A stretch of 64,000 nt of DNA from the NCBI RefSeq assembly GCF_003751085.1, contig NZ_RJJY01000001.1, forward strand, positions 5,704,001 through 5,768,000, read 5' to 3'. A program made the position numbers and the translations under genes. This document shows, one piece after another, positions 1 through 64,000 of the stretch (position 1 is the stretch's first letter; each line of letters opens with the position of its first letter). The stretch is from Micromonospora sp. Llam0 (lineage in GTDB: Bacteria > Actinomycetota > Actinomycetes > Mycobacteriales > Micromonosporaceae). The notes beneath the pieces are model-generated. The model made no database searches and was not told the origin of the DNA. It saw only the letters and a program-made list of their open reading frames with translations.

Positions 1-2193
1 GCGCTGACCGAGTCGATGGCCGCGCTGGCGCCCGCCGCAGAGCATCAGCTTGCCGTTGACCTGCGGCTCGACGCCCAGATCAGCGTTCCGCCTCAGGTAC
101 TAGACGAGGCGGTACTCGCCGCAGAGGTGTTGCTGCGCGTGACCACGCAGCCGTTCGGTTCAGTCGCCTGGTTGGACTACCACGCCCGGTTCCGTGACCG
201 CTACGGGCCGGGTGCGCTGGTGCCGGTCCGTGAGCTGGTCGCGGACTCCGGCCTGGGGTACCCGACCGGATTCCTCGGCGCACCGCGCGCACGTCCGGCC
301 TGGCGGACGCTGACCGAACGCGATGTGCGTCTCGGGGCGATGATCCAGAAGGCGGTTCTCAGCGGTGCCGATGAGATCCGCCTGACCGACAGCGATATCG
401 CCGCGCTGACCGTCGGCGACCATGCTTCGGCCGTCCCACCTCCCCGAGTCGAGCTGGGGTTCGCCGTGCATGCGGCCACGACCGAGGCACTGGACGATGG
501 GGACTTCGAGTTGCGGGTGGCGGCAGCGCCCCGGACGCCGACCAGCATGGCCGGGCGGTTCGCGTACCTGCTCGACCCGCCCGAGCGAGCCCAGGCCATC
601 AGGTCCTTCACCGCTGACGAGCGCGGCCCTGGCGAAGCGTTGGCGGTCCAGATATCGTTCCCGCCCCGCCGGACGCACAACCAGAATGTCACCCGCGTCG
701 GCACGTTCCTGCCCGATGTGCTGTCCCTGTCCGAGCATCCAGACGGCCCGGTGATCGATGTGGACGACCTCGCGGTCACCGTCGACAGCGAGCAGATGTA
801 CCTCGTCCACCAGCCCACCGGCCGCCGCGTCGTCCCGCACATCCCGCACGCTCTCGACACCGTGGTGCAGACCCCGCCTCTGGCACGGTTCCTCGCTGAA
901 GTCGCCGACGCCCGCAGCGCCGTCTTCGGGCCGTTCGACCACGGCGCAGCCGCACGCAACCTGCCCTACATTCCCCGTATCCGGTACCGCCGGATCATCC
1001 TGGCCCCGGCACGCTGGCTGCTAAACGCCGCCGACCTCACCCCTGACAACGCCGGCCAGGCCGACGCGACCGAGGCCCGGTGGGAGGCGTCCCTCGCCTC
1101 GTGGCGGCGGCAGTGGCGCGTGCCTGCGCGGGTCGTGGTCTGCCACGGCGAGCTACGCCTTCCCCTGGACCTCGATCGGCCGTTCGACCGTGCCCTCCTG
1201 CGTACCCGCCTCGCCCGCGCGGATCGGCTCGAACTCCGCGAAGACGCCCCTGCCCGCGGCTACGGGTGGACCGGAGGTCGCCCGGCCGAGTTCCTCGTCC
1301 CACTCGCCTTGACCACTGCGCCGATCCGACGCACGCCGGTCACCCACCCGCCAGGCGACACGCTGTGGCCTGGAGCGTCTACCGTCGTTCACGCCCAGTG
1401 GATCGGCAACCCGGCCCGCGCCGACCAGTTGCTCACCGCCCACCTGCCGAGGCTGGCCGACAACCTCGCCGGCCTCGGCGTGGAACGCTGGTGGATCAGG
1501 CGGCACCGCGACACGATCAGGCTTGAAGCCGACCAGCACATATCCCTGTTCCTGCGCCTCAGCGAACCCGGCGCCTACATACCCGTGTGCGCGGTCCTGG
1601 CTGGTTTCGCCGCCGGCTTGGAGGCTCGCGGACTGCCCGCCGAACTCATCCTCGCCCCGTACCGCCAGCACCTTGCCCGCTACGGTCACGGCCCCGCAGT
1701 CCAGGCCGCCGAGGAGGTCTTCGCCACCGACACCGCCGCCGCCATCACGCAGCTGCGGACCGCCGAGCAGGCGGGCATACCCGCGCAAGCGCTCGCGGCT
1801 GCGTCCATGGCGCGGCTCGCCGCAGCTTTCGCCCCCGACCACGAGACCGGGTACCGGGCGTTGTTGGCCTGCCTTCACGGGGCGGCCACACCTGCGGAGC
1901 GCACGCTTTCCGACCTGGCCCGTCAACTGGCCGAGCCCACCGGCGACTACCGAAACCTGCGGACCATGCCCGGCGGGGGTGCTGTCGCGGACGCCTGGCA
2001 GGCACGTGACGTCGCTTTGCGTGCCTACCACGATTGCCTGCTGCCACAGCGCGACCCCGCGAGCGTCCTGCGGACCCTCCTGCACGAACACCACATGCGC
2101 GCGGTCGGCGTCGACCCGGACTTCGAGCGCAAGACCAACCACGCCGCGCGAGCGGCGGCAATGCGCTGCCTGGCCCAGGCAGGTGCCCGGTGA
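1..2193 (+). CDS. Class I lanthipeptide dehydratase LanB (3' part; starts before the window)
   Basis: The frame is open from base 1, so only about 730 C-terminal residues of a protein that is usually about 1000 residues are visible. The first half matches the C-terminal part of the lantibiotic dehydratase (glutamylation) domain. From about residue 455 (around TLWPGASTVVHAQW) to the end it carries the SpaB_C-type 'thiopeptide-type bacteriocin biosynthesis' domain, which performs glutamate elimination. Known LanB enzymes glutamylate Ser/Thr of a leader-bearing precursor using Glu-tRNA and then eliminate glutamate to give dehydroalanine and dehydrobutyrine. The LanC gene begins inside its stop codon (GTGA overlap), which indicates translational coupling. 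The domain call is firm. The precursor peptide is not in the window. Confidence 0.9.
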   Translation, partial: ALTESMAALAPAAEHQLAVDLRLDAQISVPPQVLDEAVLAAEVLLRVTTQPFGSVAWLDYHARFRDRYGPGALVPVRELVADSGLGYPTGFLGAPRARPAWRTLTERDVRLGAMIQKAVLSGADEIRLTDSDIAALTVGDHASAVPPPRVELGFAVHAATTEALDDGDFELRVAAAPRTPTSMAGRFAYLLDPPERAQAIRSFTADERGPGEALAVQISFPPRRTHNQNVTRVGTFLPDVLSLSEHPDGPVIDVDDLAVTVDSEQMYLVHQPTGRRVVPHIPHALDTVVQTPPLARFLAEVADARSAVFGPFDHGAAARNLPYIPRIRYRRIILAPARWLLNAADLTPDNAGQADATEARWEASLASWRRQWRVPARVVVCHGELRLPLDLDRPFDRALLRTRLARADRLELREDAPARGYGWTGGRPAEFLVPLALTTAPIRRTPVTHPPGDTLWPGASTVVHAQWIGNPARADQLLTAHLPRLADNLAGLGVERWWIRRHRDTIRLEADQHISLFLRLSEPGAYIPVCAVLAGFAAGLEARGLPAELILAPYRQHLARYGHGPAVQAAEEVFATDTAAAITQLRTAEQAGIPAQALAAASMARLAAAFAPDHETGYRALLACLHGAATPAERTLSDLARQLAEPTGDYRNLRTMPGGGAVADAWQARDVALRAYHDCLLPQRDPASVLRTLLHEHHMRAVGVDPDFERKTNHAARAAAMRCLAQAGAR

Positions 2194-3347
2194 CGGACAC
2201 CAACGAGGTCGACAGCGACGCGGACTGGCAGTCGCTCGCCACCAGCATGGTCGGCGTCGCCGTCCTCGCAATCGAGCGAGCGTCCAACGGCACCAGCGAC
2301 TGGACGGCCGTGCACCACCTCGTCAGGCGAGCCGCGAGCAGCCCGGTCGACGCGGGCAGGCACACGGGCCTGTACTACGGAGCACCAGCCATCCTGTTCA
2401 TGCTCAACGCGGCCACCTCCGATGGCCGGGACCGGTACACCACTGCCCGGCAGAACCTCACCCACCACGTACGGCGGCTCGTACGCGAACGCCTGACCGC
2501 CACAGACGAACGGCTCCGACACGGCCGGCACGCGACGTTCGCCGAGTACGACCTCTTCTCCGGCCTCATCGGCATCGGCGCCCTACTCCTGCGGGACCTG
2601 CCCGACAGCGACGAACTCAGCGACCTGCTCAGGCACGTCGTACGGCTGACCGAGCCCCGCAGCGACGACGGACAGCAACTCCCCGGCTGGTGGGTAGACC
2701 ACGATCCTGACCCACTCCTGCCCACCCCCGGCGGCCACGCCAACCTCGGCATGGCCCACGGCGCCGCCGGACTGCTCTCCCTGCTCGCCCTCGCTACCCG
2801 AGCAGACCGGCAGGTCGACGGCCAGACGGAGGCGACCGAGCGCCTGTGCGCCTGGTTCGACCGATGGCGGCAAGAGACACCGCACGGTCCGTGGTGGCCC
2901 CAATGGCTCACCCGTGACGAACTGCTCACCGGCCGCCCGATCCAGAAAGGTCCGGGGAGGCCGTCATGGTGCTACGGGGCACCTGGCATCGCCCGCGCAC
3001 TGCAACTCGCCGCCATCGCCACCCATCACACCGCCCGTCAGGTCGCAGCCGAAGCTGCCCTAGCAGCGTGCCTTCGCAGCCCTCAGGTCGACCGCCTCAC
3101 CGAGCCCGGGATCTGCCACGGCCTAGCCGGACTCCACGCCACCGCACACCGCGCAGCCACGGATGCCCGAACCCCGGACATCGCCACACAGCTTCCCGCC
3201 CTCGCCGAACGCCTCACCCACAGCGAGCCCGGCCTCAACCACGCCGGATTCCTGACCGGCCGCACCGGCTGGTCCCTCGCGATGCAGACCGTGCACCTGA
3301 GCACGCAACCCCGAACCAAGTGGGACGCATGCCTACTGATCACCTGA
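2190..3347 (+). CDS. Lanthionine synthetase C family protein (LanC cyclase)
   Basis: A 385-residue cytoplasmic cyclase that adds Cys thiols to dehydrated residues to form (methyl)lanthionine rings. The LanC signatures are in order: a GGHANLGMAHGAAG block (about 181-194), SWCYGAPG (about 259-266) and ICHGLAG (about 308-314). C261, C309 and H310 are the expected zinc ligands. The length is normal for a stand-alone LanC. The GTG start at 2190 overlaps the LanB stop by 4 bp, and the next gene starts 19 bp before the LanC stop, so this is one operon. The substrate is presumably the precursor that LanB dehydrates. Confidence 0.93.
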   Translation: MTDTNEVDSDADWQSLATSMVGVAVLAIERASNGTSDWTAVHHLVRRAASSPVDAGRHTGLYYGAPAILFMLNAATSDGRDRYTTARQNLTHHVRRLVRERLTATDERLRHGRHATFAEYDLFSGLIGIGALLLRDLPDSDELSDLLRHVVRLTEPRSDDGQQLPGWWVDHDPDPLLPTPGGHANLGMAHGAAGLLSLLALATRADRQVDGQTEATERLCAWFDRWRQETPHGPWWPQWLTRDELLTGRPIQKGPGRPSWCYGAPGIARALQLAAIATHHTARQVAAEAALAACLRSPQVDRLTEPGICHGLAGLHATAHRAATDARTPDIATQLPALAERLTHSEPGLNHAGFLTGRTGWSLAMQTVHLSTQPRTKWDACLLIT

Positions 3348-4288
3348 CCATCAACCCATACCGCATGGCCGCCCTCGTCGAGGCCACCATCTCGGGAACC
3401 TCAGCGGAGGCAACCGCGGCCGAGACAGGCATCGACGTGAACGACCTCGCCGACGCGGTGCAGACCTACAAAGCCGCCGGGCTCGCCGCCCTGCAACGCC
3501 AGCACGCCAGCATCTGGTACCACGCACTCATCAGGCCCCACGACTGGACCACCGCCGAAGCCCTGTTCCGGGTCGAGATCGCCCCACACCTGGACCGGCT
3601 CGACGGAGAGGGAACCCCATGGTGGTTCCTGCGCAAACACCCGTACTGGCGGATCAGGGTCCGCACCACCGACCACGACGCCGCCAGCACACTCCTCGAC
3701 GAACTCGCCACCACCGGCGTGATCGCCGACTGGCGGCCAGGCATCTACGAGCCCGAGACAGCCGCGTTCGGTGGAGACACGCCCATGGCCATCGTGCACG
3801 AACTGTTCTGCGCCGACAGCCGAGGCATGCTCCACTACACCGGAGCCGACCCCCATTCGACCGGTCGCCGGGAACTGTCCCTACTGCACATCCGGGCACT
3901 CCAACACAGCGCGGGACTCGACTGGTTCGAGGCAGCGGACGTGTTCGATCAGGTAGCCCAGATGCGACCCACCCCTCCGACCGCCGACGCGACCCGGGTC
4001 CAACGACTCGCCGACCAGATGCGACCCCTGCTCGCCCTCCCGGCCGACGCCCGCACGGCGTTGTTCGCCCCCGATGGCCCACTCACCCCGGCCAACGACT
4101 GGCACCTGGCCTTCATACGAGCCGGCGAGCAGTACGCCGAAGCAGCCCGCGCGGGCCACCTCCGCCGTGGCGCCCGAGCCGCCCTCGCCCAGATCGTGAT
4201 CTTCCACTGGAACCGACTCGACCTGCCCGCCCACACCCAAGCAATCCTCGCCCGCGCCGCGACCGCCGCCATCCTGCCCGGGAGCTGA
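3329..4288 (+). CDS. Stand-alone thiopeptide-type (SpaB_C-like) bacteriocin biosynthesis protein
   Basis: A 319-residue protein with a central and C-terminal SpaB_C-like domain. Markers are WYHALIRPHDW near residue 64, WWFLRKHPYWRIRVR near 95, a central HELFCADSRGMLHY block, and a C-terminal helical part ending HWNRLDLPAHTQAILARA. The first 55 residues look like a small helical or HTH-like cap. In split dehydratases such proteins do glutamate elimination, and in thiopeptide pathways relatives make the pyridine ring. The preceding LanB already carries a fused copy, so this one may have another role in an FxLD-type system. The ATG start lies 19 bp inside the LanC gene, and the next gene follows after 3 bp. 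Confidence 0.85.
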   Translation: MPTDHLTINPYRMAALVEATISGTSAEATAAETGIDVNDLADAVQTYKAAGLAALQRQHASIWYHALIRPHDWTTAEALFRVEIAPHLDRLDGEGTPWWFLRKHPYWRIRVRTTDHDAASTLLDELATTGVIADWRPGIYEPETAAFGGDTPMAIVHELFCADSRGMLHYTGADPHSTGRRELSLLHIRALQHSAGLDWFEAADVFDQVAQMRPTPPTADATRVQRLADQMRPLLALPADARTALFAPDGPLTPANDWHLAFIRAGEQYAEAARAGHLRRGARAALAQIVIFHWNRLDLPAHTQAILARAATAAILPGS

Positions 4289-4291
4289 GCC

Positions 4292-5446
4292 ATGTACCAC
4301 GCCACCATCGCCGCCGCCGTACGCCGCTTCCCGCTCCTCGGCCGCCCACGCCCCGACTGCCCACCCCTACCCCTACGCATCCAAGAGATCACCGATGCGG
4401 CCAACACCGCCACCCACAAGGGCGAACACGGAATCGCCGACGCCGCGCACGCCCTCAACAAGGCCGCCCTCATCGCCAGCGACGCCGGAATGCCAGAACT
4501 CGCCCGCCAACTCTGCTGGCAACACATCGACACCTACCGCCGCCTGACCAGACCGCTCACCACCCTCGAAGCCCACTACATGCTCGAACCCGTCCTCAAC
4601 CTGGCCCGCCTGCAGATCCGCGCCGACCAGGGAACACCAGCACTACGACTCATCGAGGCCATGTACCAGGCGGTCACCCACCGCACCGACCTCACCATCG
4701 GCGATCACACCTTGCCCACCGCCAACCTCACCGGCGACCGAGACGAACGCCGCAAGCTGCGACAGTGGGTATGGCTCCAACTCGTCAGCGAAGGCATCCG
4801 CATCCTGGCGCTCGGCCACCGATGGCGAGACGCCGCCGACCACGCCCGTATCCACAACGGCATGGGCGACCACCTGATGGAAGGCAGGCAGGCAACCATC
4901 ATCGCCTCGTGCATTCAGGGCAACCCGCACCAAGGCCGCGCAGTACTCGCAGCCAGCTCAGTCACTGAACCGTGGGAGCATCAGATCGCCGCCTGCCTCG
5001 AACTGATATGCGCAGGCCCAGGCAGCCCTCGCGCGATCGATTGCCTATCCACCGCCGTGGAGCGACTCACCATCCCCATAGCCGCATCCAACTACGCGTC
5101 CTACCGAGCACGTCTCGGGCTCACCGTCGCCATCCTCGCCAGCGCCATCGAGCCGGAAGTGGCAACCCACGTCCTCCACCAGACCGCGCAACAGGCAATT
5201 GAGACCGACGACGGCTACGCCGCCCGCGACGTCCTCGGCTTCCACGAGCCCTTGGCCGGCATCACCCGAGACCAGTACGCCCACCTACGCCGTATCGCAG
5301 CCAACGCGGGCCTCGGGGTCGGAGAACTGCCCGCAGCAGTGACCTACAAGATCACTACCACAGCGACGACAGCTGTGAAGGTCCTAGACACGGTGCTTCA
5401 GGCGCGGTCTCAGGCGAGTCCCCTTACGAAGCCGATCCCCACGTAG
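4292..5446 (+). CDS. Helical hypothetical protein of the lanthipeptide operon
   Basis: A 384-residue, Ala/His-rich, all-helical protein without a signal peptide or membrane segment. Repeated amphipathic helices (for example ITDAANTATHKGEHGIADAA and HALNKAALIASDAGMPELAR) resemble a TPR/SEL1-type solenoid, but I do not recognise a catalytic motif. It starts 3 bp after the preceding SpaB_C-like gene, so it is the last visible gene of the operon. A scaffold or leader-binding role is possible but is only inferred from position. Confidence 0.75.
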   Translation: MYHATIAAAVRRFPLLGRPRPDCPPLPLRIQEITDAANTATHKGEHGIADAAHALNKAALIASDAGMPELARQLCWQHIDTYRRLTRPLTTLEAHYMLEPVLNLARLQIRADQGTPALRLIEAMYQAVTHRTDLTIGDHTLPTANLTGDRDERRKLRQWVWLQLVSEGIRILALGHRWRDAADHARIHNGMGDHLMEGRQATIIASCIQGNPHQGRAVLAASSVTEPWEHQIAACLELICAGPGSPRAIDCLSTAVERLTIPIAASNYASYRARLGLTVAILASAIEPEVATHVLHQTAQQAIETDDGYAARDVLGFHEPLAGITRDQYAHLRRIAANAGLGVGELPAAVTYKITTTATTAVKVLDTVLQARSQASPLTKPIPT

Positions 5447-5692
5447 ATCGACGGCACCCATCGTCGACTCGGCCGCGCCGTGTTCCGCACCCGCCTTCCT
5501 GGCCTGCTTCGGGCAGGAGCAACGCGCGCTGCTGCGAACCGGCCTGCTCGCCGCCGACGAGCAGGCCGATCTCTGTAGACACGCCTGGATCGCGATGTCG
5601 GAGCTGGACGCGCTGCCGGACAGGCCGCCATGGGACTACCGATAGGCTGAGTTACCACCCCTGGAACTCCATCTGGTCCAAGAAGGGCGACG
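5447..5692 (+). other. Gap with a short coding-like remnant
   Basis: About 245 bp between the lanthipeptide operon and the next HTH gene. From about 5457 to a TAG at 5643-5645 one frame reads like the end of a real protein (SAPAFLACFGQEQRALL, then a tail ending PDRPPWDYR), but no credible start or RBS precedes it. It may be a small unrecognised gene or the 3' remnant of a deleted one. No RNA gene or clear terminator was seen. Confidence 0.3.
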
Positions 5693-6178
5693 GTGCCTCG
5701 TCATCCGGAAACGGTGGTCACACCGAACGCGCTGCTCGCCCGCGCACGTAGACAACTGTCGTCGCCGCAGCGAACCGGGCAGCGCCTGTCCCGGTCCGAA
5801 CTGGCTGACGCCGTCAACGCTGCGCTCGACCGGCTTTATCAGGGCCGAAACCTCGGCGCTCTGTACGTCGACAACCGATGGATCGGCAAGCTGGAGCGCG
5901 GTGAACACCGCTGGCCCAGCCCCGAGCGGCGCGCGGCCCTGCGCCACGTCTTGGGTGCTGGTAACGATGCCGAACTCGGCCTATACAGCCCACGACGTAC
6001 GGCTACAACGAATCCGGTCACCCGCAGCGGCGTCTCTGTGCGCGACAGGGGTTGTTGGGACACGTCCCCAGCAGGTATCGACAACCTCAAGATCAACAAC
6101 GAGGCGGACGGTGTCCGAGCACTGGATCCGGTCAGCGATCTGACCACTGCGCTATGGGGGGTACTCAGCCCTGCCTGA
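5693..6178 (+). pseudogene. Truncated HTH regulator, paralogue of the intact gene at 6903-8318
   Basis: The GTG-started product is 161 residues. Its first about 110 residues closely match the N-terminus of the 471-residue regulator encoded 700 bp away on the other strand, sharing SRSELADAVNAALDRLY, WIGKLERGEHRWPS and AALRHVLGA. This region is the HTH-like DNA-binding part. After LDPVSDL the reading frame ends, and the roughly 330-residue TPR region of the paralogue is absent. It is therefore either a truncated duplicate or a mini-regulator that could compete for operator DNA. I favour a truncated duplicate. Confidence 0.6.
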
Positions 6179-6396
6179 CCCGGAACGTTCCCGACTGAGC
6201 GTCGCTTTCTTCGATTGGGCTCGAACCCTCCTTAACACATGAACATTCAAAACCGGCCCATGATCAACACCGGCGGCTCAGGCGATCGACCGTCGAAGGT
6301 CCCCACTTCACCGCCCGATCGCACCACCCGCCACAATTCAGGTCGCGACAACGACCAGTTAGTTAGGATGGCCATGACGAATGGCCGCACTCCTGG

Positions 6397-6882
6397 CTAC
6401 TTGCCGCCTTCGTCATAGTAATGCCGCAGCATGTCGCCAGTCCATCTCGGTTCGCGAATTTCACCGCGCGGACCCATGGCACTGAACCAGGGCTTGATGT
6501 CGATAACGGGCGTACCATCGACAGCATCGAGATCCTCGACGTGCAGGTCGAGCCCATCGACAGCGAGGAGCTTGCAGCGGGAGACACCGAGCCAATTGAG
6601 GCGGCGCATGTTGCGGTGGCCGAAAATGCCGACCGGCGGCCACTCCGGGTTGTCCCGTGGCCGGCGTGCGCCAAGGTGCAGGTCTGTGGGATCCGTGAGG
6701 TGGAACCGGAAAACCACTTCGAGGTGAGAGAAGTCCTCCAGTCCAGCGGTTGCGTCGGGTGCGAATCTTTCCGAATCGATCCGGATTACTGATCGAGTGC
6801 CGCCCCAATAGTCATCGGTTGGCTCCATGCGGCCACCGACGACGACAGCGAGGGTCAGGATGTCGAACCTCTGGGAATCCAC
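6397..6882 (-). CDS. TrmO/TsaA-like SAM-dependent tRNA methyltransferase family protein
   Basis: A 161-residue TrmO/YaeB (UPF0066) family protein. The signature block runs HLGARRPRDNPEWPPVGIF, HRNMRRLNWLGVSRC and DGTPVIDIKPW. Family members N6-methylate the threonylcarbamoyl group of t6A37 in tRNA using SAM, although many short actinobacterial members are uncharacterised. I chose the GTG at 6882 because GAGAGGAA lies just upstream; a further in-frame ATG lies 21 bp before it. The upstream gene on the same strand ends 20 bp before this start, so the two are probably co-transcribed. Confidence 0.75.
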   Translation of the reverse strand: MDSQRFDILTLAVVVGGRMEPTDDYWGGTRSVIRIDSERFAPDATAGLEDFSHLEVVFRFHLTDPTDLHLGARRPRDNPEWPPVGIFGHRNMRRLNWLGVSRCKLLAVDGLDLHVEDLDAVDGTPVIDIKPWFSAMGPRGEIREPRWTGDMLRHYYDEGGK

Positions 6883-6902
6883 GCAGCGTTCCTCTCTGCA
6901 GT

Positions 6903-8318
6903 TCATGCGGTGGTGAGGTAGATTGCCGCTCGTTCGTCTATGCGGCGAACGGCTGGAACGTGGTGGAGCCATGGCCGCAGGGCCATTTGGATATTTGCTG
7001 CGGTTTGCCGTGTACGACCGGACCGGACGCCTGACATGGCGTCGAGGGCTGCGGCCCAAGTGTCACCGGCCTGCTCTATCTCGCCCGTCTCAGCGTAGAT
7101 CGTGCCGAGATATCCGAGGGTGACGGCGTGGGTGCGAGCGAAATGGCTGGCCTGTCGCAGGTGTACGCTTCGCTGAAACTGGTCTCGGGCACCGCTGTAG
7201 TCACCGAGCAGATGAAGTGTCCGGGCGGTTTCATGCGCGAGCGCGGCCTCGGTGAAGAAGAACACTCGCGTCGGTTCGTCGTCACCGACCTCGGCGGCTC
7301 GGAGGTCGTTCTCGGCGCGGATGAGGGCACCGGCTGCTACCTGGGGACTGCCTGCTGCGGCGAGTGCGCGAGCGTGGACGACACCGATCAGGGCGCGTTC
7401 ACGCGGACTTGCGGCAGCGTAGCGGGGTGTGTCTATAGCTGCGGTGGCGAGCTCCAGCGCCTGCTGCGGTTGGGAAAGGTCAAGGGCTTGGTGGGCCAGA
7501 GCACGGAGAATGTGTCCGGTGAGGGCATGGTCATCGGCTTCGCGTGCCAAGCGTGCCGCGAGGCTGAGGTACCGGCGGGCGGCGGCATGGTCCGAGTCAT
7601 CAAAAGCCATCCAACCGGTAAGGTAGGCCACTTCTGCCGCAGCGGACAGCAGTCGACGCCGGGTGCGCTCGTCGCTGTCGGCGGCGAGTAGTCCGACGAC
7701 GTCGGTGTGCAGGTATTGGGTCACCGCGGCTCGTCCGTGACCACCGCCGCGCCGTTGATCGGCCCGAGAGAACATCTGGGCCATCTCGCGGACAGCGTCG
7801 GCGTCGTCACTGGTCGCACGGCGGGCTGCCGGCCGTGCCGGCCTGCTGGCGTCGTAAGCGAGGATCCCGACGGCAGTGGAGGCAGCCGCTCGTAGCAGAT
7901 GCCGCCGAAGTGAGTCCACGTCCACGCTCCCGAGATCGCCCAATGGGTCCAGGGTATCGATCTCGGAGCTGCCGCTGGTTGGCCCATCCCTGCCGTCTGC
8001 GAGTACCGACTCGGTGCGCCGTGGGCTGTAGAGGCCGATTTCCGCGTCTGTAGCACCGAGGACGTGTCGTAGGGCGGCACGGCGTTCCGCGCTGGGCCAC
8101 CGGTGTTCGCCGCGCTCAAGCTTGCCGACCCAGCGGGCATCCACGTACTGGGCGGTCATGTCCCGGGCGGCGTAGAGCCGATCAAGGGCGGCGTTGACCG
8201 CATCGGCCAGCTCAGCACGGGACAGGCACTGGGCCGGCCGCATAGGTGATGGGAAGCGCCGACGGGCATCACTGAGCCGGATATTTGGTGTGATCACCGC
8301 GTCCTGGCGTCGGGGCAT
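6903..8318 (-). CDS. HTH-type regulator with C-terminal TPR repeats
   Basis: A 471-residue cytoplasmic protein. Residues about 30-95 form an HTH-like domain (SRAELADAVNAALDRLY and WVGKLERGEHRWPS), followed by a Ser/Asp linker and about 300 residues of Ala-rich helical TPR-like repeats (LSLAARLAREADDHALTGHI, ALAHQALDLSQPQQALELA, LGYLGTIYAETGEIEQAGD). This architecture is common in actinomycete regulators near specialised-metabolism genes, where the TPR part senses a ligand or partner. The ATG is preceded by GGGAGGAG. A TrmO-like gene follows 20 bp downstream, and a truncated paralogue lies nearby on the opposite strand. Confidence 0.8.
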   Translation of the reverse strand: MPRRQDAVITPNIRLSDARRRFPSPMRPAQCLSRAELADAVNAALDRLYAARDMTAQYVDARWVGKLERGEHRWPSAERRAALRHVLGATDAEIGLYSPRRTESVLADGRDGPTSGSSEIDTLDPLGDLGSVDVDSLRRHLLRAAASTAVGILAYDASRPARPAARRATSDDADAVREMAQMFSRADQRRGGGHGRAAVTQYLHTDVVGLLAADSDERTRRRLLSAAAEVAYLTGWMAFDDSDHAAARRYLSLAARLAREADDHALTGHILRALAHQALDLSQPQQALELATAAIDTPRYAAASPRERALIGVVHARALAAAGSPQVAAGALIRAENDLRAAEVGDDEPTRVFFFTEAALAHETARTLHLLGDYSGARDQFQRSVHLRQASHFARTHAVTLGYLGTIYAETGEIEQAGDTWAAALDAMSGVRSGRTRQTAANIQMALRPWLHHVPAVRRIDERAAIYLTTA

Positions 8319-8691
8319 CGGCTCCTCCCTTCACGACGCTCAATCGAACGCCGTCGCCACGACAGACGTACAACCGCGATTGCTTGAGCGATGCCAGCTT
8401 ATCGGTCAATTCAAGGCGGCTTCGTCCCCACGGCCCCGTCTGCGTTGACGCTTCGGGTGCGCAGTTCGGCGGTCCGGAGTCCCACTGCCCGTCAAACCGT
8501 CGCACCCACGCTCGCTTTGTCCCGATCTGACCGGCCGAAGTTGGCGGACGGCTTGTTCGCGCGTTCACTCCGTTCACCGCGGCACGCCAACTGGGGTGGG
8601 CGTGGCTGGTCGTATGACGCCCCAACTCCCAACCGCTGACACGCCTAGTGCCAGCCTTGCGGCTCCGGAAACCTACCTGCGGTGTCGGCTC
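8319..8691. other. Intergenic region, nothing recognised
   Basis: About 370 bp between the start of the HTH/TPR regulator and the end of the GNAT gene. Open frames here lack an RBS and show no family signature. It must hold the promoter of the regulator gene at its left side. No RNA gene or repeat was seen. Confidence 0.5.
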
Positions 8692-9171
8692 TCAGGTCAG
8701 TAGTCGCTGGTAGACCGCGCGATCCTTGCCCGGTCCTTTGAACGCGGTGATCACGTCGATGTCGTTGACCCGCCGGTCGCCGGGCATGTTGGTGAATCCC
8801 ATCGACAGCCAGGCCGAGTGCGCGGTGGTGTTGTCCGGCTCGGAGGTGAGGTACAGGCGCCGGCATCCCCAGCCGGCGGCGCGGTCGGCCACCACGGTAA
8901 GCAACGCGCGGGCGATTCCACGGCCCCGGGCGTCGGGGTGGGTCATGACGTCCTGCACGTAGACATCGTCGGGCTGGTCCTGGCCGCGCAGAGCGATCAC
9001 CGCACCGCGTACCCGGCCATCCGCGTCCACGGCCAGCGGGCACGTGCTTGAGAACAGGTTCGCGTAGAGCCAGTAGTCGGACAGGTCCCGCGCTCGGATG
9101 TAGGGGGCGCCCAGGGCCATCAGCTCGCGGACCGCCGCAAGGTGGTCGACTGTCAGCGCGGTGATGATCAT
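8692..9171 (-). CDS. GNAT family N-acetyltransferase
   Basis: A 159-residue GNAT-fold enzyme. The acetyl-CoA pyrophosphate-binding motif is visible as VMTHPDARGRGIARALL (Q/RxxGxG/A type), followed by the typical YLTSEPDNTTAHSAWLSMGF strand-helix with the C-terminal 'N..A...W...GF' pattern. The acceptor substrate is unknown. The ATG lies within the stop of the upstream phosphotransferase gene (ATGA overlap), so the two are translated together and may act on the same compound. Confidence 0.85.
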   Translation of the reverse strand: MIITALTVDHLAAVRELMALGAPYIRARDLSDYWLYANLFSSTCPLAVDADGRVRGAVIALRGQDQPDDVYVQDVMTHPDARGRGIARALLTVVADRAAGWGCRRLYLTSEPDNTTAHSAWLSMGFTNMPGDRRVNDIDVITAFKGPGKDRAVYQRLLT

Positions 9172-10061
9172 CGCGGTGCCTGACGGATCAGGTCGGCGGC
9201 ATGGCCTCGCAGGCGGGCCAGCGCGGTGAGGCGGTGTGTCTTCTGCGCGTTGTCGGGCAGCGGGGCATGGAGGCGGACCTCCCTGGCGATGAGCAGGGCC
9301 AGGTTGACCGCGAACCCGACGGTGAGGTCGTGGCCGTGGACCCGGCCGCTGATCGCCCGTGCGAGGGTCGGGCTGGCCGGTGCGCCGATGGTGTAGAGCA
9401 GGGCAAGGTCGTAGCCGGGAAGATATCGGCCGCAGTGTTCGAAGTCGATGATCGCGCAGCGGCCGTCGGCCAGCAGCAGGTTGGCCGGTAACGGGTCGCC
9501 GTGCGCGACCTGCCGGGTGTCGCCGCTGGCGTCCACGAGCTGGTGCAGCGCTGCCCTGCCGGCGTCGTCGAGCTGGCCGGCGGCGTGCTCGGCGTCGACG
9601 CGACCGTGGTAGTCGGCGATCGGCTCCGGCAGCGGCGGGTGCGGCAGCCACGCGGCCACCGCATCGAGCGTATCCAGCACGACCTCGACGGATCGGCCGT
9701 TCACATCGCCGGTCAGGTGTCGCTCGTCGGCCAGCCGGGCGCCCGGCACGCGCGTGAGGACGGTGAGCCGCACATCGGCGTACCGCAGCCGGGGCGTGAC
9801 CACCGGGGGTGGGTCTGCGGCGATGCGCCGGTAGACACCAAGTTCATGCTCGCGGCGGCCGATCCAGTACGGATCGTCGGTGGTGAGCAGCTTGACCACC
9901 ACCGGCTCACCGTCGCGGGACCCGGCGGCCACGATCGCCTTGTCCGTGTGATGCAGCAGCCCTTCGACCATGATCCCGACCCGGGCAGCGTGCTGGCGCA
10001 GCGCCGACCAAGCGTCAGGGTCGGTTGGCGCGAACATGGTCTGGGATGCGGAGAAGGACAT
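9168..10061 (-). CDS. APH-family phosphotransferase (aminoglycoside/small-molecule kinase-like)
   Basis: A 297-residue protein-kinase-like fold enzyme. The N-lobe has VVVKLLTTDD (the ATP-anchoring Lys), the catalytic loop is AHGDPLPANLLLADGR with the HGD Asp, and the Mg-binding motif is AIIDFEHCGR. The family phosphorylates aminoglycosides, macrolides, choline or other hydroxylated metabolites; the substrate cannot be read from sequence. I chose the ATG at 10061; a TTG lies one codon upstream. Coupling to the GNAT gene suggests a two-enzyme modification or resistance module. Confidence 0.82.
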   Translation of the reverse strand: MSFSASQTMFAPTDPDAWSALRQHAARVGIMVEGLLHHTDKAIVAAGSRDGEPVVVKLLTTDDPYWIGRREHELGVYRRIAADPPPVVTPRLRYADVRLTVLTRVPGARLADERHLTGDVNGRSVEVVLDTLDAVAAWLPHPPLPEPIADYHGRVDAEHAAGQLDDAGRAALHQLVDASGDTRQVAHGDPLPANLLLADGRCAIIDFEHCGRYLPGYDLALLYTIGAPASPTLARAISGRVHGHDLTVGFAVNLALLIAREVRLHAPLPDNAQKTHRLTALARLRGHAADLIRQAPR

Positions 10062-10646
10062 CAAGTCATCCTGCCCGCCGACGGCGTCACGGCCAACGGC
10101 GGCGCGCCAGCCCGAACTGGCGACGGCGCACCTTCGTCACCAGTTGTCGCGCAGGCCAATGACCGTGCCGGGAGAAGAAGAGTGACATCGGACAGCGGTC
10201 TTCTTGGCGGGAGGCTCACCAGCAGGCGGGCCGAGACCTCGGATTCCTCGCTGCCGGGCGGCACCGCCACGGCGCCCCGGCGCGCATGACCGCCGCGCCG
10301 AGTACGACGCACGGTCAATTGCCATCTGCCGAGGGCACGGACGAACGGAGCAGAGGACACCAATGATCTGCCTCTCGGTCCTGCCTTCGCAGCCCGGTCG
10401 TGCTTCGGGCCACGCACGGTGCTATTCCGGCGCCTGGGGCTTGAGCAACGCTGCCGTGCTGACCGGTGCGACGGTGGTTGTCGGGGTACAAGCTCGTCTA
10501 CATAGGCGCGTACGGCTAGGTGTGCAGAGCTTTGTCGTACCCGATGCATGGACAAATGATCAACAAGTTGGAGGCCCCAGCCGAGGTGCCTGCAGACCTT
10601 GCAGAGGCAGCCGGGACCGGCGTGCTTCTGGCAGCGGGCCGTGAGC
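10062..10646. other. Intergenic region, nothing recognised
   Basis: About 580 bp upstream of the phosphotransferase gene. Both strands contain open frames of up to 195 codons, but their products are Arg/Pro/Ser-rich with no family signature or RBS, as expected for chance frames in high-GC DNA. The promoter of the phosphotransferase/GNAT pair should lie near 10065-10150. Confidence 0.5.
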
Positions 10647-11019
10647 ATGGAGGAGCTTCGGCGCGTAGCCGCAGCCAGGCGCTGTCATCGGTAGCAAGCC
10701 GACCCGCTGGAGCTCATCCGTCGGATCGCGACGCTGGTCGACGGGGTGGAGTCGGTGGCATGCGCGACGACGATAGCCACAGGCCGGTTGCACGTCGGTG
10801 ACTGGACCTGGACGATCCACCTGTGCGCGTGGATCGGCATCGGCGCGCCTCGCAAGGCCGATACGAGGCTGCTCGGGCAACACCTGGCACGGCTACACCT
10901 GGCAGTATCCCCAGTTGCTGTTATCCGAGGCCAGGCGCAGGACCAGCCGGCGGATCGACCGGATCGTTCGTGGCCGTCCGGCCTGGTGGGGCCTACGCCG
11001 CGCGTACGCCAGGGATGTT
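10647..11019 (+). pseudogene. Decayed hypothetical gene (in-frame stop plus frameshift)
   Basis: From an ATG at 10647 a frame runs into a TAG at 10692-10694. It then continues in the same frame with protein-like sequence (DPLELIRRIATLVDGVES, GRLHVGDWTWTIHLCAWIG, LLGQHLARLHLAV). Around 10909 the coding character moves to the next frame (SEARRRTSRRIDRIVRGRP, then AWWGLRRAYARDV). The joined product would be a basic protein of about 120 residues of unknown function. The scar ends where the truncated exonuclease gene on the other strand stops. The reconstruction is mine and has not been checked against a homologue. Confidence 0.35.
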
Positions 11020-11580
11020 GTCGGAGGGGTCGCCGGTCAACGCTCGGAAGTCGGGCCACTGCGCTGGGGTCACCCTGTGGCGTGCAAGCACGTCCGTAGG
11101 GGTGATCCGGCGCCGGGCCGGATCGAGGATGGTAACGCTGGGCGCGGCGAGTTGCAGCAGGTCCCGGTCGCCGGTGTAGCAGGTGACCGTGCGGCCACTG
11201 TCGACCGCAGCGCGGGCGAGCGTGGCGAGCACGTCGTCACCTTCGTGGTCGTCGAGCTCGAGCCAGGCGATCCCGGCCACGTCGAGGCCGTCCTTGACCA
11301 TCGGCAGCGATCGGATCGCGCTGTGGTCGGCGTCGGCCCGGTCGGCTTTATAGCCAGCGTCTCGGGTTTGCCGGGTGGCGGCGGCGTTCTCCCCGTCGAA
11401 CACCACGACGATCTCATGATCGGGCGCCATTTCCAGGTGGGTTTTGCGCAGGATCGCGAGGAATCCGAACACGCCGGTCAAGTCGCGGTCGCCGTCGCGG
11501 GAACTGATGCGCCGTTGCGAGAATCCCCACCAGGAGCGGTAGAGCAAGTGGTGGCCATCGACGGTCAGCAACGGTGTCAC
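10993..11580 (-). CDS. 5'-3' exonuclease, Pol I N-domain-like, C-terminally truncated
   Basis: A 195-residue FEN/Pol I-type 5'-3' exonuclease. The PIN-like core carries the acidic metal ligands: LLTVDGHHLLYR, VVVFDGENAA, LDDHEGDDVLATLA and CYTGDRDLLQL. The helix-3-turn-helix DNA-binding motif begins at LTGDPSDNIPGV but the protein ends two residues later, whereas full members continue about 80-100 residues. The GTG at 11580 is preceded by GGAGGGGAA. The truncation point coincides with a decayed gene on the other strand, so a deletion or recombination probably removed the 3' end. Activity may be lost or altered. Confidence 0.72.
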   Translation of the reverse strand: MTPLLTVDGHHLLYRSWWGFSQRRISSRDGDRDLTGVFGFLAILRKTHLEMAPDHEIVVVFDGENAAATRQTRDAGYKADRADADHSAIRSLPMVKDGLDVAGIAWLELDDHEGDDVLATLARAAVDSGRTVTCYTGDRDLLQLAAPSVTILDPARRRITPTDVLARHRVTPAQWPDFRALTGDPSDNIPGVRAA

Positions 11581-11934
11581 AGGGTTCCCCTCCGGTGGGC
11601 GCGGCACATCATCGCCGGTGACCGGGGCGGATGGGTGCCCACCGTTCCTCTCTCGGGACGGGGACGGGTGTCGAGCCTACCGGGTTGGATCCGGTGTCGG
11701 GGTGAAGGCACGGGCGAGTGTCTCGGCGTATGCGGTGACGACGTCTCGCTCGCGCATGACCCTGTGGTAGGCGCCTGCACCTGTCAGGTGGAAGCGGCCC
11801 GGCTAGCCTCGCAGCGCGTGCTTCGAGCCTGTGAACCCCAAAACACGCGGGCGGCGGATCCTCGCTCGACGGTGGCGCGGGCGGTAGCGTCGCCACGGTC
11901 TCAGCTGGATGTCCGTTCTAGTGCTGGAGGTTCG
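11581..11934. other. Divergent intergenic region
   Basis: About 350 bp between the divergent exonuclease and Nudix genes, which should contain both promoters. I see no gene, no clear operator palindrome and no RNA gene. A good RBS (GGAGG) sits just before the Nudix ATG. Confidence 0.45.
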
Positions 11935-12531
11935 ATGGATCGCACCGATGGGCCACGGATAATCGTCGAGGATCTCGCGTCGCGGGTTGTGCCGCTCGAT
12001 CCGCGTGAGCGGCAGGATCAGGCTGACATTGTGGCTTGGGTGCGCTCCGGCGCGCCGCTGTTTCGGACTGTTCCTCCAACAACGCCGCCGCAGCATTTGG
12101 CCGTTTACTTCGCTCTTTTTGATGAGGCTAGACGGGCTTTAATGATGGTGGACCATGTGAAGGCAGGCTGCTGGCTGTTGCCCGGCGGCCACGTAGACGA
12201 CGGTGAGGATCCGCGGACAACGGTGGTACGTGAGGCGCGTGAGGAGCTCGGCATCGATGTCCGGTTCCACGGAGGGCTGGGTGATCAGCCCTTCTTCCTG
12301 TCGGTGACGCAGACTCGGGGACAGCACAGCCATACCGATGTGACCTTCTGGTTCGTGTTGCACGGTGACCGTGCGGAGGCGATGACGCCTGATCCTGGTG
12401 AGTTCCGAGGTACCGCCTGGTTCGACCTGGATGAGCCGGTTGACTGGTCCGCTGCTCATTTCGATCCGCACATGGCGCGGTTCGTGACGAAGCTGAGCGC
12501 GGCGCTGGTCACGAGCGCATCAGCGCGCTGA
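11935..12531 (+). CDS. Nudix hydrolase
   Basis: A 198-residue Nudix enzyme with a complete Nudix box: GGHVDDGEDPRT followed by TVVREAREELGID, which gives the Gx5Ex7REUxEExGU pattern. About 65 residues precede the fold. Family members hydrolyse nucleoside diphosphates linked to another moiety (NDP-sugars, dinucleotides, oxidised NTPs). The ATG at 11935 has GGAGG upstream. Its 3' end overlaps the convergent PfkB-like gene by 23 bp, so it borders the nine-gene minus-strand operon and could act on a nucleotide made or consumed there. Confidence 0.85.
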   Translation: MDRTDGPRIIVEDLASRVVPLDPRERQDQADIVAWVRSGAPLFRTVPPTTPPQHLAVYFALFDEARRALMMVDHVKAGCWLLPGGHVDDGEDPRTTVVREAREELGIDVRFHGGLGDQPFFLSVTQTRGQHSHTDVTFWFVLHGDRAEAMTPDPGEFRGTAWFDLDEPVDWSAAHFDPHMARFVTKLSAALVTSASAR

Positions 12532-13396
12532 TCTCGTCGTCGCGTGGCAAGGGTTCATCGAGGGATCGGGTGCACCAGAGGCTGCCGCTGGCGCATGCGT
12601 AGGCGAGGCTGCTGACGGGATCGTCGCCGCGGGCGCGGCTGTGGATCAAAGCTGCGGAGAACGCCGCTCCCGCGCCTTGTACCTGGCGGACCGTTACCGC
12701 GATGGCTGGTGCTACCACGACGCCTGTGGTGAGGCTTGCTGCAACCGCTCCTCGGCGGCCGGCGGTGACCACGGTGAGGTCTGCGATCTGCAGGGCTTGC
12801 AGGATGGCGAGTTGTCGGTGTGCGGCGGATTCGTCGTTCTCGTCGGCGTTGGTCTGCAGCACGGCTGCTTTGTGGCCGGCGAGTGTGTTGCTGAGCCAGG
12901 GCGGTGGGGGTGAGCCGCCGAGGTTGAGGACGAGTTCCGAGCCTTGATCAAGGGCTGCTGCGATGGTGTTTCGCGGCGCGTGGCCGAGGACTTCGTAGCA
13001 GTCGATGTAGGTGATGGCGGTGGGGCCGAGGGCGGCGCCGTCCAAGGCGGCGGTGATGTTGCGCAGTCCGGAGAACCATGTGCGGTTGCCCGCTGCGTCG
13101 CAGGCGACGATGTTGACCGGCGTACGATCTGGAACCAGCTGTCCTGTCGTGCGTTGGACTCGCCATCGGCGAAGTCGCGTGTTCAGTTGCGCCCCCAGCG
13201 CGTCGTCGGCCACCTGATTGGTGGCGAGGGTGACGTCGTGGCCGAGCGCGGCGAGCAGACCGGCGACGAGCGGGCCGTCGCCTGCGATGAACTGGTCGGT
13301 GTTGAGGACCTCGACGCCGTAGTTGATGGTCGGGTATTTCTCGACGTGCAGCGTGTGGACGCCGGCAAGGTAGCTGAAGCAACCGATGGTCGCCAA
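12509..13396 (-). CDS. PfkB/ribokinase-like protein lacking the catalytic Asp
   Basis: A 295-residue ribokinase-fold protein. The N-terminal strand (ATIGCFSYL), a substrate lid region and the C-terminal ATP/anion-hole region (TVVTAGRRGAVA, then RQVQGAGAAFSAAL) are recognisable. Active kinases carry GAGD, with Asp as the catalytic base; here the sequence is GAGA, with Ala at about residue 244, so normal kinase activity is doubtful. The TTG start at 13396 has AAGGAG upstream and no better start in frame. It is the last gene of the nine-gene minus-strand operon and may be a binding or regulatory protein, or a kinase with altered chemistry. Confidence 0.75.
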   Translation of the reverse strand: MATIGCFSYLAGVHTLHVEKYPTINYGVEVLNTDQFIAGDGPLVAGLLAALGHDVTLATNQVADDALGAQLNTRLRRWRVQRTTGQLVPDRTPVNIVACDAAGNRTWFSGLRNITAALDGAALGPTAITYIDCYEVLGHAPRNTIAAALDQGSELVLNLGGSPPPPWLSNTLAGHKAAVLQTNADENDESAAHRQLAILQALQIADLTVVTAGRRGAVAASLTTGVVVAPAIAVTVRQVQGAGAAFSAALIHSRARGDDPVSSLAYACASGSLWCTRSLDEPLPRDDEISALMRS

Positions 13397-13482
13397 CGGG
13401 CGCCACTCCTTCTGGCTGGGTATGGCTTTTCGGATATCCAGGTGCCCCGGCCCAGCGTGATCTGGTGGGCGGTCGCGAGTTG

Positions 13483-14295
13483 CTAGCCGGTGAGGCCGGC
13501 GACCAGTTGCAGGGCTGAGTGATCGGTGAGTTCCTGCAGACGCGGAGCGTGGTCGTAGACGCACGAGGACAAAGCGCTGCTGTCGGCTAGGAGGGCATGG
13601 TCGAGGCGTTGGGACCCGAATCGCGGGCTGATCCAGCTGTGATCTGTGCCGTCGGGGTGACAGTTGCGGTAGGCGTCCTGTAGTCCGAGGTTGAGCAGGC
13701 CTCGATAGAAGGCGTAGTCGTGGTCTTCGAAGTTGGGCAGGTGTGGCCGGTGCCCGGGTTCGACGACGTTGAGATCCCCGGTGACGCACAGTCTCGGGTG
13801 GAAGATGTCCGCGAGGTACGCGGTGAACTGTTGTTGGAAGGCGCGGCGACGCTGGCTGCTGTCCGGGGTCATCCCGTTGGTCGGTGCGTATACGCCGACG
13901 AGCCGGATGGTTCCGCCGGCCGAGGAGAGGTCTACCGCAGTGATCCGTGGATCGAATCCGGGTGGCTCGACGGCGTCGAGGCGGAAGCCTTTGGCCGCGA
14001 CGATTGTGTGGAAACGCTGGTCGCGCCAGCCAGGTGCGGTCTGCAGGAGGTAGCCGTGGGCGTCGAGAGTGGTGCGGATCAGGTCGCACGCCGGTCCGGC
14101 TTGGACCTCGGTGAGCACGATCGCGTTGCAGCCTGTGGCTGCGAGCCAGTCGGCGAGGCGCTGGGCGCGGCCGGGACTGGGCCTGTTGATGTTGATGGTG
14201 CATAGGCGCAGCTCAGTGTCGGCGACACGGTCGTCGACGGCGGGTTGGTCGCCGAACCCGGCGAAGAGCAGTCCCTGCATGACGTCGTCGCTCAT
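13483..14295 (-). CDS. Endonuclease/exonuclease/phosphatase (EEP) family hydrolase, copy 1
   Basis: A 270-residue EEP-fold (ExoIII/DNase I-like) metal hydrolase. Conserved elements are LRLCTININ (the first Asn), AIVLTEVQAG (metal-binding Glu), VGVYAPTNG, CVTGDLNVVEPGHRPH (catalytic Asp/Asn), DHSWIS and the C-terminal ELTDHSAL (catalytic Asp-His). The family includes AP endonucleases, nucleotide phosphatases and phosphodiesterases. The GHRPH/FY insert is shared with a second copy in the same operon. The ATG overlaps the upstream cupin stop (TGATG). There is no signal peptide, so it acts in the cytoplasm. A nucleotide-intermediate hydrolase is my inference. Confidence 0.83.
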   Translation of the reverse strand: MSDDVMQGLLFAGFGDQPAVDDRVADTELRLCTININRPSPGRAQRLADWLAATGCNAIVLTEVQAGPACDLIRTTLDAHGYLLQTAPGWRDQRFHTIVAAKGFRLDAVEPPGFDPRITAVDLSSAGGTIRLVGVYAPTNGMTPDSSQRRRAFQQQFTAYLADIFHPRLCVTGDLNVVEPGHRPHLPNFEDHDYAFYRGLLNLGLQDAYRNCHPDGTDHSWISPRFGSQRLDHALLADSSALSSCVYDHAPRLQELTDHSALQLVAGLTG

Positions 14296-14984
14296 CAGTC
14301 CTCCGTAGCCGTGGTGGTCGCGGTGGCAAGCTCTCGTACCCGGGCGATCGTCTGATCGAGCTGGTCCGAGTTCATGATCTTGCTGGCGCGGGTGGCCGGC
14401 GTCTCCTGGGCGGCGCCGTATACCCAGAACGATCCTGCCGTCTTGTCAAGGATGAGGAAACGTTCTTTGGCGGCTGGCCCGCGCAGCAGGATGGAGATGC
14501 TGTCGGCTTCGGCTTGCACGGTGTGGACGCTGGTGTGGTGCAGGGCGTAGGTCGAGCCGGGGCGTTCGACGCGTTCCATGATGGGTGTCAGCGTGTCGGG
14601 GTCGGTGTCTTCGGTGAAGTGGTCGTCGCGGCCGTAGAGGCGATGCAGGTAGCTGCCGCGAAGGATGCGGCTGGCAAAGGGCCACCGGTGGTTGTGGGGC
14701 CGGTCGAAGTAGCCAGTCCTGTACAGGTGCAGCCGAAGGCGGATCTGGTGGTCGGGGCTGTCGTAGAGGACGAGTTTGTCCATGAAGTCGTAGTCCTCGC
14801 ACATCGTCCTCAGGTGTGTGTCGGTGGCGAGGTTGTCCAGCAGGGCCGTGAGTAGGCCGGGTTCGTGCGTGATCGCGTCGAAGATGCTTCCTGCGGTGTG
14901 CAGGATGGAGCCGGTGTTGTTCCAGTCGACGGTGTCCAGGGCTTGGAAGGTGGGGTGCGGGGTAGCGACGGCGGACATGGTCAC
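14295..14984 (-). CDS. Cupin-like protein (possible metal-dependent oxygenase or isomerase)
   Basis: A 229-residue protein with a double-stranded beta-helix pattern. RLRLHLYRTGYFDRPHNHRW supplies an HxH-type metal site, IMERVERPGSTYALHHTSVH supplies further His, and the fold closes with SISILLRGP. Cysteine-dioxygenase-like and sugar-modifying cupins share this arrangement, but I do not recognise a subfamily. The GTG at 14984 overlaps the stop of the upstream formyltransferase gene by 4 bp. The substrate is unknown and is presumably an intermediate of this operon. Confidence 0.65.
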   Translation of the reverse strand: MTMSAVATPHPTFQALDTVDWNNTGSILHTAGSIFDAITHEPGLLTALLDNLATDTHLRTMCEDYDFMDKLVLYDSPDHQIRLRLHLYRTGYFDRPHNHRWPFASRILRGSYLHRLYGRDDHFTEDTDPDTLTPIMERVERPGSTYALHHTSVHTVQAEADSISILLRGPAAKERFLILDKTAGSFWVYGAAQETPATRASKIMNSDQLDQTIARVRELATATTTATED

Positions 14985-16312
14985 TTCCTTCCGGCGGGGT
15001 TGCCCTTGCGGGTGTCGAGGACGCGCTTGAGGTGCGGGTGGAGGCGGTAGTACTGGCGGCCGGGGCCTTGGGGGGACCCTTCCGGAAGCCGTCCGGTGGC
15101 GGCGGCGTGCAGGGTCACGGCGAGTAGCAGGTCCAGTTGGGTTGCTTTGACGCGGCGGCGCAGGCTGGCGGGTGGCTCGTACGGAACAGGCGCGGTGGCG
15201 AGGATGTCGCCCTGGTCGACGGCGGGCGCGGCTAGGTGCAGGGTGCAGATGATGGGGTCGTTGTTCAGCACGGCCCAGCCGACGGCGTCCATCCCGCGGT
15301 ACTGAGGAAGGGCGCCGTTGTGCGCGTTGATGACGCCGAGGCGGGCCTGGCGCAATACAGGGGTGGGCACGATCGGCATGCCGATCAACACGAGGAGGTC
15401 GGTGCGGTGAGAGCGGATGATGCCGGTGACGTCATCCCAGGTTCGCGCGGTGTGATGCCTCAAGTCGGATCGCCGCACACCAGGACGGCCGGGAGGGCCG
15501 GAGGCTGCCGGCTCGGGCGGGTACCAGGCGCTGGCGTAGGCCGAGCTGGCTGGGATTGCGTTGCTGGGAGCGTCATACCAGCAGACGGCGTCGACCGGTG
15601 ACGGATGCGGCAGGTCGGAGAGGAACTGCTGTGCGCCGGCGGATCCGGCGCCGGCGAGGACCACGATGGATGGTGCCTCACCCGGCAGCGTCGGCGGTGT
15701 CTGCCAGAACGGGGCGGTGGTTGCCGTGGCCGTAGGCGGCGGGTGGTGGTTGAGCCGGCCTGTGAGGTGGTGCGTGGCGTCGCTGAGCAGGCGCGCGGTG
15801 TGGGCGAGTGACCGTGCCAGCGACGGCCATCCATCGCCGGCTGCGGTGTGCCAACGGGTCCAGACCGCGCCGATGAGTTTGCAGGCGGCGTTGAGTAATC
15901 GCAGGTCGGCGGAGGTGTGTGACAACAGAATCCACCGGTCGGCGACCGCGAGCCATACGCATGCCCGGGGTGCGCTCAGGCCGTCCAGGTTGTGCGCCAC
16001 CGGTGGGTGCCAGAGTCCGCAGACCTCGAAGGCGTGCAGCAGCGCCAAGTCCGATGCACTCGGCTCCCCGATGGTGGCCGTCGTGCTCGCCGGTCCTTCC
16101 CAGTCGAGCAGGCGGCCGTCATCGATGGGCCGGTCGAGCTGCCATACCTGCTGCTCGTACGCCGCGACGTCGAACCCACGATGCTGGCTTCTCGGTATCG
16201 GACCGGGATCGGCGCGGATGCGGGCGAGGTCGGCGAGGGTGAAGTCGGCGTCGAGGTCCTGTTGTACGGGGAATCGGTGTGGCCGCATCGCGGCTGCAGG
16301 GAAGGCCGTCAT
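14981..16312 (-). CDS. Formyltransferase-domain protein with a long unassigned N-terminal region
   Basis: A 443-residue protein. Residues from about 215 onward form a formyl_transferase fold (Fmt/PurN/ArnA type), with SIVVLAGAGSAGAQQFLSDL at its start and GVINAHNGALPQYRG at 326-340. N329, H331 and D366 (in VDQGDIL) match the catalytic Asn-His-Asp triad that uses 10-formyl-tetrahydrofolate. The first about 210 residues are helical and unassigned. Following a DegT aminotransferase gene by 4 bp suggests N-formylation of an amine it makes, as for N-formylated amino sugars. The acceptor is inferred, not shown. Confidence 0.8.
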   Translation of the reverse strand: MTAFPAAAMRPHRFPVQQDLDADFTLADLARIRADPGPIPRSQHRGFDVAAYEQQVWQLDRPIDDGRLLDWEGPASTTATIGEPSASDLALLHAFEVCGLWHPPVAHNLDGLSAPRACVWLAVADRWILLSHTSADLRLLNAACKLIGAVWTRWHTAAGDGWPSLARSLAHTARLLSDATHHLTGRLNHHPPPTATATTAPFWQTPPTLPGEAPSIVVLAGAGSAGAQQFLSDLPHPSPVDAVCWYDAPSNAIPASSAYASAWYPPEPAASGPPGRPGVRRSDLRHHTARTWDDVTGIIRSHRTDLLVLIGMPIVPTPVLRQARLGVINAHNGALPQYRGMDAVGWAVLNNDPIICTLHLAAPAVDQGDILATAPVPYEPPASLRRRVKATQLDLLLAVTLHAAATGRLPEGSPQGPGRQYYRLHPHLKRVLDTRKGNPAGRK

Positions 16313-16316
16313 GATG

Positions 16317-17549
16317 TCATGCCGCGACGGCGGCGCTGACCTTGGTCAGCGCGGCGAGGTAGCCGTCGACGAGCTCGTCGTCGTCGGGGTGTCCCCAGAT
16401 AGGGATCTTGACGAAGGTGTCCTGGAAACGCCGCACGCCGGGCAGGTTCCTGGGACTCACCGTGACATTCCGATACGGGGCGTGGGGATCGGGCCGGGCG
16501 AACAGAGGTTCGGCGCTGATGTCGCGGGTGGAGCCCGGCACGTCGACCTCGGTCGCTCCTTCTGCGAGACAGAGCTTGACGAACTCGTTGCGGGTCACCG
16601 TGGCGTTGTCCGGACGGAACCGCAGGCCGATCACGTACAGGCCGTGCCGACCGAGCCGGTCGGGCACGACTGCGGTGGTGATGACCGGGTTGTTGGCGAG
16701 GCTGGCGGTGACGCGGCCGAGGATCTGCCGGCGGCGCTGTTCGATCTGGCTTGCCCGTTGGAGTTGATGGACGCCGATGGCGGCGGCGAGTGGATGCATG
16801 CGGTGCTTGAGGCCCATGCCGGTGTATGCGAACGGGTAGTAGTCAGCACCTGGGTCGATCTCAACTTGGCAGCGTTTGTTGTAGTGGCCGAACAACAGGG
16901 CGAGTTCGCGGTACCGGTTGTCGTTCATGGTGAGAATGCCGCCCTCACCGGTGGTGATCGCCTTCTGGTTGGTCGAGTACACCGCCATATCCGCGAGGCT
17001 GCCGACATGTTGCCCGGCCCAGGACGCGAAGTGGGCGTGGGAACAGTCCTCCAGCAGTAGCAGATCACGCGCCCGGCAGAACGCGGCGATGGCGGTCATG
17101 TCGCACGGGTTGCCCCACATGTGCGTGACGATGACCGCGCGGACGTTCGGTTGCAGCTGCGCGGCGAGAGTGTCGGCGGTGACATTGCCGTATTCGTCGG
17201 CGTCGGCGAACAGCACCTCGACGCCTTCGAACGCGAACGGTGTGGCGGTCGCGGGGAAGGTGTACGCGGGTGCGATGACGGCGTCGCCGGGGCGCAGCCC
17301 GGCGATGCGGCTCATGGCGTGGATGGCGGCGGTGCCGCTGGCGAACGACACCACGTGCGGTGCGCCGACGAACGCGGCGAACGCCTGCTCGAATTCGCCG
17401 AGCACCCCGGAGGCGTCGCGGTCCGACAGTGAGCGCCGGGTCTGCGCGAGGATGGCCTGCTCGAAGTCGGCGTCGATGGTGGGCCACTGGTAGTGCGGCC
17501 CGGGCACGTCGATCGTGGGCGGTCCGCCGTGGGCGGCGAGGATGGACAC
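16317..17549 (-). CDS. DegT/DnrJ/EryC1/StrS-family PLP aminotransferase
   Basis: A 410-residue fold-type I aminotransferase. SFASGTAAIHAMS (about 68-80) binds the PLP phosphate, LLLEDCSHAHFASW holds Asp168, which pairs with the pyridine nitrogen, and VYSTNQKAITTGEGG places the PLP lysine at about K196. The EDCSHAH context resembles AHBA-synthase and inosose-aminotransferase relatives more than perosamine synthases. The reaction would convert a keto group on a sugar, cyclitol or similar ring to an amine with Glu or Gln as donor. The GTG at 17549 has a strong AGGAGGT RBS. The formyltransferase gene follows 4 bp downstream. Confidence 0.88.
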   Translation of the reverse strand: MSILAAHGGPPTIDVPGPHYQWPTIDADFEQAILAQTRRSLSDRDASGVLGEFEQAFAAFVGAPHVVSFASGTAAIHAMSRIAGLRPGDAVIAPAYTFPATATPFAFEGVEVLFADADEYGNVTADTLAAQLQPNVRAVIVTHMWGNPCDMTAIAAFCRARDLLLLEDCSHAHFASWAGQHVGSLADMAVYSTNQKAITTGEGGILTMNDNRYRELALLFGHYNKRCQVEIDPGADYYPFAYTGMGLKHRMHPLAAAIGVHQLQRASQIEQRRRQILGRVTASLANNPVITTAVVPDRLGRHGLYVIGLRFRPDNATVTRNEFVKLCLAEGATEVDVPGSTRDISAEPLFARPDPHAPYRNVTVSPRNLPGVRRFQDTFVKIPIWGHPDDDELVDGYLAALTKVSAAVAA

Positions 17550-17568
17550 GGTTACCTCCTGCGAAGGG

Positions 17569-18282
17569 TCAGGACCGGCTCGTGGCCGGTCGGCGGGCGG
17601 CGGCGAGGACCGGGGTGAGGGCGGTGACGCTGTCGTCGACACTGGCGCCGGGGTCGAGCGCGACGGTGTGCCAGTCGTGGCGGGCGGCGTAGAGGCGTAG
17701 GTTGTCGAGGCCCTGCTGCTGATAGTCGATGAACGTGTCGCGGCTGAGTTCGGCGTAGCCGGCGTGCATGCCGAGCTCGGCAGGTCGGAAGCGGGCCTGC
17801 CGCCGGTCGTAGAGTGCGCCGATGTCGGCGGTCAGCAGCACCACTGCGTCCGGCATGCGGACCCGGCGGAAGATCGCCTGCAGGTCGGTGTCGGGGTAGC
17901 CCTGCAACAGCAGCTTGGAAAGGAACTTGTAGGTCCAGCCGTCGACGATCACGTCGTAGCCGGCCGCCAGCAGCGGCTGTACAACGGTGCTGGCGTGGGC
18001 GGTGAACCAGGCTGCCTGTACGCCGATCCAGAACGCGTCGGGCAGGTCGAGGGCGTCCCCGCTGTGCCAGAGCACGCTCGACAACTGCTCCATGATGCCG
18101 GCGGCGTAGCTGGAGGTCGCTGAGATCTGCCGACGGCTGACGAACACCAGCCCGTGCCCGCCTGCATCGGCGTCGTTGAGGCGGGCAACGGCGGTGGGGT
18201 AGTCGAGCTCGCCGAGTCGTTCGGCGAGGGTCGACTTGCCGACGCCGTCCGGGCCCTCCAGCGCGATGAACGTTCCCTGCAT
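17569..18282 (-). CDS. Thymidylate-kinase-like P-loop kinase
   Basis: A 237-residue P-loop protein. FIALEGPDGVGKSTLAERLG is the TMP-kinase-type Walker A (about residues 5-24), VIVDGWTYKFLSKLLL corresponds to the DR(Y/W) segment but lacks the usual Arg after Asp, and the lid region contains RRQARFRP. The family phosphorylates dTMP, and relatives act on modified nucleotides or sugars. It is only 19 bp from the next gene in the operon. A divergent substrate is likely because a housekeeping tmk would not normally sit here; that is inference from context. Confidence 0.78.
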   Translation of the reverse strand: MQGTFIALEGPDGVGKSTLAERLGELDYPTAVARLNDADAGGHGLVFVSRRQISATSSYAAGIMEQLSSVLWHSGDALDLPDAFWIGVQAAWFTAHASTVVQPLLAAGYDVIVDGWTYKFLSKLLLQGYPDTDLQAIFRRVRMPDAVVLLTADIGALYDRRQARFRPAELGMHAGYAELSRDTFIDYQQQGLDNLRLYAARHDWHTVALDPGASVDDSVTALTPVLAAARRPATSRS

Positions 18283-18317
18283 CCGTGCCTCCACGTTCCG
18301 GTCGTCGTTGTCCAGGT

Positions 18318-20453
18318 TCAGGTGCTGCACGCTTCGGCGGCGTTGATGAGCCGCCAGCCCTCGGTGTGCTGCCAGCGGTCCAGCTCGTGCCGCAGGACTG
18401 CGGCGGAGTCGCTCGTCAAATGCGGCAGCAGCGCCTCGACCGTGCCAGCCATTCGGCTGTCCAGTGCGGTGACCTGCGCGTCCATGACTGCGCGGAGCTG
18501 GTGTTCGAACTGGTCGGGGCTGTCGCCGGGGCCGGTGGCGTCGATGAGGCCGAGCATGGCGGTCAGCAGGGTGAAGGCGGCGTCCTTCAGGACGACGCGG
18601 GCGCTCCTTATGTGGTGGCGTGGTGCGCCGTCGAGGATCTTTTCGAGGCTCTTGAGGGTGTAGTCGAGCGCGAAGTGCCGGTCGATCCATAACTGGGCGT
18701 TGCGGGAGCAGACCCCGATGCGCCAGTCGGCGAACCGGGCGTCGATACGGCCGAGCGCGGGCCGCGCCGCGCCGGCCAGGCCGGCCGCCTGCACCCTGCG
18801 GGTGTAGGCGGCGCCGGTCAGGCACTCCATCGACACCAGCATGTAGGAGATCGCGGTGTAGAACGGCCGCCCGGTACTGTGCTCGGCGACGAACGCATCG
18901 TCGCGGACCCCATCGACGATATCGGCGACGCTCATCTGCGGCAACGGCCGCAGCAGCAGGTCGGTGCGCGCCTGGAACCGATGCGTCGCGGCGAGCTCAC
19001 CGGTGTCCATCAACTGGTCGAAGGTGATGTACGTGAATCGGGTCGGCACCCCGAGCGCTGACAGCGTGCGGATGGCCAGGGCGTTCTGTCCGCCGGTGGT
19101 TTCCTTGTTGAACCGCTCCAGGATCGAGGTCACGCCCGACTCGACGCCGAACAGCATGCGGCGCAGGCCGTGGTCGATCAGGTGCCGCCACATACCGGCC
19201 CGTTCGATGTGCCACCCCCGGTCGTGGGCGGGATCGGCGACCTGGTCCACCCGGCAGGAGGATTCCCACCGAAACCCGGCCCCGTGGATCGTCTCGGCGA
19301 GCGTCTGGACGCGCGCGACGGCGTCCGGGCCGGCACCGACAGCTTCCTCGTCGACCAGATACAGCGTGCGGGAGATCCCGGGATGGCGGTCGAACACCTG
19401 ACCCATCTCCTTCAAGATCCAGTCAAGACGGTCCGGGCTGCCGCCCGCCCACGTTCCCTTGTGCCCGCGCGGGCAGAACGAGCAGAAGTTGGTACAGCCA
19501 CGAGATGCCTCCAGCTGGGCGACGCCACGGTGGTCCAGGGTCGCGTCAAGAAGGTCGAGCTCAGGAAGGAAGTCGGTCTGCACCCGGTTGGCGACTCCAG
19601 CAGTGCGTCGCCGGGCGATCACCATTCCACCGCCGCGGGGCCCGCGGTAGCCGATGCCGCGAATCTCCGGCAACTGCAGGTCGCCGTGGTAGTGGGCAAG
19701 TACGTCGGCGATCGTCGGTTCTCCGGCACCCCGGGCCACGATCAACTGCGGGTACCGCTCCAGCAGCAGTGCCTCGTTGCGGGCGGTCAGACTGCCACCG
19801 GCGATGACTAACGGCGGGGCGGGAAGGGCATTCAGGTAGTCGATGAGGTCGGTCATCAGATCGTGCTGGCCGAACGTCGCGGAGACGCCGACGATGTCGG
19901 GTCGCCAGGACTCGACGGTGGCCCGGACATCGGGCAGCGTGGCGCCGAGTTGCATGTCCATCAGACGGACTTGCCCCAGCAGGCTGGCACGGGCAGCGCG
20001 GGCCAGGTCGGAGATCGCCAGCGGGAACCGGGGCAAGGGAAACCACTCGGGGTGATACAGCGCCACCAGCAGCAGCCGCGGCCGAAGCAGCCGGGAGACG
20101 GCGTCGTCGGTCAAGGTGGCGGACGACAGCCACTGCTCCGGGCGGTGCACGGTGATGCGGTCGTCCGTCCACACCGGCCACCGCCGGGTGGCGTGCGGCT
20201 GCCCGGACAGATCCGCGACAGTCCAGTCGCCACCGGCGGGGTTCTCGGCGATCAGCAGGCGGCGTTCGAGAGTGCCGGTGACCGCGAACCGGCTCGGCAG
20301 CAGCGGTGTGAGCGCCGCAGTAACGGCGGTCAGGTCCGTCATCGGCAGGTGGGCCAGCCCGGTGACGACCTCGGCGGCCGGGTGCAGGGCGGTCGTGCGT
20401 GTGATCGCCTGCAGCAGCCTGCTGTGAGCGGTCATGGTGGTAGTGGCCAGCAT
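18318..20453 (-). CDS. B12-binding-domain radical SAM enzyme
   Basis: A 711-residue protein. The region at about 125-255 has a cobalamin-binding-like Rossmann pattern (PDIVGVSATFGQHD, PLVIAGGSLTARNE, VARGAGEPTIADVL). The radical SAM cluster motif is EASRGCTNFCSFCPRGHKG with C320, C324 and C327 (Cx3Cx2C). About 250 helical residues follow the TIM-barrel part. Such enzymes catalyse methylation at unactivated carbon, ring contraction or other radical rearrangements. I chose the ATG at 20453; a GTG three codons upstream lies too close to the RBS (GAGGAGG). It is probably the key committed enzyme of the operon; the substrate is unknown. Confidence 0.87.
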   Translation of the reverse strand: MLATTTMTAHSRLLQAITRTTALHPAAEVVTGLAHLPMTDLTAVTAALTPLLPSRFAVTGTLERRLLIAENPAGGDWTVADLSGQPHATRRWPVWTDDRITVHRPEQWLSSATLTDDAVSRLLRPRLLLVALYHPEWFPLPRFPLAISDLARAARASLLGQVRLMDMQLGATLPDVRATVESWRPDIVGVSATFGQHDLMTDLIDYLNALPAPPLVIAGGSLTARNEALLLERYPQLIVARGAGEPTIADVLAHYHGDLQLPEIRGIGYRGPRGGGMVIARRRTAGVANRVQTDFLPELDLLDATLDHRGVAQLEASRGCTNFCSFCPRGHKGTWAGGSPDRLDWILKEMGQVFDRHPGISRTLYLVDEEAVGAGPDAVARVQTLAETIHGAGFRWESSCRVDQVADPAHDRGWHIERAGMWRHLIDHGLRRMLFGVESGVTSILERFNKETTGGQNALAIRTLSALGVPTRFTYITFDQLMDTGELAATHRFQARTDLLLRPLPQMSVADIVDGVRDDAFVAEHSTGRPFYTAISYMLVSMECLTGAAYTRRVQAAGLAGAARPALGRIDARFADWRIGVCSRNAQLWIDRHFALDYTLKSLEKILDGAPRHHIRSARVVLKDAAFTLLTAMLGLIDATGPGDSPDQFEHQLRAVMDAQVTALDSRMAGTVEALLPHLTSDSAAVLRHELDRWQHTEGWRLINAAEACST

Positions 20454-20585
20454 GGCGGACACCTCCTCAGTGAAGCGCGGCAGCAGCCAAGAGTGGTGGC
20501 GAGGATGCTCTCCGTAGATGTGGCGGGGCGTGTGGGGGCACGGCGGGACCGCCGTGGCGGTGCCGTCGGATGTGGCGTGCGGGTA

Positions 20586-21419
20586 TCAGGCGGTCGGTGC
20601 CGCCCAGACGAGGTCGGCGGAGAGGGCGGAGTGGTCGGACAGGCCCGCGCTGCGCGTGTCGTGCACGTAGCGGCAGTCGGACACGGTCACGTGGTGACCG
20701 GTCGTGCAGAACAGATGGTCGAAGCGGTAACCGGCTCCGGAGCGTCCGAACCAGGAATGCTCAGTGCGCTGCGGGTGGTGAATACGGAAGATGTCGGTAA
20801 AGCCGCCAGCGGCGAAGCTGCGATAGAACTCGTACTCCCACCTGCCGAACACCGCATGGTGCGGCCGGTGCCCAGGCTCCACCACGTTGAGGTCACCGGC
20901 GATGATCACCGGGACGTCGGTCGGGAAGACAGCCGACAGGCTGGGCAGCAGCGCGGTGACCGCGTCCTGAAACGCCCGCTTGTCGACGTTTCGCCGTGCA
21001 CGGGGCCCGCGCGACGGGACGTACAGCCCCACCAGACCGAGTTGCCAGCCCGCCGGATGACTGACCATCGCCCCTGCGGCGCGGTGCGGCAGGTGAGCAG
21101 CGTCGAGGGACACCACCTGGAGATCTCCGACGCGGGTGGCGAGCAACACCCGGTAGTCGCGGCCCCCGGAATCGGGGAGATGCACGCGGTACCCGTGGGT
21201 GGCGAGCGACTGCGCCAGGCTGTCCCCGGACGCTGCGCCCGCCACCTCGCTCAGGACGACGACGTCCGCGTCGGGCCGCTCGGCGAGCCAGGCAGCCTGC
21301 CGCACGCCACGGGCGGAACTGGCGTGCTGAACGTTCCACGTGAGCACCCCCACCGCAGTTCGCTCCACACGTGGGGCGTTACGGCGTAGCTGCGACGGCA
21401 GGACCTCGGCGGCGATCAT
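20586..21419 (-). CDS. Endonuclease/exonuclease/phosphatase (EEP) family hydrolase, copy 2
   Basis: A 277-residue EEP-fold metal hydrolase and paralogue of the gene at 13483-14295. Shared elements are VLTWNVQHA, VVVLSEVAG, VGLYVPSRG, IAGDLNVVEPGHRPH, EYEFYRSF, GFTDIFRIHHP, EHSWFG and LSDHSALSADL, covering the expected Asn, Glu, Asp/Asn and terminal Asp-His catalytic residues. The ATG is within the stop of the aldo/keto reductase gene (ATGA). Two EEP paralogues in one operon suggest two hydrolytic steps, or subunits with different specificity. Confidence 0.83.
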   Translation of the reverse strand: MIAAEVLPSQLRRNAPRVERTAVGVLTWNVQHASSARGVRQAAWLAERPDADVVVLSEVAGAASGDSLAQSLATHGYRVHLPDSGGRDYRVLLATRVGDLQVVSLDAAHLPHRAAGAMVSHPAGWQLGLVGLYVPSRGPRARRNVDKRAFQDAVTALLPSLSAVFPTDVPVIIAGDLNVVEPGHRPHHAVFGRWEYEFYRSFAAGGFTDIFRIHHPQRTEHSWFGRSGAGYRFDHLFCTTGHHVTVSDCRYVHDTRSAGLSDHSALSADLVWAAPTA

Positions 21420-22528
21420 CGTGCCGTTTTCGTGGGTGCCAGCTCATCGACGAAGACCTCGCCGCCAGCGTCGAGCCTCGACTGCACTCGCGACATGATC
21501 TTTCTAGCGGCGGCGATCGTCGTGGCGTCGGGCGGTTCGCGTAGGCACCCGAAGTTCATGTCGGCCTGCTCGGAGCTGGTGAACCCCACCAGGACCGCGG
21601 CATGCGCGGACCGGCTCAGGCACGACCACAACGCGATCCGGATCAGATCGGCAGTCTGAGCGCCTGCCACCTCGCGTAGCTCATCGATTCCCGCGGCGAT
21701 GACCGCCGCCGCTTCCGGCCTGAACCAGCGTTTGCGGCTGCGGTGATCACCCCGTCCGAAGGCGCGCTCCCGGTCCGGCCGGTAGCTGCCCGTCAACAGG
21801 CCCTGGCCCAACGCCTTGTTGACCAGAACCCCGCAGCCATGGGAATCGGCGAGCGCGAATATGCCGGCCGACCGGTCGGCCGGCGTCAGCAGGTTGTCCC
21901 GCACCGCGAGTACCTCTGGGTTCACGACGTGGAACAACCCGCGAAAGCGCGCGATCTTGTCGCCACGCAGGTGCGGCTCTGTGGTGAGCCGGTCCAACGC
22001 GAAGCGGTGCGGACCGCGCATGCCGATCGCCCGCACCAGGCCCTCGGCCTGGAAGTCACGCATGGCCTGGACCGCGCCTTCCAGGTAACGATCGGCCGGC
22101 CCGAAGTCCTGATGATGAAGAAAGTAGATGTCCAGGAAGTCGACGCCCAGGTTCTGCATGCTCTGCTCCAACTGATGACGCATGTGGAGCGGATCGTAGG
22201 CGTGCGCCGCCGTCCCGGCGAAATATCCGACCTTCGACGTCAACACCACGTCCTCGCGGGGAACCTGTGCGACCAGGCCAGCTAGGCGCCGCTCAGAGCG
22301 GCCATGCCCGTAAACATCGGCCGTGTCGAACAATGTCACTCCCCGCTGGAAGGCCCGCTCCAAAGCGGCGAGGGCGCTGGCGTCATCGATCTCGGACCAG
22401 CCCATCGGCATACCCAGGTTCTCGTCCGGGCCACCCAGAGGCCAGCACCCCGCACCCAATGCGGACACCTTGATGCCTGTGCGCCCCAGCGTGCGCTGCG
22501 GCAACGACTCGACCAGCATCCCGCTCAT
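21416..22528 (-). CDS. Aldo/keto reductase
   Basis: A 370-residue AKR TIM barrel. RTLGRTGIKVSALGAGCWPL opens the fold, LFDTADVYGHGRSE supplies the catalytic Asp and Tyr, VVLTSKVGY the Lys, and IYFLHHQD the His. These enzymes interconvert carbonyls and alcohols with NADP(H). It is the promoter-proximal gene of the nine-gene operon and overlaps the next gene by 4 bp. Here it could supply, or remove, the keto group used by the DegT aminotransferase. I chose the ATG at 22528 (MSGMLVES); upstream in-frame residues lack an RBS. Confidence 0.87.
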   Translation of the reverse strand: MSGMLVESLPQRTLGRTGIKVSALGAGCWPLGGPDENLGMPMGWSEIDDASALAALERAFQRGVTLFDTADVYGHGRSERRLAGLVAQVPREDVVLTSKVGYFAGTAAHAYDPLHMRHQLEQSMQNLGVDFLDIYFLHHQDFGPADRYLEGAVQAMRDFQAEGLVRAIGMRGPHRFALDRLTTEPHLRGDKIARFRGLFHVVNPEVLAVRDNLLTPADRSAGIFALADSHGCGVLVNKALGQGLLTGSYRPDRERAFGRGDHRSRKRWFRPEAAAVIAAGIDELREVAGAQTADLIRIALWSCLSRSAHAAVLVGFTSSEQADMNFGCLREPPDATTIAAARKIMSRVQSRLDAGGEVFVDELAPTKTAR

Positions 22529-22766
22529 CGTGGCCCCCGGCGGCTGTAGCGACCACGGGCGCCGCGCGGCGATGACCACCTCACATCAGTTACGAACATC
22601 CTCGCCTCCACTTCCGCCGAACGCCCGAGATCCACTAGCCGGGTAATGCCGCGTGCTGCTAATGACATGGGAAACGACCGGGCCACTGTCCGGCAAGCCC
22701 ATCGGACGTTCCCGACACGGCCCACGGCGACAACCCTGCTCCGGACCGTCACGGTGGCCCGGCGAC

Positions 22767-23828
22767 GTGCCCGCGCCCGGTACACTTCCGGACATCGCCG
22801 GACGCCCCCAGCTCCCCAAGACGGACATCAATCCGACCACCGCTGGTTCGATCCCCGAACTCGCCGCCTGCCTGAGCAGACTTCGCGCCCAGGCAGAGAT
22901 CTCCTATCGCGGCCTTGAACAATGGGGCAGCCGCCACGGCACCCCCATGCCGCGCAGCACGATGGCCGACGTATTCGCCGGCCGCCGCCTGCCGCGCAAA
23001 CAGGTCCTCCTCACCTACCTACGAGCCTGCGGCATCGACCCGCGAACCGACCCGCGATGGCTCGCCGCGTGGACCCGGCTCGCGGAACAACGAACCGCAC
23101 CCCGCCCGGCAAGCGAACCGATCGGGCAGCAGGCGGCGACACAGGAGTCCGCACAGCGCATCCTCGACGAAGCACTCGCGATCCGCGCCGCCGCCGAACG
23201 AGACGCCGCAGAACTGCGGGCCGCAGCCAGAGAGGACATCGCCTGGCTGCGCGCCAAGGCCGACGTCGAGCCGGACCATCGGCGTGACCTCGACGCCAAA
23301 CTGGCGGCCGACATAGCGGGTGCCGGACTACTGCGAGTCGGAACCAACTACCTCAACGAGCTGGAATGGGAGCAACTCTTCGCCGGAGTCCGCCAACTCG
23401 ACATTTTCGTGGCCTACGGACAGACCTGGCGAAACCTCCACGCCCGCCACCTTCACGACCTCGCCGCCCGCCCCGGCAGCAAGATCCGCGTGTTCCTGCC
23501 CGATCCCGCCGACGATACGACCATCGCCACGCTTGCCGACCGGTTCGCCATCACCGTCGAGGAGATGCGAAGGCGGATCGAGGCCACGCGCGCCGACTAC
23601 GAACTCCTACGCCGCCCAGACGGGGCCGATGTCGAGATCCTTTATCGACCCGGCGATCGGCTGTACTCCTTCTACCGACTCGACGACACCGCCGTCCTCG
23701 GGTTGTACAGCCACAGCCGCAACCGAATGCCCTCCATCCCGGTCCTCGTCTGTCGCGCTCCCGGAAGTCTCTATCAGTTTATAATGGACGACCTATGCAA
23801 CATCGAACAGCAAAGCCGGCGGGTCTAG
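22767..23828 (+). CDS. Putative regulator/effector with HTH-like N-terminus and DUF5919-like domain
   Basis: Up to 353 residues. The N-terminal about 90 residues are HTH-like (SIPELAACLSRLRAQAEISY, then STMADVFAGRRLPRKQVLL). A helical Ala/Arg-rich stalk of about 50 residues follows (AIRAAAERDAAELRAAARED). The C-terminal globular domain contains NELEWEQLFAGVRQLDIFVA, GSKIRVFLPDPADDTTI and EILYRPGDRLYSFYRLDD, which I associate with DUF5919 with moderate confidence. The start is uncertain: GTG 22767 is used, but a possible -10 (TACACT) lies just after it. It is divergent from the nine-gene operon and is the best candidate for its regulator. Confidence 0.6.
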   Translation: MPAPGTLPDIAGRPQLPKTDINPTTAGSIPELAACLSRLRAQAEISYRGLEQWGSRHGTPMPRSTMADVFAGRRLPRKQVLLTYLRACGIDPRTDPRWLAAWTRLAEQRTAPRPASEPIGQQAATQESAQRILDEALAIRAAAERDAAELRAAAREDIAWLRAKADVEPDHRRDLDAKLAADIAGAGLLRVGTNYLNELEWEQLFAGVRQLDIFVAYGQTWRNLHARHLHDLAARPGSKIRVFLPDPADDTTIATLADRFAITVEEMRRRIEATRADYELLRRPDGADVEILYRPGDRLYSFYRLDDTAVLGLYSHSRNRMPSIPVLVCRAPGSLYQFIMDDLCNIEQQSRRV

Positions 23829-24206
23829 TGCCTCGCCATACAGCCTTGAACGGATAATCCGGATGGCAAAACTTGGAGCCGGTGGCGAATTGCCGAAAAC
23901 GCAAGCGTCGCACCGCCACCGAGCCGTACTGCCGGACCTGGTCGGAGCCACGTGGGTGAAGTTGATGGGAACCATCGATCCGCCTTCCTGCGAGGCTCGC
24001 AACGACGAGAGTCACTACATGCGACTCCACCCATGGCGCGTAACCCCATGATGGGAAACCACTGTAGACGAACACGCTCCCCGTTCCTGCAGTCCTGGGT
24101 CCGAGGTCACGGGTGGCGCTGAAGGATGCCTGCCCGATAGAGCGGATGCTCCGACGCTGCGGTGTGGCTGCTTGTTGCCGCCGGCCGTCTCCTTCACGCT
24201 CATCGG
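23829..24206. other. Intergenic region, nothing recognised
   Basis: About 380 bp, with somewhat lower GC than the flanks, between the DUF5919-like gene and the MFS gene. A minus-strand frame of 144 codons crosses it but shows no family signature and overlaps the end of the preceding gene. The promoter of the MFS/glycosyltransferase pair is expected here; I cannot point to specific hexamers. Confidence 0.4.
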
Positions 24207-25571
24207 ATGTCAACGTCCGCGTCGGTAGGCTTCACGCTGTCTCCCGATCGGGTTTCCGGCGGCATCTGGCGTCGTGACTTCCGGTGGCTGTGGGCCGCGT
24301 TCGGTGCCAGCGAGCTGGGGACGGCTGTCGGCTACTCGGCGCTGTCGATCATCGCGGTGCTGCTCCTGGATGCCTCGGACCTGCGGGTGTCGATGCTGAC
24401 CGTCCTGTCCGGTGTGGTCGCCGCCGTGGTCGCGCTGCCGCTCGGACCGTGGATCGAGTACCGCTCGAAGCGGCCGGTCATGATCGGGACGGATCTGCTG
24501 CGGTTCCTCGCCGTGGCGTCGGTGCCGGCTGCCGCCTATCTGGGCTGGCTCACCTACTGGCATCTGTGTCTGGTGGCCGTGGTGCACACCGTGGCCACCC
24601 TGGCGTTCAACTGCGCGAGCGTGGCCAACCTCAAGGCGCTGGTGCCACGCGAACACCGTGCCGAAGCGAACAGCCGCTTCGAGGCCACCCTGTGGACGGC
24701 GAACGCCATCGGCCCGCCCGCCGGCGGCCTCCTCATCTCCTGGGTCGGCGTACCGGCCGCGATGGTGGTCGACGCGATCAGCTATCTCGCTTCCGCCGCC
24801 GGCATCCGCCGGCTGACCGCTCCCGAACGTCCGCCGCCGCGGCGCGCCGCCGAGCATCACTGGTCCGCTGACGTTCTGGCCGGCTGGCGGTACATCCTGC
24901 GCCATCGTGGCCTGACGGCGTTGTTCTTCAACGCGATGGTCTTCGGCGGCTGCATCATGGCCGCATCCCCGCTTTTGACGGTCTTCATGCTGCGCGATCG
25001 CGGCTTCGCCCCGTGGCAGTACGGGCTCGTACTCGGCTTCTCGGCGCTCGCCGGCGTCGTCGGTTCGCTCCTGGCGAGGCCGCTCATCGACCGCCTCGGC
25101 CACCGCACGGTGCTGCTGGCTGCCGGCGTCGGACGCTGCCTGTGGCTGGGACTGATCCCGTTCGCCCCAGCCACCCTCGGCGGGCTGGCGTTGATCGCCG
25201 TGTCCGAATTCATGCTGCTGCTCTTCGTCGGCCTGTTCAACCCCACCTTCGCGACCTACCGAATGAACGCCACCACCGACGAGTACATGTCGCGTGTCGT
25301 CATGGCCTGGTCAATCACGTCCAAGACGGTCCAGCCGGTCTTCATCGCCGCAGCCGGTCTCCTCGCCGCCGCCACCACCGCCAGAACCGCCTTGATCGTT
25401 ACTGCGGCGCTCCTGCTCACCGCGACAGCGCTACTACCCTGGCACGACGACGATGCACGCAAGGACATGAGGTACGTGCCGAGCCAGGACGGACCTGCCG
25501 CACCCGATCCACCCGCACGCCGATGGCCGCGGAGGCCATCGACAAGGTCGGCGACGAACGCGAGGAGGTAA
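24207..25571 (+). CDS. MFS transporter (probable drug/metabolite exporter)
   Basis: A 454-residue, 12-helix major-facilitator protein of the enterobactin-exporter/MFS_3-like type. Hydrophobic segments begin at about residue 20 (FRWLWAAFGASELGTAVGYS) and end before a hydrophilic Arg/Pro-rich tail of about 45 residues. The loop after helix 2 has GPWIEYRSKRPVMIG, a motif-A variant. The ATG at 24207 was chosen because upstream in-frame sequence is not membrane-like. It is separated by 8 bp from a GT1 glycosyltransferase gene, so the two form an operon that could glycosylate and export a product, possibly of the divergent cluster. Confidence 0.85.
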   Translation: MSTSASVGFTLSPDRVSGGIWRRDFRWLWAAFGASELGTAVGYSALSIIAVLLLDASDLRVSMLTVLSGVVAAVVALPLGPWIEYRSKRPVMIGTDLLRFLAVASVPAAAYLGWLTYWHLCLVAVVHTVATLAFNCASVANLKALVPREHRAEANSRFEATLWTANAIGPPAGGLLISWVGVPAAMVVDAISYLASAAGIRRLTAPERPPPRRAAEHHWSADVLAGWRYILRHRGLTALFFNAMVFGGCIMAASPLLTVFMLRDRGFAPWQYGLVLGFSALAGVVGSLLARPLIDRLGHRTVLLAAGVGRCLWLGLIPFAPATLGGLALIAVSEFMLLLFVGLFNPTFATYRMNATTDEYMSRVVMAWSITSKTVQPVFIAAAGLLAAATTARTALIVTAALLLTATALLPWHDDDARKDMRYVPSQDGPAAPDPPARRWPRRPSTRSATNARR

Positions 25572-25579
25572 GACAGCTG

Positions 25580-26725
25580 ATGCGTGTCGTGGTGACCACC
25601 CAACCCGCCCTTGGTCACCTGCATCCACTGGTCCCCCTGGCCCGGGCGATGGCAGACGCCGGCCACGACGTGCTTCTCGTCTCCTCCGCCTCCTTCCAAC
25701 CTCAGCTGGAACGGACGGGCCTGCCCACCGCCAGCGCGGGTCTGGACTGGCTGGAGTCTGAGGCGACAGCCGCATTTCCCGCGCTCCACACGGTCGTCGG
25801 CGACGACGGCAAACGGTTCTTCCTCGACGAGATCTTCTGCGGCACCGCAGAGCACATGGCCGAAGACCTCATCGGCCTGGCAAGCGGTTGGCGGCCCGAC
25901 GTCATTGTGCGTGAGATCTGGGAGTTCGGAGGGGCCGTCGCCGCGGCGATTCTCGGCGTCCCGTGCGTGGTCCACGGGATCGGCCGCTGGCTCAACGTGG
26001 AGGAAGTCGTCGACGCCGGGGCGGCCCGGCTGCGTAGCCTGTGGTCACGCTCAGGGTTCACCGGCGACGACCTGAACTGGGTCGACGGCGACCTCTACCT
26101 GGACGTGTGCCCGCCGTCGCTGGATCTGCCCACCCGGCGGCCACGCCCACCGCATACCCGGTCCCTGCGGCCCGTCCCGTTCGACGACACCAGCACACCC
26201 GGCCCGTCACCGCCCGCGCGACGTCGTGGACGGCCGCTGATCCATGTCAGCCTGGGAACGGTCAGCAGCCGCGTCGACGTGCTGAACGCCATCCTCCGCG
26301 ACCTGCGCGATCTCGACGCCGACGTCGTCGCCACCACCGGCAACTGCGATCCGGTCCGAGTCGAACCCCAACCACCGTCGATCACCGTCACCGCCTACGT
26401 TCCCCTGACACGGCTACTGCCGTCGTGTGACCTGGTCATCTGCCATGGCGGTTGGGGCACCGTGATCGCCGCGGCCGCCCACGGCGTCCCGGTCGTATGC
26501 GTACCTGCTGGCGCCGACCGCCCCGCCAACGCGCACGCCTGCGAGACCGCCGGCATGGGCCTGACCATCCGACCCGACCATCTCCGCCCTGGCCGCGTCC
26601 GGGCCGCTGCCACAGCGATCCTGGACGGCGGCACCCACCGGGCCGGTGCCCGACAGGTCCGCGCCGAAGTCGACCGCATGCCCTCACCACAGGAGATCGT
26701 GCAGGCCGTGGAAGACCTCGTGTAG
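25580..26725 (+). CDS. GT1-family glycosyltransferase (natural-product type)
   Basis: A 381-residue GT-B enzyme. The N-terminal acceptor domain begins RVVVTTQPALGHLHPLVPLA, and the C-terminal donor domain carries IHVSLGTVSS and the NDP-sugar-binding CHGGWGTVIAAAAHGVPVVC, followed by GADRPANAHAC. These match erythromycin/calicheamicin-type glycosyltransferases that add NDP-activated (deoxy)sugars to small molecules. The RBS GAGGAGGTA lies just before the ATG. The acceptor could be the product of the neighbouring operon or a toxic compound being inactivated. Confidence 0.87.
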   Translation: MRVVVTTQPALGHLHPLVPLARAMADAGHDVLLVSSASFQPQLERTGLPTASAGLDWLESEATAAFPALHTVVGDDGKRFFLDEIFCGTAEHMAEDLIGLASGWRPDVIVREIWEFGGAVAAAILGVPCVVHGIGRWLNVEEVVDAGAARLRSLWSRSGFTGDDLNWVDGDLYLDVCPPSLDLPTRRPRPPHTRSLRPVPFDDTSTPGPSPPARRRGRPLIHVSLGTVSSRVDVLNAILRDLRDLDADVVATTGNCDPVRVEPQPPSITVTAYVPLTRLLPSCDLVICHGGWGTVIAAAAHGVPVVCVPAGADRPANAHACETAGMGLTIRPDHLRPGRVRAAATAILDGGTHRAGARQVRAEVDRMPSPQEIVQAVEDLV

Positions 26726-26867
26726 CACGCCGGCCGATCACCGCGACGCTGTTCTCCAGCGTCCGCCCCGGCGCGAGGCGGGCCCGACGCGACGGCGACG
26801 GCGCCCGCGGAAGGCGCCTGACGACGAGCGATGATACTCACCCCCAGTCCGTGTCAGCCGATCGCCG

Positions 26868-27387
26868 CTAGTGACCAGCCACGGTCATCTCGCGGGTCGG
26901 CGAGCCGGCCGTGACCTTCTCACAGAGACTCAACAGTTCGGGATGCTGACGCAACCTGGTGTATCCCTGCGGCGGCTGAAACGCCCCCAGCTCGACCCTG
27001 AGCTGTTCCAACGACATCCCCGGGTGCTCCTCGACGTGCTGAATCGGGATCGCGAACGCCCGCTCCAGGTCCTGCACGTACTCCAACACCGACGCACCGT
27101 TGCCGACACGCGCACGCTCGGCGATGTCGGCGATCCGCTGCGGCGTGTCCACGATGGCAGGCCCAAGGTCGATCACCGCTCCGAGACGGCCCACCGGAGC
27201 GGACAGGTAGACGTACCAGCGCACCGACGCCCCGTCAGGAACCGACGCCGGAACTCGTGACGCTTCTCGCCGACCCAGATCAGGTCGTAGTAGACCGGTT
27301 CAGCGACATGAGCACCGGCTCGCGGAAATCCTCAACCGGATCACCCTCGCCGGAAAGGCTGGACTGCGCGCGACCGAAGCGGTTCAT
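26868..27387 (-). pseudogene. ASCH-domain protein gene broken by two frameshifts
   Basis: Reading from 27387 the first frame gives DFREPVLMSLN, the next frame VYYDLIWVGEKRHEFRRRFL, and the third VRWYVYLSAPVGRLGAVIDL, then VEEHPGMSLEQLRVELGAF and PPQGYTRL. Joined, these make one PUA/ASCH-like protein of about 165 residues in which 'YYDLIWxGEKxHEFRRRF' is the ASCH start. Two single-base shifts, near 27300 and 27240, are needed. ASCH/PUA folds bind modified nucleotides or RNA. It is either a true pseudogene or two sequencing errors; the second is less likely. Confidence 0.65.
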
Positions 27388-27871
27388 CGTCACCCATCCA
27401 CACTGCAGCCACTCACGTGCCGTAGCTGGTAGCTCAGGTCAGCGTGTCTCTCCCGCCCTGATGATCCTGCCACGACGAGGTGGTCTTCACCTCGCGCGAC
27501 TGCGCGATCTCGGGTGCTGTCGATCGATACGAGTGATCGTTCGTAGCTCGGGAGGTCAGGACGTAGCCGGGAGATCGTCACGGTGCGAGGTCCAACGGTC
27601 GGCCAGATTGCCAGCGGCGCCACCGAGGTGTCGTCTGAATGCAGCGAGTGGCTCGTCACGGATAGACGATGCAGGCCTCGTCAGCAGACCGCCCACCAGC
27701 AGTCCGGTGGACGTGCACGTTCTGCCACGGCCGGCATCACCCGCAGGTGCCCCACCGCGCCGCGCTCGTCGGCGGCCGCCAGGACGACACCGTCGCCTCA
27801 GGTGGTGCGGACGGCGCCGACAGCGGGCGTCTTGCGGCTTCCTCCGTCAGGGGGCCGTGCCCGGCGGCTGG
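27388..27871. other. Intergenic region, nothing recognised
   Basis: About 480 bp. The minus strand holds an 89-codon frame and the plus strand several Arg/Ala-rich frames, none with an RBS and a family signature. I see no repeat or RNA gene. Confidence 0.4.
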
Positions 27872-27886
27872 GATACTGACGCGGTG
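27872..27886 (+). promoter_or_regulatory. Putative -10 element for a leaderless transcript
   Basis: GATACT at 27872-27877 lies 6 bp before the GTG at 27884 and no Shine-Dalgarno sequence is present. This is the usual spacing for actinobacterial leaderless mRNAs, in which transcription starts at the first base of the start codon. Confidence 0.5.
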
Positions 27887-29254
27887 CCCACCGATCCCGG
27901 ACCGCAGATGAACACCAGTCTCGTGAGCCGGTACGCCGACCTGCGCAAGCAGGTCGGCGGGATGACTGAGTCGGTACGCGGGATGCGGTTCAACACCCTG
28001 CTCGCCGACGCACTGGTTCGCGACGGAATCGACGCCGAGGCCGATCAGCGGGGGCCGCACGGCGAAGTCGACGTCGCGTTCTGTTACGACGGCACCTGGT
28101 GGCTGCTGGAGGCGAAGTGGTACGCCGACCCGATCACCGACGAGCCGCTACGCCACCTGAGGGATGTGCTGACCGAGCGGCGACCGGGCACCATGGGCAT
28201 CCTTGCCTCGTGGTCGGGATTCGCCGTCAGCGCGCTACGCCGCGCCGAACGATCCCGCGACGTCGTACTGCTCGACCGCACCCACCTGGAAGCGTTGATC
28301 AGCGGTGCCGTGTCCGGACCCGAACTGATCGACGCTGTGAACCGGTCGCTGTCGGTGTTCGGCCACCCGAACCTGCCGTTGGCGGCGCTTCTGCGCCCAC
28401 GACGCCCTGACCCGGAACCGCTACGGTTGGGTGTCCCCGATGGCTTCACCCCGGCTGCCGTCGCAGCACCTGGCGCGGTAGATCCCACCGTGACTGCCTA
28501 CGGCGCGACGCTCGCCGGCATCACCGCCGACCGCGGCCGACTGCTCATCACCGTGGACGACGGCATCATGGACCTCGCCGTCGGTCGCCGCGCCCAGCCT
28601 CGCCGGCGTCTGGAACTCACCGACTGCGTCGGCAGCCCGTTAGCCACGACCGATGGTGACCTCTTCGTGGTCCGCAACGGCGGGGTGCTGCGCCACCGGC
28701 AGGACGCCTTGGAAGTGGCCGCAGGCGGCTTTACCCGCCCGCCGATCATCGTCCCCGGCCCACACGGCGAGCCGTGGCTGCTGGACCGCGACACGGTCGG
28801 CTGGCCCGGCACCGAGCACGCCAGCCTGGTGCAGGTCGGTGACCACCTCGGCGACCAGCAGCGATGGCCCGCAGGGCTCCCGGCGGGCGTCTGCCAGGCG
28901 GCGTGCTGGCTGCACGACCGCACGTTCTTCGTGCTCGGCGACGGGCACAGCGCGATCACCGACGTCGACACCGGCGAGCACCGGTGGATCGAGACCCCGG
29001 TCGGCCGGCCGCACGGCCTCATCCGTCTCGACGAGCGCCACGTCCTGATCGTCGGTGCCGATCGCCACGTCCTCATCACGGTCCTCGACACCGCCACCGG
29101 GCAGGCGACCGAACCCACGCCGATCAACCTGACCGGCCCGGTGCGCGGAGCGGCGCGTATCCGCGATGCCCTGATCATCCTGGCCGGCGCACCGGTCGAC
29201 CACGCCACCGTCGTTCCGGTAGTCGCTCGACTTGACCTGCCCAGTCTGGTGTAG
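27884..29254 (+). CDS. Mrr-like PD-(D/E)XK nuclease fused to a beta-propeller-like domain
   Basis: A 456-residue protein. Residues about 12-130 form a restriction-endonuclease-like fold: RFNTLLADALVRDGIDAE, then HGEVDVAFCYDGTWWLLEAK with D63, E76 and K78 as the PD-(D/E)XK residues. The remaining about 270 residues are beta-rich repeats (LLITVDDGIMDLAVG, DLFVVRNGGVLRH, EPWLLDRDTVGW, HVLIVGADRHVLITVLD), suggesting a propeller. The GTG start appears leaderless; an ATG lies eight codons in. A nuclease with a sensor-like propeller and no methyltransferase partner could be a stand-alone defence protein, which is inference. Confidence 0.68.
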   Translation: MPTDPGPQMNTSLVSRYADLRKQVGGMTESVRGMRFNTLLADALVRDGIDAEADQRGPHGEVDVAFCYDGTWWLLEAKWYADPITDEPLRHLRDVLTERRPGTMGILASWSGFAVSALRRAERSRDVVLLDRTHLEALISGAVSGPELIDAVNRSLSVFGHPNLPLAALLRPRRPDPEPLRLGVPDGFTPAAVAAPGAVDPTVTAYGATLAGITADRGRLLITVDDGIMDLAVGRRAQPRRRLELTDCVGSPLATTDGDLFVVRNGGVLRHRQDALEVAAGGFTRPPIIVPGPHGEPWLLDRDTVGWPGTEHASLVQVGDHLGDQQRWPAGLPAGVCQAACWLHDRTFFVLGDGHSAITDVDTGEHRWIETPVGRPHGLIRLDERHVLIVGADRHVLITVLDTATGQATEPTPINLTGPVRGAARIRDALIILAGAPVDHATVVPVVARLDLPSLV

Positions 29255-29454
29255 TTCCTACCCCGATAACCGGCGCTGATGACTGCACGGTCATGCCCTC
29301 GCGAGCGGCCGCCGTCTGTCCGACGGGGCGGGCTGGGTGCGTGCGAGCGGGATCACCGCCCTGCCCGGTGCCGTAGTTCGTGCCCTGCTTTCCCATGTCC
29401 TGTGGACAGACCAGGCGGCCCGCAGGGCAGAGATTTCGTGGTCCTGCTTCTGTA
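29255..29454. other. Convergent gap, nothing recognised
   Basis: About 200 bp between the convergent nuclease and hemC genes. It is GC-rich, and I see no gene. No clear hairpin with a T-run was found that would serve as a bidirectional terminator. Confidence 0.4.
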
Positions 29455-30384
29455 TCAGCTGGCCGCGGAGGCGATGAGGTCACGCGCCCCGGCCCGCAGC
29501 AGGGCGTCGGCGACTCGGCGTCCCAGGTCGTCGGCGTCGCAGTGGGGTCCTCGCATGGTCGCGGTGACCTGCTTGGCGCCGTCGGGGCTGTAGACGGCAC
29601 CGTGCAGTCGTACCGTGTCGGTCTCGACTTGGGCGAGCCCGCCGATCGGGCTGTGGCAGTGGCCGGTGAGCGCGCGAAGCATGGCGCGTTCGGCGGTGGC
29701 CGCCAGCGCGGTGGCCGGGTCGTTCAGCTGGGCGACGAGGCGGGTGGTCGTGGTGTCGCTGGTGCGGGTGGTGACCACGATCGTGCCGGCGCCGACGGCG
29801 GGCAGCATGTCCTCGACCGGCAGCACCTGGGTGATCCGGGCGGTCTGGCCGATGCGGCGGAGCCCGGCGACGGCGAGGATCATCGCGTCGTACTCGCCCT
29901 GGTCGAGTTTGCGCAGTCTGGTGTTCGTGTTACCGCGTACGGCGGTCACCTGTAGGTGGGGCCAGCGGGTAGCGAGTTGGGCGCGGCGGCGCGGCGAGCT
30001 GGTCGCCACGGTCGCGTCGGCGGGCAGGTCGTCGAGCGTGCCGCCGTGGCGGGACACCACCGCGTCGTGCACATCCTCGCGTGGCAGGTAGGCGGCGATC
30101 GTCAACCCCTCGGGCAGGGCGACGTCGCCGGGCACGTCCTTGAGGCAGTGCACGGCGATCGTGACCTCCCCGGCGAGTTGGGCGCGGTCCAACTCGCGGA
30201 CGAACGCGCCCTTGCCGCCGATGACCGCGAGGTCACCGGTCCACCGGTCGCCGCTGGTCGTCATCGGTGCCAACCGGATCTCCACAGCAGGATCGAGCAG
30301 CGCCAACACCCCGGCGACCTGCTCCGCCTGCGCGAGCGCCATCGGAGAGGATCGAGTACCGACGGTGATCAGATGCATCGCCAC
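29455..30384 (-). CDS. hemC: Porphobilinogen deaminase (hydroxymethylbilane synthase)
   Basis: A 309-residue enzyme that polymerises four porphobilinogens into hydroxymethylbilane. TVGTRSSPMALAQAEQV, VHCLKDVP (catalytic Asp at about 83), SSPRRRAQL, AVRGNTNTRLRKLDQGEYDA and GHCHSPIGG (C243, anchor of the dipyrromethane cofactor) are all intact. The start is GTG 30384, placed 6 bp after a -10-like TACGCT and so probably leaderless; ATG 30378 is the alternative. No other haem or cobalamin genes surround it, so it is an isolated, possibly second, copy in the genome. Confidence 0.9.
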   Translation of the reverse strand: MAMHLITVGTRSSPMALAQAEQVAGVLALLDPAVEIRLAPMTTSGDRWTGDLAVIGGKGAFVRELDRAQLAGEVTIAVHCLKDVPGDVALPEGLTIAAYLPREDVHDAVVSRHGGTLDDLPADATVATSSPRRRAQLATRWPHLQVTAVRGNTNTRLRKLDQGEYDAMILAVAGLRRIGQTARITQVLPVEDMLPAVGAGTIVVTTRTSDTTTTRLVAQLNDPATALAATAERAMLRALTGHCHSPIGGLAQVETDTVRLHGAVYSPDGAKQVTATMRGPHCDADDLGRRVADALLRAGARDLIASAAS

Positions 30385-30499
30385 CCAGACAGCGTACGGC
30401 CGCACCCCGTCCTGGCCGGAACAGCAGGAGCGACGCGCCGGGGCGACTCAATCCACCACCATGCTTCGCGCCGTCAACCGGCGGCCCGGTCGATGACCG

Positions 30500-30850
30500 T
30501 CACCTTTGCGCAGCCAACGGCTGCCTCTCCGCGATCGTCAGCGACGGAGGTGGTCCCGGTGGTCGGGGCGATGCATCGGAGCGGACGACCAGCCGCTCCC
30601 CGCGACCAGTCTCGTCTACACCTTCCGCGACGTGCAGGAAATCCCCGATGTTGTCCCCGACCGCTGCCGCGGTGTCGATGCCACCAGCATGCACGAAGCG
30701 CGCCACGTCGATAGCCGCCCGTTCAGCCGCCAGGTCGTTGCCGGGCGAGTACGCCTTCACGAAGAGTCGATCGCCGCCGTGGTGATCGACAGCGAAATTC
30801 ACGGTCGAAAGGCCACCGGCGTCAGTTGCAGATTCGCCAATCCGTAAGCT
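30500..30850 (-). pseudogene. Remnant of an APH/kinase-like gene (N-terminal part only)
   Basis: On the minus strand the frame reads SLRIGESATDAGGLSTVNFAV, then HHGGDRLFVKAYSPGNDLAAERAAIDVARF, then VHAGGIDTAAAVGDN. This pattern (a conserved VKAY Lys followed by E..A) resembles the N-lobe of aminoglycoside-phosphotransferase-like kinases. The frame then degenerates into Pro/Arg-rich sequence and stops. The HGD catalytic loop and the whole C-lobe are missing. No convincing start is present upstream. Confidence 0.45.
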
Positions 30851-30918
30851 GGCGCCAATATCAACTCTACGGATTCACGCACAATAAAGGATATCGAAGT
30901 TGGAGTAGTGGCGTCGAG

Positions 30919-31428
30919 TCAGTCTGGACGCTCATTCGCGTAGAACTCGTAGCGCTCCTGCTCCAGCCCATATTGCTCGAACGCGCCGGTGAACGTCGCA
31001 CCCGCTCGTGCCAGCAGTCGCCGCGAACGTTCGTTGGCGCGCTGCGTCGTAACGACCAAAGGCTCCTCCGCGATGTTTTCGAAGAACCAGGTACGGATCA
31101 GCGTGACTGCTTCACTGGCCATCCCGAGCCCCCAGTATGCGTGCCGTAGTTTGTACGACACCTCCCACGACCCACGCTTGCGCGCAATACTTCCCTGGCC
31201 AGCCACCTCCCCACCGGTCAACGCAACCACGACGAACTTGCCCCACTCCGGCGCTTCGACCCTGCGGCGGGCACGCTCCTCGGCGACGCCCAGCTCAACC
31301 GGTCCTTTCAAATACCGGCAGACGCGAGGGTCGGTCGCCATCTCGACCAGCGCCGGCTCATCACCCGGCGCAGGCGACCGTAGCAGCACCTTCGTGGCGA
31401 TCAGCGGATTCACCAGCCAGTCGGTCAT
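30919..31428 (-). CDS. GNAT family acetyltransferase (RimJ/RimL type)
   Basis: A 169-residue GNAT enzyme. KVLLRSPAPGDEPALVEMATDPRV is the typical RimJ/L opening, VSYKLRHAYWGLGMASEAV is the acetyl-CoA-binding motif, and TTQRANERSRRLLARAGATF is the C-terminal 'N..S..L....GF' block. Family members acetylate N-termini of ribosomal proteins or small-molecule amines. The ATG at 31428 fits the family length. Neighbours give no substrate clue. Confidence 0.85.
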   Translation of the reverse strand: MTDWLVNPLIATKVLLRSPAPGDEPALVEMATDPRVCRYLKGPVELGVAEERARRRVEAPEWGKFVVVALTGGEVAGQGSIARKRGSWEVSYKLRHAYWGLGMASEAVTLIRTWFFENIAEEPLVVTTQRANERSRRLLARAGATFTGAFEQYGLEQERYEFYANERPD

Positions 31429-31736
31429 AGGTCAAGGATCACAGACAGCCGAGCCAGGCGCGGCCGGTCTGTTCCTCAAACCCCGAGGCTGTGGCGGGAT
31501 CGGTGTCGCGGGCGCGTCGCGGGCTGGCGTGCGGAGCCTGACCTTGTTCTCTCGGGGCTGTTCCGGTCGGCCGTCCGGGCGAGGGGATCCACTGTTCGTC
31601 GGTGTGTCTGCGCGGTAGGAAGATCGACTACCGCTGGTCATCTGGGTCGTGCTCGTCTTTGCAGGTGTTGCCCTGGCCTGCACGTTGGTCGATGTGTTGG
31701 AATGAGGGTCGGGGTTAAGCTAGGGGATCATCGGTC
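31429..31736. other. Intergenic region, nothing recognised
   Basis: About 310 bp between the divergent GNAT gene and a small membrane-protein gene. TAAGCT near 31716 could be a -10 element for the latter. No RNA gene or repeat was seen. Confidence 0.35.
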
Positions 31737-32093
31737 GTGAGCAGGCGTTCTGGCTCCTCAAGCCACAAACTCGCAAAGATGATCGTCGATCACGATGCGA
31801 TGGGTGAGTACATGGACGTGGATCGCGGTGAGCGGCGGCGCGGCCGTGTGGCGGCACGACGACGGGTGGTAGGTGTTGTTGTCGTCGTTGGTGCGGGCAT
31901 GGCCGTGGCGAGCGTGCTGCTGGTCGTGGTGGCCTTGCTGGTGCGGGTCTTCGCCGACGGTCTGAGTTTGGGTGTTCGTGTGGTGCTTGTCCTGGTCGGG
32001 ACGGTGGTCGGGACCGGGTTGGTCGGCTGGTGGCTGCAGCCGGTGCTGGGTCCGGCCGTCGAGCGGCTTGTTCGTGTCCGGGATGAACGGTAG
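31737..32093 (+). CDS. Small two-helix membrane protein
   Basis: Up to 118 residues from GTG 31737; a start at ATG 31780 or 31801 is also possible. After a basic stretch (RGERRRGRVAARRR) come two strongly hydrophobic segments (VVGVVVVVGAGMAVASVLLV and VRVVLVLVGTVVGTGLVGWW), giving a helical hairpin in the membrane with a cytoplasmic basic N-terminus by the positive-inside rule. No family is recognised. It is convergent with another two-helix membrane protein gene 28 bp downstream. Confidence 0.5.
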   Translation: MSRRSGSSSHKLAKMIVDHDAMGEYMDVDRGERRRGRVAARRRVVGVVVVVGAGMAVASVLLVVVALLVRVFADGLSLGVRVVLVLVGTVVGTGLVGWWLQPVLGPAVERLVRVRDER

Positions 32094-32121
32094 ACACACC
32101 TGTTTCTTGTAACGTCGACGC

Positions 32122-32739
32122 TCATCCCCGCGGTGGACGCTTGCGCCACCATGCTCGGATCCGCTGCGCAAGTCCGAACAGGGCGCCGCCTGCGGGTACC
32201 GCCAGCAGCACGGCGATGTTCGGGACGAGGACCACCGTGATGAGGCATGCCGTCACGATGAACGCGAGCAGGCAGGCCAGGACCAGGACGGTTCGTTGCC
32301 AGGGCTTCACGATCATGGTGTAGAGCTTCGCCGCCTCCTCGGTGGTGTGCCCGTTTGTGATGAGGCGTTCGAGGAAGTCGAGTATCGCGACGACGGGCGC
32401 GGGGCCGCGAGGCACCGAGTCTGTGGTGCGGGTGGCCGGTGGCCGTATCGCAGGGACGTTGCTGTCGCCACCTCGGGTGGGGGCGTCTGGGTGTCGCGGG
32501 GGTGGCTGCGGCGCGGGTCGGGCGGAGCCGGTCGTGAGCTCGTCGACCGGCGCGGTGGCGGAGTGGTCCGCGCCGGTGAGGGTGTCGGTGGTGTCGCCGC
32601 CTGTGTGTGCGTCGCCGGCGTCGTCGTTGCCAGACTCCGTGGCCTGGCCGTGCGGGTGGGACGCCGATGTGGTGGGTGCTGCCGTCGTTGTGCTCCGAGA
32701 CCCGCCGTTGTCTGCGGAGGGGGGCGTGCTGCTGGGCAC
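32122..32739 (-). CDS. Low-complexity protein with C-terminal membrane hairpin
   Basis: A 205-residue protein with a Thr/Pro/Asp-rich disordered N-terminal half (TPPSADNGGSRSTTTAAPTT). A conserved-looking amphipathic segment follows (VVAILDFLERLITNGHTTEE), then two membrane helices (TVLVLACLLAFIVTACLITV and NIAVLLAVPAGGALFGLAQR) and a basic tail. The function is unknown. The disordered region would be cytoplasmic if the basic C-terminus is. It is divergent from the HTH/DUF5753 regulator gene. Confidence 0.55.
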   Translation of the reverse strand: MPSSTPPSADNGGSRSTTTAAPTTSASHPHGQATESGNDDAGDAHTGGDTTDTLTGADHSATAPVDELTTGSARPAPQPPPRHPDAPTRGGDSNVPAIRPPATRTTDSVPRGPAPVVAILDFLERLITNGHTTEEAAKLYTMIVKPWQRTVLVLACLLAFIVTACLITVVLVPNIAVLLAVPAGGALFGLAQRIRAWWRKRPPRG

Positions 32740-32854
32740 CGAGCTCGTCCTTCTGTATGGGCTGTGCGTGCTGGGGGGTGGTGCGGAGGCGGCGTTGCCT
32801 CGGTACGGCTCAGCGCGGTGGCGACTCCCCGTCGTAGATGGCCGTCTCAGGTAC

Positions 32855-32882
32855 CTAGTTGCTCGTCGCTAGGAGCGACTAG
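32855..32882. promoter_or_regulatory. Near-perfect inverted repeat, candidate operator
   Basis: CTAGTTGCTC at 32855-32864 and GAGCGACTAG at 32873-32882 form a 10-bp inverted repeat with one mismatch and an 8-bp spacer, followed by further CTAG-rich sequence. It lies in the divergent region between the membrane-protein gene and the HTH/DUF5753 regulator, a natural place for autoregulation. Confidence 0.45.
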
Positions 32883-33025
32883 CTAGGTTACCGTGGGATC
32901 CTACCGGGGTAGCTACTAGCTTATGGCAAGTTGCAGACAACTACCCACAGTGGTCGCGCCTGCACCTTTGGTCATTGCAGTGGGTGCCCCGAACGAACTC
33001 GCGAAACGGGGAGGAAGAGGCACCA

Positions 33026-33886
33026 ATGACAACAGGCACGGACCCCGCGGTGCAGCGACGACGGCTGCGGGTGGAGCTACGTCGGCTCAGGCTGGACAGA
33101 CAACTGACCCAGAAGGAGGTGGCGGAGCAGCTGGGATGGTCGCTGTCCAAGATGATCCGCATCGAAACCGGGCAGGTCGGCATCTCCCGCAGCGACCTAC
33201 GCACGCTCCTGGAGGAGTACAACGTCTCGGACCCCGCCACGGTCAATGAACTGGCGGCCATGGCCAAGGACGGCCGCAGACAGCAATGGGGTCCATACCG
33301 GGACATCCTGAACTCGGACTTCCTGACCTACCTCAACGTCGAAGGATCAGCATCGGTCATACGTCAGGGAGAGCCACAGGTCCTTCCTGGACTCCTGCAG
33401 ACCGAGGAGTACGCCCGGGCCGTCATCACCGGCGTCGGTGGCGCTGAACTCTCCGCTCAGACGATCGAGCGACAGGTCGAGGTCCGAATGAAACGACAGG
33501 AGATCATCGAGAGACCCGACCCGCCCCAGATACACTTCATCATCGACGAGTCCGCTCTCCGCCGACCCGCCGGCGGCGTCAAGGTCATGAGATCGCAACT
33601 CAGACGCCTCGAAGAGATCGCCGCGCTCAAACACGTCCACCTCAGGGCGATCTTCCTGCGCGCCGGAGTGCACCCCGGACTACGAGGGTCATTCGTCATT
33701 CTGGAGTTCCCCGACCCCGCCGACGACGACCTGCTCTTCCTCGAAAGCGGCCAGAGCAGCCTGGCCACAAAAGACAGCCCGGAGGACATCGCCAGATACA
33801 GACAGGACTTCGACACCCTCGAAACCATCGCGGCCAGCGAAGACGACACCCTCCGCCTGATTACCGCCGCACAATCAGAACTGTAA
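33026..33886 (+). CDS. HTH (XRE) regulator with DUF5753 effector domain
   Basis: A 286-residue WhiJ-like protein. The XRE HTH (QLTQKEVAEQLGWSLSKMIR, then IETGQVGISRSDLR) occupies residues about 15-65. The DUF5753 domain follows, with QVLPGLLQTEEYARAVI, then RRPAGGVKVMRSQLRRLEE and FVILEFPDPADDDLLFLES. In Streptomyces such regulators work with small DUF397 proteins to control development and antibiotic production. The ATG at 33026 has GGAGGAAGAGG upstream. A DUF397 gene lies 105 bp downstream on the opposite strand. Confidence 0.88.
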   Translation: MTTGTDPAVQRRRLRVELRRLRLDRQLTQKEVAEQLGWSLSKMIRIETGQVGISRSDLRTLLEEYNVSDPATVNELAAMAKDGRRQQWGPYRDILNSDFLTYLNVEGSASVIRQGEPQVLPGLLQTEEYARAVITGVGGAELSAQTIERQVEVRMKRQEIIERPDPPQIHFIIDESALRRPAGGVKVMRSQLRRLEEIAALKHVHLRAIFLRAGVHPGLRGSFVILEFPDPADDDLLFLESGQSSLATKDSPEDIARYRQDFDTLETIAASEDDTLRLITAAQSEL

Positions 33887-33990
33887 CAACACGTAGCCGG
33901 CGAGGCCCGCCCGTGACCCCACCATCGCACCGTAGGAGAACCCCTCTTCCCGCGGCGGGGCGGGCACCGTCGACAACACCCACAGAACTG

Positions 33991-34206
33991 TCAAGAGGCG
34001 CCATTCGGGCTGATGTCAGCCTTCAGCGAGGAGACGAACGATGCCCACCCCGCTGTCGGGAAACTCAGCCGGCACCCATCGGGATCCTTCGAGTCACGGA
34101 CGAGAACACGCCCCGTCCCGGACGACACCTCCACACAATTGTTGTCACCCGCCATACTCGCCTTACTCTTCCTCCAGCTACTCTCGACCACCACTCCTCC
34201 TATCAT
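33991..34206 (-). CDS. DUF397 small protein (partner of the DUF5753 regulator)
   Basis: A product of about 71 residues with the DUF397 signature: SSWRKSKASMAGDNNCVEVS, then VLVRDSKDPDGCRLSF and GWASFVSSLKAD. The N-terminus is uncertain: ATG 34206 is given, but GTG codons 12-15 bp inside follow a GGAGGA sequence. DUF397 proteins typically antagonise or assist the adjacent HTH/DUF5753 regulator. Here the pair is convergent rather than co-directional. Confidence 0.82.
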   Translation of the reverse strand: MIGGVVVESSWRKSKASMAGDNNCVEVSSGTGRVLVRDSKDPDGCRLSFPTAGWASFVSSLKADISPNGAS

Positions 34207-34915
34207 GATCCGACCGCAGCAACAGATCACACCGCAAGGTCAACACCACCAGCGGCACGACCAGAAAATCATCGACGCTGATGAACATACGTCGAGTGTA
34301 TGCAGCTGCGGCAACCGATGGCCAGCGCCACAGCAGCAGAACAGCGCGACGCTCTCGACGTCACCCGCAGGATGCGCGGGTACTCGTACCGGCGCAAACC
34401 GTCCACGCCGCGCCAGCGGTGGAAATTCCACTCTTGCAGGATCCCTGCTGGCCCGAAAACCTGCCCAGGAGTGCACACCTCAACAGAGTGGCGCAGATAC
34501 TTACGCCGCGGATGGCTTCTTTGTCCCGAAGTTGACCGGCTCGTATAAGCGAATGCCAGGCAACCAGGTCCGCAACTACCACTCTGCAAGCTGCCATTCA
34601 AAATTCCGCGCAGATGCCTTCGCTCGGTCCCACCTGCCGTCGCTGGTCAAGCGACATGATCGTATGTTCGGGCAGCTCACTGGAGTCGGCACCGGACTTC
34701 CGGCGTCGATCGCCGTGAGCCTGGTTCCAGATCAGGATCCGGTCGAGGGTTCGTGGCGGCACTCCTGGATCCAGCGTCCCATGATCGAGTTCATTCTGGG
34801 CATCCGGACTCCGCTGAGCACGACGTCGGTGCCGCTGTCGGCGAGCCATCTGCCAGGATGGGAGCGTTGGGCGGGTGGTAGCCAGACCCAACGAGTCTCC
34901 AGAACAGAGGACGTG
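34207..34915. other. Long intergenic region, nothing recognised
   Basis: About 710 bp of unassigned DNA. Several frames of 60-110 codons exist on both strands, but none has both an RBS and family-like sequence. The promoters of the DUF397 gene (left) and NYN gene (right) should lie here. A decayed gene is possible. Confidence 0.35.
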
Positions 34916-35734
34916 ATGGACACCGCCGCCAAACTCGCTGTCTTGATCGACGCGGACAACGCACAACCGTCGGCGATCGAGGCGCTGCTGGCCGAGGTCG
35001 CCAAATACGGCACCGCCCACGTCAAACGCGCCTACGGAGACTGGACCGGCACCGGCCTTCGAGGTTGGAAGGAACTGCTGCTCGCCCAGTCGATCCAACC
35101 CATCCAGCAGTTCGCCTACACCACCGGCAAGAACGCCACCGACTCGGCGTTGATCATCGACGCGATGGACCTGCTGTACTCCGGGCGCTTCGACGGATTC
35201 TGCATCGTGTCCAGCGACAGCGACTTCACGCGCCTGGCGTCCCGGCTGCGTGAGTCCGGGCTCACCGTGTACGGCTTCGGCGAACGCAAGACCCCGAAAC
35301 CGTTCGTCGCCGCCTGCGACAAGTTCGTCTACACCGAGAACCTGAACTACACCGGCGACCCCTCCCCAGAGGACATCACGCCGACGAGAGCCGCCCCGAC
35401 CATCGCCCCACCCAAGAACGACACCGCACTCGTCGCTCTCCTGCGCAACGCCGTCGAGGCCGCCTCCGACGACGACGGCTGGGCATCCTTGGCCAACGTC
35501 GGCAACATCATCCTCAAGCAGCGCCCAGACTTCGACCCGCGAAGCTACGGCTACGGCAAACTCAGCGACCTTGTCACCGCGACCACCTTGTTCGACACGG
35601 AGCGACGCAACCCCGGAGGCGGCAAGCCCGGCGTCATCTACGTCCGCGACAAACGCCAGTCACCAACACGGACTCCGAAGTCCCGCGTAGCCCCAGCGGC
35701 CGACAGAGCCCCAGGCTCGACGACCGCCGGCTGA
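34916..35734 (+). CDS. NYN-domain (PIN-like) protein with OST-HTH/LOTUS domain
   Basis: A 272-residue protein. Residues about 5-150 form a LabA/NYN nuclease-like domain: KLAVLIDADNAQPSAIEALL, SALIIDAMDLLYSGRFDGF, CIVSSDSDFTRLASRLRESG and KFVYTENL, with the conserved Asp residues of the PIN-like active site. Residues about 175-240 match an OST-HTH/LOTUS RNA-binding domain (LLRNAVEAASDDDGWASLAN, DFDPRSYGYGKLSDLV). Such proteins are predicted RNases. The ATG follows a short GAGG. It appears monocistronic. Confidence 0.82.
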   Translation: MDTAAKLAVLIDADNAQPSAIEALLAEVAKYGTAHVKRAYGDWTGTGLRGWKELLLAQSIQPIQQFAYTTGKNATDSALIIDAMDLLYSGRFDGFCIVSSDSDFTRLASRLRESGLTVYGFGERKTPKPFVAACDKFVYTENLNYTGDPSPEDITPTRAAPTIAPPKNDTALVALLRNAVEAASDDDGWASLANVGNIILKQRPDFDPRSYGYGKLSDLVTATTLFDTERRNPGGGKPGVIYVRDKRQSPTRTPKSRVAPAADRAPGSTTAG

Positions 35735-35894
35735 ACGCGAAACTGGCACAGCAAGCGCGTGCGTTGGCGGCAACGAACCCGTTCGATGCCATCCCGCTGA
35801 CGCCGAATGTCGCGCAACAGACGGCGAGCACGGCGTGTACCGTTCGGAAAGTCGGCCACGCCCGGTGACGTGCGACTTTGTCCGCGTGGGATCG

Positions 35895-36194
35895 ATGGAT
35901 GGCGTCAGGCTGACGGTCATGATCCTGTCGTTCGGCTACCTGATTCTTCGTCAGGCACTGCGGTTGATCATCCTGTTGAATCGCGGCGGGCACGCCAACG
36001 CGGTCGAGGTGCTCGTGCTGCGGCACCAAGTCGCGGTCCTGCGTCGGCAGGTACGCCGGCTGGATCTGGCGGCCGCCGAATCATCAACCCCGCCGCGACA
36101 TCGTCGACGCGATCCGCCACCTCGACCGCAGCTTGCCGCCCTTGGTCGGGGCGTGCTCCTCGGTCCACACGGCCTGCTGCACGCGCGGTGCTGA
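35895..36194 (+). pseudogene. Transposase/integrase N-terminal remnant
   Basis: The segment LSFGYLILRQALRLIILLNR, then GGHANAVEVLVLRHQVAVLR and RQVRRLDLAAA, matches the conserved N-terminus of a family of actinobacterial integrase-core transposases. After about 65 residues the sequence turns into Pro/Arg-rich nonsense, and the catalytic DDE core is missing. It marks past mobile-element activity at the left edge of the conflict-gene island. No terminal inverted repeats were identified. Confidence 0.6.
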
Positions 36195-36510
36195 TGGCGG
36201 TGCGGCGTTCGGGTTCGGTGCGGCCGTGCCACGAAGTGGGCAGACGAAGCCGATGATAGCCCACCGCCTGCACAACGTCACCTCGATCGCGTCGACCTTG
36301 CACCAAAATGGTCGATACATACCGATCACCACCACTCCTTGGACTTGCCCAAAAGACAAATCTCGACCCTGCATAACCACTGCCCGGAAGGGCGACGGGC
36401 GGGAGTCCGAGGACCTCCCCACGAGGCGACTCCAGGGGGCGCGTTTTGTCATATGCGCCCGATATCGTCGCCACGCATCCGCATCACCTGCTCACGGAGG
36501 GTCAAAACAT
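36195..36510. other. Intergenic region, no precursor peptide found
   Basis: About 315 bp between the transposase remnant and the FxLD-type methyltransferase gene. I searched it for a short FxLD precursor with a Cys/Ser/Thr-rich core and found none on either strand. An RBS (CGGAGGG) precedes the methyltransferase ATG. Confidence 0.4.
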
Positions 36511-37752
36511 ATGGTTGGTTCCGCGCTTGACACCGTCTCTGCGGATGAGGCCCGTGCCCGGCTCGCCGACCAGCTGATCGCCAACGGGTGGATCAGTTCG
36601 CCGGCGGTGGAGGCGGCGTTTCGCCGGGTGCCGCGACATCTGTTCGCGACCGACGGCGTCAGCGTCGAGGCCGCATACGCCGATAACGTCGTCGTCACCA
36701 GACCCGGCCCGGACGGACGCGCGACGAGTTCGATCTCCGCGCCGTGGCTGCAGGCCTACATGCTGGAGCAAGCCAGGCTGGCACCCGGTGCCCGGGTCCT
36801 TGAAGTCGGCTCCGGCGGCTACAACGCCGCGCTGGTCGCCGACGTCGTCGGCCCGGACGGCACGGTCGTCACCGTCGACATCGACGCCGACGTCGTCGAC
36901 CGCGCCCGTACCGGCTTGGACCGTGCCGGCTACCCGCAGGTGACGGTGGTACACGGCGACGGCGAGTACGCACACCAGCCCAGCGCCCCGTACGACGCCA
37001 TCATCGTCACCGTGGAGACACCGGACCTTCCCCCGGCCTGGCTCGACCAACTCACCCCAGAGGGTGTTCTCATCGTGCCGCTGCGGATACGCGGCATGAC
37101 CCGGTGCCTCACCCTGCGACGCCACGAGGATCATCTTCTCGCCACCGCGGCCCTGCAATGCGGGTTCGTACCGATGCAGGGCAACGGACGCCAGCCCACC
37201 TGCCGCCCGGCCCTGCACGGCGACGACGTCGTCCTGATCCTGGACGACACCACCACCGAGGTGAACCCGGACGCACTCGCCGCGGCGCTGCACTCCCCGC
37301 GGCGGGAGACCTGGTCGCCGGTCACCATCACGATGCAGGAAGGCTCATCCTTCGAGTCACTGCACCTGTGGCTGGCCAGCCAACCCCGGCCCTTCGGCAC
37401 CCTCGCCGTCGACCGCGAACGCGCCGCCGGCCTGGTCGACCCGCAAGACCGGTTCTTCTGCCCGACCCTACTCACGGCCGACAGCTTCGCCTACCTCGCG
37501 ATGCGCAAGCTCGACGACACCACCTGGCAGTTCGGCGTCCACGGCTTCGGACCCGACGCCGACACCCTCACCGCCGACATGCTCGACCTCATCACGGTCT
37601 GGGAACACGACCACCGGCACCACCCCGGTCCGACGATCACCGTGCACCCCACCGGCACACACCCGCCGAAACCCGATGGACCCCAGCTGCTCGTGACCCG
37701 CCGCCACGCCACGACCGCCGTCACCTGGCCCGCCCCAGGCAACCCGCGATGA
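36511..37752 (+). CDS. FxLD-system (PCMT-like) lanthipeptide methyltransferase
   Basis: A 413-residue protein. The N-terminal half is a protein-L-isoaspartate O-methyltransferase-like SAM domain: VEAAFRRVPRHLFATDGVSV, SSISAPWLQAYMLEQARL, RVLEVGSGGYNAALVADVVG (motif I), VVTVDIDADVVDRA and ITVETPDLPP-type post-motifs. The C-terminal about 180 residues (FESLHLWLASQPRPFGTLAV and PQDRFFCPTLLTADSFAYLA) are typical of the 'FxLD system' methyltransferases found with class I lanthipeptides. Related LanS-type enzymes methylate Asp, leading to succinimide or isoaspartate. A kinase gene overlaps its stop. No LanB lies nearby. Confidence 0.87.
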   Translation: MVGSALDTVSADEARARLADQLIANGWISSPAVEAAFRRVPRHLFATDGVSVEAAYADNVVVTRPGPDGRATSSISAPWLQAYMLEQARLAPGARVLEVGSGGYNAALVADVVGPDGTVVTVDIDADVVDRARTGLDRAGYPQVTVVHGDGEYAHQPSAPYDAIIVTVETPDLPPAWLDQLTPEGVLIVPLRIRGMTRCLTLRRHEDHLLATAALQCGFVPMQGNGRQPTCRPALHGDDVVLILDDTTTEVNPDALAAALHSPRRETWSPVTITMQEGSSFESLHLWLASQPRPFGTLAVDRERAAGLVDPQDRFFCPTLLTADSFAYLAMRKLDDTTWQFGVHGFGPDADTLTADMLDLITVWEHDHRHHPGPTITVHPTGTHPPKPDGPQLLVTRRHATTAVTWPAPGNPR

Positions 37753-38384
37753 CCACCGACCCGCCGCACGTCGAACGACTCTCGCCCCAGTTCCCGGCCA
37801 TCGTCATCGTGCGCGGAAACTCGGCAAGCGGAAAGACGACCGCAGCCCGAGAAGCACGACACCGCTACGGGCGCGGCTGCGCCCTGCTGGAACAGGACTA
37901 CCTACGCAGAACCATCCTGAGGGAGCACGACAGCACCCACATCCAGCCGGTCGCCCCAGCGTTCATCACCGCGACCGCCCGCACCGCCCTCGACCTGGGC
38001 TACCACGTCATCCTCGAAGGCATCCTGCACACCGAACGCTACGCCACGGTCCTGCTCCAACTCATCGACAGTCATCCCGGACCGGTCGCCGTGTTCTACC
38101 TGGACGTCTCATTCGACGAAACCGCCCGCCGCCACCTCAACCGCACCGAGCCCATCCCCGTGACCCCTGACGAGATGCGCCGCTGGTACGCCCATCGCGA
38201 CCTGCTCGGCGGCCCCGGCGAAACGGTCATCGGCGAAACCAGCACCTTCGAGCAAACGGTCACCACCATCCTGCACGCCAGCGGCCTCACCGCCGTGACA
38301 CCGCAGACGCCATGCCCACGGCGGTGCCGGCGCTGCGCCCACGAATCCGACCAGGCCGCTGCCACCACCGCAGCAGGCAGGTGA
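37749..38384 (+). CDS. P-loop kinase-like ATPase
   Basis: A 211-residue protein with Walker A GNSASGKTT (about residues 23-31) in IVIVRGNSASGKTTAARE, then CALLEQDYLRRTILREHD and YHVILEGILHTERYATVLL. This resembles AAA_33/zeta-toxin-like or chloramphenicol-phosphotransferase-like kinases acting on a small molecule. The C-terminal about 30 residues are Cys/Arg-rich (PCPRRCRRCAHES). The ATG overlaps the methyltransferase stop (ATGA), so it is co-translated and may belong to the same RiPP pathway. Confidence 0.8.
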   Translation: MTTDPPHVERLSPQFPAIVIVRGNSASGKTTAAREARHRYGRGCALLEQDYLRRTILREHDSTHIQPVAPAFITATARTALDLGYHVILEGILHTERYATVLLQLIDSHPGPVAVFYLDVSFDETARRHLNRTEPIPVTPDEMRRWYAHRDLLGGPGETVIGETSTFEQTVTTILHASGLTAVTPQTPCPRRCRRCAHESDQAAATTAAGR

Positions 38385-38669
38385 CCCATCGTGCGGACGG
38401 GCGGCGCGTGAACCGACGATGAAGCCGAGGTAGTCGTCGTCGAGATCGCGCAGGTTGATCGAGGCTCGACGTGGACGCTAACCGGTTCACAGTGGCCCAC
38501 CACCCGCCTGCCCCTGTCCGCCCCCGGACGACCTGGCCATGTCGCAGGCCAAATCCTCAGTGTCTGCCAGCGACTCACCGCGACCAGCCCACCGCCGCCA
38601 CTGCCCTACCCGTAGCACAATGTGACTCAGCGGAACGAGGGCCGACCACAACGATTGTTGGGGCGAACC
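38385..38669. other. Intergenic region, nothing certain
   Basis: About 285 bp. A minus-strand segment (SINLRDLDDDYLGFIVGSR) looks protein-like but has neither start nor continuation, so it may be a gene scrap. No promoter can be assigned with confidence for the following DUF6624-like gene. Confidence 0.3.
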
Positions 38670-39191
38670 ATGGTGAACGACGAGCTGCGGCATGAGCTGC
38701 TAGCCCGTGCGGATGAGGACCAGCGTGTCCGGAAGGCCGCAGGTGAGCGGGCAGGGCCCGGCGGGGAGATCCCCGACGACCTCGCCCGGGAGTGGACGCG
38801 GGTCGACGAACGTAACACCGCCCGGTTGGCCGAGATCGTCAGCGAGCACGGGTGGCCCACCCGCAGTCTTATCGGCGACGACGGTGCCAACGCCGCCTGG
38901 CTGCTGGCCCAACACGCCGACCACGACCTGGACCAGCAGAAGCGCTTCCTCGACCTCATGCGCGCCGCCGTAGCCGCGAACGAGGCCAGCGCCGTCGACC
39001 TGGCCTACCTGACTGACCGGGTAGCCACACACGCCGGCCAGCCGCAAATCTACGGCACCCAACTGCGCCCCGGCCCAGACGGCCGGCTGACGGCATACCC
39101 GATCGCCGACTCCGACACGGTTGACCAGCGGCGAGCCGCACTCGGCCTTGACCCATTGGTCGACTACATCGCGGCCAGCCTGCAAAGGTAG
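38670..39191 (+). CDS. DUF6624-like hypothetical protein
   Basis: A 173-residue soluble protein. The block LRHELLARADEDQRVR, then LAEIVSEHGWPTRSLIGDDG, ANAAWLLAQHADHDLDQQKR and YGTQLRPGPDGRLTAYPIAD matches the family I know as DUF6624 (a 'W.....G...A.A...L.QHAD.d...Q' pattern). The His in QHADHD and the YGTQ motif are conserved, but no activity is established. The ATG at 38670 was chosen from family length. It lies upstream of the deaminase toxin gene in the same direction, 157 bp apart. Confidence 0.7.
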   Translation: MVNDELRHELLARADEDQRVRKAAGERAGPGGEIPDDLAREWTRVDERNTARLAEIVSEHGWPTRSLIGDDGANAAWLLAQHADHDLDQQKRFLDLMRAAVAANEASAVDLAYLTDRVATHAGQPQIYGTQLRPGPDGRLTAYPIADSDTVDQRRAALGLDPLVDYIAASLQR

Positions 39192-39348
39192 GCAGGGCGC
39201 CAGGTGGGCACGCGAACCCCGCAGACGCGACGGCCAAGCGGGCAGACGACGGAACGCCAACACCACCAACGCATCCAGCAGACGCACCGCTCGTCCTGCC
39301 GACAGGGCTGCGGCAAGGCCTCGTGGGACGTGGCGAAGGACGGTAAGG

Positions 39349-40155
39349 GTGAGTCTTGACGAGGTCGCTGCCGGGCTGCAGACCGTGCTCGAACAGATCG
39401 CTCGGCAACGCGCCTGCCTGGCCGCCACCGTTTCCTCGGTCAACGCCGCATCGAACCGGCTACAAGCCGTCACCGCCGGCAGCGATCACATCCTCGTACG
39501 ACAGGCCCTCGCGGCGGCGGCAGCCTCCACCACGCGACTGAGTGAGGCAGACCGTCACCTTGCCGAAGCAACGATGGCGATCATCGAGTACGGGAAGGCC
39601 ATCGGCGTCGTCCTCGCCCTGCCCCGGGACAGTGCACCGCCGGCGGCGGCAGCGGCATCAACGCGGCCTGAAGCAGCGGGTAGCCGGCGTGAGGTCAGCC
39701 CGCAGCCGCGGGCGGCGGCTGAGACTGCGTCCGGCCAGTCAACACCGGCGGGTGACGCCGCGCCGGCTCCATACGTGCCGGGGTTCCTGGAATCCTTGCC
39801 CGTGCGCCGGTCGGCGGACGCCCCGACCAACGGGGTAATCACCACGACGGACGGCGAGAGGATCAGTGATGTGCACAGCGGCAAGGGCGGGCCGGGTAAG
39901 GGCGGCCCCGGCCTCCGTCCGCCGTTCAAGCACTACGTGTCCGCCCTCGACCATGCCGAAGGCCACGCGGCAGCGCTGATGCGCACCCGTGGCCTCACAG
40001 CAGCCACCCTGTACCTGAACAACACGCCATGCGTGGAACCGATGGGCTGTGACCGGGTTCTACCGTATGTGCTGCCGAAAGACACGACACTCACCGTCTA
40101 CGGCCCGAACCGGTATGTCACCGTGTACCAGGGCAACGGAAAGGGGTTGGCATGA
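39349..40155 (+). CDS. SCP1.201-like (DddA-family) cytidine deaminase toxin
   Basis: A 268-residue protein. Residues 1-95 are helical and WXG100/ESX-like in look, and 95-165 are an Ala/Pro-rich linker. From about 165 lies the deaminase: SALDHAEGHAAALMRTRGL places the zinc-site H202 and proton-shuttling E204, and NNTPCVEPMGCDRVLPYVLP gives the zinc cysteines C228 and C234. This aligns with DddA, a double-stranded-DNA cytidine deaminase (HVEGQSALFMR and TCGFC), but with a CX5C spacing. The GTG start at 39349 is preceded by a weak AAGG. The next gene encodes Imm1 and overlaps by 4 bp, as expected for a toxin-immunity pair. Confidence 0.87.
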   Translation: MSLDEVAAGLQTVLEQIARQRACLAATVSSVNAASNRLQAVTAGSDHILVRQALAAAAASTTRLSEADRHLAEATMAIIEYGKAIGVVLALPRDSAPPAAAAASTRPEAAGSRREVSPQPRAAAETASGQSTPAGDAAPAPYVPGFLESLPVRRSADAPTNGVITTTDGERISDVHSGKGGPGKGGPGLRPPFKHYVSALDHAEGHAAALMRTRGLTAATLYLNNTPCVEPMGCDRVLPYVLPKDTTLTVYGPNRYVTVYQGNGKGLA

Positions 40156-40589
40156 GCAGCGAGCCGGTCACGGTCTCCTACGATCGCGCCGAGCCGGTGG
40201 CCATCGACCGGCTCGACGACCTCGACACGCTACTCGACCGGATAGCCGCCACCCCCGAGTACCAGCGGTTCCCCGTCATGGTGTCACTGGAGACCAGCGA
40301 CAAGGAACACGTCCTGGAAGTCTGCCTAGGCCGGCACGACCTCAGCGTCCTGGTCTGGCATCACACGTTCGTCGAGATCGCCGCCAGCAAAGGCACGCTC
40401 GACCAGCCCGCCGATCTTGCCTACAACTTCGGCGGTTCCCGCACCGACGCCTACGACAATTCGGCCATTCCCGTGACCACCGCGCGGCAGGCCGTGCAGG
40501 AGTTCTTCACCACCAACGGCCAACGGCCCACCTGCCTCGACTGGCAGACACCCAGCTACGACGAGCAGGACGAGCCAGCCAAGGGCTGA
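40152..40589 (+). CDS. Imm1-family immunity protein
   Basis: A 145-residue acidic protein matching Imm1 immunity proteins. VMVSLETSDKEHVLEVCLGR, VLVWHHTFVEIAASKG and LAYNFGGSRTDAYDNSAIPV, then ARQAVQEFFTTNGQRP form the usual pattern. Imm1 proteins are the standard partners of SCP1.201-type deaminases and bind and block the toxin in the producer. The ATG overlaps the toxin stop (ATGA), ensuring co-translation. It is cytoplasmic with no signal peptide. Confidence 0.85.
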   Translation: MSSEPVTVSYDRAEPVAIDRLDDLDTLLDRIAATPEYQRFPVMVSLETSDKEHVLEVCLGRHDLSVLVWHHTFVEIAASKGTLDQPADLAYNFGGSRTDAYDNSAIPVTTARQAVQEFFTTNGQRPTCLDWQTPSYDEQDEPAKG

Positions 40590-40633
40590 CGCTCCTCCCC
40601 ACTGGCAGCCATCACCGAGGCGAACTGCCTCCT

Positions 40634-40763
40634 GCAGGTGCCGGACATCGCATACCCGGAGAACGGCAGCAGGTGGTGGGCACACACCGAGGTGAACGAG
40701 ATGTCGCGCGACAACCACCTGGTCACCGCCCTGCGTCTCGCCAAAGCACACGGCGACAGACAC
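40634..40763 (-). pseudogene. folE (GTP cyclohydrolase I) fragment with frameshift
   Basis: Two adjacent minus-strand frames carry consecutive halves of the GTP cyclohydrolase I core. One reads FGETQGGDQVVVARH, the other SRDISFTSVCAHHLLPFSGY, which corresponds to the family block VVVRDIxFxSxCEHHLLPFxGxA with the zinc-binding Cys and His. Only about 43 codons survive and both flanks are lost. The region overlaps no other plausible gene. It is a relic of a deleted queuosine- or folate-type gene. Confidence 0.6.
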
Positions 40764-40808
40764 TTCGGCTCGCCTACATCGTCGCTCTGCTCACCGCCCC
40801 AAGCCCTC

Positions 40809-40940
40809 GACCTTGAAGAACGCCGCCTCGTCATCCAGCTTCTCCGCGATCGATGGGTCCACGTTGCTACCGCCGACGTCGAGCTACCCGAAGGACGCCA
40901 TCTCGACCATCGCATCCTCCGCACCGCAGCCCTTGGCACC
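40809..40940 (+). pseudogene. Possible Nudix hydrolase N-terminal scrap
   Basis: The plus-strand frame reads VIQLLRDRWVHVATADVELP, then EGRHLDHRILRTAALGT, like the N-terminal beta-strands of Nudix hydrolases ('RWxxVxxxDVELPDGRxLDH'). The Nudix box itself is absent and the frame continues without similarity. It lies next to the folE scrap, on the opposite strand. Confidence 0.35.
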
Positions 40941-41092
40941 GCCTACTCGGCCTCATGGCGAATTGACCGAATCGGCGCCCGTGTGGGTGGCGAGCGGAAG
41001 GGATTTCGCTGCGCACAGGCGGAGACGCCCTGGCGACGGTCCTTCAGGGCTCAACTGGGGCGTACGGCGGCTTTCAGCACTGGTACCGGGCG

Positions 41093-41818
41093 TCAGTCCT
41101 GCGGGAGTTTCTGTAGATCCGTGGTCATTCGGGTGGCCACGCCAGCGTCCATTTCCGCTCCGAACCCAAACGACCACGCGCCGCTGCGTAGGTTCTCAAC
41201 GGTTCGTGTCAGGGCGCGTCGCGCGTGGACGACGCTCTCGTCGCTCCAGAGGACGGAGACACCGTGAGGTGCCGGGTGGTGCTTCTCCAATGCCTCACCG
41301 ACGAGGGTCAGCCCGTTGCTCGCATCGTCGAGGACTCCGATCGCATCCCACTTGTCGCTGTCTCCGCGCATAAGCTGCTCGTGGTTCAGGCTTACGCAGC
41401 GGACCGCTTGGGCGAGTGACGCCACGAGCTGACCAGTGGCTTCGAGGCTGATCACTGCGGGTGAAGCGTCTGCAACTTCTCGTTTCTGCGCCTCGTCTGC
41501 TCGCGCGAGGTCCTTTACCATAGCGGCGACATCGATGGTATCGAGGTAGGTGCGTACGATCGTCTCCTCACGCACGCCGAGACCACTCGCCATGATCTGA
41601 ACCATGTCGGCCACAGCGTCCTCCGCAGCGGCCGGTGCCAGGGTGAGTCCCTGCGCCCGGCATTCATCTCGAAGTCGTTCGACCATCTGCCGGAACTGCG
41701 CACGCTTACGCACCTGCTCCACCCTTCTGAGTGTCCACCGGCGCACGCGATCCCGAGTCGAGGAAACGATCGCCGGTGGCAGTCTGTGGTTTGTCGGCCG
41801 TCCCGCCGCCCCTCGCAT
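41093..41818 (-). CDS. Hypothetical helical protein
   Basis: A 241-residue soluble, mostly helical protein, rich in Arg/Ala and acidic patches (RKRAQFRQMVERLRDECRAQ, ADMVQIMASGLGVREETIVR, LVASLAQAVRCVSLNHEQLM). I recognise no family or catalytic motif. The ATG at 41818 was chosen because it lies just inside the divergent promoter region with a perfect palindrome; later starts are possible. Divergent to a hypothetical gene at 41931. Confidence 0.5.
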   Translation of the reverse strand: MRGAAGRPTNHRLPPAIVSSTRDRVRRWTLRRVEQVRKRAQFRQMVERLRDECRAQGLTLAPAAAEDAVADMVQIMASGLGVREETIVRTYLDTIDVAAMVKDLARADEAQKREVADASPAVISLEATGQLVASLAQAVRCVSLNHEQLMRGDSDKWDAIGVLDDASNGLTLVGEALEKHHPAPHGVSVLWSDESVVHARRALTRTVENLRSGAWSFGFGAEMDAGVATRMTTDLQKLPQD

Positions 41819-41828
41819 CAGGACGATC

Positions 41829-41869
41829 GTCGACACCCCGCGCGGGGGGCCGTAGCTCGGGGTGTCGAC
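41829..41869. promoter_or_regulatory. Perfect 12-bp inverted repeat in a divergent promoter
   Basis: GTCGACACCCCG at 41829-41840 and CGGGGTGTCGAC at 41858-41869 are exact inverse complements separated by 17 bp. The site lies between divergent genes starting at 41818 and 41931, with a -10-like GATAAT at 41872-41877 directed to the right. It is a strong operator candidate, or a hairpin if transcribed leftward. Confidence 0.55.
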
Positions 41870-41930
41870 CAGGATAATGCTCGACGGGGTCCGACGGGGA
41901 CCCACCGGCAGGACTCGAGAGGACCGGCCC

Positions 41931-42917
41931 ATGCCGAAAAAGCGCACGCCTCGCCAGCGCCTCGCCGCCCAGCAGCGAGCACGTCTACAACGACGTGAAC
42001 TGGCCAGGCAGGAGGAGTTCCGGGAGCAACACGCCCGGAAGATCCTGGAGCGCCAGGGAGACCCCCGGTTCGTCCAGCGCACACGGCACCCGGACGGCAC
42101 CGCAACTCTCACCTGGGACAGCGAATCCGGCCTGGGCCAGGAGATGCGCGAAGGGTTCCAGGCCCAGCGCGAGGCGTTCCGCGCGAAGTTCGGCCGAGAC
42201 CCGGGACCGGAAGATCCGGTGTTCTTCGACCCGGACGCGGACGAGCCCACCCCGATGGGCAAGCGGCACTGGGACGAGGACCCGACCGCGATGATCGCCG
42301 CCGCCGAGGAAACCGGGGTCGATCCGGCGTTCATCCACGCCTGGCGGGAGGTCGGCTACATCGTCACCAGCGAAAACGAGCACCTGTTCAGCGCGACCGA
42401 GGTACAGGCCTACCACGACGCCGTCGCCCGACACCAAGACGACGATGACGATGAGATCGACTTCTTCGACAGCGTCGAGTTCGGCGCCGAGGGCCTCCGT
42501 GAACTCGTCAACGAGACAATCAGCACTCCGTCCGACGAGCCCGCCTGGCGGATCCCGGAGGCGCTCGAAGCCGCCGACGACCCGGAGGCCGCAGGCCTGG
42601 CAGCCAGCACCATGATCGCGGTGCTGATGATGTGGCTGACCGGCGCGAAGGAGAGGGCGAACGGCGACCTGGCTGGTCCGGCGATGGAGTGGATCCGGGA
42701 GCATCTGGGAGGCGAGGCGGCCGACTATGCCTTCCAACTCGCCGGCCTCCTGGGCAGTCCTCTCGCCCCGAATACCACGTTCGATGAAGCTTTCAAGCGG
42801 TTGGGCGACGCGTTCCTGCCCGCGTTGGTGTGGCTCGTGGCGGGCATGGTCGCTACACAGGCGAACGGCGAGGTGGAGTGGCTCAGCCAGTTCGATCCCG
42901 AGCCGAATGCGGATTGA
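41931..42917 (+). CDS. Hypothetical protein
   Basis: A 328-residue protein with a very basic N-terminus (MPKKRTPRQRLAAQQRARLQ), an acidic central part (RHQDDDDDEIDFFDSVEF) and a C-terminal helical region with a moderately hydrophobic stretch (STMIAVLMMWLTGAK). I recognise no family. The N-terminal basic helix could bind nucleic acid. RBS GAGAGGA precedes the ATG. The next gene starts 26 bp downstream, so the two likely form an operon in front of the Gabija genes. Confidence 0.6.
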   Translation: MPKKRTPRQRLAAQQRARLQRRELARQEEFREQHARKILERQGDPRFVQRTRHPDGTATLTWDSESGLGQEMREGFQAQREAFRAKFGRDPGPEDPVFFDPDADEPTPMGKRHWDEDPTAMIAAAEETGVDPAFIHAWREVGYIVTSENEHLFSATEVQAYHDAVARHQDDDDDEIDFFDSVEFGAEGLRELVNETISTPSDEPAWRIPEALEAADDPEAAGLAASTMIAVLMMWLTGAKERANGDLAGPAMEWIREHLGGEAADYAFQLAGLLGSPLAPNTTFDEAFKRLGDAFLPALVWLVAGMVATQANGEVEWLSQFDPEPNAD

Positions 42918-42943
42918 AGCGACACCGTGTGGAGGACCGGCTG

Positions 42944-43597
42944 ATGGTCAACAGCCCGTACGACGGCGGGGCCGACCGCGACGATCGTGAGGATCAGGCC
43001 GAGGCGGTTGCGGCGGTCGAGTCCGTTCTGGGTGGCGCGCAGGTTGAGATCCGAACCGCCGGGGGACTGGCGGCGCTGATGGCGAGGCTGCCGGCGGAGA
43101 CTCCGATCAGCGTGGCCACCCACGCCCGCATCGATCGCGACCTGACGCTCGACGAGGTGGAGGACCGAGCCGCCGCCGTGGCGACAGCCCTTCCCGTCCT
43201 CGTGCCCCAGAACGGCGGCCCTACGGCGCACGTTGGAGAGCACCAAGGTGGGCTGCGGCCCGCGGCCGGCGTCGAACTCGGCGCGGTCATCGTGGCCGAG
43301 GACGCGCAGGTGCCGGACCGGACCAGAGCCTTCTGCCCGTACTGGCAGGCCGTGGAGGCCAAGCATGACGACGACGCCGTAGGCCTGTTCGACGCGCACA
43401 ACGAGCTGCTCACCTTCGTCGCCGAAACGTTGGAAGGCGACGTCCAGGCCATCCTGCACGAGCGGGTCCCCGACGACGACCTGCGCGAGCAGATGCGGAT
43501 TGAGGGGCAGCGGCTCCGCCACACCATCGACCGCCTGACCGCGCTCGGCAACAGGGTCAACACCTACCTGCGCGGCGAACGGAGGGAAGCGCGCTGA
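42944..43597 (+). CDS. Hypothetical protein
   Basis: A 217-residue, acidic, soluble protein without a recognised family. Helical segments include EDQAEAVAAVESVLGGAQVE and DAHNELLTFVAETLEGDVQA, and the C-terminus is basic (TYLRGERREAR). GGAGGA precedes the ATG. Co-directional with the preceding hypothetical gene. Its function is unknown; association with the downstream Gabija genes is by position only, across a 330-bp gap. Confidence 0.6.
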   Translation: MVNSPYDGGADRDDREDQAEAVAAVESVLGGAQVEIRTAGGLAALMARLPAETPISVATHARIDRDLTLDEVEDRAAAVATALPVLVPQNGGPTAHVGEHQGGLRPAAGVELGAVIVAEDAQVPDRTRAFCPYWQAVEAKHDDDAVGLFDAHNELLTFVAETLEGDVQAILHERVPDDDLREQMRIEGQRLRHTIDRLTALGNRVNTYLRGERREAR

Positions 43598-43930
43598 GCC
43601 GACAGAACGGGAAAGGCGGCAAACAGCGATGAGGACCAAACCAGGCTCCGCACCTTATCCATCCTCGCGGTCACCGCATGGCATGTTGCTCGTCGAGTAC
43701 GGGTGGCGAACCCGCTCGTCCGGCCGTGCCGTTCGGCCTGCGGTCAGGTGTCCTCGATCGGGACATGCCCGCGAACATGTACGCCTCATCGCGAACCCGT
43801 ACTGATCGCGTACCCCGCAGTAGACCGGGCGCAAACACGACGGGTCGGCAAGGCATTGCCCTCTTCCGCATTGCGCTCGTCTGACGCTCATGCAAACTAT
43901 ATCCCATTTTAGGCGGGAGTTCCGGCCACC
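43598..43930 (+). promoter_or_regulatory. Upstream region of the Gabija operon
   Basis: About 330 bp without a credible gene. Its last about 40 bp (43885-43915) are AT-rich for this genome (CAAACTATATCCCATTTTAG) and probably hold the gajA promoter; exact -35/-10 hexamers are not certain. No precursor gene, repeat or RNA gene was seen in the rest. Confidence 0.4.
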
Positions 43931-45856
43931 ATGTCCACAGCGCCGACCGCGCTCAGCGCGCCGACCACGGGGGACGGCATGTATCTCGCCGGCCTGCGGC
44001 TCACGAACTTTCGCTCGTGTCGCGACGTGGAGATCAAGCTCCAGCCCGGCCTGACGCTACTCGTCGGCGACAACAACTCCGGCAAATCCAACGTCATCGA
44101 CGCGATACGGCTGCTCACCACGCCACTGAGCGGGCGACGGGTCCGCTACCTGGAGGCCGACGACGTCTCCACCGGCGCGGACGGACCCATCGAGATCGTG
44201 GGCGAGTTCGATGGCCTGACGCGGTTCCAGCAAGGCCAGTACATCGGCGCGCTCGATCTCGCGACGAACAAGGCGTACTACATGACCCGATTCCGGCCGG
44301 ACATGGACGTACCCCGCCGGTCCAAGGTGGAAAACCTAGTCGGCCGGGCCGCCGGGTCCGACGCCGAACCCGAGAAGCGGGACCAGATCAGGCACGTCTA
44401 CCTGGCGCCGCTGCGCGACGCCAAGCGTGAGCTGGACTCCGCCACCGGCAACCGCATGGCGCTCATCATCAAGTACCTGACGAGCGAGGCGTCCCGCACG
44501 GACTTCCTCGACCAGGCGATCGACGGACTGCGCAAGCTCGAGGAACACGACGTCATCACCGGCACCCAGAAGCGGCTGCAGGAGCACGTCAGCGACCTCA
44601 CCGATCCGGTCCGGGGACAGGTCATCGGTCTGAGCTTCCGCGATGTCCGGCTGCAGCGGCTCGCCCGTGGCCTTCGCCTGAAGATGGCCGAGCACGGCGT
44701 CGACCTCGCCGACATCGAGGACTCGGGCCTCGGCTACGCCAACCTGCTCTACATGGCGTCGGTCATCATCGAGCTACGTAACGCCCAGGACGCCGAGCTC
44801 ACGCTCTTCCTCGTGGAGGAGCCGGAGGCCCACCTCCACCCGCAACTGCAGGCCGTGCTCCTGGACTACCTCCAAGAGCAGTCCGCCAAGTCGCTGCGCG
44901 ACGACACCGACGGCCCGGCGGGTCGCATCCAGGTGGTCGCCACGACCCACTCGCCGAACCTGGCCAGCGCGGTGGGCATCCGCAGTATCGTGGTCCTGCG
45001 TACCCAGGAGACCCAGACCACCAAAGGGTCCCCGGTAGCTGAGGCCGAGGAAGCGCCGACCGGCGTCCAGCGCGGCACCGCCGCGATTGCCCTGTGCGAC
45101 ATCGACCTGACCGACGAGGAACGCCGCAAGATCGACCAGTATCTCGACGTCAGCCGCGCCGAGTTGCTGTTCACCCGGCGCGCGATCCTTGTGGAGGGTG
45201 TCTCCGAGGCCGTCATCCTGCCGCCGCTCGCACGCCACTGCGTCTTCGACAGGGCGGCGGCCGACTACGGGGCGAAGTGCCGCGAATTCCGGGCTGTGTC
45301 GATCATCAGCATCGGCAGCGTCGACTTCGGCCCCTACCTTAAGCTCCTCCTACAGCAGGTCAACGGCGTTCGGCTCGTCGACCGGCTGGTGGTCATCACC
45401 GACGGCGACCCCGACATCGATGACGAGGTCGACCAAGACGACGGTCTCGACGATGAGCCCGAGGCCGTCGAGCCGGAGACGGAGGACGAGCCGGCCGCCA
45501 CACTCAGCCGCAAGGACCGGCTGGAAGAGATCGCCACCCAACTGGGCGCCGACTCAATCCTCGCCGTTTTCGCCGCCGAGTTCACCCTCGAGGCCGACCT
45601 GATGAACCCGTTCACGGTCAACGGCCCGCTGCTGGAGACCGCGTTCAAGCGACAGAAGCCCAGGTCGGGCAGATTCTGGAACACGCTCGCGATGAGCACG
45701 AACCCGGCGGAGGTCTTCTACCGCAAACTGCGCACCACCAAGCGGTACATCGGCAAGGGCGAGTTCGCTCATGACGTCGCCGAGCTGATCCAGAGCGGCG
45801 GCACGCTCAAGTGCCCCGCCTACCTCGCACAGGCCATCCAGTCGGCGATGCGGTAG
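43931..45856 (+). CDS. gajA: Gabija protein GajA: OLD-family ATPase with TOPRIM nuclease domain
   Basis: A 641-residue protein. The N-terminal ATPase has Walker A GDNNSGKSN (46-54), a signature/Walker B region LFLVEEPEAHLHPQ (292-305) and VVATTHSP (switch His). The C-terminal TOPRIM domain has LVEGVSEAVILPPLA with the metal Glu at 422 and VVITDGDPDID with the DxD acids at 491-493. A long acidic insert (EVDQDDGLDDEPEAVEPETE) follows. GajA nicks DNA when nucleotide levels fall during phage infection. GajB begins 6 bp downstream, making the standard Gabija pair. Confidence 0.88.
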   Translation: MSTAPTALSAPTTGDGMYLAGLRLTNFRSCRDVEIKLQPGLTLLVGDNNSGKSNVIDAIRLLTTPLSGRRVRYLEADDVSTGADGPIEIVGEFDGLTRFQQGQYIGALDLATNKAYYMTRFRPDMDVPRRSKVENLVGRAAGSDAEPEKRDQIRHVYLAPLRDAKRELDSATGNRMALIIKYLTSEASRTDFLDQAIDGLRKLEEHDVITGTQKRLQEHVSDLTDPVRGQVIGLSFRDVRLQRLARGLRLKMAEHGVDLADIEDSGLGYANLLYMASVIIELRNAQDAELTLFLVEEPEAHLHPQLQAVLLDYLQEQSAKSLRDDTDGPAGRIQVVATTHSPNLASAVGIRSIVVLRTQETQTTKGSPVAEAEEAPTGVQRGTAAIALCDIDLTDEERRKIDQYLDVSRAELLFTRRAILVEGVSEAVILPPLARHCVFDRAAADYGAKCREFRAVSIISIGSVDFGPYLKLLLQQVNGVRLVDRLVVITDGDPDIDDEVDQDDGLDDEPEAVEPETEDEPAATLSRKDRLEEIATQLGADSILAVFAAEFTLEADLMNPFTVNGPLLETAFKRQKPRSGRFWNTLAMSTNPAEVFYRKLRTTKRYIGKGEFAHDVAELIQSGGTLKCPAYLAQAIQSAMR

Positions 45857-45862
45857 GCGGGC

Positions 45863-47626
45863 ATGGACGAGATCGACTTCTCGCCGGCGCAGCGCGCCCT
45901 CATCGACAAGCCGGGCAGCGTCTTCGTCCCGGCGTGCCCGGGCGCCGGGAAGACTCAGAGCATCGTCGAGCGCTTCACCCAGCGCCCCGGCGTTCCCGCC
46001 CGGCAGGGCGTCGCCCTGTTGTCGTTCACCAACGCGGCGATCAACGAGGCGCGTCAGCGGTGCGCCCAGCGGCCAGACCTCCTCACGGCCCCGAACTACG
46101 TCGGCACCATCGACGGCTTCATCAACCGGTTCATCGTCACGCCCCTGTACAAGGCGTTGACGGGCACGGTCCCCACGTTCAAGGACTCGTGGCACACCGT
46201 CCAGGGCACCACGTTCGGGGTGGCTGGGGTGCCGCTGGAGTTCCAGCTCGGCTGGTTCGCCTTCGACCACGACGGCGGCAACGCCCGGCTGGTCAGCCAC
46301 CAGGTCCCGTACGCCCAGCGCAGCATCGTCACCAACCTCTCGGACTGGCAGCGGAATACGGCCAACACCAATGCCTCACGCCTGGCTCGCCGGTTCCTCG
46401 CGAATGGGGTGATGGACTGCGCGGCGACGCGGGTGCTGATGGAGCACTACCTCACCGACCCGACCAACCGGGCCCGGTTGGGCCAGCTGATGAGCGCCCG
46501 GTTCGGGTCGGTCATCGTCGACGAGGTACAGGACTGCGACAGCAGCGACATCTTCCTCATCAACTTCCTGCTGGACTTCGGCATCGAGACCGTCATGGTG
46601 GGCGACCTCGACCAGTCCATCTACGGCTTCCGCGGCTCCACCATCGAGGCGGTCCAGAACCTCGTCGGCCGAGTCCCCGAAGGAAGCCGGTTCGACGGCA
46701 ACTACCGAAGCTCCCCGGCGATCTGCGCCGTCGTCAACAGCTTGCGCGCCGATACAGGCAGCGACATCCCGCTCGGGAAATGGAAGGACGACCAGTACCC
46801 CGTCGTGGTCCTGCCCGTGAGCGGGTTCGACCACGCTCGCTCGAAGATCATCGAGGTCGCCGGGTCGATGGGCTTCACCCACGAGGAAATCAGGGTGCTC
46901 GCCTACGGTGAGAAGGACGCCCGCGAGTGCGCCGGCGCCTCACCGCCGGGCGACAAAAGCGGCGGCAAACTCGTCCAGCTCGCCCAGGCCGCAGCGACCC
47001 TTCAAGATCTGCGCGCCAGCGCCTGGGCCCGGGCCCGGGCCCAGGCCATGCAGACGATCGAAGGCATCCTCCGCGGGCTCGGCCGCGACGACGACCGTGT
47101 GCTCGCCGACGCCGAGTTCCTCGGCTCCGTCGGACTCACCCCACGCACGTTCCGGGACGGTTGCCTGCGGCTCGTCAGCAGGGCCTCGCCCTTCGACGGC
47201 CCACCCAGCGCGTTCCGCGCCGAGATGCGCAACGGCATCAAGGCGTTGGGGTGGGACGGCTGGATCAACACCGGCGGCCTCCGCTCCCCGAACGGCGACA
47301 CCTGGCCCGTCCTCATGATTGACGAACCCGATGCGCTCGACTGGTCGACGGTCCACGGCTTCAAGGGCCTCCAGGCAACGGTCACCGCAGTCGCGATCCC
47401 GCCGCTGCCGAGACGCGCCACCTCCGCCGACGGGGTCGGGCTCTGGAGCAAGGGCGATCCCGGCGAAAGCCGGCGGGTGCTGTACGTCGGCGCATCCCGC
47501 GCCCAGCGCCTTCTCATCCTGGTTACCGCCGACCTGCAAGTGCCCGCCGTAACGTCCTGCCTTCAACGGGATGCGGTGCCGTTCATGGTTGTCCAGAACA
47601 CCCGAGACGCCAGGGCACGAGCCTGA
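45863..47626 (+). CDS. gajB: Gabija protein GajB: UvrD/PcrA-like superfamily 1 helicase
   Basis: A 587-residue UvrD-like helicase. Motif I is FVPACPGAGKTQ (25-31 core), motif Ia SFTNAAINEARQR, motif II VDEVQDCD (220-224), motif III MVGDLDQSIYGFRG, motif V TVHGFKGLQATV and motif VI RRVLYVGASRAQR. In Gabija, GajB acts with the GajA tetramer to sense and cleave phage DNA ends. At 587 residues it is longer than the B. cereus GajB of roughly 500. The ATG lies 6 bp after the gajA stop, so the two are coupled. Confidence 0.87.
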   Translation: MDEIDFSPAQRALIDKPGSVFVPACPGAGKTQSIVERFTQRPGVPARQGVALLSFTNAAINEARQRCAQRPDLLTAPNYVGTIDGFINRFIVTPLYKALTGTVPTFKDSWHTVQGTTFGVAGVPLEFQLGWFAFDHDGGNARLVSHQVPYAQRSIVTNLSDWQRNTANTNASRLARRFLANGVMDCAATRVLMEHYLTDPTNRARLGQLMSARFGSVIVDEVQDCDSSDIFLINFLLDFGIETVMVGDLDQSIYGFRGSTIEAVQNLVGRVPEGSRFDGNYRSSPAICAVVNSLRADTGSDIPLGKWKDDQYPVVVLPVSGFDHARSKIIEVAGSMGFTHEEIRVLAYGEKDARECAGASPPGDKSGGKLVQLAQAAATLQDLRASAWARARAQAMQTIEGILRGLGRDDDRVLADAEFLGSVGLTPRTFRDGCLRLVSRASPFDGPPSAFRAEMRNGIKALGWDGWINTGGLRSPNGDTWPVLMIDEPDALDWSTVHGFKGLQATVTAVAIPPLPRRATSADGVGLWSKGDPGESRRVLYVGASRAQRLLILVTADLQVPAVTSCLQRDAVPFMVVQNTRDARARA

Positions 47627-47853
47627 CACCCCAGCCTCAGCGCCGCAGTTTCATGGCCTCGACCGCGGGCAGATCGCGGGCCGCCGCGTTCCGCATCAGG
47701 TGCGGCCGAACCGCGACGCACCGGTTCTTCGCACACCATACGAAGGCCTCCACATCGCGCCGTCGGGCAAGCCTGGGCTTGAACCGCTTGGACGGCGAAC
47801 TGACAGGCGGTGGTTACCCTCGAATTCGTGCCCGAGCCTTCCCTAGCATGTTC

Positions 47854-49233
47854 ATGGTGACGATGCGCCCATCGGCCGGTTCCGGATTCTGGTCTTCGCC
47901 TGAGGCATGGCGGTACCGATCGTTCGTACGCCGCCGGCGTGTCAGGCGCATCGACGTGGGCGGGGAGCCCGAGGGTAAGGGCGAGCGGGGCCGCCGAGCG
48001 GCCCAGGAGTTCCAGCGGCAGGTGGCCGCACAACAGCGAGCTGCCGGCCACCGAGCGATGACCGGGCCAGTCGCGTTGGAACTTCGGTTCGTCTCGACGC
48101 GGCCGACACCGCCCGCGATTCACCGGATGGCGAAGTGGGCACTCGATGTCCTTGAACAGCCCGGTCCTACCGTCGCGCTGAGCGCCGATCGCCGGCCGCT
48201 GGTGTATCGCAACGACCGTCAGGTCAAGCTGCTGCACGTCTCTCTTGACCAGGCTTGGCCAGGAGATGGGCACCGGCCCGGACCCGAGGGCCCCAAGACG
48301 ATCATCCATGCTCAGCCACTGCGAGACGCTGTCGAGGACCTACGCGTGTCCCACGAGTTGTCGACAGTCGGACAGCGGCACTTCATGGACCGAGACGTGT
48401 TCGGGGAGGACGAGGAAGACGATTACCCGCGCATCGGCCCGCCGGAGGAGTGGGACACGGAGGTACCGCAGCCGACTGGTGATCCTGCACGGGACCGGTT
48501 CAACAAGTCCCTGCTGGCGTGGAGTACCTACCAGAATCTTGAGCTTGCCCAGAAGCGGTTACTGATCGCGATGGACCGACTGGTGGATGGCGCGATGTGG
48601 TCCGCGCCCTACCAGATCTCGGCGTCGGGCGCAAGCGACGGCGACGGGACCCGGCGGCGGCCCGAGCTGCTCGATCTGGTCGAGCAGCACGAAACCGAGC
48701 CGTGGCAGGACCTGCTGTCGTTCCCATTGACGCTGCCGCTACCAAGCCTTCCGGAAAACACCGCCGATCGACGCACCTTCCGCGACGCCCTATACCTCAG
48801 CATGGAGGACTTTCGAGGTAAGTGGCCCATCCTGAAAAACCTAGTCGTCCCCATCAAGGTCACCATGTTGGTGGTGCCTCCGCAGCAGGGAAAGGACCTC
48901 GACAACCTCGCCCTCGACGTGCTCCCAGCGGTCCACGAGGTGCTTCGACCCCACATCGAGCCACGGCGCTTCACCCCCAGACTCCTTGCCGAGGGCGACC
49001 CGGCCGCCACGCAGACGAGACGGGAGCACGATCAAGCGCTCAAGCGGCTGAAGTCGCTCAACGTCCAGAGCGTCACCGCTTACCAGGTGGTCGAGCTGAA
49101 ACGTCGCCCGGAACACCCGCCGCAAGGGCTTCTGAGGCTTACCCTCGGGCTCGGCGACGGGTACGACCATCACACCCAAAGCCTGTGGAAACGCACCGAC
49201 AGACGGCTGTGGCGCAGGCTTCACGGGCTCTGA
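47854..49233 (+). CDS. RusA-like Holliday junction resolvase-type protein
   Basis: About 459 residues. The C-terminal part contains VVPIKVTMLVVPPQQGKDLD, then NLALDVLPAVHEVLRPH, a RusA-type DLDN motif in which the Asp residues bind metal. An N-terminal segment (GPVALELRFVSTRPTPPAIH and VYRNDRQVKLLHVSL) matches the opening strands of the RusA fold, with a long acidic insert between (FGEDEEDDYPRIGPPEEWD). RusA proteins resolve Holliday junctions and are usually about 120 residues, so this is an expanded version. The start is uncertain (ATG 47848, 47854 or 47863). It follows gajB in the same direction after 227 bp. Confidence 0.6.
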   Translation: MVTMRPSAGSGFWSSPEAWRYRSFVRRRRVRRIDVGGEPEGKGERGRRAAQEFQRQVAAQQRAAGHRAMTGPVALELRFVSTRPTPPAIHRMAKWALDVLEQPGPTVALSADRRPLVYRNDRQVKLLHVSLDQAWPGDGHRPGPEGPKTIIHAQPLRDAVEDLRVSHELSTVGQRHFMDRDVFGEDEEDDYPRIGPPEEWDTEVPQPTGDPARDRFNKSLLAWSTYQNLELAQKRLLIAMDRLVDGAMWSAPYQISASGASDGDGTRRRPELLDLVEQHETEPWQDLLSFPLTLPLPSLPENTADRRTFRDALYLSMEDFRGKWPILKNLVVPIKVTMLVVPPQQGKDLDNLALDVLPAVHEVLRPHIEPRRFTPRLLAEGDPAATQTRREHDQALKRLKSLNVQSVTAYQVVELKRRPEHPPQGLLRLTLGLGDGYDHHTQSLWKRTDRRLWRRLHGL

Positions 49234-49451
49234 CGAACGACCAAAACGGCGAGCACGGTCCGGCGTCCACCACCGTGACGGATCGACTCGGCATCGGGTG
49301 TCCACCCGTACGAGGGCAGCCCTGCACCTCAAGCCGTACCCGCCACTGGCGCTGACGGCCCGTTCCGAGTTTCCCGCTCGCTTCGAGATGTCGGACCGAT
49401 CGGCTACTCTGCCGGCACTGCGAAGGTTATAGATCCCGTGCGGGAGTTCCC

Positions 49452-50456
49452 ATGCAAAGTTACAGCTTCAAATTAGACATACGTCTCGGCGACCATTCCC
49501 TCGAAGGCTCCACCCTGACCTGCTGCAATCAATTCGACGGAAAAGAGACCTGGTCCCTGGACCTCCCAACAGTGCTTTGGATCCTGGAAAGGGTCGCTGC
49601 TGGCGAAGGAGATGCGCGAGAGATCCGAGACGACCTTCTTCAGGCAACGGAGTGGGACAGCGCCTGCTGTAGCTCTTGCGATCTGGCGATGTCACACTTC
49701 CCGGAGGCACGCCACCGCCATGAGGCGGCTTCCCGGCGGTGGGAAGAAGACCAGCAGCTAGATTCTGACAGCTTCCCCTACCTCCTGAACAAGGGCAAGA
49801 TCCACAGGTCGAGCTGCCGGCGCCCGCCCCGCCCGGTACCGCCACGGTTTCCCGAGGACCTGCACACCTTCGCGGTACTTTTCGGAGAACATAGTGGCGA
49901 TCTGGAACAAGTCTTCAACTTTCTTGCTGGGCAAGCGTCCCGTGGAGCGCGTCAGATCAGCTCGTCGGAGGTAGTCGCGATGATGGCGCGGGACGGCGTC
50001 GCGACGGTGAAGAGCCGACTCTGCGGTGCGTGTAAGCCTCGACTACCTGACCTCGACCTGGCCGCACCCGAGGGTCGACCGGCGTGCTGGGCGTGGCCTT
50101 TACTCTCGGACGTCCCTACGGTGGCAGCCGGAGTCGCCCCGGTCAGCGTCGACGTCAACGTGCTGCCGCATCAACGGGCTGCTTACGCCGAGATGGAGCG
50201 TTGGCACGAGGGCCGCTGCGCGGTTTGCGGGCATGGCCATGCCGTCGGCAGGCTAGTGAGAGACCATGATCATCCAAGCGGGCTAATCCGTGGCCTGCTC
50301 TGCTCATCGTGTAACACTGCCGAGGGCCGGACCGACTCCCTGTTGTTCAACAGCTACCGTCGCCGACCACCCTCAGTGATCCTGGGGCTCGAAGTGCTCT
50401 ACCTACCTGCCGGCTTCCAGCCGGGAACGCACCATCAAGGTGTCCCAGCCCGGTGA
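49452..50456 (+). CDS. Endonuclease VII (Recombination_7)-type HNH protein
   Basis: A 334-residue protein. The C-terminal domain has the T4 endonuclease VII signature CAVCGHGHAVGRLVRDHDHP, then SGLIRGLLCSSCNTAEG. C256/C259 and C284/C287 bind structural zinc, and the DHDH at 271-274 is the catalytic His-Me-finger. The N-terminal about 240 residues have Cys pairs (LTCCNQF, CCSSCD, CGACKP) and are unassigned. Endonuclease VII resolves branched DNA. The ATG follows GTGCGGGAG. It stands last in the Gabija-resolvase gene group. Confidence 0.75.
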   Translation: MQSYSFKLDIRLGDHSLEGSTLTCCNQFDGKETWSLDLPTVLWILERVAAGEGDAREIRDDLLQATEWDSACCSSCDLAMSHFPEARHRHEAASRRWEEDQQLDSDSFPYLLNKGKIHRSSCRRPPRPVPPRFPEDLHTFAVLFGEHSGDLEQVFNFLAGQASRGARQISSSEVVAMMARDGVATVKSRLCGACKPRLPDLDLAAPEGRPACWAWPLLSDVPTVAAGVAPVSVDVNVLPHQRAAYAEMERWHEGRCAVCGHGHAVGRLVRDHDHPSGLIRGLLCSSCNTAEGRTDSLLFNSYRRRPPSVILGLEVLYLPAGFQPGTHHQGVPAR

Positions 50457-50476
50457 AGAGCAAGACGGAGACCCTG

Positions 50477-51436
50477 TCAACGACATTTGAAATTTGGTTC
50501 TGGCACACATTCTGGATGCTGTTGGTGATCTTGACTCTGTGACCGGGGTGGCGCGTCGCTGCCAGAGTTGAGGGACTCTTGGTGTTGGGGTAGCGGGATG
50601 TCGATGGGGCGGGGTTCGGGTTGGTTGGTGCCGGCGGAGACGGCTCGGGTGGCCTGGGCTGCCAATCCGAAGGGGGGAAGAGTCGCTGGGGTCGTCGTAA
50701 CCGCCGTTGTATAGATGGTGACTCCTTCGCTGGTGGACAGGCGTCGGATGGAATGTGGTGGCTGTGGGATTGTGATTGGCGGTGCGAGGTCGCCGCCAGA
50801 TCGGGTGGCACGCTCGCCGAGGCCGTCGAGGTCCCCGTCAACGGTGACGACGAGTTGCCACTGGGTGGCGACCGCTGCGCCGCGAACCCGGATCAGGTCG
50901 GCGTTGTGCAGGTTGGTGCCGAGTGTCTCCTGGTAGAAGCGGCGGGTTTCGTCGGGTCGTGGGCAGCCGAGAATCATCCGGTGTGGGGCGGTGATGACGC
51001 CTGCCGGATGTCGCCAGCCGTGGCTGTCCTTGCGGTGCCACAGCGATACGGGCGCACCGAAGGGGTCGATCAGGGTGGCGATACGCCCCTGGTCGATGTC
51101 GAAGGGTGCGACGATGAGTTGGGCGCCGGCGGTGGTGGCTGCCGCTACGCGGCGGTCGACATCGTCGACGGCGAGGTAGTAGGCGATGTGTGGTGGGGTG
51201 CCGGGTGGATAGATCGGGGCGGCCAGGTCGCTGACTGTGCCGATGCGGTGCGAGCCGACGGTGATCGTCGTGGCGCGGCGCCAGTCGTTGTCGTCGACGG
51301 CGAAGTGCCAGCCCAGCGTGGCGGAGAAGAACCGGGCGGTGCCAGCGATGTCGCGGGTCTTGATGTCCATCCAGCAGAATTCGCCGTCGGTGCCAAGAGA
51401 CGGCGTGTCGGCGGCTGGACGTCGGGTGGTGGTCAC
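50477..51436 (-). CDS. VOC (glyoxalase/dioxygenase-fold) family protein
   Basis: A 319-residue protein with two VOC modules. The first is GEFCWMDIKTRDIAGTARFF, then LGWHFAVDD and IATLIDPFGAPVSLWHR. The second begins MILGCPRPDETRRFYQETLG. The last about 60 residues are low-complexity. VOC proteins include bleomycin-type resistance proteins, glyoxalases and dioxygenases; no specific substrate is apparent. The GTG start overlaps the stop of the upstream TetR gene by 4 bp, so it is under that regulator's operon. Confidence 0.8.
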   Translation of the reverse strand: MTTTRRPAADTPSLGTDGEFCWMDIKTRDIAGTARFFSATLGWHFAVDDNDWRRATTITVGSHRIGTVSDLAAPIYPPGTPPHIAYYLAVDDVDRRVAAATTAGAQLIVAPFDIDQGRIATLIDPFGAPVSLWHRKDSHGWRHPAGVITAPHRMILGCPRPDETRRFYQETLGTNLHNADLIRVRGAAVATQWQLVVTVDGDLDGLGERATRSGGDLAPPITIPQPPHSIRRLSTSEGVTIYTTAVTTTPATLPPFGLAAQATRAVSAGTNQPEPRPIDIPLPQHQESLNSGSDAPPRSQSQDHQQHPECVPEPNFKCR

Positions 51437-52110
51437 GGTAGCTCCAGGGTGAGACTGGCCGGGATGGCGTCGAAGGCGTCTTCGACGAGGCTGGCGAGCA
51501 TCGGGAGTCCGCCGTAGCCGATCTGGTGTTCCTGGCCGGGTTTGCCGTTGCCGCGTCCGGCGACCCAGTTGCGGGCACCGCACCGCCAGGCGCTGAGGGC
51601 GAACTCGCCGAGCAGTCGCAGGCGTACGTCGTAGCGGCTGTCGGTGTTCAGTCGTGTTTCGAGGATCTCGACGAGGCGTTGCTGCACTTTCATCGACGAC
51701 AGGATGCTGTGGTCGCGCAGGACAGGGGTGCCGGCCGCGAGCCGGCGGGTGGCCAGGAACCGGCGTTCCCAGTCGTCGGGCATGCCGTGGATCGCCGCGA
51801 CCAGGCTGGCGCGCAGGGCGGGTAGGGCGGGTCCGGGCTCGTCGTGGTCCTGGAAGTGGGTGATGTACGCCTGCCAGAGTTCGCCTTCGGCGGCCATCGC
51901 TACGTCTTCTTTGCTCGGGTAGTAGCGGAAGAACGTGCTGCGGGCGACTTCGACGTGGGCGGTGAGCTCTTCCAGGGTGACCCGGTCGAAGCCGCGGTCG
52001 CTGAACAGGCGTAACGCGACGTCGGCTAGTGCACGGCGGGTGCGCTGTTTCTTGCGCTCGCGCAGCGGCAGGGATCCGTGTTCGGCAGGTTCGGCGAGTT
52101 CGGCAGGCAC
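51433..52110 (-). CDS. TetR-family transcriptional regulator
   Basis: A 225-residue TetR repressor. The N-terminal HTH is RKKQRTRRALADVALRLFSD, then GFDRVTLEELTAHVEVARST and FFRYYPSKEDV; the C-terminal ligand domain resembles the TetR_C 'MftR-like' type. The GTG at 52110 lies 6 bp after a -10-like TATGAT, so the transcript is probably leaderless. It is divergent from an MFS exporter, the usual arrangement of a repressor controlling itself, the VOC gene and the pump. Confidence 0.88.
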   Translation of the reverse strand: MPAELAEPAEHGSLPLRERKKQRTRRALADVALRLFSDRGFDRVTLEELTAHVEVARSTFFRYYPSKEDVAMAAEGELWQAYITHFQDHDEPGPALPALRASLVAAIHGMPDDWERRFLATRRLAAGTPVLRDHSILSSMKVQQRLVEILETRLNTDSRYDVRLRLLGEFALSAWRCGARNWVAGRGNGKPGQEHQIGYGGLPMLASLVEDAFDAIPASLTLELP

Positions 52111-52243
52111 CGACAGATCATAACGAAACAAGTCCGAGACGCATATCACACTTGATGCCTAACGCTACCCAGGACAATATAGAACTCAGTCTCGTTTTCT
52201 GGTCGTTTTCCTGTCGCCATGTGCGCTGGAGGTTCCCGCGGTC

Positions 52244-53557
52244 ATGCCTGTCGGCGTCCAGCCCCGTCCGGGCCGACCTGTTCTCGTCGTGCTGCTGCTG
52301 GCGTCCACTCTCGGGGTGATGGGTGGAGCGACGATCGCCCCGATCATCGAGGTCATCCGGCAGGATCTCGCGGTCGGCGGCACCGAGGCCGGCCTGATCC
52401 TCACCTCGCACAGCCTGGCCATCGCCGTGCTCAGTCCGCTCGCTGGGCGGGCGGCGGACCGGTTCGGCATCCGCGTACCGCTGGCGGGTGGGCTGGTCCT
52501 TTACGGCGTTGGTGGTGGCGCGGGCATGCTCACCTCGACGCTGCCGACGCTGCTCGCCACCCGGCTGGTCCTCGGCGCCGGCGCGGCCGCCGTGTTCACC
52601 TGCTCGACCGTCGCGATGCTGGCGCTGTACCAGGGTCCCGACCGGGACCGGGTGATGGGCTGGCGGACGACCGCCGTCACCGTCGGCGGGTTCGCCTACC
52701 CTCTGGCGGCCGGGGTGCTCGGACACGTGTCCTGGCACGCCCCGTTCGCGATCTATCTCGTCGGCGTACCGCTCGGGGTGGCCACCCTGCTCATCATCCC
52801 GGCGGGCACTGCGGCCTCGATCCGCCCGGATCAGGGCGCTGGGTCCTCACCTACCGGCCGCCGTGGCGCCGTGCGGTTGCTGCGGGACCGTCCGCTGCTG
52901 CTCGGCCTGTGTGGGATCTGGGTCGCCACCGCCGGGCTGATGATGGTCCTCGCGGTCTTCCTGCCACGCCGGCTGGACCAACTCGGCATCCAGGACACCG
53001 TGCTCGTCGCGGTCTACTCGATGGTGGTGTCCGGAGCCGCCGCCAGCCTGGCCGGCCTGGCGTACGCGCGGCTACGTACCCGGCTGTCCTATCCGGCGCT
53101 GCTACGCGGCGCGGTGCTGTGCTGGACAGCCGCGTTCGTCGCTTTCGCCGTCGCGGACCATCCGGTGCCGCTGCTGCTCGTGCCGGCCCTCACCGGTCTC
53201 GGCTCCGGTCTGGCCATGCCCACGCTGACTGTCCTGATCGATCACACCGCGCCGCCTGGGCGGCGCGGCACCGCCACCTCGCTGCAGGGCAGTGCGTTGT
53301 TCGGTGGCCAGTTCGTCTCACCGCTGGTGTTCGGGCCCCTCATCGAAGCCACGTCCATCACCGTCGGTGCGTTGACCGCCGCCGCTGGCACCACGCTCAT
53401 GTTCATCGCCCTGCTGCGGCTTCCCGATCCCGAATGGCCGGCGAGCCGGCGACCCGCCGCACCTGGCGACGGGCCGCCTGACGGCACGGCGCGGCGGACA
53501 CCGCCCCCGGTTCCAGGCCCACGCGACAGCGCCGCACGGGACGCGTCCCCGAGCTGA
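52244..53557 (+). CDS. MFS efflux transporter
   Basis: A 437-residue MFS protein with 12 predicted membrane helices. The first is VLVVLLLASTLGVMGGATIA, the motif-A loop is GRAADRFGIRVPL, and motif C-like glycines are in TVGGFAYPLAAGVLGHV. A hydrophilic Pro-rich C-terminal tail of about 45 residues follows the last helix. GGAGG lies upstream of the ATG. Divergent from the TetR/VOC operon, which suggests drug-inducible efflux. It converges with SulP, ending 6 bp from its stop. Confidence 0.86.
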   Translation: MPVGVQPRPGRPVLVVLLLASTLGVMGGATIAPIIEVIRQDLAVGGTEAGLILTSHSLAIAVLSPLAGRAADRFGIRVPLAGGLVLYGVGGGAGMLTSTLPTLLATRLVLGAGAAAVFTCSTVAMLALYQGPDRDRVMGWRTTAVTVGGFAYPLAAGVLGHVSWHAPFAIYLVGVPLGVATLLIIPAGTAASIRPDQGAGSSPTGRRGAVRLLRDRPLLLGLCGIWVATAGLMMVLAVFLPRRLDQLGIQDTVLVAVYSMVVSGAAASLAGLAYARLRTRLSYPALLRGAVLCWTAAFVAFAVADHPVPLLLVPALTGLGSGLAMPTLTVLIDHTAPPGRRGTATSLQGSALFGGQFVSPLVFGPLIEATSITVGALTAAAGTTLMFIALLRLPDPEWPASRRPAAPGDGPPDGTARRTPPPVPGPRDSAARDASPS

Positions 53558-53563
53558 CCAGTA

Positions 53564-55063
53564 TCAGTGGCCGACCCCGAGCTGGCCGGCGAGGGTGCCG
53601 TGGATGCGGGCGCTGGACTGGTTGAGTTCGATGATCTCGACGGTCTTGCCCCGGCTGGCGTACTTGGTGGTGATCGCATCCAGGGCGGCGACGGACGAGG
53701 CGTCCCAGACGTGGGCGTGGGTCATGTCGATGATCACCCGGTCCGGGTCACCGGCGTAGTCGAACTGGTAGACGAGGTCGTTGCTGGAGGCGAAGAAGAG
53801 CTCACCGTGCACCGAGTAGATCCGGGTGGTCTCGTCCGGGTCGAGCACACTGGTCACCTGGACCATGTGGGCCACCCGACGGGCGAAGATGACCATCGCG
53901 GTCAGCACGCCGAAGATGACACCGATGGCCAGGTTGTGGGTGATCAGCACCGCGGCGACGGTGAAGGTCATCACCGCGAGTTCGCCCCACGGCATCCGCT
54001 TCAAGGTGGCGGGGGCGACGCTGTGCCAGTCGAACGTCGAGACCGCGACGATGATCATCACGGCGACCAGGGCGGCCATCGGGATCCGGGCGACGATGTC
54101 ACCGAGGGAGACCACCAGGATCAGCAGGAACACGCCGGACAGGAACGTCGACAACCGCGTCCGGGCACCCGCAGCCTTGACGTTGATCATCGTCTGGCCG
54201 ATCATCGCGCAGCCACCCATGCCGCCGAAGAAACCGGTCACGATGTTCGCCACCCCCTGACCCCACGACTCACGGGTCTTGTTGGAATGCGTGTCGGTGA
54301 CATCATCAACCAACTTCGCGGTCATCAACGACTCCATCAACCCCACCAGAGCCACACCGAACGCGTACGGGGCGATCAACTGCAGAGTCGCCACGGTGTA
54401 GGGGATCTCCGGCAGCGCGAGGAACGGCAGACTGTCCGGCAACGAACCCTGATCCCCGACCGTCGGCACCGCGAACCCGGCGACCACGGTCACCACCGTC
54501 AGCACCACGATCGCCACCAACGGCGCCGGTACCGCCTTCGTCAGCCGCGGCAGCCCGACCATGATCACCAACGCGACGACGACCATCGGGTAGACCAGCC
54601 ACGGCACACCCATCAGATACGGCACCTGAGCGGAGAAGATCAGAATCGCGAGCGCGTTGACGAAACCGACCATCACGCTACGCGGAATGAACCGCATCAG
54701 CTTGGCCACCCCGAGCACCGCGAGCAGCACCTGCAGTGCCCCGCCGAGGATCACCGCCGCCAACAGATAGCCGAGCCCGTGATCACGGGCCAACGGGGCG
54801 ACGATCAACGCGATCGCCCCGGTCGCGGCCGAGATCATCGCCGGCCGACCACCGCAGATCGAGATGGTGACCGCCATCGTGAACGAGGCGAACAGCCCCA
54901 CCCGGGGGTCGACCCCGGCCAGGATCGAGAACGAGATCGCCTCCGGGATCAACGCGAGGGCGACCACCAGACCGGCCAGAACCTCGGTCCGGAACACCTT
55001 CGGCGACAACCACGACGGGCGGGACAGACGCGGCCGGAACACCGCAGGGGAGAACGCAGACAT
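53564..55063 (-). CDS. SulP-family anion permease with STAS domain
   Basis: A 499-residue SLC26/SulP transporter. The membrane part begins [20 protein letters not shown] and includes [20 protein letters not shown] and [19 protein letters not shown], which are SulP hallmarks. The C-terminal STAS domain is present ([20 protein letters not shown] and [20 protein letters not shown]). It imports sulfate, bicarbonate or another anion with H+ or Na+. The ATG at 55063 has AAAAGG upstream. It is divergent from a MerR gene, with a palindrome between them that probably controls it. Confidence 0.9.
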
Positions 55064-55269
55064 ACAGCCTTTTCCGATCAGGGCGCGCGGCAGCGCGCAG
55101 GGTCTCGTGTCGGGATTCGCGGACCAGCACCGATCCCGGTGATCGTGACGGCACGATCCGTCACACCCACGATGACCCGAGAAGATGACCTGGTTGTTTC
55201 CGGGCGCCGTCGCCTCGGAAACCATCCCCCACCACGCTGGTCAACCAGCACTGGCAGCAGGGAGGAATC

Positions 55270-55287
55270 TACCGTCACGGGAGGGTA
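55270..55287. promoter_or_regulatory. MerR-type palindromic box 1
   Basis: TACCGTCACGGGAGGGTA is a near-palindrome lying between the divergent SulP and MerR genes. It matches the box before the second MerR gene (60558-60575) at 15 of 18 positions when both are read in the same 5'-3' sense of the consensus TACCyTCACGTGArGGTA. Such sites typically sit in the elongated spacer of MerR-controlled promoters. Confidence 0.55.
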
Positions 55288-55454
55288 TGAACTACGCAGA
55301 GTGGCAATCGTCACCATTCGCGCATGGTGAACTGCCAGCCCGGTGGTGGGTGGTAGTAGCGGCGGGGCCGCGACTCCGCGCTGAGCGGACCAGGGCAGCG
55401 ATATCCTTGTCGGATCACATTCGTGGCGGCAACGGAGGAGGCGGGCCTGCGGCG

Positions 55455-55901
55455 ATGAGTTCCCGTGAGCTGATGCAGATCGGCGAGGTAGCGGAGCGGA
55501 CCGGGCTGAGCCTGCGAACCATCCGCTACTACGAAGAGGTGGGCATCGTCGAGCCGTCCGCGCGCAGCCAGGGCGGATTCCGGCTGTACACCGATGACGA
55601 CGTGGACCGGCTACAGGTCGTCAAACGGATGAAGCCACTGGAGTTCACCCTCGAACAGACCCGCGAGCTACTGGGCATCCTCGACCGGCTAGCGGATCAC
55701 GGTGACCAGCCGGATGAGGTGGACCGGGCCGTTCTGCTCACCAAGCTACGGGAGTACCACACGGCGGCACAGGCGCGGGCCGCGGCACTGAAGGCGCAAC
55801 TGGCCACCATCAGGGAACTCAGCGCCGACCTGTCGACCCACCTCGACGCGCTCGACACGGTCCCGGTCCGCCCACGCACGAGCGGCGCCACTACGAGCTG
55901 A
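55455..55901 (+). CDS. MerR-family transcriptional regulator, copy 1
   Basis: A 148-residue MerR protein. The winged HTH is MQIGEVAERTGLSLRTIRYY, then EEVGIVEPSARSQGGFRLYT and DDDVDRLQVVKRMKPLEF. A coiled-coil dimerisation helix follows (ALKAQLATIRELSADLSTHL). There is no Cys-rich metal site at the C-terminus, so a metal ligand is unlikely. It is nearly identical in its first 60 residues, and in about 15 bp upstream of the ATG, to the MerR gene at 59878-60357. Divergent from SulP. Confidence 0.9.
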   Translation: MSSRELMQIGEVAERTGLSLRTIRYYEEVGIVEPSARSQGGFRLYTDDDVDRLQVVKRMKPLEFTLEQTRELLGILDRLADHGDQPDEVDRAVLLTKLREYHTAAQARAAALKAQLATIRELSADLSTHLDALDTVPVRPRTSGATTS

Positions 55902-55919
55902 CCGACCCCACCGCAACTC

Positions 55920-55937
55920 GGCTCTTACGTTAGGGTC
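55920..55937 (+). promoter_or_regulatory. Half-site-like MerR box before prfC
   Basis: The stretch ending ACGTTAGGGTC (55927-55937) matches the right half of the palindromic boxes (ACGTGAGGGTA) and lies 44 bp before the prfC ATG. The left half is not conserved, so the call is tentative. Confidence 0.35.
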
Positions 55938-55980
55938 GAAAGATCAGTGCTGCGGGGCGGTCGTCCGGAGGTTCGCCAAC

Positions 55981-57588
55981 ATGTCGGGAGTCACCCAGAC
56001 TCTTCAACCGGTCCTGGCCGAAGCGGCGCGGCGGCGTACCTTCGCGGTGATCTCGCATCCGGACGCGGGCAAGTCGACGATCACCGAGGCGTTGGCGTTG
56101 CACGCGCGGGCGATCAACTCGGCCGGTGCGGTGCACGGCAAGGGTGACCGGCGTGGCGTGGTGTCGGACTGGATGGCGATGGAGCAGCAGCGGGGGATCT
56201 CGATCACCTCGGCCGCGCTGCAGTTCACCTACCGGGACGTGGTCATCAATCTGGTCGACACGCCGGGGCACGCGGACTTCTCCGAGGACACCTACCGGGT
56301 GTTGACGGCGGTCGACTGCGCGGTGATGCTGCTCGACGCGGCGAAGGGCCTGGAGCCGCAGACGTTGAAGCTGTTCGAGGTGTGTCGACACCGTCGAGTG
56401 CCGGTGATCACCTTCATCAACAAGTGGGACCGCCCCGGGTTGGAGCCCCTCGAGTTGCTGGACGAGGTCGAGCAGCGGATCGGGTTGCGCTGCACGCCGT
56501 TGACCTGGCCGGTCGGGATCGCCGGTCAGTTCCACGGGGTGGCCGATCAACGCACCGGTCAGATGGTCGCGTTCACCCGTACACCCGGAGGGGCGACCGC
56601 GGTGATCGAGGAGGAGCTGCCGGCGGACGCCGCCGCCGCCCGCTACGGCGAGGACTGGGTGCGCGCGGTCGAGGAGTTGGACCTGCTCACCGCTACCGGT
56701 GCCGAGCATGACCCAGCCGCTTTTGTGGCGGCGACCACCACTCCGGTGCTCTTCGGGGCGGCGGTCACCAACGCCGGGGTGCGGCAGTTGTTGGATGTGC
56801 TGGTGGACACCGCGCCCGCGCCGACGGCCCGGCCGGACGTCTCGGGAGCGCCGCGTGAGCTGGACGCCCCGTTTTCGGGGTTCGTGTTCAAGACCCAGGC
56901 CAACATGAATCCGGCGCACCGCGACCAGGTGGCGTTCGTCCGGGTGTGCTCGGGCCGGTTCGAACGCGGCATGGTGGTCACCCACGCGGGCACCGGCCGC
57001 CCGTTCGCCACCAAGTACGCCCAGCAGGTCTTCGGCCGTGACCGGGACACCATCGACGAGGCCTTCCCGGGTGACGTGGTCGGCCTGGTCAACGCCACCG
57101 CGCTGGGCATCGGCGACAGCCTGTACGCCGCCGGCCCAGCGGTGACGTTCCCGCCGCTGCCGTCGTTCGCCCCCGAGCACTTCGTCGCGATCCGGGCCAC
57201 CGACGCGTCGAAGTTCAAGCGGTTCCGCCGGGGCATCGAGCAGCTCGACGGTGAGGGCGTGGTGCAGGTGCTGCGCTCGGACCGCCGGGGCGAGCAGTCG
57301 CCGGTGCTGGCGGCGGTCGGGCCGATGCAGTTCGAGGTCGCCACCCACCGCCTCGCCGCCGAGTTCGGGGTGCCGACCGCGATCGACCACCTGCCGTACA
57401 CCCTGGCCCGGCGCACCGACGCGGGCAGCGCGGCCGCGCTCAACGCCGCACCCGGCGTCGAGGTGATGACCCGGGTCCGCGACGGTGAGCTGCTCGCGCT
57501 GTTCCCGGACAAGTGGCGGCTGTCCACCGTCCGCAACCGCGACCCTGACCTGGTGCTCGAACCGCTGCTCGCCGACGCCGAGAGCTGA
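55981..57588 (+). CDS. prfC: Peptide chain release factor 3
   Basis: A 535-residue translational GTPase that recycles RF1/RF2 after peptide release. The G-domain motifs are AVISHPDAGKSTITEAL (G1), RGISITSAALQF (G2), LVDTPGHADFSEDTYR (G3) and TFINKWDRPG (G4). The RF3-specific C-terminal domain follows (MQFEVATHRLAAEFGVPTAI). Full length and intact. The ATG fits the family N-terminus (MSGVTQTLQPVLAEAARRRT). It appears to be transcribed alone, with a MerR-like half-site upstream and a small hairpin just after the stop. Confidence 0.95.
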   Translation: MSGVTQTLQPVLAEAARRRTFAVISHPDAGKSTITEALALHARAINSAGAVHGKGDRRGVVSDWMAMEQQRGISITSAALQFTYRDVVINLVDTPGHADFSEDTYRVLTAVDCAVMLLDAAKGLEPQTLKLFEVCRHRRVPVITFINKWDRPGLEPLELLDEVEQRIGLRCTPLTWPVGIAGQFHGVADQRTGQMVAFTRTPGGATAVIEEELPADAAAARYGEDWVRAVEELDLLTATGAEHDPAAFVAATTTPVLFGAAVTNAGVRQLLDVLVDTAPAPTARPDVSGAPRELDAPFSGFVFKTQANMNPAHRDQVAFVRVCSGRFERGMVVTHAGTGRPFATKYAQQVFGRDRDTIDEAFPGDVVGLVNATALGIGDSLYAAGPAVTFPPLPSFAPEHFVAIRATDASKFKRFRRGIEQLDGEGVVQVLRSDRRGEQSPVLAAVGPMQFEVATHRLAAEFGVPTAIDHLPYTLARRTDAGSAAALNAAPGVEVMTRVRDGELLALFPDKWRLSTVRNRDPDLVLEPLLADAES

Positions 57589-57592
57589 CCCA

Positions 57593-57608
57593 CCAGTAAA
57601 ACTACTGG
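57593..57608 (+). terminator. Small hairpin after prfC (weak terminator candidate)
   Basis: CCAGTA (57593-57598), loop AAAC and TACTGG (57603-57608) form a perfect 6-bp stem directly after the prfC stop. There is no T-run after it, and it overlaps the adjacent MerR-like box, so it may be either a weak terminator or part of that site. Confidence 0.3.
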
Positions 57609-57620
57609 GACGTGAGGGTA
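57603..57620 (+). promoter_or_regulatory. MerR-type box 3
   Basis: TACTGGGACGTGAGGGTA carries the complete right half ACGTGAGGGTA of the palindromic boxes and the outer TAC of the left half. It sits at the left end of the long leader region before gnd. Confidence 0.45.
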
Positions 57621-58079
57621 GAGTGTCTGTGCGCCACGGCACTCTCTCGGCGCAGCGGCGACCTCGGCACAAGCCGTTACTCACTCGGGACCCCGGCTAC
57701 GTCGAGGTCGCCGCTTCCTCGCCGTAGCCGATATCGCGGCGGCCGCCGACCGGGGGCGGGCCGGGCTCGCCGCCAGCGGATCATCTGTCAATCCAGTGCG
57801 GGCAGTGGATCTCGCGGTGCCAGGCACCGGGGGAAGACCGGCACCGCGAGACCGCCCGGGCCACCGGCGGAGCGGACCGGCGGCGACGACCATCCCCGCG
57901 CTCGGACGGATGTTTCGTCGAACGCGAAAGCCAAACAGTACCTGAACGTAAAGTTAGAGTCGAGACGGGTTGGCGCCCTGGCGAGACGGGTACGCCGGTG
58001 TGAAGGCCGGCCGCCGATGCCGCTGACGGAAGCTGCCAGGCGGCCGGTGCCGGGATTTCGGCCAGGTGAGGAGTGCGAC
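57621..58079 (+). other. Long leader/intergenic region before gnd
   Basis: About 460 bp with no recognisable gene between prfC and gnd, although frames are open on both strands. It contains a second MerR-like site near its right end (57939-57956) and the gnd RBS (GGTGAGGAG). It may hold a long 5' leader; I see no known riboswitch signature. Confidence 0.35.
57939..57956 (+). promoter_or_regulatory. MerR-like box 4 (degenerate)
   Basis: TACCTGAACGTAAAGTTA keeps the outer TACC, the central ACGT and a degenerate right arm of the palindrome, about 125 bp before the gnd start. Similarity is weaker than in the other boxes. Confidence 0.3.
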
Positions 58080-59072
58080 GTGCAGCTGGGTTTCGTGGGT
58101 CTGGGCAAGATGGGCGCGAACATGGTGCAACGCCTGCGGGCGGGCGGGCATGAGGTGATCGGCTATGACATCGACCCCGAGTTGAGCGATGTGGGATCTC
58201 TGGACGAGTTGGTGTCGGCGCTCGCGCCGCCCCGGCACATCTGGTTGATGCTGCCGCTGGGCCCGCCGATCGAACAGACCATCGACAAGCTCGCCGGTGT
58301 GCTCGACGTGGGCGACCTGATCGTCGAGGGCGGCAATTCGCGGTGGACCGACGACGGGCCGCGGGCGCGCCGACTGGCCGAACGGGGCATCGGCTATCTG
58401 GACTGTGGGGTGTCCGGCGGGATCTGGGGCCTCGACAACGGGTACGCGTTGATGGTCGGCGGACCCGCCGAGCAGGTGCGACGGATGAGGCCGGCGTTCG
58501 ACACGCTCAAGCCACCGGGGGACGGCGGCTTCGTGCACGCCGGCGCGGTCGGCTCCGGGCACTTCGCCAAGATGGTGCACAACGGTATCGAGTACGGACT
58601 GATGCAGTCCTACGCCGAGGGCTTCGAGCTGCTGCGCGCCTCGGACCTGGTCACCGACGTCCCCGGCGTGCTGGACTCCTGGACGAACGGCACCGTCATC
58701 CGGTCCTGGCTGCTCGACCTCGCCGTCCGCGCGCTGCGCGACGACGCGGCGCTGTCACAGATCAAGGGGTACGCCGAGGACTCGGGCGAAGGTCGCTGGA
58801 CGGTCGAGGCGGCGGTGGACCTGGCCGTACCCGTGCCGGCGATCAGCGCCGCGTTGTACGCGCGGTTCGCCAGCAGGCAGGACGACCAGCCCGCGATGAA
58901 ACTCGTCGCCGCGCTACGGCGCGAATTCGGCGGCCACTCGGTCACCGACGCAGGCGGCGACGACGCCGGCAGCGCAGATGAGCCCGCTCCCGGCGTCACC
59001 GACGCACCGCGCCACCAGCCCGGCTCGGCACCTACCGACCAGCCCGACGTCACGGTGGCGGACCGCAGGTGA
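58080..59072 (+). CDS. gnd: 6-phosphogluconate dehydrogenase (decarboxylating), short YqeC type
   Basis: A 330-residue enzyme converting 6-phosphogluconate to ribulose 5-phosphate. The N-terminal Rossmann motif is LGFVGLGKMGANMVQRLR, then LIVEGGNSRWTDDG and LDCGVSGGIWGLDNG (substrate binding), VGSGHFAKMVHNGIEYGLMQ (catalytic Lys/His) and RWTVEAAVDLAVPVPA. The short length (about 300 plus a disordered Asp/Pro tail of 40 residues) is typical of YqeC/NAD-preferring forms. The GTG start overlaps none; RBS AGGTGAGGAG. A methyltransferase gene overlaps its stop by 4 bp. Confidence 0.92.
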   Translation: MQLGFVGLGKMGANMVQRLRAGGHEVIGYDIDPELSDVGSLDELVSALAPPRHIWLMLPLGPPIEQTIDKLAGVLDVGDLIVEGGNSRWTDDGPRARRLAERGIGYLDCGVSGGIWGLDNGYALMVGGPAEQVRRMRPAFDTLKPPGDGGFVHAGAVGSGHFAKMVHNGIEYGLMQSYAEGFELLRASDLVTDVPGVLDSWTNGTVIRSWLLDLAVRALRDDAALSQIKGYAEDSGEGRWTVEAAVDLAVPVPAISAALYARFASRQDDQPAMKLVAALRREFGGHSVTDAGGDDAGSADEPAPGVTDAPRHQPGSAPTDQPDVTVADRR

Positions 59073-59857
59073 CGACCGGGTTTCCGATCCGCCCCGAGCA
59101 CCCGCCCGGCGAGGTGCAGGCAGCAGCGCGGCGCGAGCTACGGCGACTGTGGCAATTCAACCGGACCCTCGGGCCGTCGGAGCGGACCCGTGGGCTGCAC
59201 TACTGGCTCGGGTACGAGTACGCACTGATCCTCGCCCTCACCCGCACCTGCCCAGGCCAGACGTGGTTGGACGTCGGTGCCGGCGCGCACAGCGTCATGC
59301 CGTACGCGTTCGCGCACCGCAACCAGCTACGCGTCATCGGGCTGGATCGCACCGACCGGCTCGCCGAACAGATCGACCGGGGACGCCGGGCCTGCCGTCA
59401 CGGACTCGTCGCGGCGGGCCAGGTGCACTGGGTACGGGGCGACGCCCGGACGCTACCGATGCCGGACGCGTCCCTCGACGGAGTGCTGGCGGTCTCCGCG
59501 CTGGAACACCTCACCGACGGTGAGGATGACGCCGTCGCCCTTCGAGAGGTACACCGGGTGCTGCGGCCGGGCGGGCGCGCGGTGGTGACCGTGCCGTTCC
59601 GCAGCCGGGGCAGCATGATCGAACTGCACGGGCTACAGCCGTTCCAACGGCACTACTCGCCAGCCACGCTGGCGGAATCCTTCGTCCGGCCATCTGGTCT
59701 CGCCGTCGAATCGACCATCTGCTACGGCGAGCGGCTGCCGTTCTACGCCCTCACCCGGCGCCTGCCGTCACGGGCCCACCGGCTGCTGATCCTGCGCCGA
59801 CCACGCCCGCAGACCGGCAGCGTGACGCCGACTCAGGTCGACCCCCGGCTGCTGTAG
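59069..59857 (+). CDS. Class I SAM-dependent methyltransferase
   Basis: A 262-residue methyltransferase. Motif I is TWLDVGAGAHSVMPYAF, the ribose-binding acid is in RVIGLDRTDR, motif II is RGDARTLPMPDASLDGVLAV with SALEHL, and motif III is EVHRVLRPGGRAVVTVPF. The Methyltransf_11 type suggests a small-molecule or lipid substrate, but no specificity is visible. GTG start overlaps the gnd stop (GTGA). Convergent with MerR copy 2, which ends 20 bp downstream. Confidence 0.85.
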   Translation: MTTGFPIRPEHPPGEVQAAARRELRRLWQFNRTLGPSERTRGLHYWLGYEYALILALTRTCPGQTWLDVGAGAHSVMPYAFAHRNQLRVIGLDRTDRLAEQIDRGRRACRHGLVAAGQVHWVRGDARTLPMPDASLDGVLAVSALEHLTDGEDDAVALREVHRVLRPGGRAVVTVPFRSRGSMIELHGLQPFQRHYSPATLAESFVRPSGLAVESTICYGERLPFYALTRRLPSRAHRLLILRRPRPQTGSVTPTQVDPRLL

Positions 59858-59877
59858 ATCGCCGAGACCGGATGGGG

Positions 59878-60357
59878 TCAGCGGCCTGCCTCATCCAGCG
59901 AGTGCTCCGGAACGAGGTCAGGCTCTGCGCTGAAGGGCTGTCCGACTGGCCGGGTGTCGATGGTCTTCAGATGCTCCGCGAGATCGTTGCTGAACTCCTT
60001 TATGGTCTTGAGTTGTGCTGCCAGCGCGTCCGTTCGGTCCTGCGCTACTGCATGGAATGCCCGAAGCTGTGCCGCCAGCGTCACTCGCTCAGTTTCGCTG
60101 AGCCGGACGCTTGGCCGGGCCAGTTGGTCGAGGAGGTCCAGGAGGTCGCGTGTCTGTTCCAGCGTGCAATCGATCAGTCTCATCCGCTTGACCAGTTGGA
60201 GTCGGTCCACGTCAGCGTCCGTGTAGAGCCGAAAACCGCCCTGGCTACGAGCCGACGGCACCACCACACCGACCTCCTCGTAGTAGCGGATCGTCCGCAA
60301 ACTCAAACCCGTCCGCTCGGCCACCTCGCCGATCTGCATCAGCTCACGGGAACCCAT
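59878..60357 (-). CDS. MerR-family transcriptional regulator, copy 2
   Basis: A 159-residue MerR protein. The HTH MQIGEVAERTGLSLRTIRYY, then EEVGVVVPSARSQGGFRLYT is almost the same as in copy 1 (55455-55901), and the DNA just before the ATG (GGCGGGCCTGCGGC) is also shared. The coiled coil (ALAAQLKTIKEFSNDLAEHL) and C-terminus diverge. No metal-binding Cys cluster. It is preceded by a near-perfect palindrome at 60558, suggesting autoregulation. A recent duplication is the simplest explanation. Confidence 0.9.
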   Translation of the reverse strand: MGSRELMQIGEVAERTGLSLRTIRYYEEVGVVVPSARSQGGFRLYTDADVDRLQLVKRMRLIDCTLEQTRDLLDLLDQLARPSVRLSETERVTLAAQLRAFHAVAQDRTDALAAQLKTIKEFSNDLAEHLKTIDTRPVGQPFSAEPDLVPEHSLDEAGR

Positions 60358-60557
60358 TGCCGCAGGCCCGCCTCCTTCATCAACTCAGGTAGTTCAGCGA
60401 CAGTGCTGCTGTTGCTCTGGGCCCGGGTGCTGACGCTGGCCGAACGACATCGCGCTCGTGTGCGGGGTGTGAGTCGCCCGACGCCCAGCAGCCGCCCCCG
60501 CCGGAATCGGGCGCACCGGTCAGCGGGATCCCATCCTGCACCTCCCGTCGAGCATCT
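60358..60557. other. Leader of MerR copy 2
   Basis: About 200 bp between the MerR copy 2 start and its upstream palindrome. No gene is seen; a leader of this length is similar to that of MerR copy 1 (about 170 bp after its palindrome). Confidence 0.35.
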
Positions 60558-60575
60558 TACCCTCACGTGAAGGTA
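60558..60575. promoter_or_regulatory. MerR-type palindromic box 2
   Basis: TACCCTCACGTGAAGGTA is an almost perfect palindrome (one central-arm mismatch pair), located about 200 bp upstream of MerR copy 2. It gives the best consensus for the set of boxes seen at 55270, 57603 and 57939. Confidence 0.6.
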
Positions 60576-60615
60576 CGATTCCCGAGACGCTACCGCGTCA
60601 AGCGGATGCTGAAGA

Positions 60616-60885
60616 GTGGACCGGAGAGCCGAGTTGCAGGCAAAACGCTATGTGGTAGCCCTGGCCGACCATACGCTCATGCTAATCTGCGCCGACCGGC
60701 ACCGCCGGTTCGACGAACGTGACGTATTCGAGGTCTGCGACCAAGCCCAGGTCGGCGTTGCGTGTTCGGTGTGGCGGCAGGTGCTGGAGCTGCCACGACG
60801 TGATGTCGTACGGATCGAGCGATTCTGGGTGCAGATGCCGGGAACCGATGCTGGGGACGCCAACTACAGACGTCCCCCGCGGTAG
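60616..60885 (+). CDS. Uncertain small hypothetical protein
   Basis: An 89-residue frame from GTG 60616 with mixed composition (YVVALADHTLMLICADRHRR, then WRQVLELPRRDVVRIERFWV). It shows no family, and only a weak RBS. It overlaps the 3' end of the ugd pseudogene on the other strand by about 20 bp. It could be real, but may be chance coding in high-GC DNA. Confidence 0.3.
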   Translation: MDRRAELQAKRYVVALADHTLMLICADRHRRFDERDVFEVCDQAQVGVACSVWRQVLELPRRDVVRIERFWVQMPGTDAGDANYRRPPR

Positions 60886-61742
60886 GCGCGGGGTCGAGTG
60901 CGGCCCACGCCGCGGTACTGCCAGCCGGCGCTGGCCCGCAGCGTCGGGTCGAGGCAGTTGCGGCTGTCGATGACCCGGGCCGGTCGGCGACCAGCTCACC
61001 CAACGCGACCGGGTCAGCGTTGCGGAAATCAGCCCACTCCGTCAGCACACACACCAGATCGGCGTCGCGCACCGCGTCGACGATCGACGGCACATAGTCC
61101 AGATCCGGCTGGGCGCGGCGGGCGTTCTCCGTACCCTTCGGATCGAAGACCCGCACCCGCGCCCCGGTCTTGGCCAGCATCGCCGCCAGCCACCTCACAC
61201 ACCTCGGCCATCGCGTTGATGAACGAGATCTTCGTGGCCAGGAACGCGTTCGCGGCGACCTTCACCAACTCTGCGGTGGCGAAGTCGGTCACCACCAACG
61301 GCACCTCCCGGTCCTCGGTAGCGGCCAGGTCGAACACCCCCTTGTGCGCCGCGAACAGCATCCCGTTGGCCCACTCGCTGCGTACCCCGACGACGATCCG
61401 GTTCGGCCGCAGCACGTCCTCGACGGCGAAGCCCTCCTGCAGGAACTCCGGACTCCACACCACCTCGACCCCGAGATCGTCCGGGGCGTGTTTGCTGACC
61501 AACTGCTCGATCCACTCCGCGGTGCCGACCGGCACCGTCGACTTGCCCACGATCAACGCCTTGCGGGACAGATGCTGCGCCAGGCTGGTCACCGCCGCCT
61601 CGACGTACGACAGGTCCGCGCCCATCCCGTCGGCGCGCTGCGGAGTACCGACGCAGATGAAATGCACATCACCGAACCCGGCGGTCTCCGCCATGTCGGT
61701 GGTGAACCGCAACCGCCCGGCCGCCAGGCGGTAGTTGTCAAG

Positions 61743-62828
61743 TCAAATTGAGACGGTTTGTGCCTGCTGGGTTGGCTGGTTGATCCAGGCCTGCTCGGGT
61801 AGCCGTGGTGCCCGCAGCCGGCGGGTGAACCGGTCCGGATGGGCGGCGTGGGCGGCGTGGGCGGCGTCGAGGGCGCGTTGGCGGTGCTCACGGATCTGCT
61901 CGGCGGTTCCGTAGTGCACCGACGCCGGGGTGTGCCAGCCGATCCCGGAATGCCGATGCTCGTGATTGTAGGCGGTGAAGAACCCGTCGCAGAAAGCTCT
62001 CGCGTCAGCGAGGGACCCGAACCTGGCCGGGAAGTCCGGCACGTACTTCATCGTCTTGAACTGCGCCTCCGAGTACGGGTTGTCATTCGACGTCCGAGGT
62101 CGGGAATGCGACCGGAGGACACCGAGGTCGACGAGCATCTCCGACACCGGCTTCGACACCATCGCGCCGCCACGGTCGGCGTGGATGGTGTGCGGCTCGA
62201 TCCCGTTCCGGGCGATCGCGTCGGCGAGGAAGTCCCGGGCCACGACGGCGTCCTCGGCGGCCGCGACGAGCCAGCCGACGACGTAGCGGGAGTAGATGTC
62301 GATGACGACGTAACACCGGTACCAGACGCCCTTGGCAGGTCCCTTCAACGCGGTGATGTCCCAGGACCACACCTGACCGGGTCCGGTCGCGACCAACTCC
62401 GGCCGCACCCGGGGCGGGTGGGTCGCCAGCCGGCGTCGTTCCCTGCTCTGACCGGCCGCGCGGGCGATGCGGTACCTCGTGGACATGGAGCAGTGGTAGC
62501 GGCCCGCGTCGAGTTCCCGCGCCCACACCTGGGGGATCGCCAGATCGGCGTAGGCGGGCGAGTTCAACACCGCGAGGACCCGGTCACGTTCGGCGCCGCT
62601 GAGCGTCCACGGTGGCGGGGTCCGGGGCAGCCACGGCCCGTGTCGCGGACCGACCGGCCGCGCCCGCCGGTAGTAGGTCGCCCGCGAGGTCCCGGTCAGC
62701 GCGCACGCCCGCTGCACCGCGACGCCCGCGTCGCGCAGCTCGCCGAACGCGGCGGTCAGGATCTCCTCGGCGGGTTGTCGTTGTCCGCGCTCCCGGAGAG
62801 TTCTTCCAAGAGCGCGTGTGCTTTTCCC
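61743..62828 (-). CDS. IS3-family OrfB, DDE transposase catalytic part (made by -1 frameshift)
   Basis: About 361 residues read after a -1 shift from orfA. The N-terminal part (EEILTAAFGELRDAGVAVQR and ALTGTSRATYYRRAR) is the usual HTH_21-type segment. The catalytic core has D in VWSWDITALKGPAKG, D in IHADRGGAMVSKPV and E in TSNDNPYSEAQFKTMKY, giving the DD(35)E triad. The C-terminus has NHEHRHSGIGWHTPASVHYG. It integrates and excises the element. It has no independent start codon of good quality, in keeping with OrfAB fusion synthesis. Confidence 0.85.
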   Translation of the reverse strand, partial: GKSTRALGRTLRERGQRQPAEEILTAAFGELRDAGVAVQRACALTGTSRATYYRRARPVGPRHGPWLPRTPPPWTLSGAERDRVLAVLNSPAYADLAIPQVWARELDAGRYHCSMSTRYRIARAAGQSRERRRLATHPPRVRPELVATGPGQVWSWDITALKGPAKGVWYRCYVVIDIYSRYVVGWLVAAAEDAVVARDFLADAIARNGIEPHTIHADRGGAMVSKPVSEMLVDLGVLRSHSRPRTSNDNPYSEAQFKTMKYVPDFPARFGSLADARAFCDGFFTAYNHEHRHSGIGWHTPASVHYGTAEQIREHRQRALDAAHAAHAAHPDRFTRRLRAPRLPEQAWINQPTQQAQTVSI

Positions 62829-63211
62829 ATGATGTCCAACGCCATCCGGGTCTTGGTCAGATCCGCCTGCAGTTTCTCGTTCTGCCGGCGCAGCTTCTCC
62901 AACTCGATCTGTTCCGCGGACTTCTTCACCCGCGACCCGGCCGAGGCGGGGGTGGCGGTATCCGTCTTCCCGCCGCCGTCGACGTGGCCGAGGTGTCCGG
63001 CGTCGCGGGCCCGTGTCCACTCGATGATGTGCGACGAGTACAGGCCTTCCCGGCGCAGGATCGCGCCTTTCTCTCCGTTCGGGGCGTTCTCGTACTCGGC
63101 GACCATCGCGAGCTTGTACTCCGGGCTGAAGACCCGCCGCGACGGCTTCGGCGCCGGGTCAGCCCCGCCGCCGGAGGCCGACTGCTTGCCAGATGAAGTG
63201 GACACGTACAC
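62756..63211 (-). CDS. IS3-family OrfA, HTH protein
   Basis: A 151-residue protein with a transposase HTH (RRVFSPEYKLAMVAEYENAP, then ILRREGLYSSHIIEWTRARD) and a C-terminal leucine-zipper-like coiled coil (AEQIELEKLRRQNEKLQADL). A canonical slippery heptamer GGGAAAA (62828-62822, minus strand) in the orfA frame G-GGA-AAA allows a -1 shift into orfB about 70 bases before the orfA stop. Confidence 0.85.
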   Translation of the reverse strand: MYVSTSSGKQSASGGGADPAPKPSRRVFSPEYKLAMVAEYENAPNGEKGAILRREGLYSSHIIEWTRARDAGHLGHVDGGGKTDTATPASAGSRVKKSAEQIELEKLRRQNEKLQADLTKTRMALDIMGKAHALLEELSGSADNDNPPRRS

Positions 63212-63537
63212 AAGGATCTCCGATCCCCGTCCTCAGGTCAGCACCCCACTCACACGGGGTGTCTCACACCATCTTGACCAAGAGGGAGGCTCCGCTTGAG
63301 CAACTCGTCCAGCCCGGGCTCGTGGAACGGCACCTCACCCGCAGACAGCTTCGCGATCTTGTCAGCGTCGACGTCGAAGCCGATCACCTCGTACCCCAAC
63401 TCGGCGAAACAGATGGCGTACGTCGCACCCAGATAGCCGGTACCAAGGAAGGTCAGGCGCGGCCGGGAAGCCCCAGACGGCGGCGTGACCGCAGCGATGG
63501 CCGGCACGGGGTGGTCAGGGGTCAGGGATGCGATCAC

Positions 63538-63652
63538 TGGGGGTTCTCCACATTCAGGGTAGAGCGGCCGGCGGCACCGTGAGTTTGGTCGTCAGTGCCG
63601 GCACGAGCGTCACCGGTCAGGCCGTGGCCCGCTCGTCATCGAACTTCCTTGG
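63538..63652. other. Short gap upstream of ugd
   Basis: About 115 bp between the ugd start and the end of the ADP-ribosylglycohydrolase gene, both on the minus strand. The ugd promoter should be here; no clear hexamers are visible. Confidence 0.35.
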
Positions 63653-64000
63653 TCAGTCAAAGTCCTGGGTGGCCAAGGCGGACAGCGCGCCAGCTGTAGT
63701 CAACAGCCGTGAAGCTGCCGACAGCCGCAGTCCCCACTGCACAGCGAGCGCCTGTTCGCCCTGCAGTGCCCCGCACAACGCGCCGGCCATCGCGGCGCAG
63801 GGCATGCTGCCACCAACTCCGGCGATCGCGAAGCGAAGGGCCTCAGAGGCGTCGTCGGGGTGGTTCAGGAAGGCGGCCAGCGCCACTGCCACCGCCGGCA
63901 ACACGACAGGTCCGTCGCTGTTCCCTGCGGCGGCCACCTCAGCTGGTTCAGCGCCCCGGCGTACCAGCACGGTGAGTCGCTGTAGCACCGACCGGAACTC
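63653..64000 (-). CDS. ADP-ribosylglycohydrolase family protein (C-terminal part; continues past the window)
   Basis: The visible 115 C-terminal residues contain VVLPAVAVALAAFLNHPDDA, then LRFAIAGVGGSMPCAAMAGA and LCGALQGEQALAVQW, which match the end of the ADP-ribosylglycohydrolase (DraG-like) fold, where the helices after the metal site read 'GxxxGAxxGA..G...P..W'. Family members remove ADP-ribose from proteins or nucleic acids. The frame is open to base 64000. The typical metal Asp pair (D-D) is replaced here by GGSMPCAAMAGA, so activity cannot be assumed. Confidence 0.7.
   Translation of the reverse strand, partial: EFRSVLQRLTVLVRRGAEPAEVAAAGNSDGPVVLPAVAVALAAFLNHPDDASEALRFAIAGVGGSMPCAAMAGALCGALQGEQALAVQWGLRLSAASRLLTTAGALSALATQDFD

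Follow-up and report, generated by a model that had tools for sequence, protein, structure and literature searches.

An OxsB/AlsB-type radical SAM enzyme within a nine-gene operon of Micromonospora sp. Llam0 suggests a pathway to an oxetane-type nucleoside

The 64,000-nucleotide stretch of Micromonospora sp. Llam0 DNA analysed here (the window) contains a nine-gene operon whose probable role is a small-molecule pathway like those for oxetanocin and albucidin, with a ring contraction and the steps proposed below; we assign this reading a probability of about two in three. The gene set, its conservation, the family of the radical SAM enzyme in sequence and fold, its partner preference and a gene fusion are directly supported, and from these we infer all of the chemistry.

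The nine open reading frames occupy positions 12509..22528 on the minus strand, and each begins and ends with a valid start and stop codon. Read in the direction of transcription, they encode an aldo/keto reductase (AKR), a phosphohydrolase of the exonuclease III/phosphatase fold (EEP1), a cobalamin-dependent radical SAM enzyme (rSAM), a TMK-like P-loop nucleotide kinase, a DegT-type PLP aminotransferase, a formyltransferase (FMT), a cupin, a second EEP-type phosphohydrolase (EEP2) and a PfkB/ribokinase-fold protein, with successive gaps of -4, 123, 35, 19, 4, -4, -1 and 86 nucleotides. The domains Aldo_ket_red, Exo_endo_phos, B12-binding, DegT_DnrJ_EryC1, Formyl_trans_N and PfkB scored above the Pfam cut-offs, whereas Radical_SAM, the thymidylate-kinase match and the second Exo_endo_phos fell below them. 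The initial annotation had described such packed minus-strand genes with these domain labels, which we confirmed, some below the Pfam cut-offs and the cupin by its fold. Its statement that the operon matches no known pathway was not supported, as rSAM is related to OxsB and AlsB. The nine-gene set as a whole was not found among the titles and abstract openings listed in searches of the open-access literature, a sample that is not proof of absence.

The radical SAM enzyme and its family

The rSAM gene (18318..20462, minus strand) encodes a protein of 714 residues. Sequence profile alignment matched residues 54-709 to residues 48-741 of OxsB, and the structural model aligned to 5ul4 over residues 10-705. 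The methylases TokK and TsrM aligned only from about residues 124-127, and MetH-type B12 domains at about residues 123-260. Both the profile and the model thus indicate the complete four-domain layout including the N-terminal domain of the OxsB/AlsB family, which TokK and TsrM lack (PMC13331322). The three cysteines of the radical SAM cluster motif, C323, C327 and C330, are invariant in 22 alignment rows and lie at the same place in AlsB and OxsB. The Pfam Radical_SAM profile scored 22.9 bits against a cut-off of 29.5, and the B12-binding profile PF02310 scored 32.3 bits against 32.1. The enzyme shares 44.6% identity with AlsB, and is nearer to OxsB and to AlsB than these two are to each other. 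The residue under the cobalt is a threonine in 54 of 54 family rows and in AlsB, compared to Asn186 in OxsB, so that the asparagine is not common even to the two known members.

Altogether, rSAM is a relative of OxsB and AlsB, and membership of this family suggests that it would contract the ring of a deoxyribonucleotide. Of the two reactions proposed in the initial annotation, C-methylation or rearrangement, the rearrangement gained support. C-methylation was rejected as a first reading, since OxsB is by far the nearest solved relative, and the N-terminal domain is left out when the methylases TokK, TsrM and CysS are aligned. No substrate-bound structure of OxsB exists (PMC13331322).

Conserved partners and tailoring genes

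A search with rSAM alone retrieved 68 loci, and a wider set comprised 91; the counts on 49 loci omit 19 of the 68 with short flanks or a weak or partial rSAM. In 46 of these 49 loci, an AKR gene is found no more than 4 kb from the rSAM gene, and the catalytic D, Y, K and H are kept in all 53 partner AKRs. The next best match to the window AKR (21416..22528, minus strand, start at 22528 or 22519; PF00248, E 6e-36) in its own genome has 30% identity and 73.8 bits. A phosphohydrolase accompanies rSAM in 43/49 loci within 4 kb and in 47/49 within 6 kb, the radius having been widened because the EEP protein sits behind four tailoring genes in window-like loci. This slot is filled by three unrelated folds (EEP, CYTH or Nudix); the counts for CYTH, Nudix and a small nucleotidyltransferase-like protein come from clusters of predicted genes and may miss divergent copies. 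In the window, it is filled by EEP1 (20586..21419, minus strand; PF03372, E 9e-8; TIGR00633, E 3e-14, under its cut-off), which at E 1e-10 has a single further match in the genome, EEP2 (13483..14295, minus strand; PF03372 under cut-off; TIGR00195, E 1e-5), at 31% identity.

These partners set the family apart from both known systems. In the oxetanocin A pathway of Bacillus megaterium (OxsB and OxsA), a phosphohydrolase also accompanies the radical SAM enzyme and an aldehyde reduction is expected. However, no HD domain like that of OxsA was found in the nine operon proteins, the regulator and the scanned flanking proteins, its place being taken by EEP, CYTH or Nudix proteins; the window family has a dedicated AKR where oxetanocin uses a nonspecific dehydrogenase, and the window has six or more extra genes. 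The albucidin system of Streptomyces albus subsp. chlorinus consists of AlsB and AlsA (named albB and albA in PMC7074753), whereas the window-family loci carry an AKR and a phosphohydrolase in place of AlsA. Among the 91 loci, AlsA matches occurred only in L062, L063, L075, L076 and L091, none of them of the window family, and the single match in the window's own genome, at 30%, lies some 3 Mb distant.

The TMK-like, DegT, FMT, cupin and EEP2 genes stand downstream of the rSAM gene, in an unchanged order, in nine of the 68 loci (the window-like loci), directly in eight and with the AKR in between in L052. The same five-gene order is found on two plasmids, directly after rSAM in L089 and with three other genes between in L090. 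Such kept gene order suggests that the grouping is more than chance. A lack of conserved synteny had been set beforehand as a possible refutation; the comparison found the order conserved, in support of one co-inherited operon. In a quick tree of 70 rows with SH-aLRT support only (L075, L076, rSAM rows below 500 residues and unclustered rows omitted; OxsB, L063 and L060 on long branches), L052 stands apart from the other nine rows despite its window-like gene set, a point against the main reading.

The TMK-like kinase (17569..18282, minus strand, with the likely start corrected to 18282) gave weak dTMP kinase matches, and is fused to the DegT protein in L012, L089 and L090. A related kinase lies directly after AlsB-AlsA in Herbaspirillum, and another about 5 kb upstream of the albucidin genes in S. 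albus subsp. chlorinus. As albucidin was made from a construct with only albA-C (PMC7074753), the linked kinase is not needed there, and its linkage is weak evidence. The DegT protein (16317..17549, minus strand, corrected start 17549; PF01041, E 2e-61) keeps the lysine of its NQK motif in 9 rows, and scored 812 bits, whereas the best of the 11 further family members matched in the genome reached 140. The FMT (14981..16312, minus strand) matches PF00551 with E 2e-10, its residues 291-380 covering profile positions 67-158, and N329, H331 and D366 are invariant in 10 rows. Relatives in the PDB are perosamine synthase and ArnA. The window pair shares the DegT family and the formyltransferase active-site residues with the perosamine synthase and ArnB/ArnA types. 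It differs in three respects: no NDP-sugar dehydratase or epimerase was found among the proteins scanned beside the operon, FMT has a long unrelated N-terminal part (the profile offset puts it at roughly 210 residues), and the kinase-DegT fusion occurs in three relatives. The DegT gene adjoins FMT in 9/9 window-like loci, which supports the earlier suggestion of amination followed by formylation.

The cupin (14295..14984, minus strand) had no Pfam match and nothing in the PDB up to E 1 by sequence; its cysteine-dioxygenase-type fold was recognized solely in the predicted model, which has a three-His metal site with H97, H99 and H154 as likely ligands. The PfkB-like protein (12509..13396, minus strand, corrected start 13396; PF00294, E 7e-16) is encoded in 4/9 window-like loci. 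It has GAGA or GAGS in the four rows that cover the GAGD motif (a fifth row ends before it), and thus lacks the usual catalytic Asp of PfkB/ribokinase kinases, which leaves the earlier reading of two nucleotide-type kinases unsupported if both are to be working enzymes. In two genomes, a cysteine-dioxygenase-like cupin is also encoded next to an unrelated radical SAM enzyme, at three places in all and at two of these with a PfkB-fold protein, so the cupin/PfkB part may have a substrate other than an oxetane.

The five genes from TMK-like to EEP2 might form a separate block that makes an N-formylamino sugar or nucleotide, later joined to the product of rSAM, AKR and EEP1 instead of acting on the oxetane carbon. 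This arrangement, compatible with the core of the main reading, is a contender but less likely than not. It is consistent with an rSAM-AKR-phosphohydrolase core that lacks the module in most relatives, with cupins found without rSAM nearby, and with DegT/formyltransferase pairs elsewhere that act on sugar nucleotides. Against it stand the position of the module after rSAM and the clustering, in which no ligase or glycosyltransferase conserved with the module was seen.

Proposed pathway and alternatives

In the oxetane pathway that we favour, the TMK-like kinase would set the phosphorylation state of a nucleotide, and rSAM would contract its deoxyribose ring as OxsB and AlsB do, giving a strained product and then an oxetane aldehyde. 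AKR may reduce this aldehyde, a step left to a nonspecific enzyme in oxetanocin, and EEP1 may strip phosphate in the role of OxsA. In the window sub-branch, DegT and FMT could add an N-formylamino group, possibly at the same aldehyde carbon, while the cupin, EEP2, the PfkB-fold protein and the Nudix hydrolase might modify, trim or sense phosphorylated intermediates. With both AKR and DegT present, either could take the aldehyde. The modified-nucleotide scaffold preferred in the initial annotation is supported.

The known natural oxetane nucleosides number just two (PMC13331322), one antiviral, antitumor and antibacterial and the other herbicidal. The extra genes of the operon hint that this small class has a further, aminated member, and dozens of uncharacterized actinobacterial loci can now be placed in the OxsB/AlsB family with named partners. 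Tentatively, and with the odds clearly against it, these loci would represent a third and apparently most widespread class of oxetane nucleosides in actinobacteria, made by OxsB-family enzymes that work with an aldehyde reductase of their own and a phosphohydrolase of exchangeable type. The window version would convert the oxetane aldehyde to an N-formylaminomethyl (and further oxidized) nucleoside, a chemotype that, to our knowledge, has not been described. These partner sets make it testable how partner enzymes steer the strained OxsB/AlsB product to different end products.

Homologous radical SAM enzymes can differ in reaction from one relative to another, and cobalamin-dependent ones are chemically diverse. 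The rSAM branch, which has its own partners and neither AlsA nor, among the window proteins scanned, an HD-domain protein, could have drifted away from ring contraction and act on a nucleotide or nucleotide sugar in some other way (epimerization, dehydration, methylation or C-C bond formation), yielding a modified nucleoside other than an oxetane. The second-best fold match of the rSAM model, the dehydratase AprD4, fits such a drift. We nevertheless consider it rather unlikely, as rSAM is closer to OxsB and AlsB than they are mutually and those two share one reaction (PMC13331322), and a ring contraction that forms an aldehyde would call for an AKR. An anti-phage defence by chain-terminating nucleotides, as in prokaryotic viperins, is improbable: rSAM is sporadic (4/296 class-level genomes, including that of the window) and partly plasmid-borne, and a nucleotide kinase is present, but PADLOC gave no meaningful match (two short P-loop matches to the kinase only), the phosphohydrolases point to a released nucleoside, and the tailoring genes look biosynthetic. 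The DNA hypermodification system raised in the initial annotation, to which a nucleotide-type kinase and exonuclease-III-fold proteins might belong, can be practically dismissed, as a scan of 50,697 phage records gave no match to rSAM, nor did viral contigs under the patterns applied, and the relatives of rSAM act on free nucleotides.

Flanking genes

The initial annotation had also placed a Nudix gene and an exporter/GT1 pair at the flanks. The Nudix hydrolase (11950..12531, plus strand, convergent with the operon; PF00293, E 1e-20) is encoded in 7/9 window-like loci and is a conserved part of the cluster. The exporter/GT1 pair was rejected as part of the system, with one MFS match (28%, L014) and no GT1 match among the nine loci. 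The divergent HTH (HTH_31) regulator (22653..23828, plus strand, start possibly at 22767) is present in 6/9 of them; its PF13560 match is under the cut-off, and the protein started at 22767 has no Pfam match. We name no operator, but alignment of the promoter region from three loci revealed conserved stretches that fall partly inside what may be the start of the regulator gene.

Architecture of the nine-gene operon

The nine minus-strand genes of the operon (window 12509-22528) run from the aldo/keto reductase (AKR) through a phosphohydrolase of the exonuclease III/phosphatase fold (EEP1), the cobalamin-dependent radical SAM enzyme (rSAM), a TMK-like kinase, DegT, a formyltransferase, a cupin and EEP2 to the PfkB-like protein. 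All were found where the initial annotation had placed them, each start and stop codon being checked singly. The spacing along the operon is -4, 123, 35, 19, 4, -4, -1 and 86 bases, and a purine-rich stretch, judged by eye, precedes six of the nine starts. The proposed domain labels were backed by Pfam, NCBIfam and fold searches, with the Radical_SAM, kinase and EEP2 matches all below the Pfam cut-offs. The PfkB-like label itself held, but the kinase motif did not: all four alignment rows that reach the position of GAGD, the motif of ribokinase-type kinases, read GAGA, or GAGS in locus L019. Because of this replacement, the protein may bind without phosphorylating. Beyond the Nudix gene lie a stand-alone 5'-3' exonuclease domain resembling that of DNA polymerase I (window 10993-11607) and an APH-type phosphotransferase (9168-10064).

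Relation to the oxetanocin and albucidin systems

On the features testable by sequence and fold, the window rSAM belongs to the OxsB/AlsB enzyme family, the cobalt-facing residue being uninformative. OxsA and AlsA are features of the oxetanocin and albucidin gene clusters, respectively; no OxsA-type HD-domain protein was found among the window proteins scanned and no AlsA homologue at the window locus, which places the operon outside both clusters. The portions consulted of the open-access literature, including PMC7074753 and PMC13331322, describe neither the branch with an AKR partner nor the nine genes as a block. AlsA homologues occur only beside AlsB-type enzymes (L062, L063 and L091) and two distant relatives (L075 and L076), and are absent from every window-branch locus of the compared set. 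We read OxsA, AlsA, and AKR plus phosphohydrolase as three alternative ways in which partner enzymes handle the same type of strained product.

AlsB-AlsA pairs of the albucidin type were also seen in Proteobacteria, in Herbaspirillum (L063 8702-15133), beside a TMK-like kinase and, by eye, a nucleotidyltransferase-like protein and an MFS-like exporter, and on an Agrobacterium pusense plasmid (L091 8755-16415), beside Nudix, GalE and MFS genes. The more distant OxsB-like rSAMs (~28-30% identity) of a Planctomycetota MAG (L075 6786-9988) and Actinomadura violacea (L076 5605-8741) have an OxsB-like Asn under the cobalt, adjoin an AlsA homologue of ~30%, and possibly form a fourth lineage.

Partner genes and distribution

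In 49 loci the rSAM belongs to the family and the flanks are long enough for a count of neighbours; 46 of them have an AKR no more than 4 kb from the rSAM (all except L017, L069 and L072). A phosphohydrolase belonging to one of three folds accompanies the rSAM in 43 loci at up to 4 kb and in 47 at up to 6 kb (all except L017 and L072); within 6 kb, EEP was found in 31 loci, CYTH in 13 and Nudix in nine, with EEP and CYTH never together. The residues D, Y, K and H, the active-site tetrad of the AKR family, are conserved in all 53 partner AKRs. The window's AKR looks like a dedicated enzyme from sequence comparison, since rSAM-adjacent AKRs are 39-86% identical to it, whereas the other AKRs of its own genome score at most 73.8 bits and 30% identity, with 36% across a short segment. 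In 23 of the 49 loci, a small protein of ~200 residues, mostly on the opposite strand, adjoins the rSAM (L057 12033-12653 and 22 relatives); by eye it looks like a nucleotidyltransferase, and the one copy scanned had no Pfam match. Several Streptomyces (L036, L037, L042, L045, L053 and L088) carry the rSAM-AKR-EEP core inside a longer conserved cluster with a GNAT, a methyltransferase, a phosphoribosyltransferase, a HAD protein, a protein that weakly matches S-adenosylhomocysteine hydrolase and, in some members, a 489-residue Nudix-type protein.

When 5.8 billion proteins were searched, 659 of the 8000 candidates scored were rSAM relatives, and the best 120 of these relatives have at least 59% identity. 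Taking one genome per species left 68 loci, and the record titles assign 66 of these to actinobacteria. The distribution is sporadic: the rSAM gene occurs in four of the 296 genomes sampled at class level, one of the four being that of the window. The cupin also occurs in four, three of which carry the rSAM; it adjoins the rSAM in the window and G130 and is distant from it in G146. In G146 and G332, the other two rSAM loci of this sample, AKR and EEP1 stand beside the rSAM. Among 61 near-relative genomes, seven (own included) have any rSAM match, four of them weak (27-30%). G007 retains a partial family-like rSAM (59% over residues 11-385) and G002 the last 120 residues (48% over residues 595-714), still beside an AKR. 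With such fragments in near relatives (L003 461-1860 and L002 1501-2628), the cassette seems subject to gain and loss.

Proposed pathway and the fate of the tailoring genes

In the proposed core pathway, the kinase would act first, followed by ring contraction by the rSAM and then AKR reduction and dephosphorylation; the window's sub-branch would add amination by DegT and N-formylation. DegT may capture the oxetane aldehyde, with a probability of about 0.3, or, with a slightly higher probability still short of even odds, act on a separate building block. One argument against a purely oxetane role of the tailoring genes is that a cupin of this type also stands next to a different kind of radical SAM enzyme, at three places in two genomes, with a PfkB-fold protein present at two of the three. 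These loci (L083 8647-10451, L084 7264-10940 and L085 7858-11459) pair the cysteine dioxygenase-like cupin with a different radical SAM enzyme of ~380 residues bearing a CEHCYMG motif, and represent a second system that has the cupin and PfkB genes in common with the window. L084 and L085 also encode a P-loop kinase-like protein next to the PfkB-fold protein, which in L084 reads CAGA in place of GAGD.

Elsewhere in the window, ~7 kb past the AKR end of the operon, lies a gene for HemC, porphobilinogen deaminase (29458-30342); it has two further matches in the genome, one of which shares 94% identity across residues 70-295 and may reflect a recent duplication.
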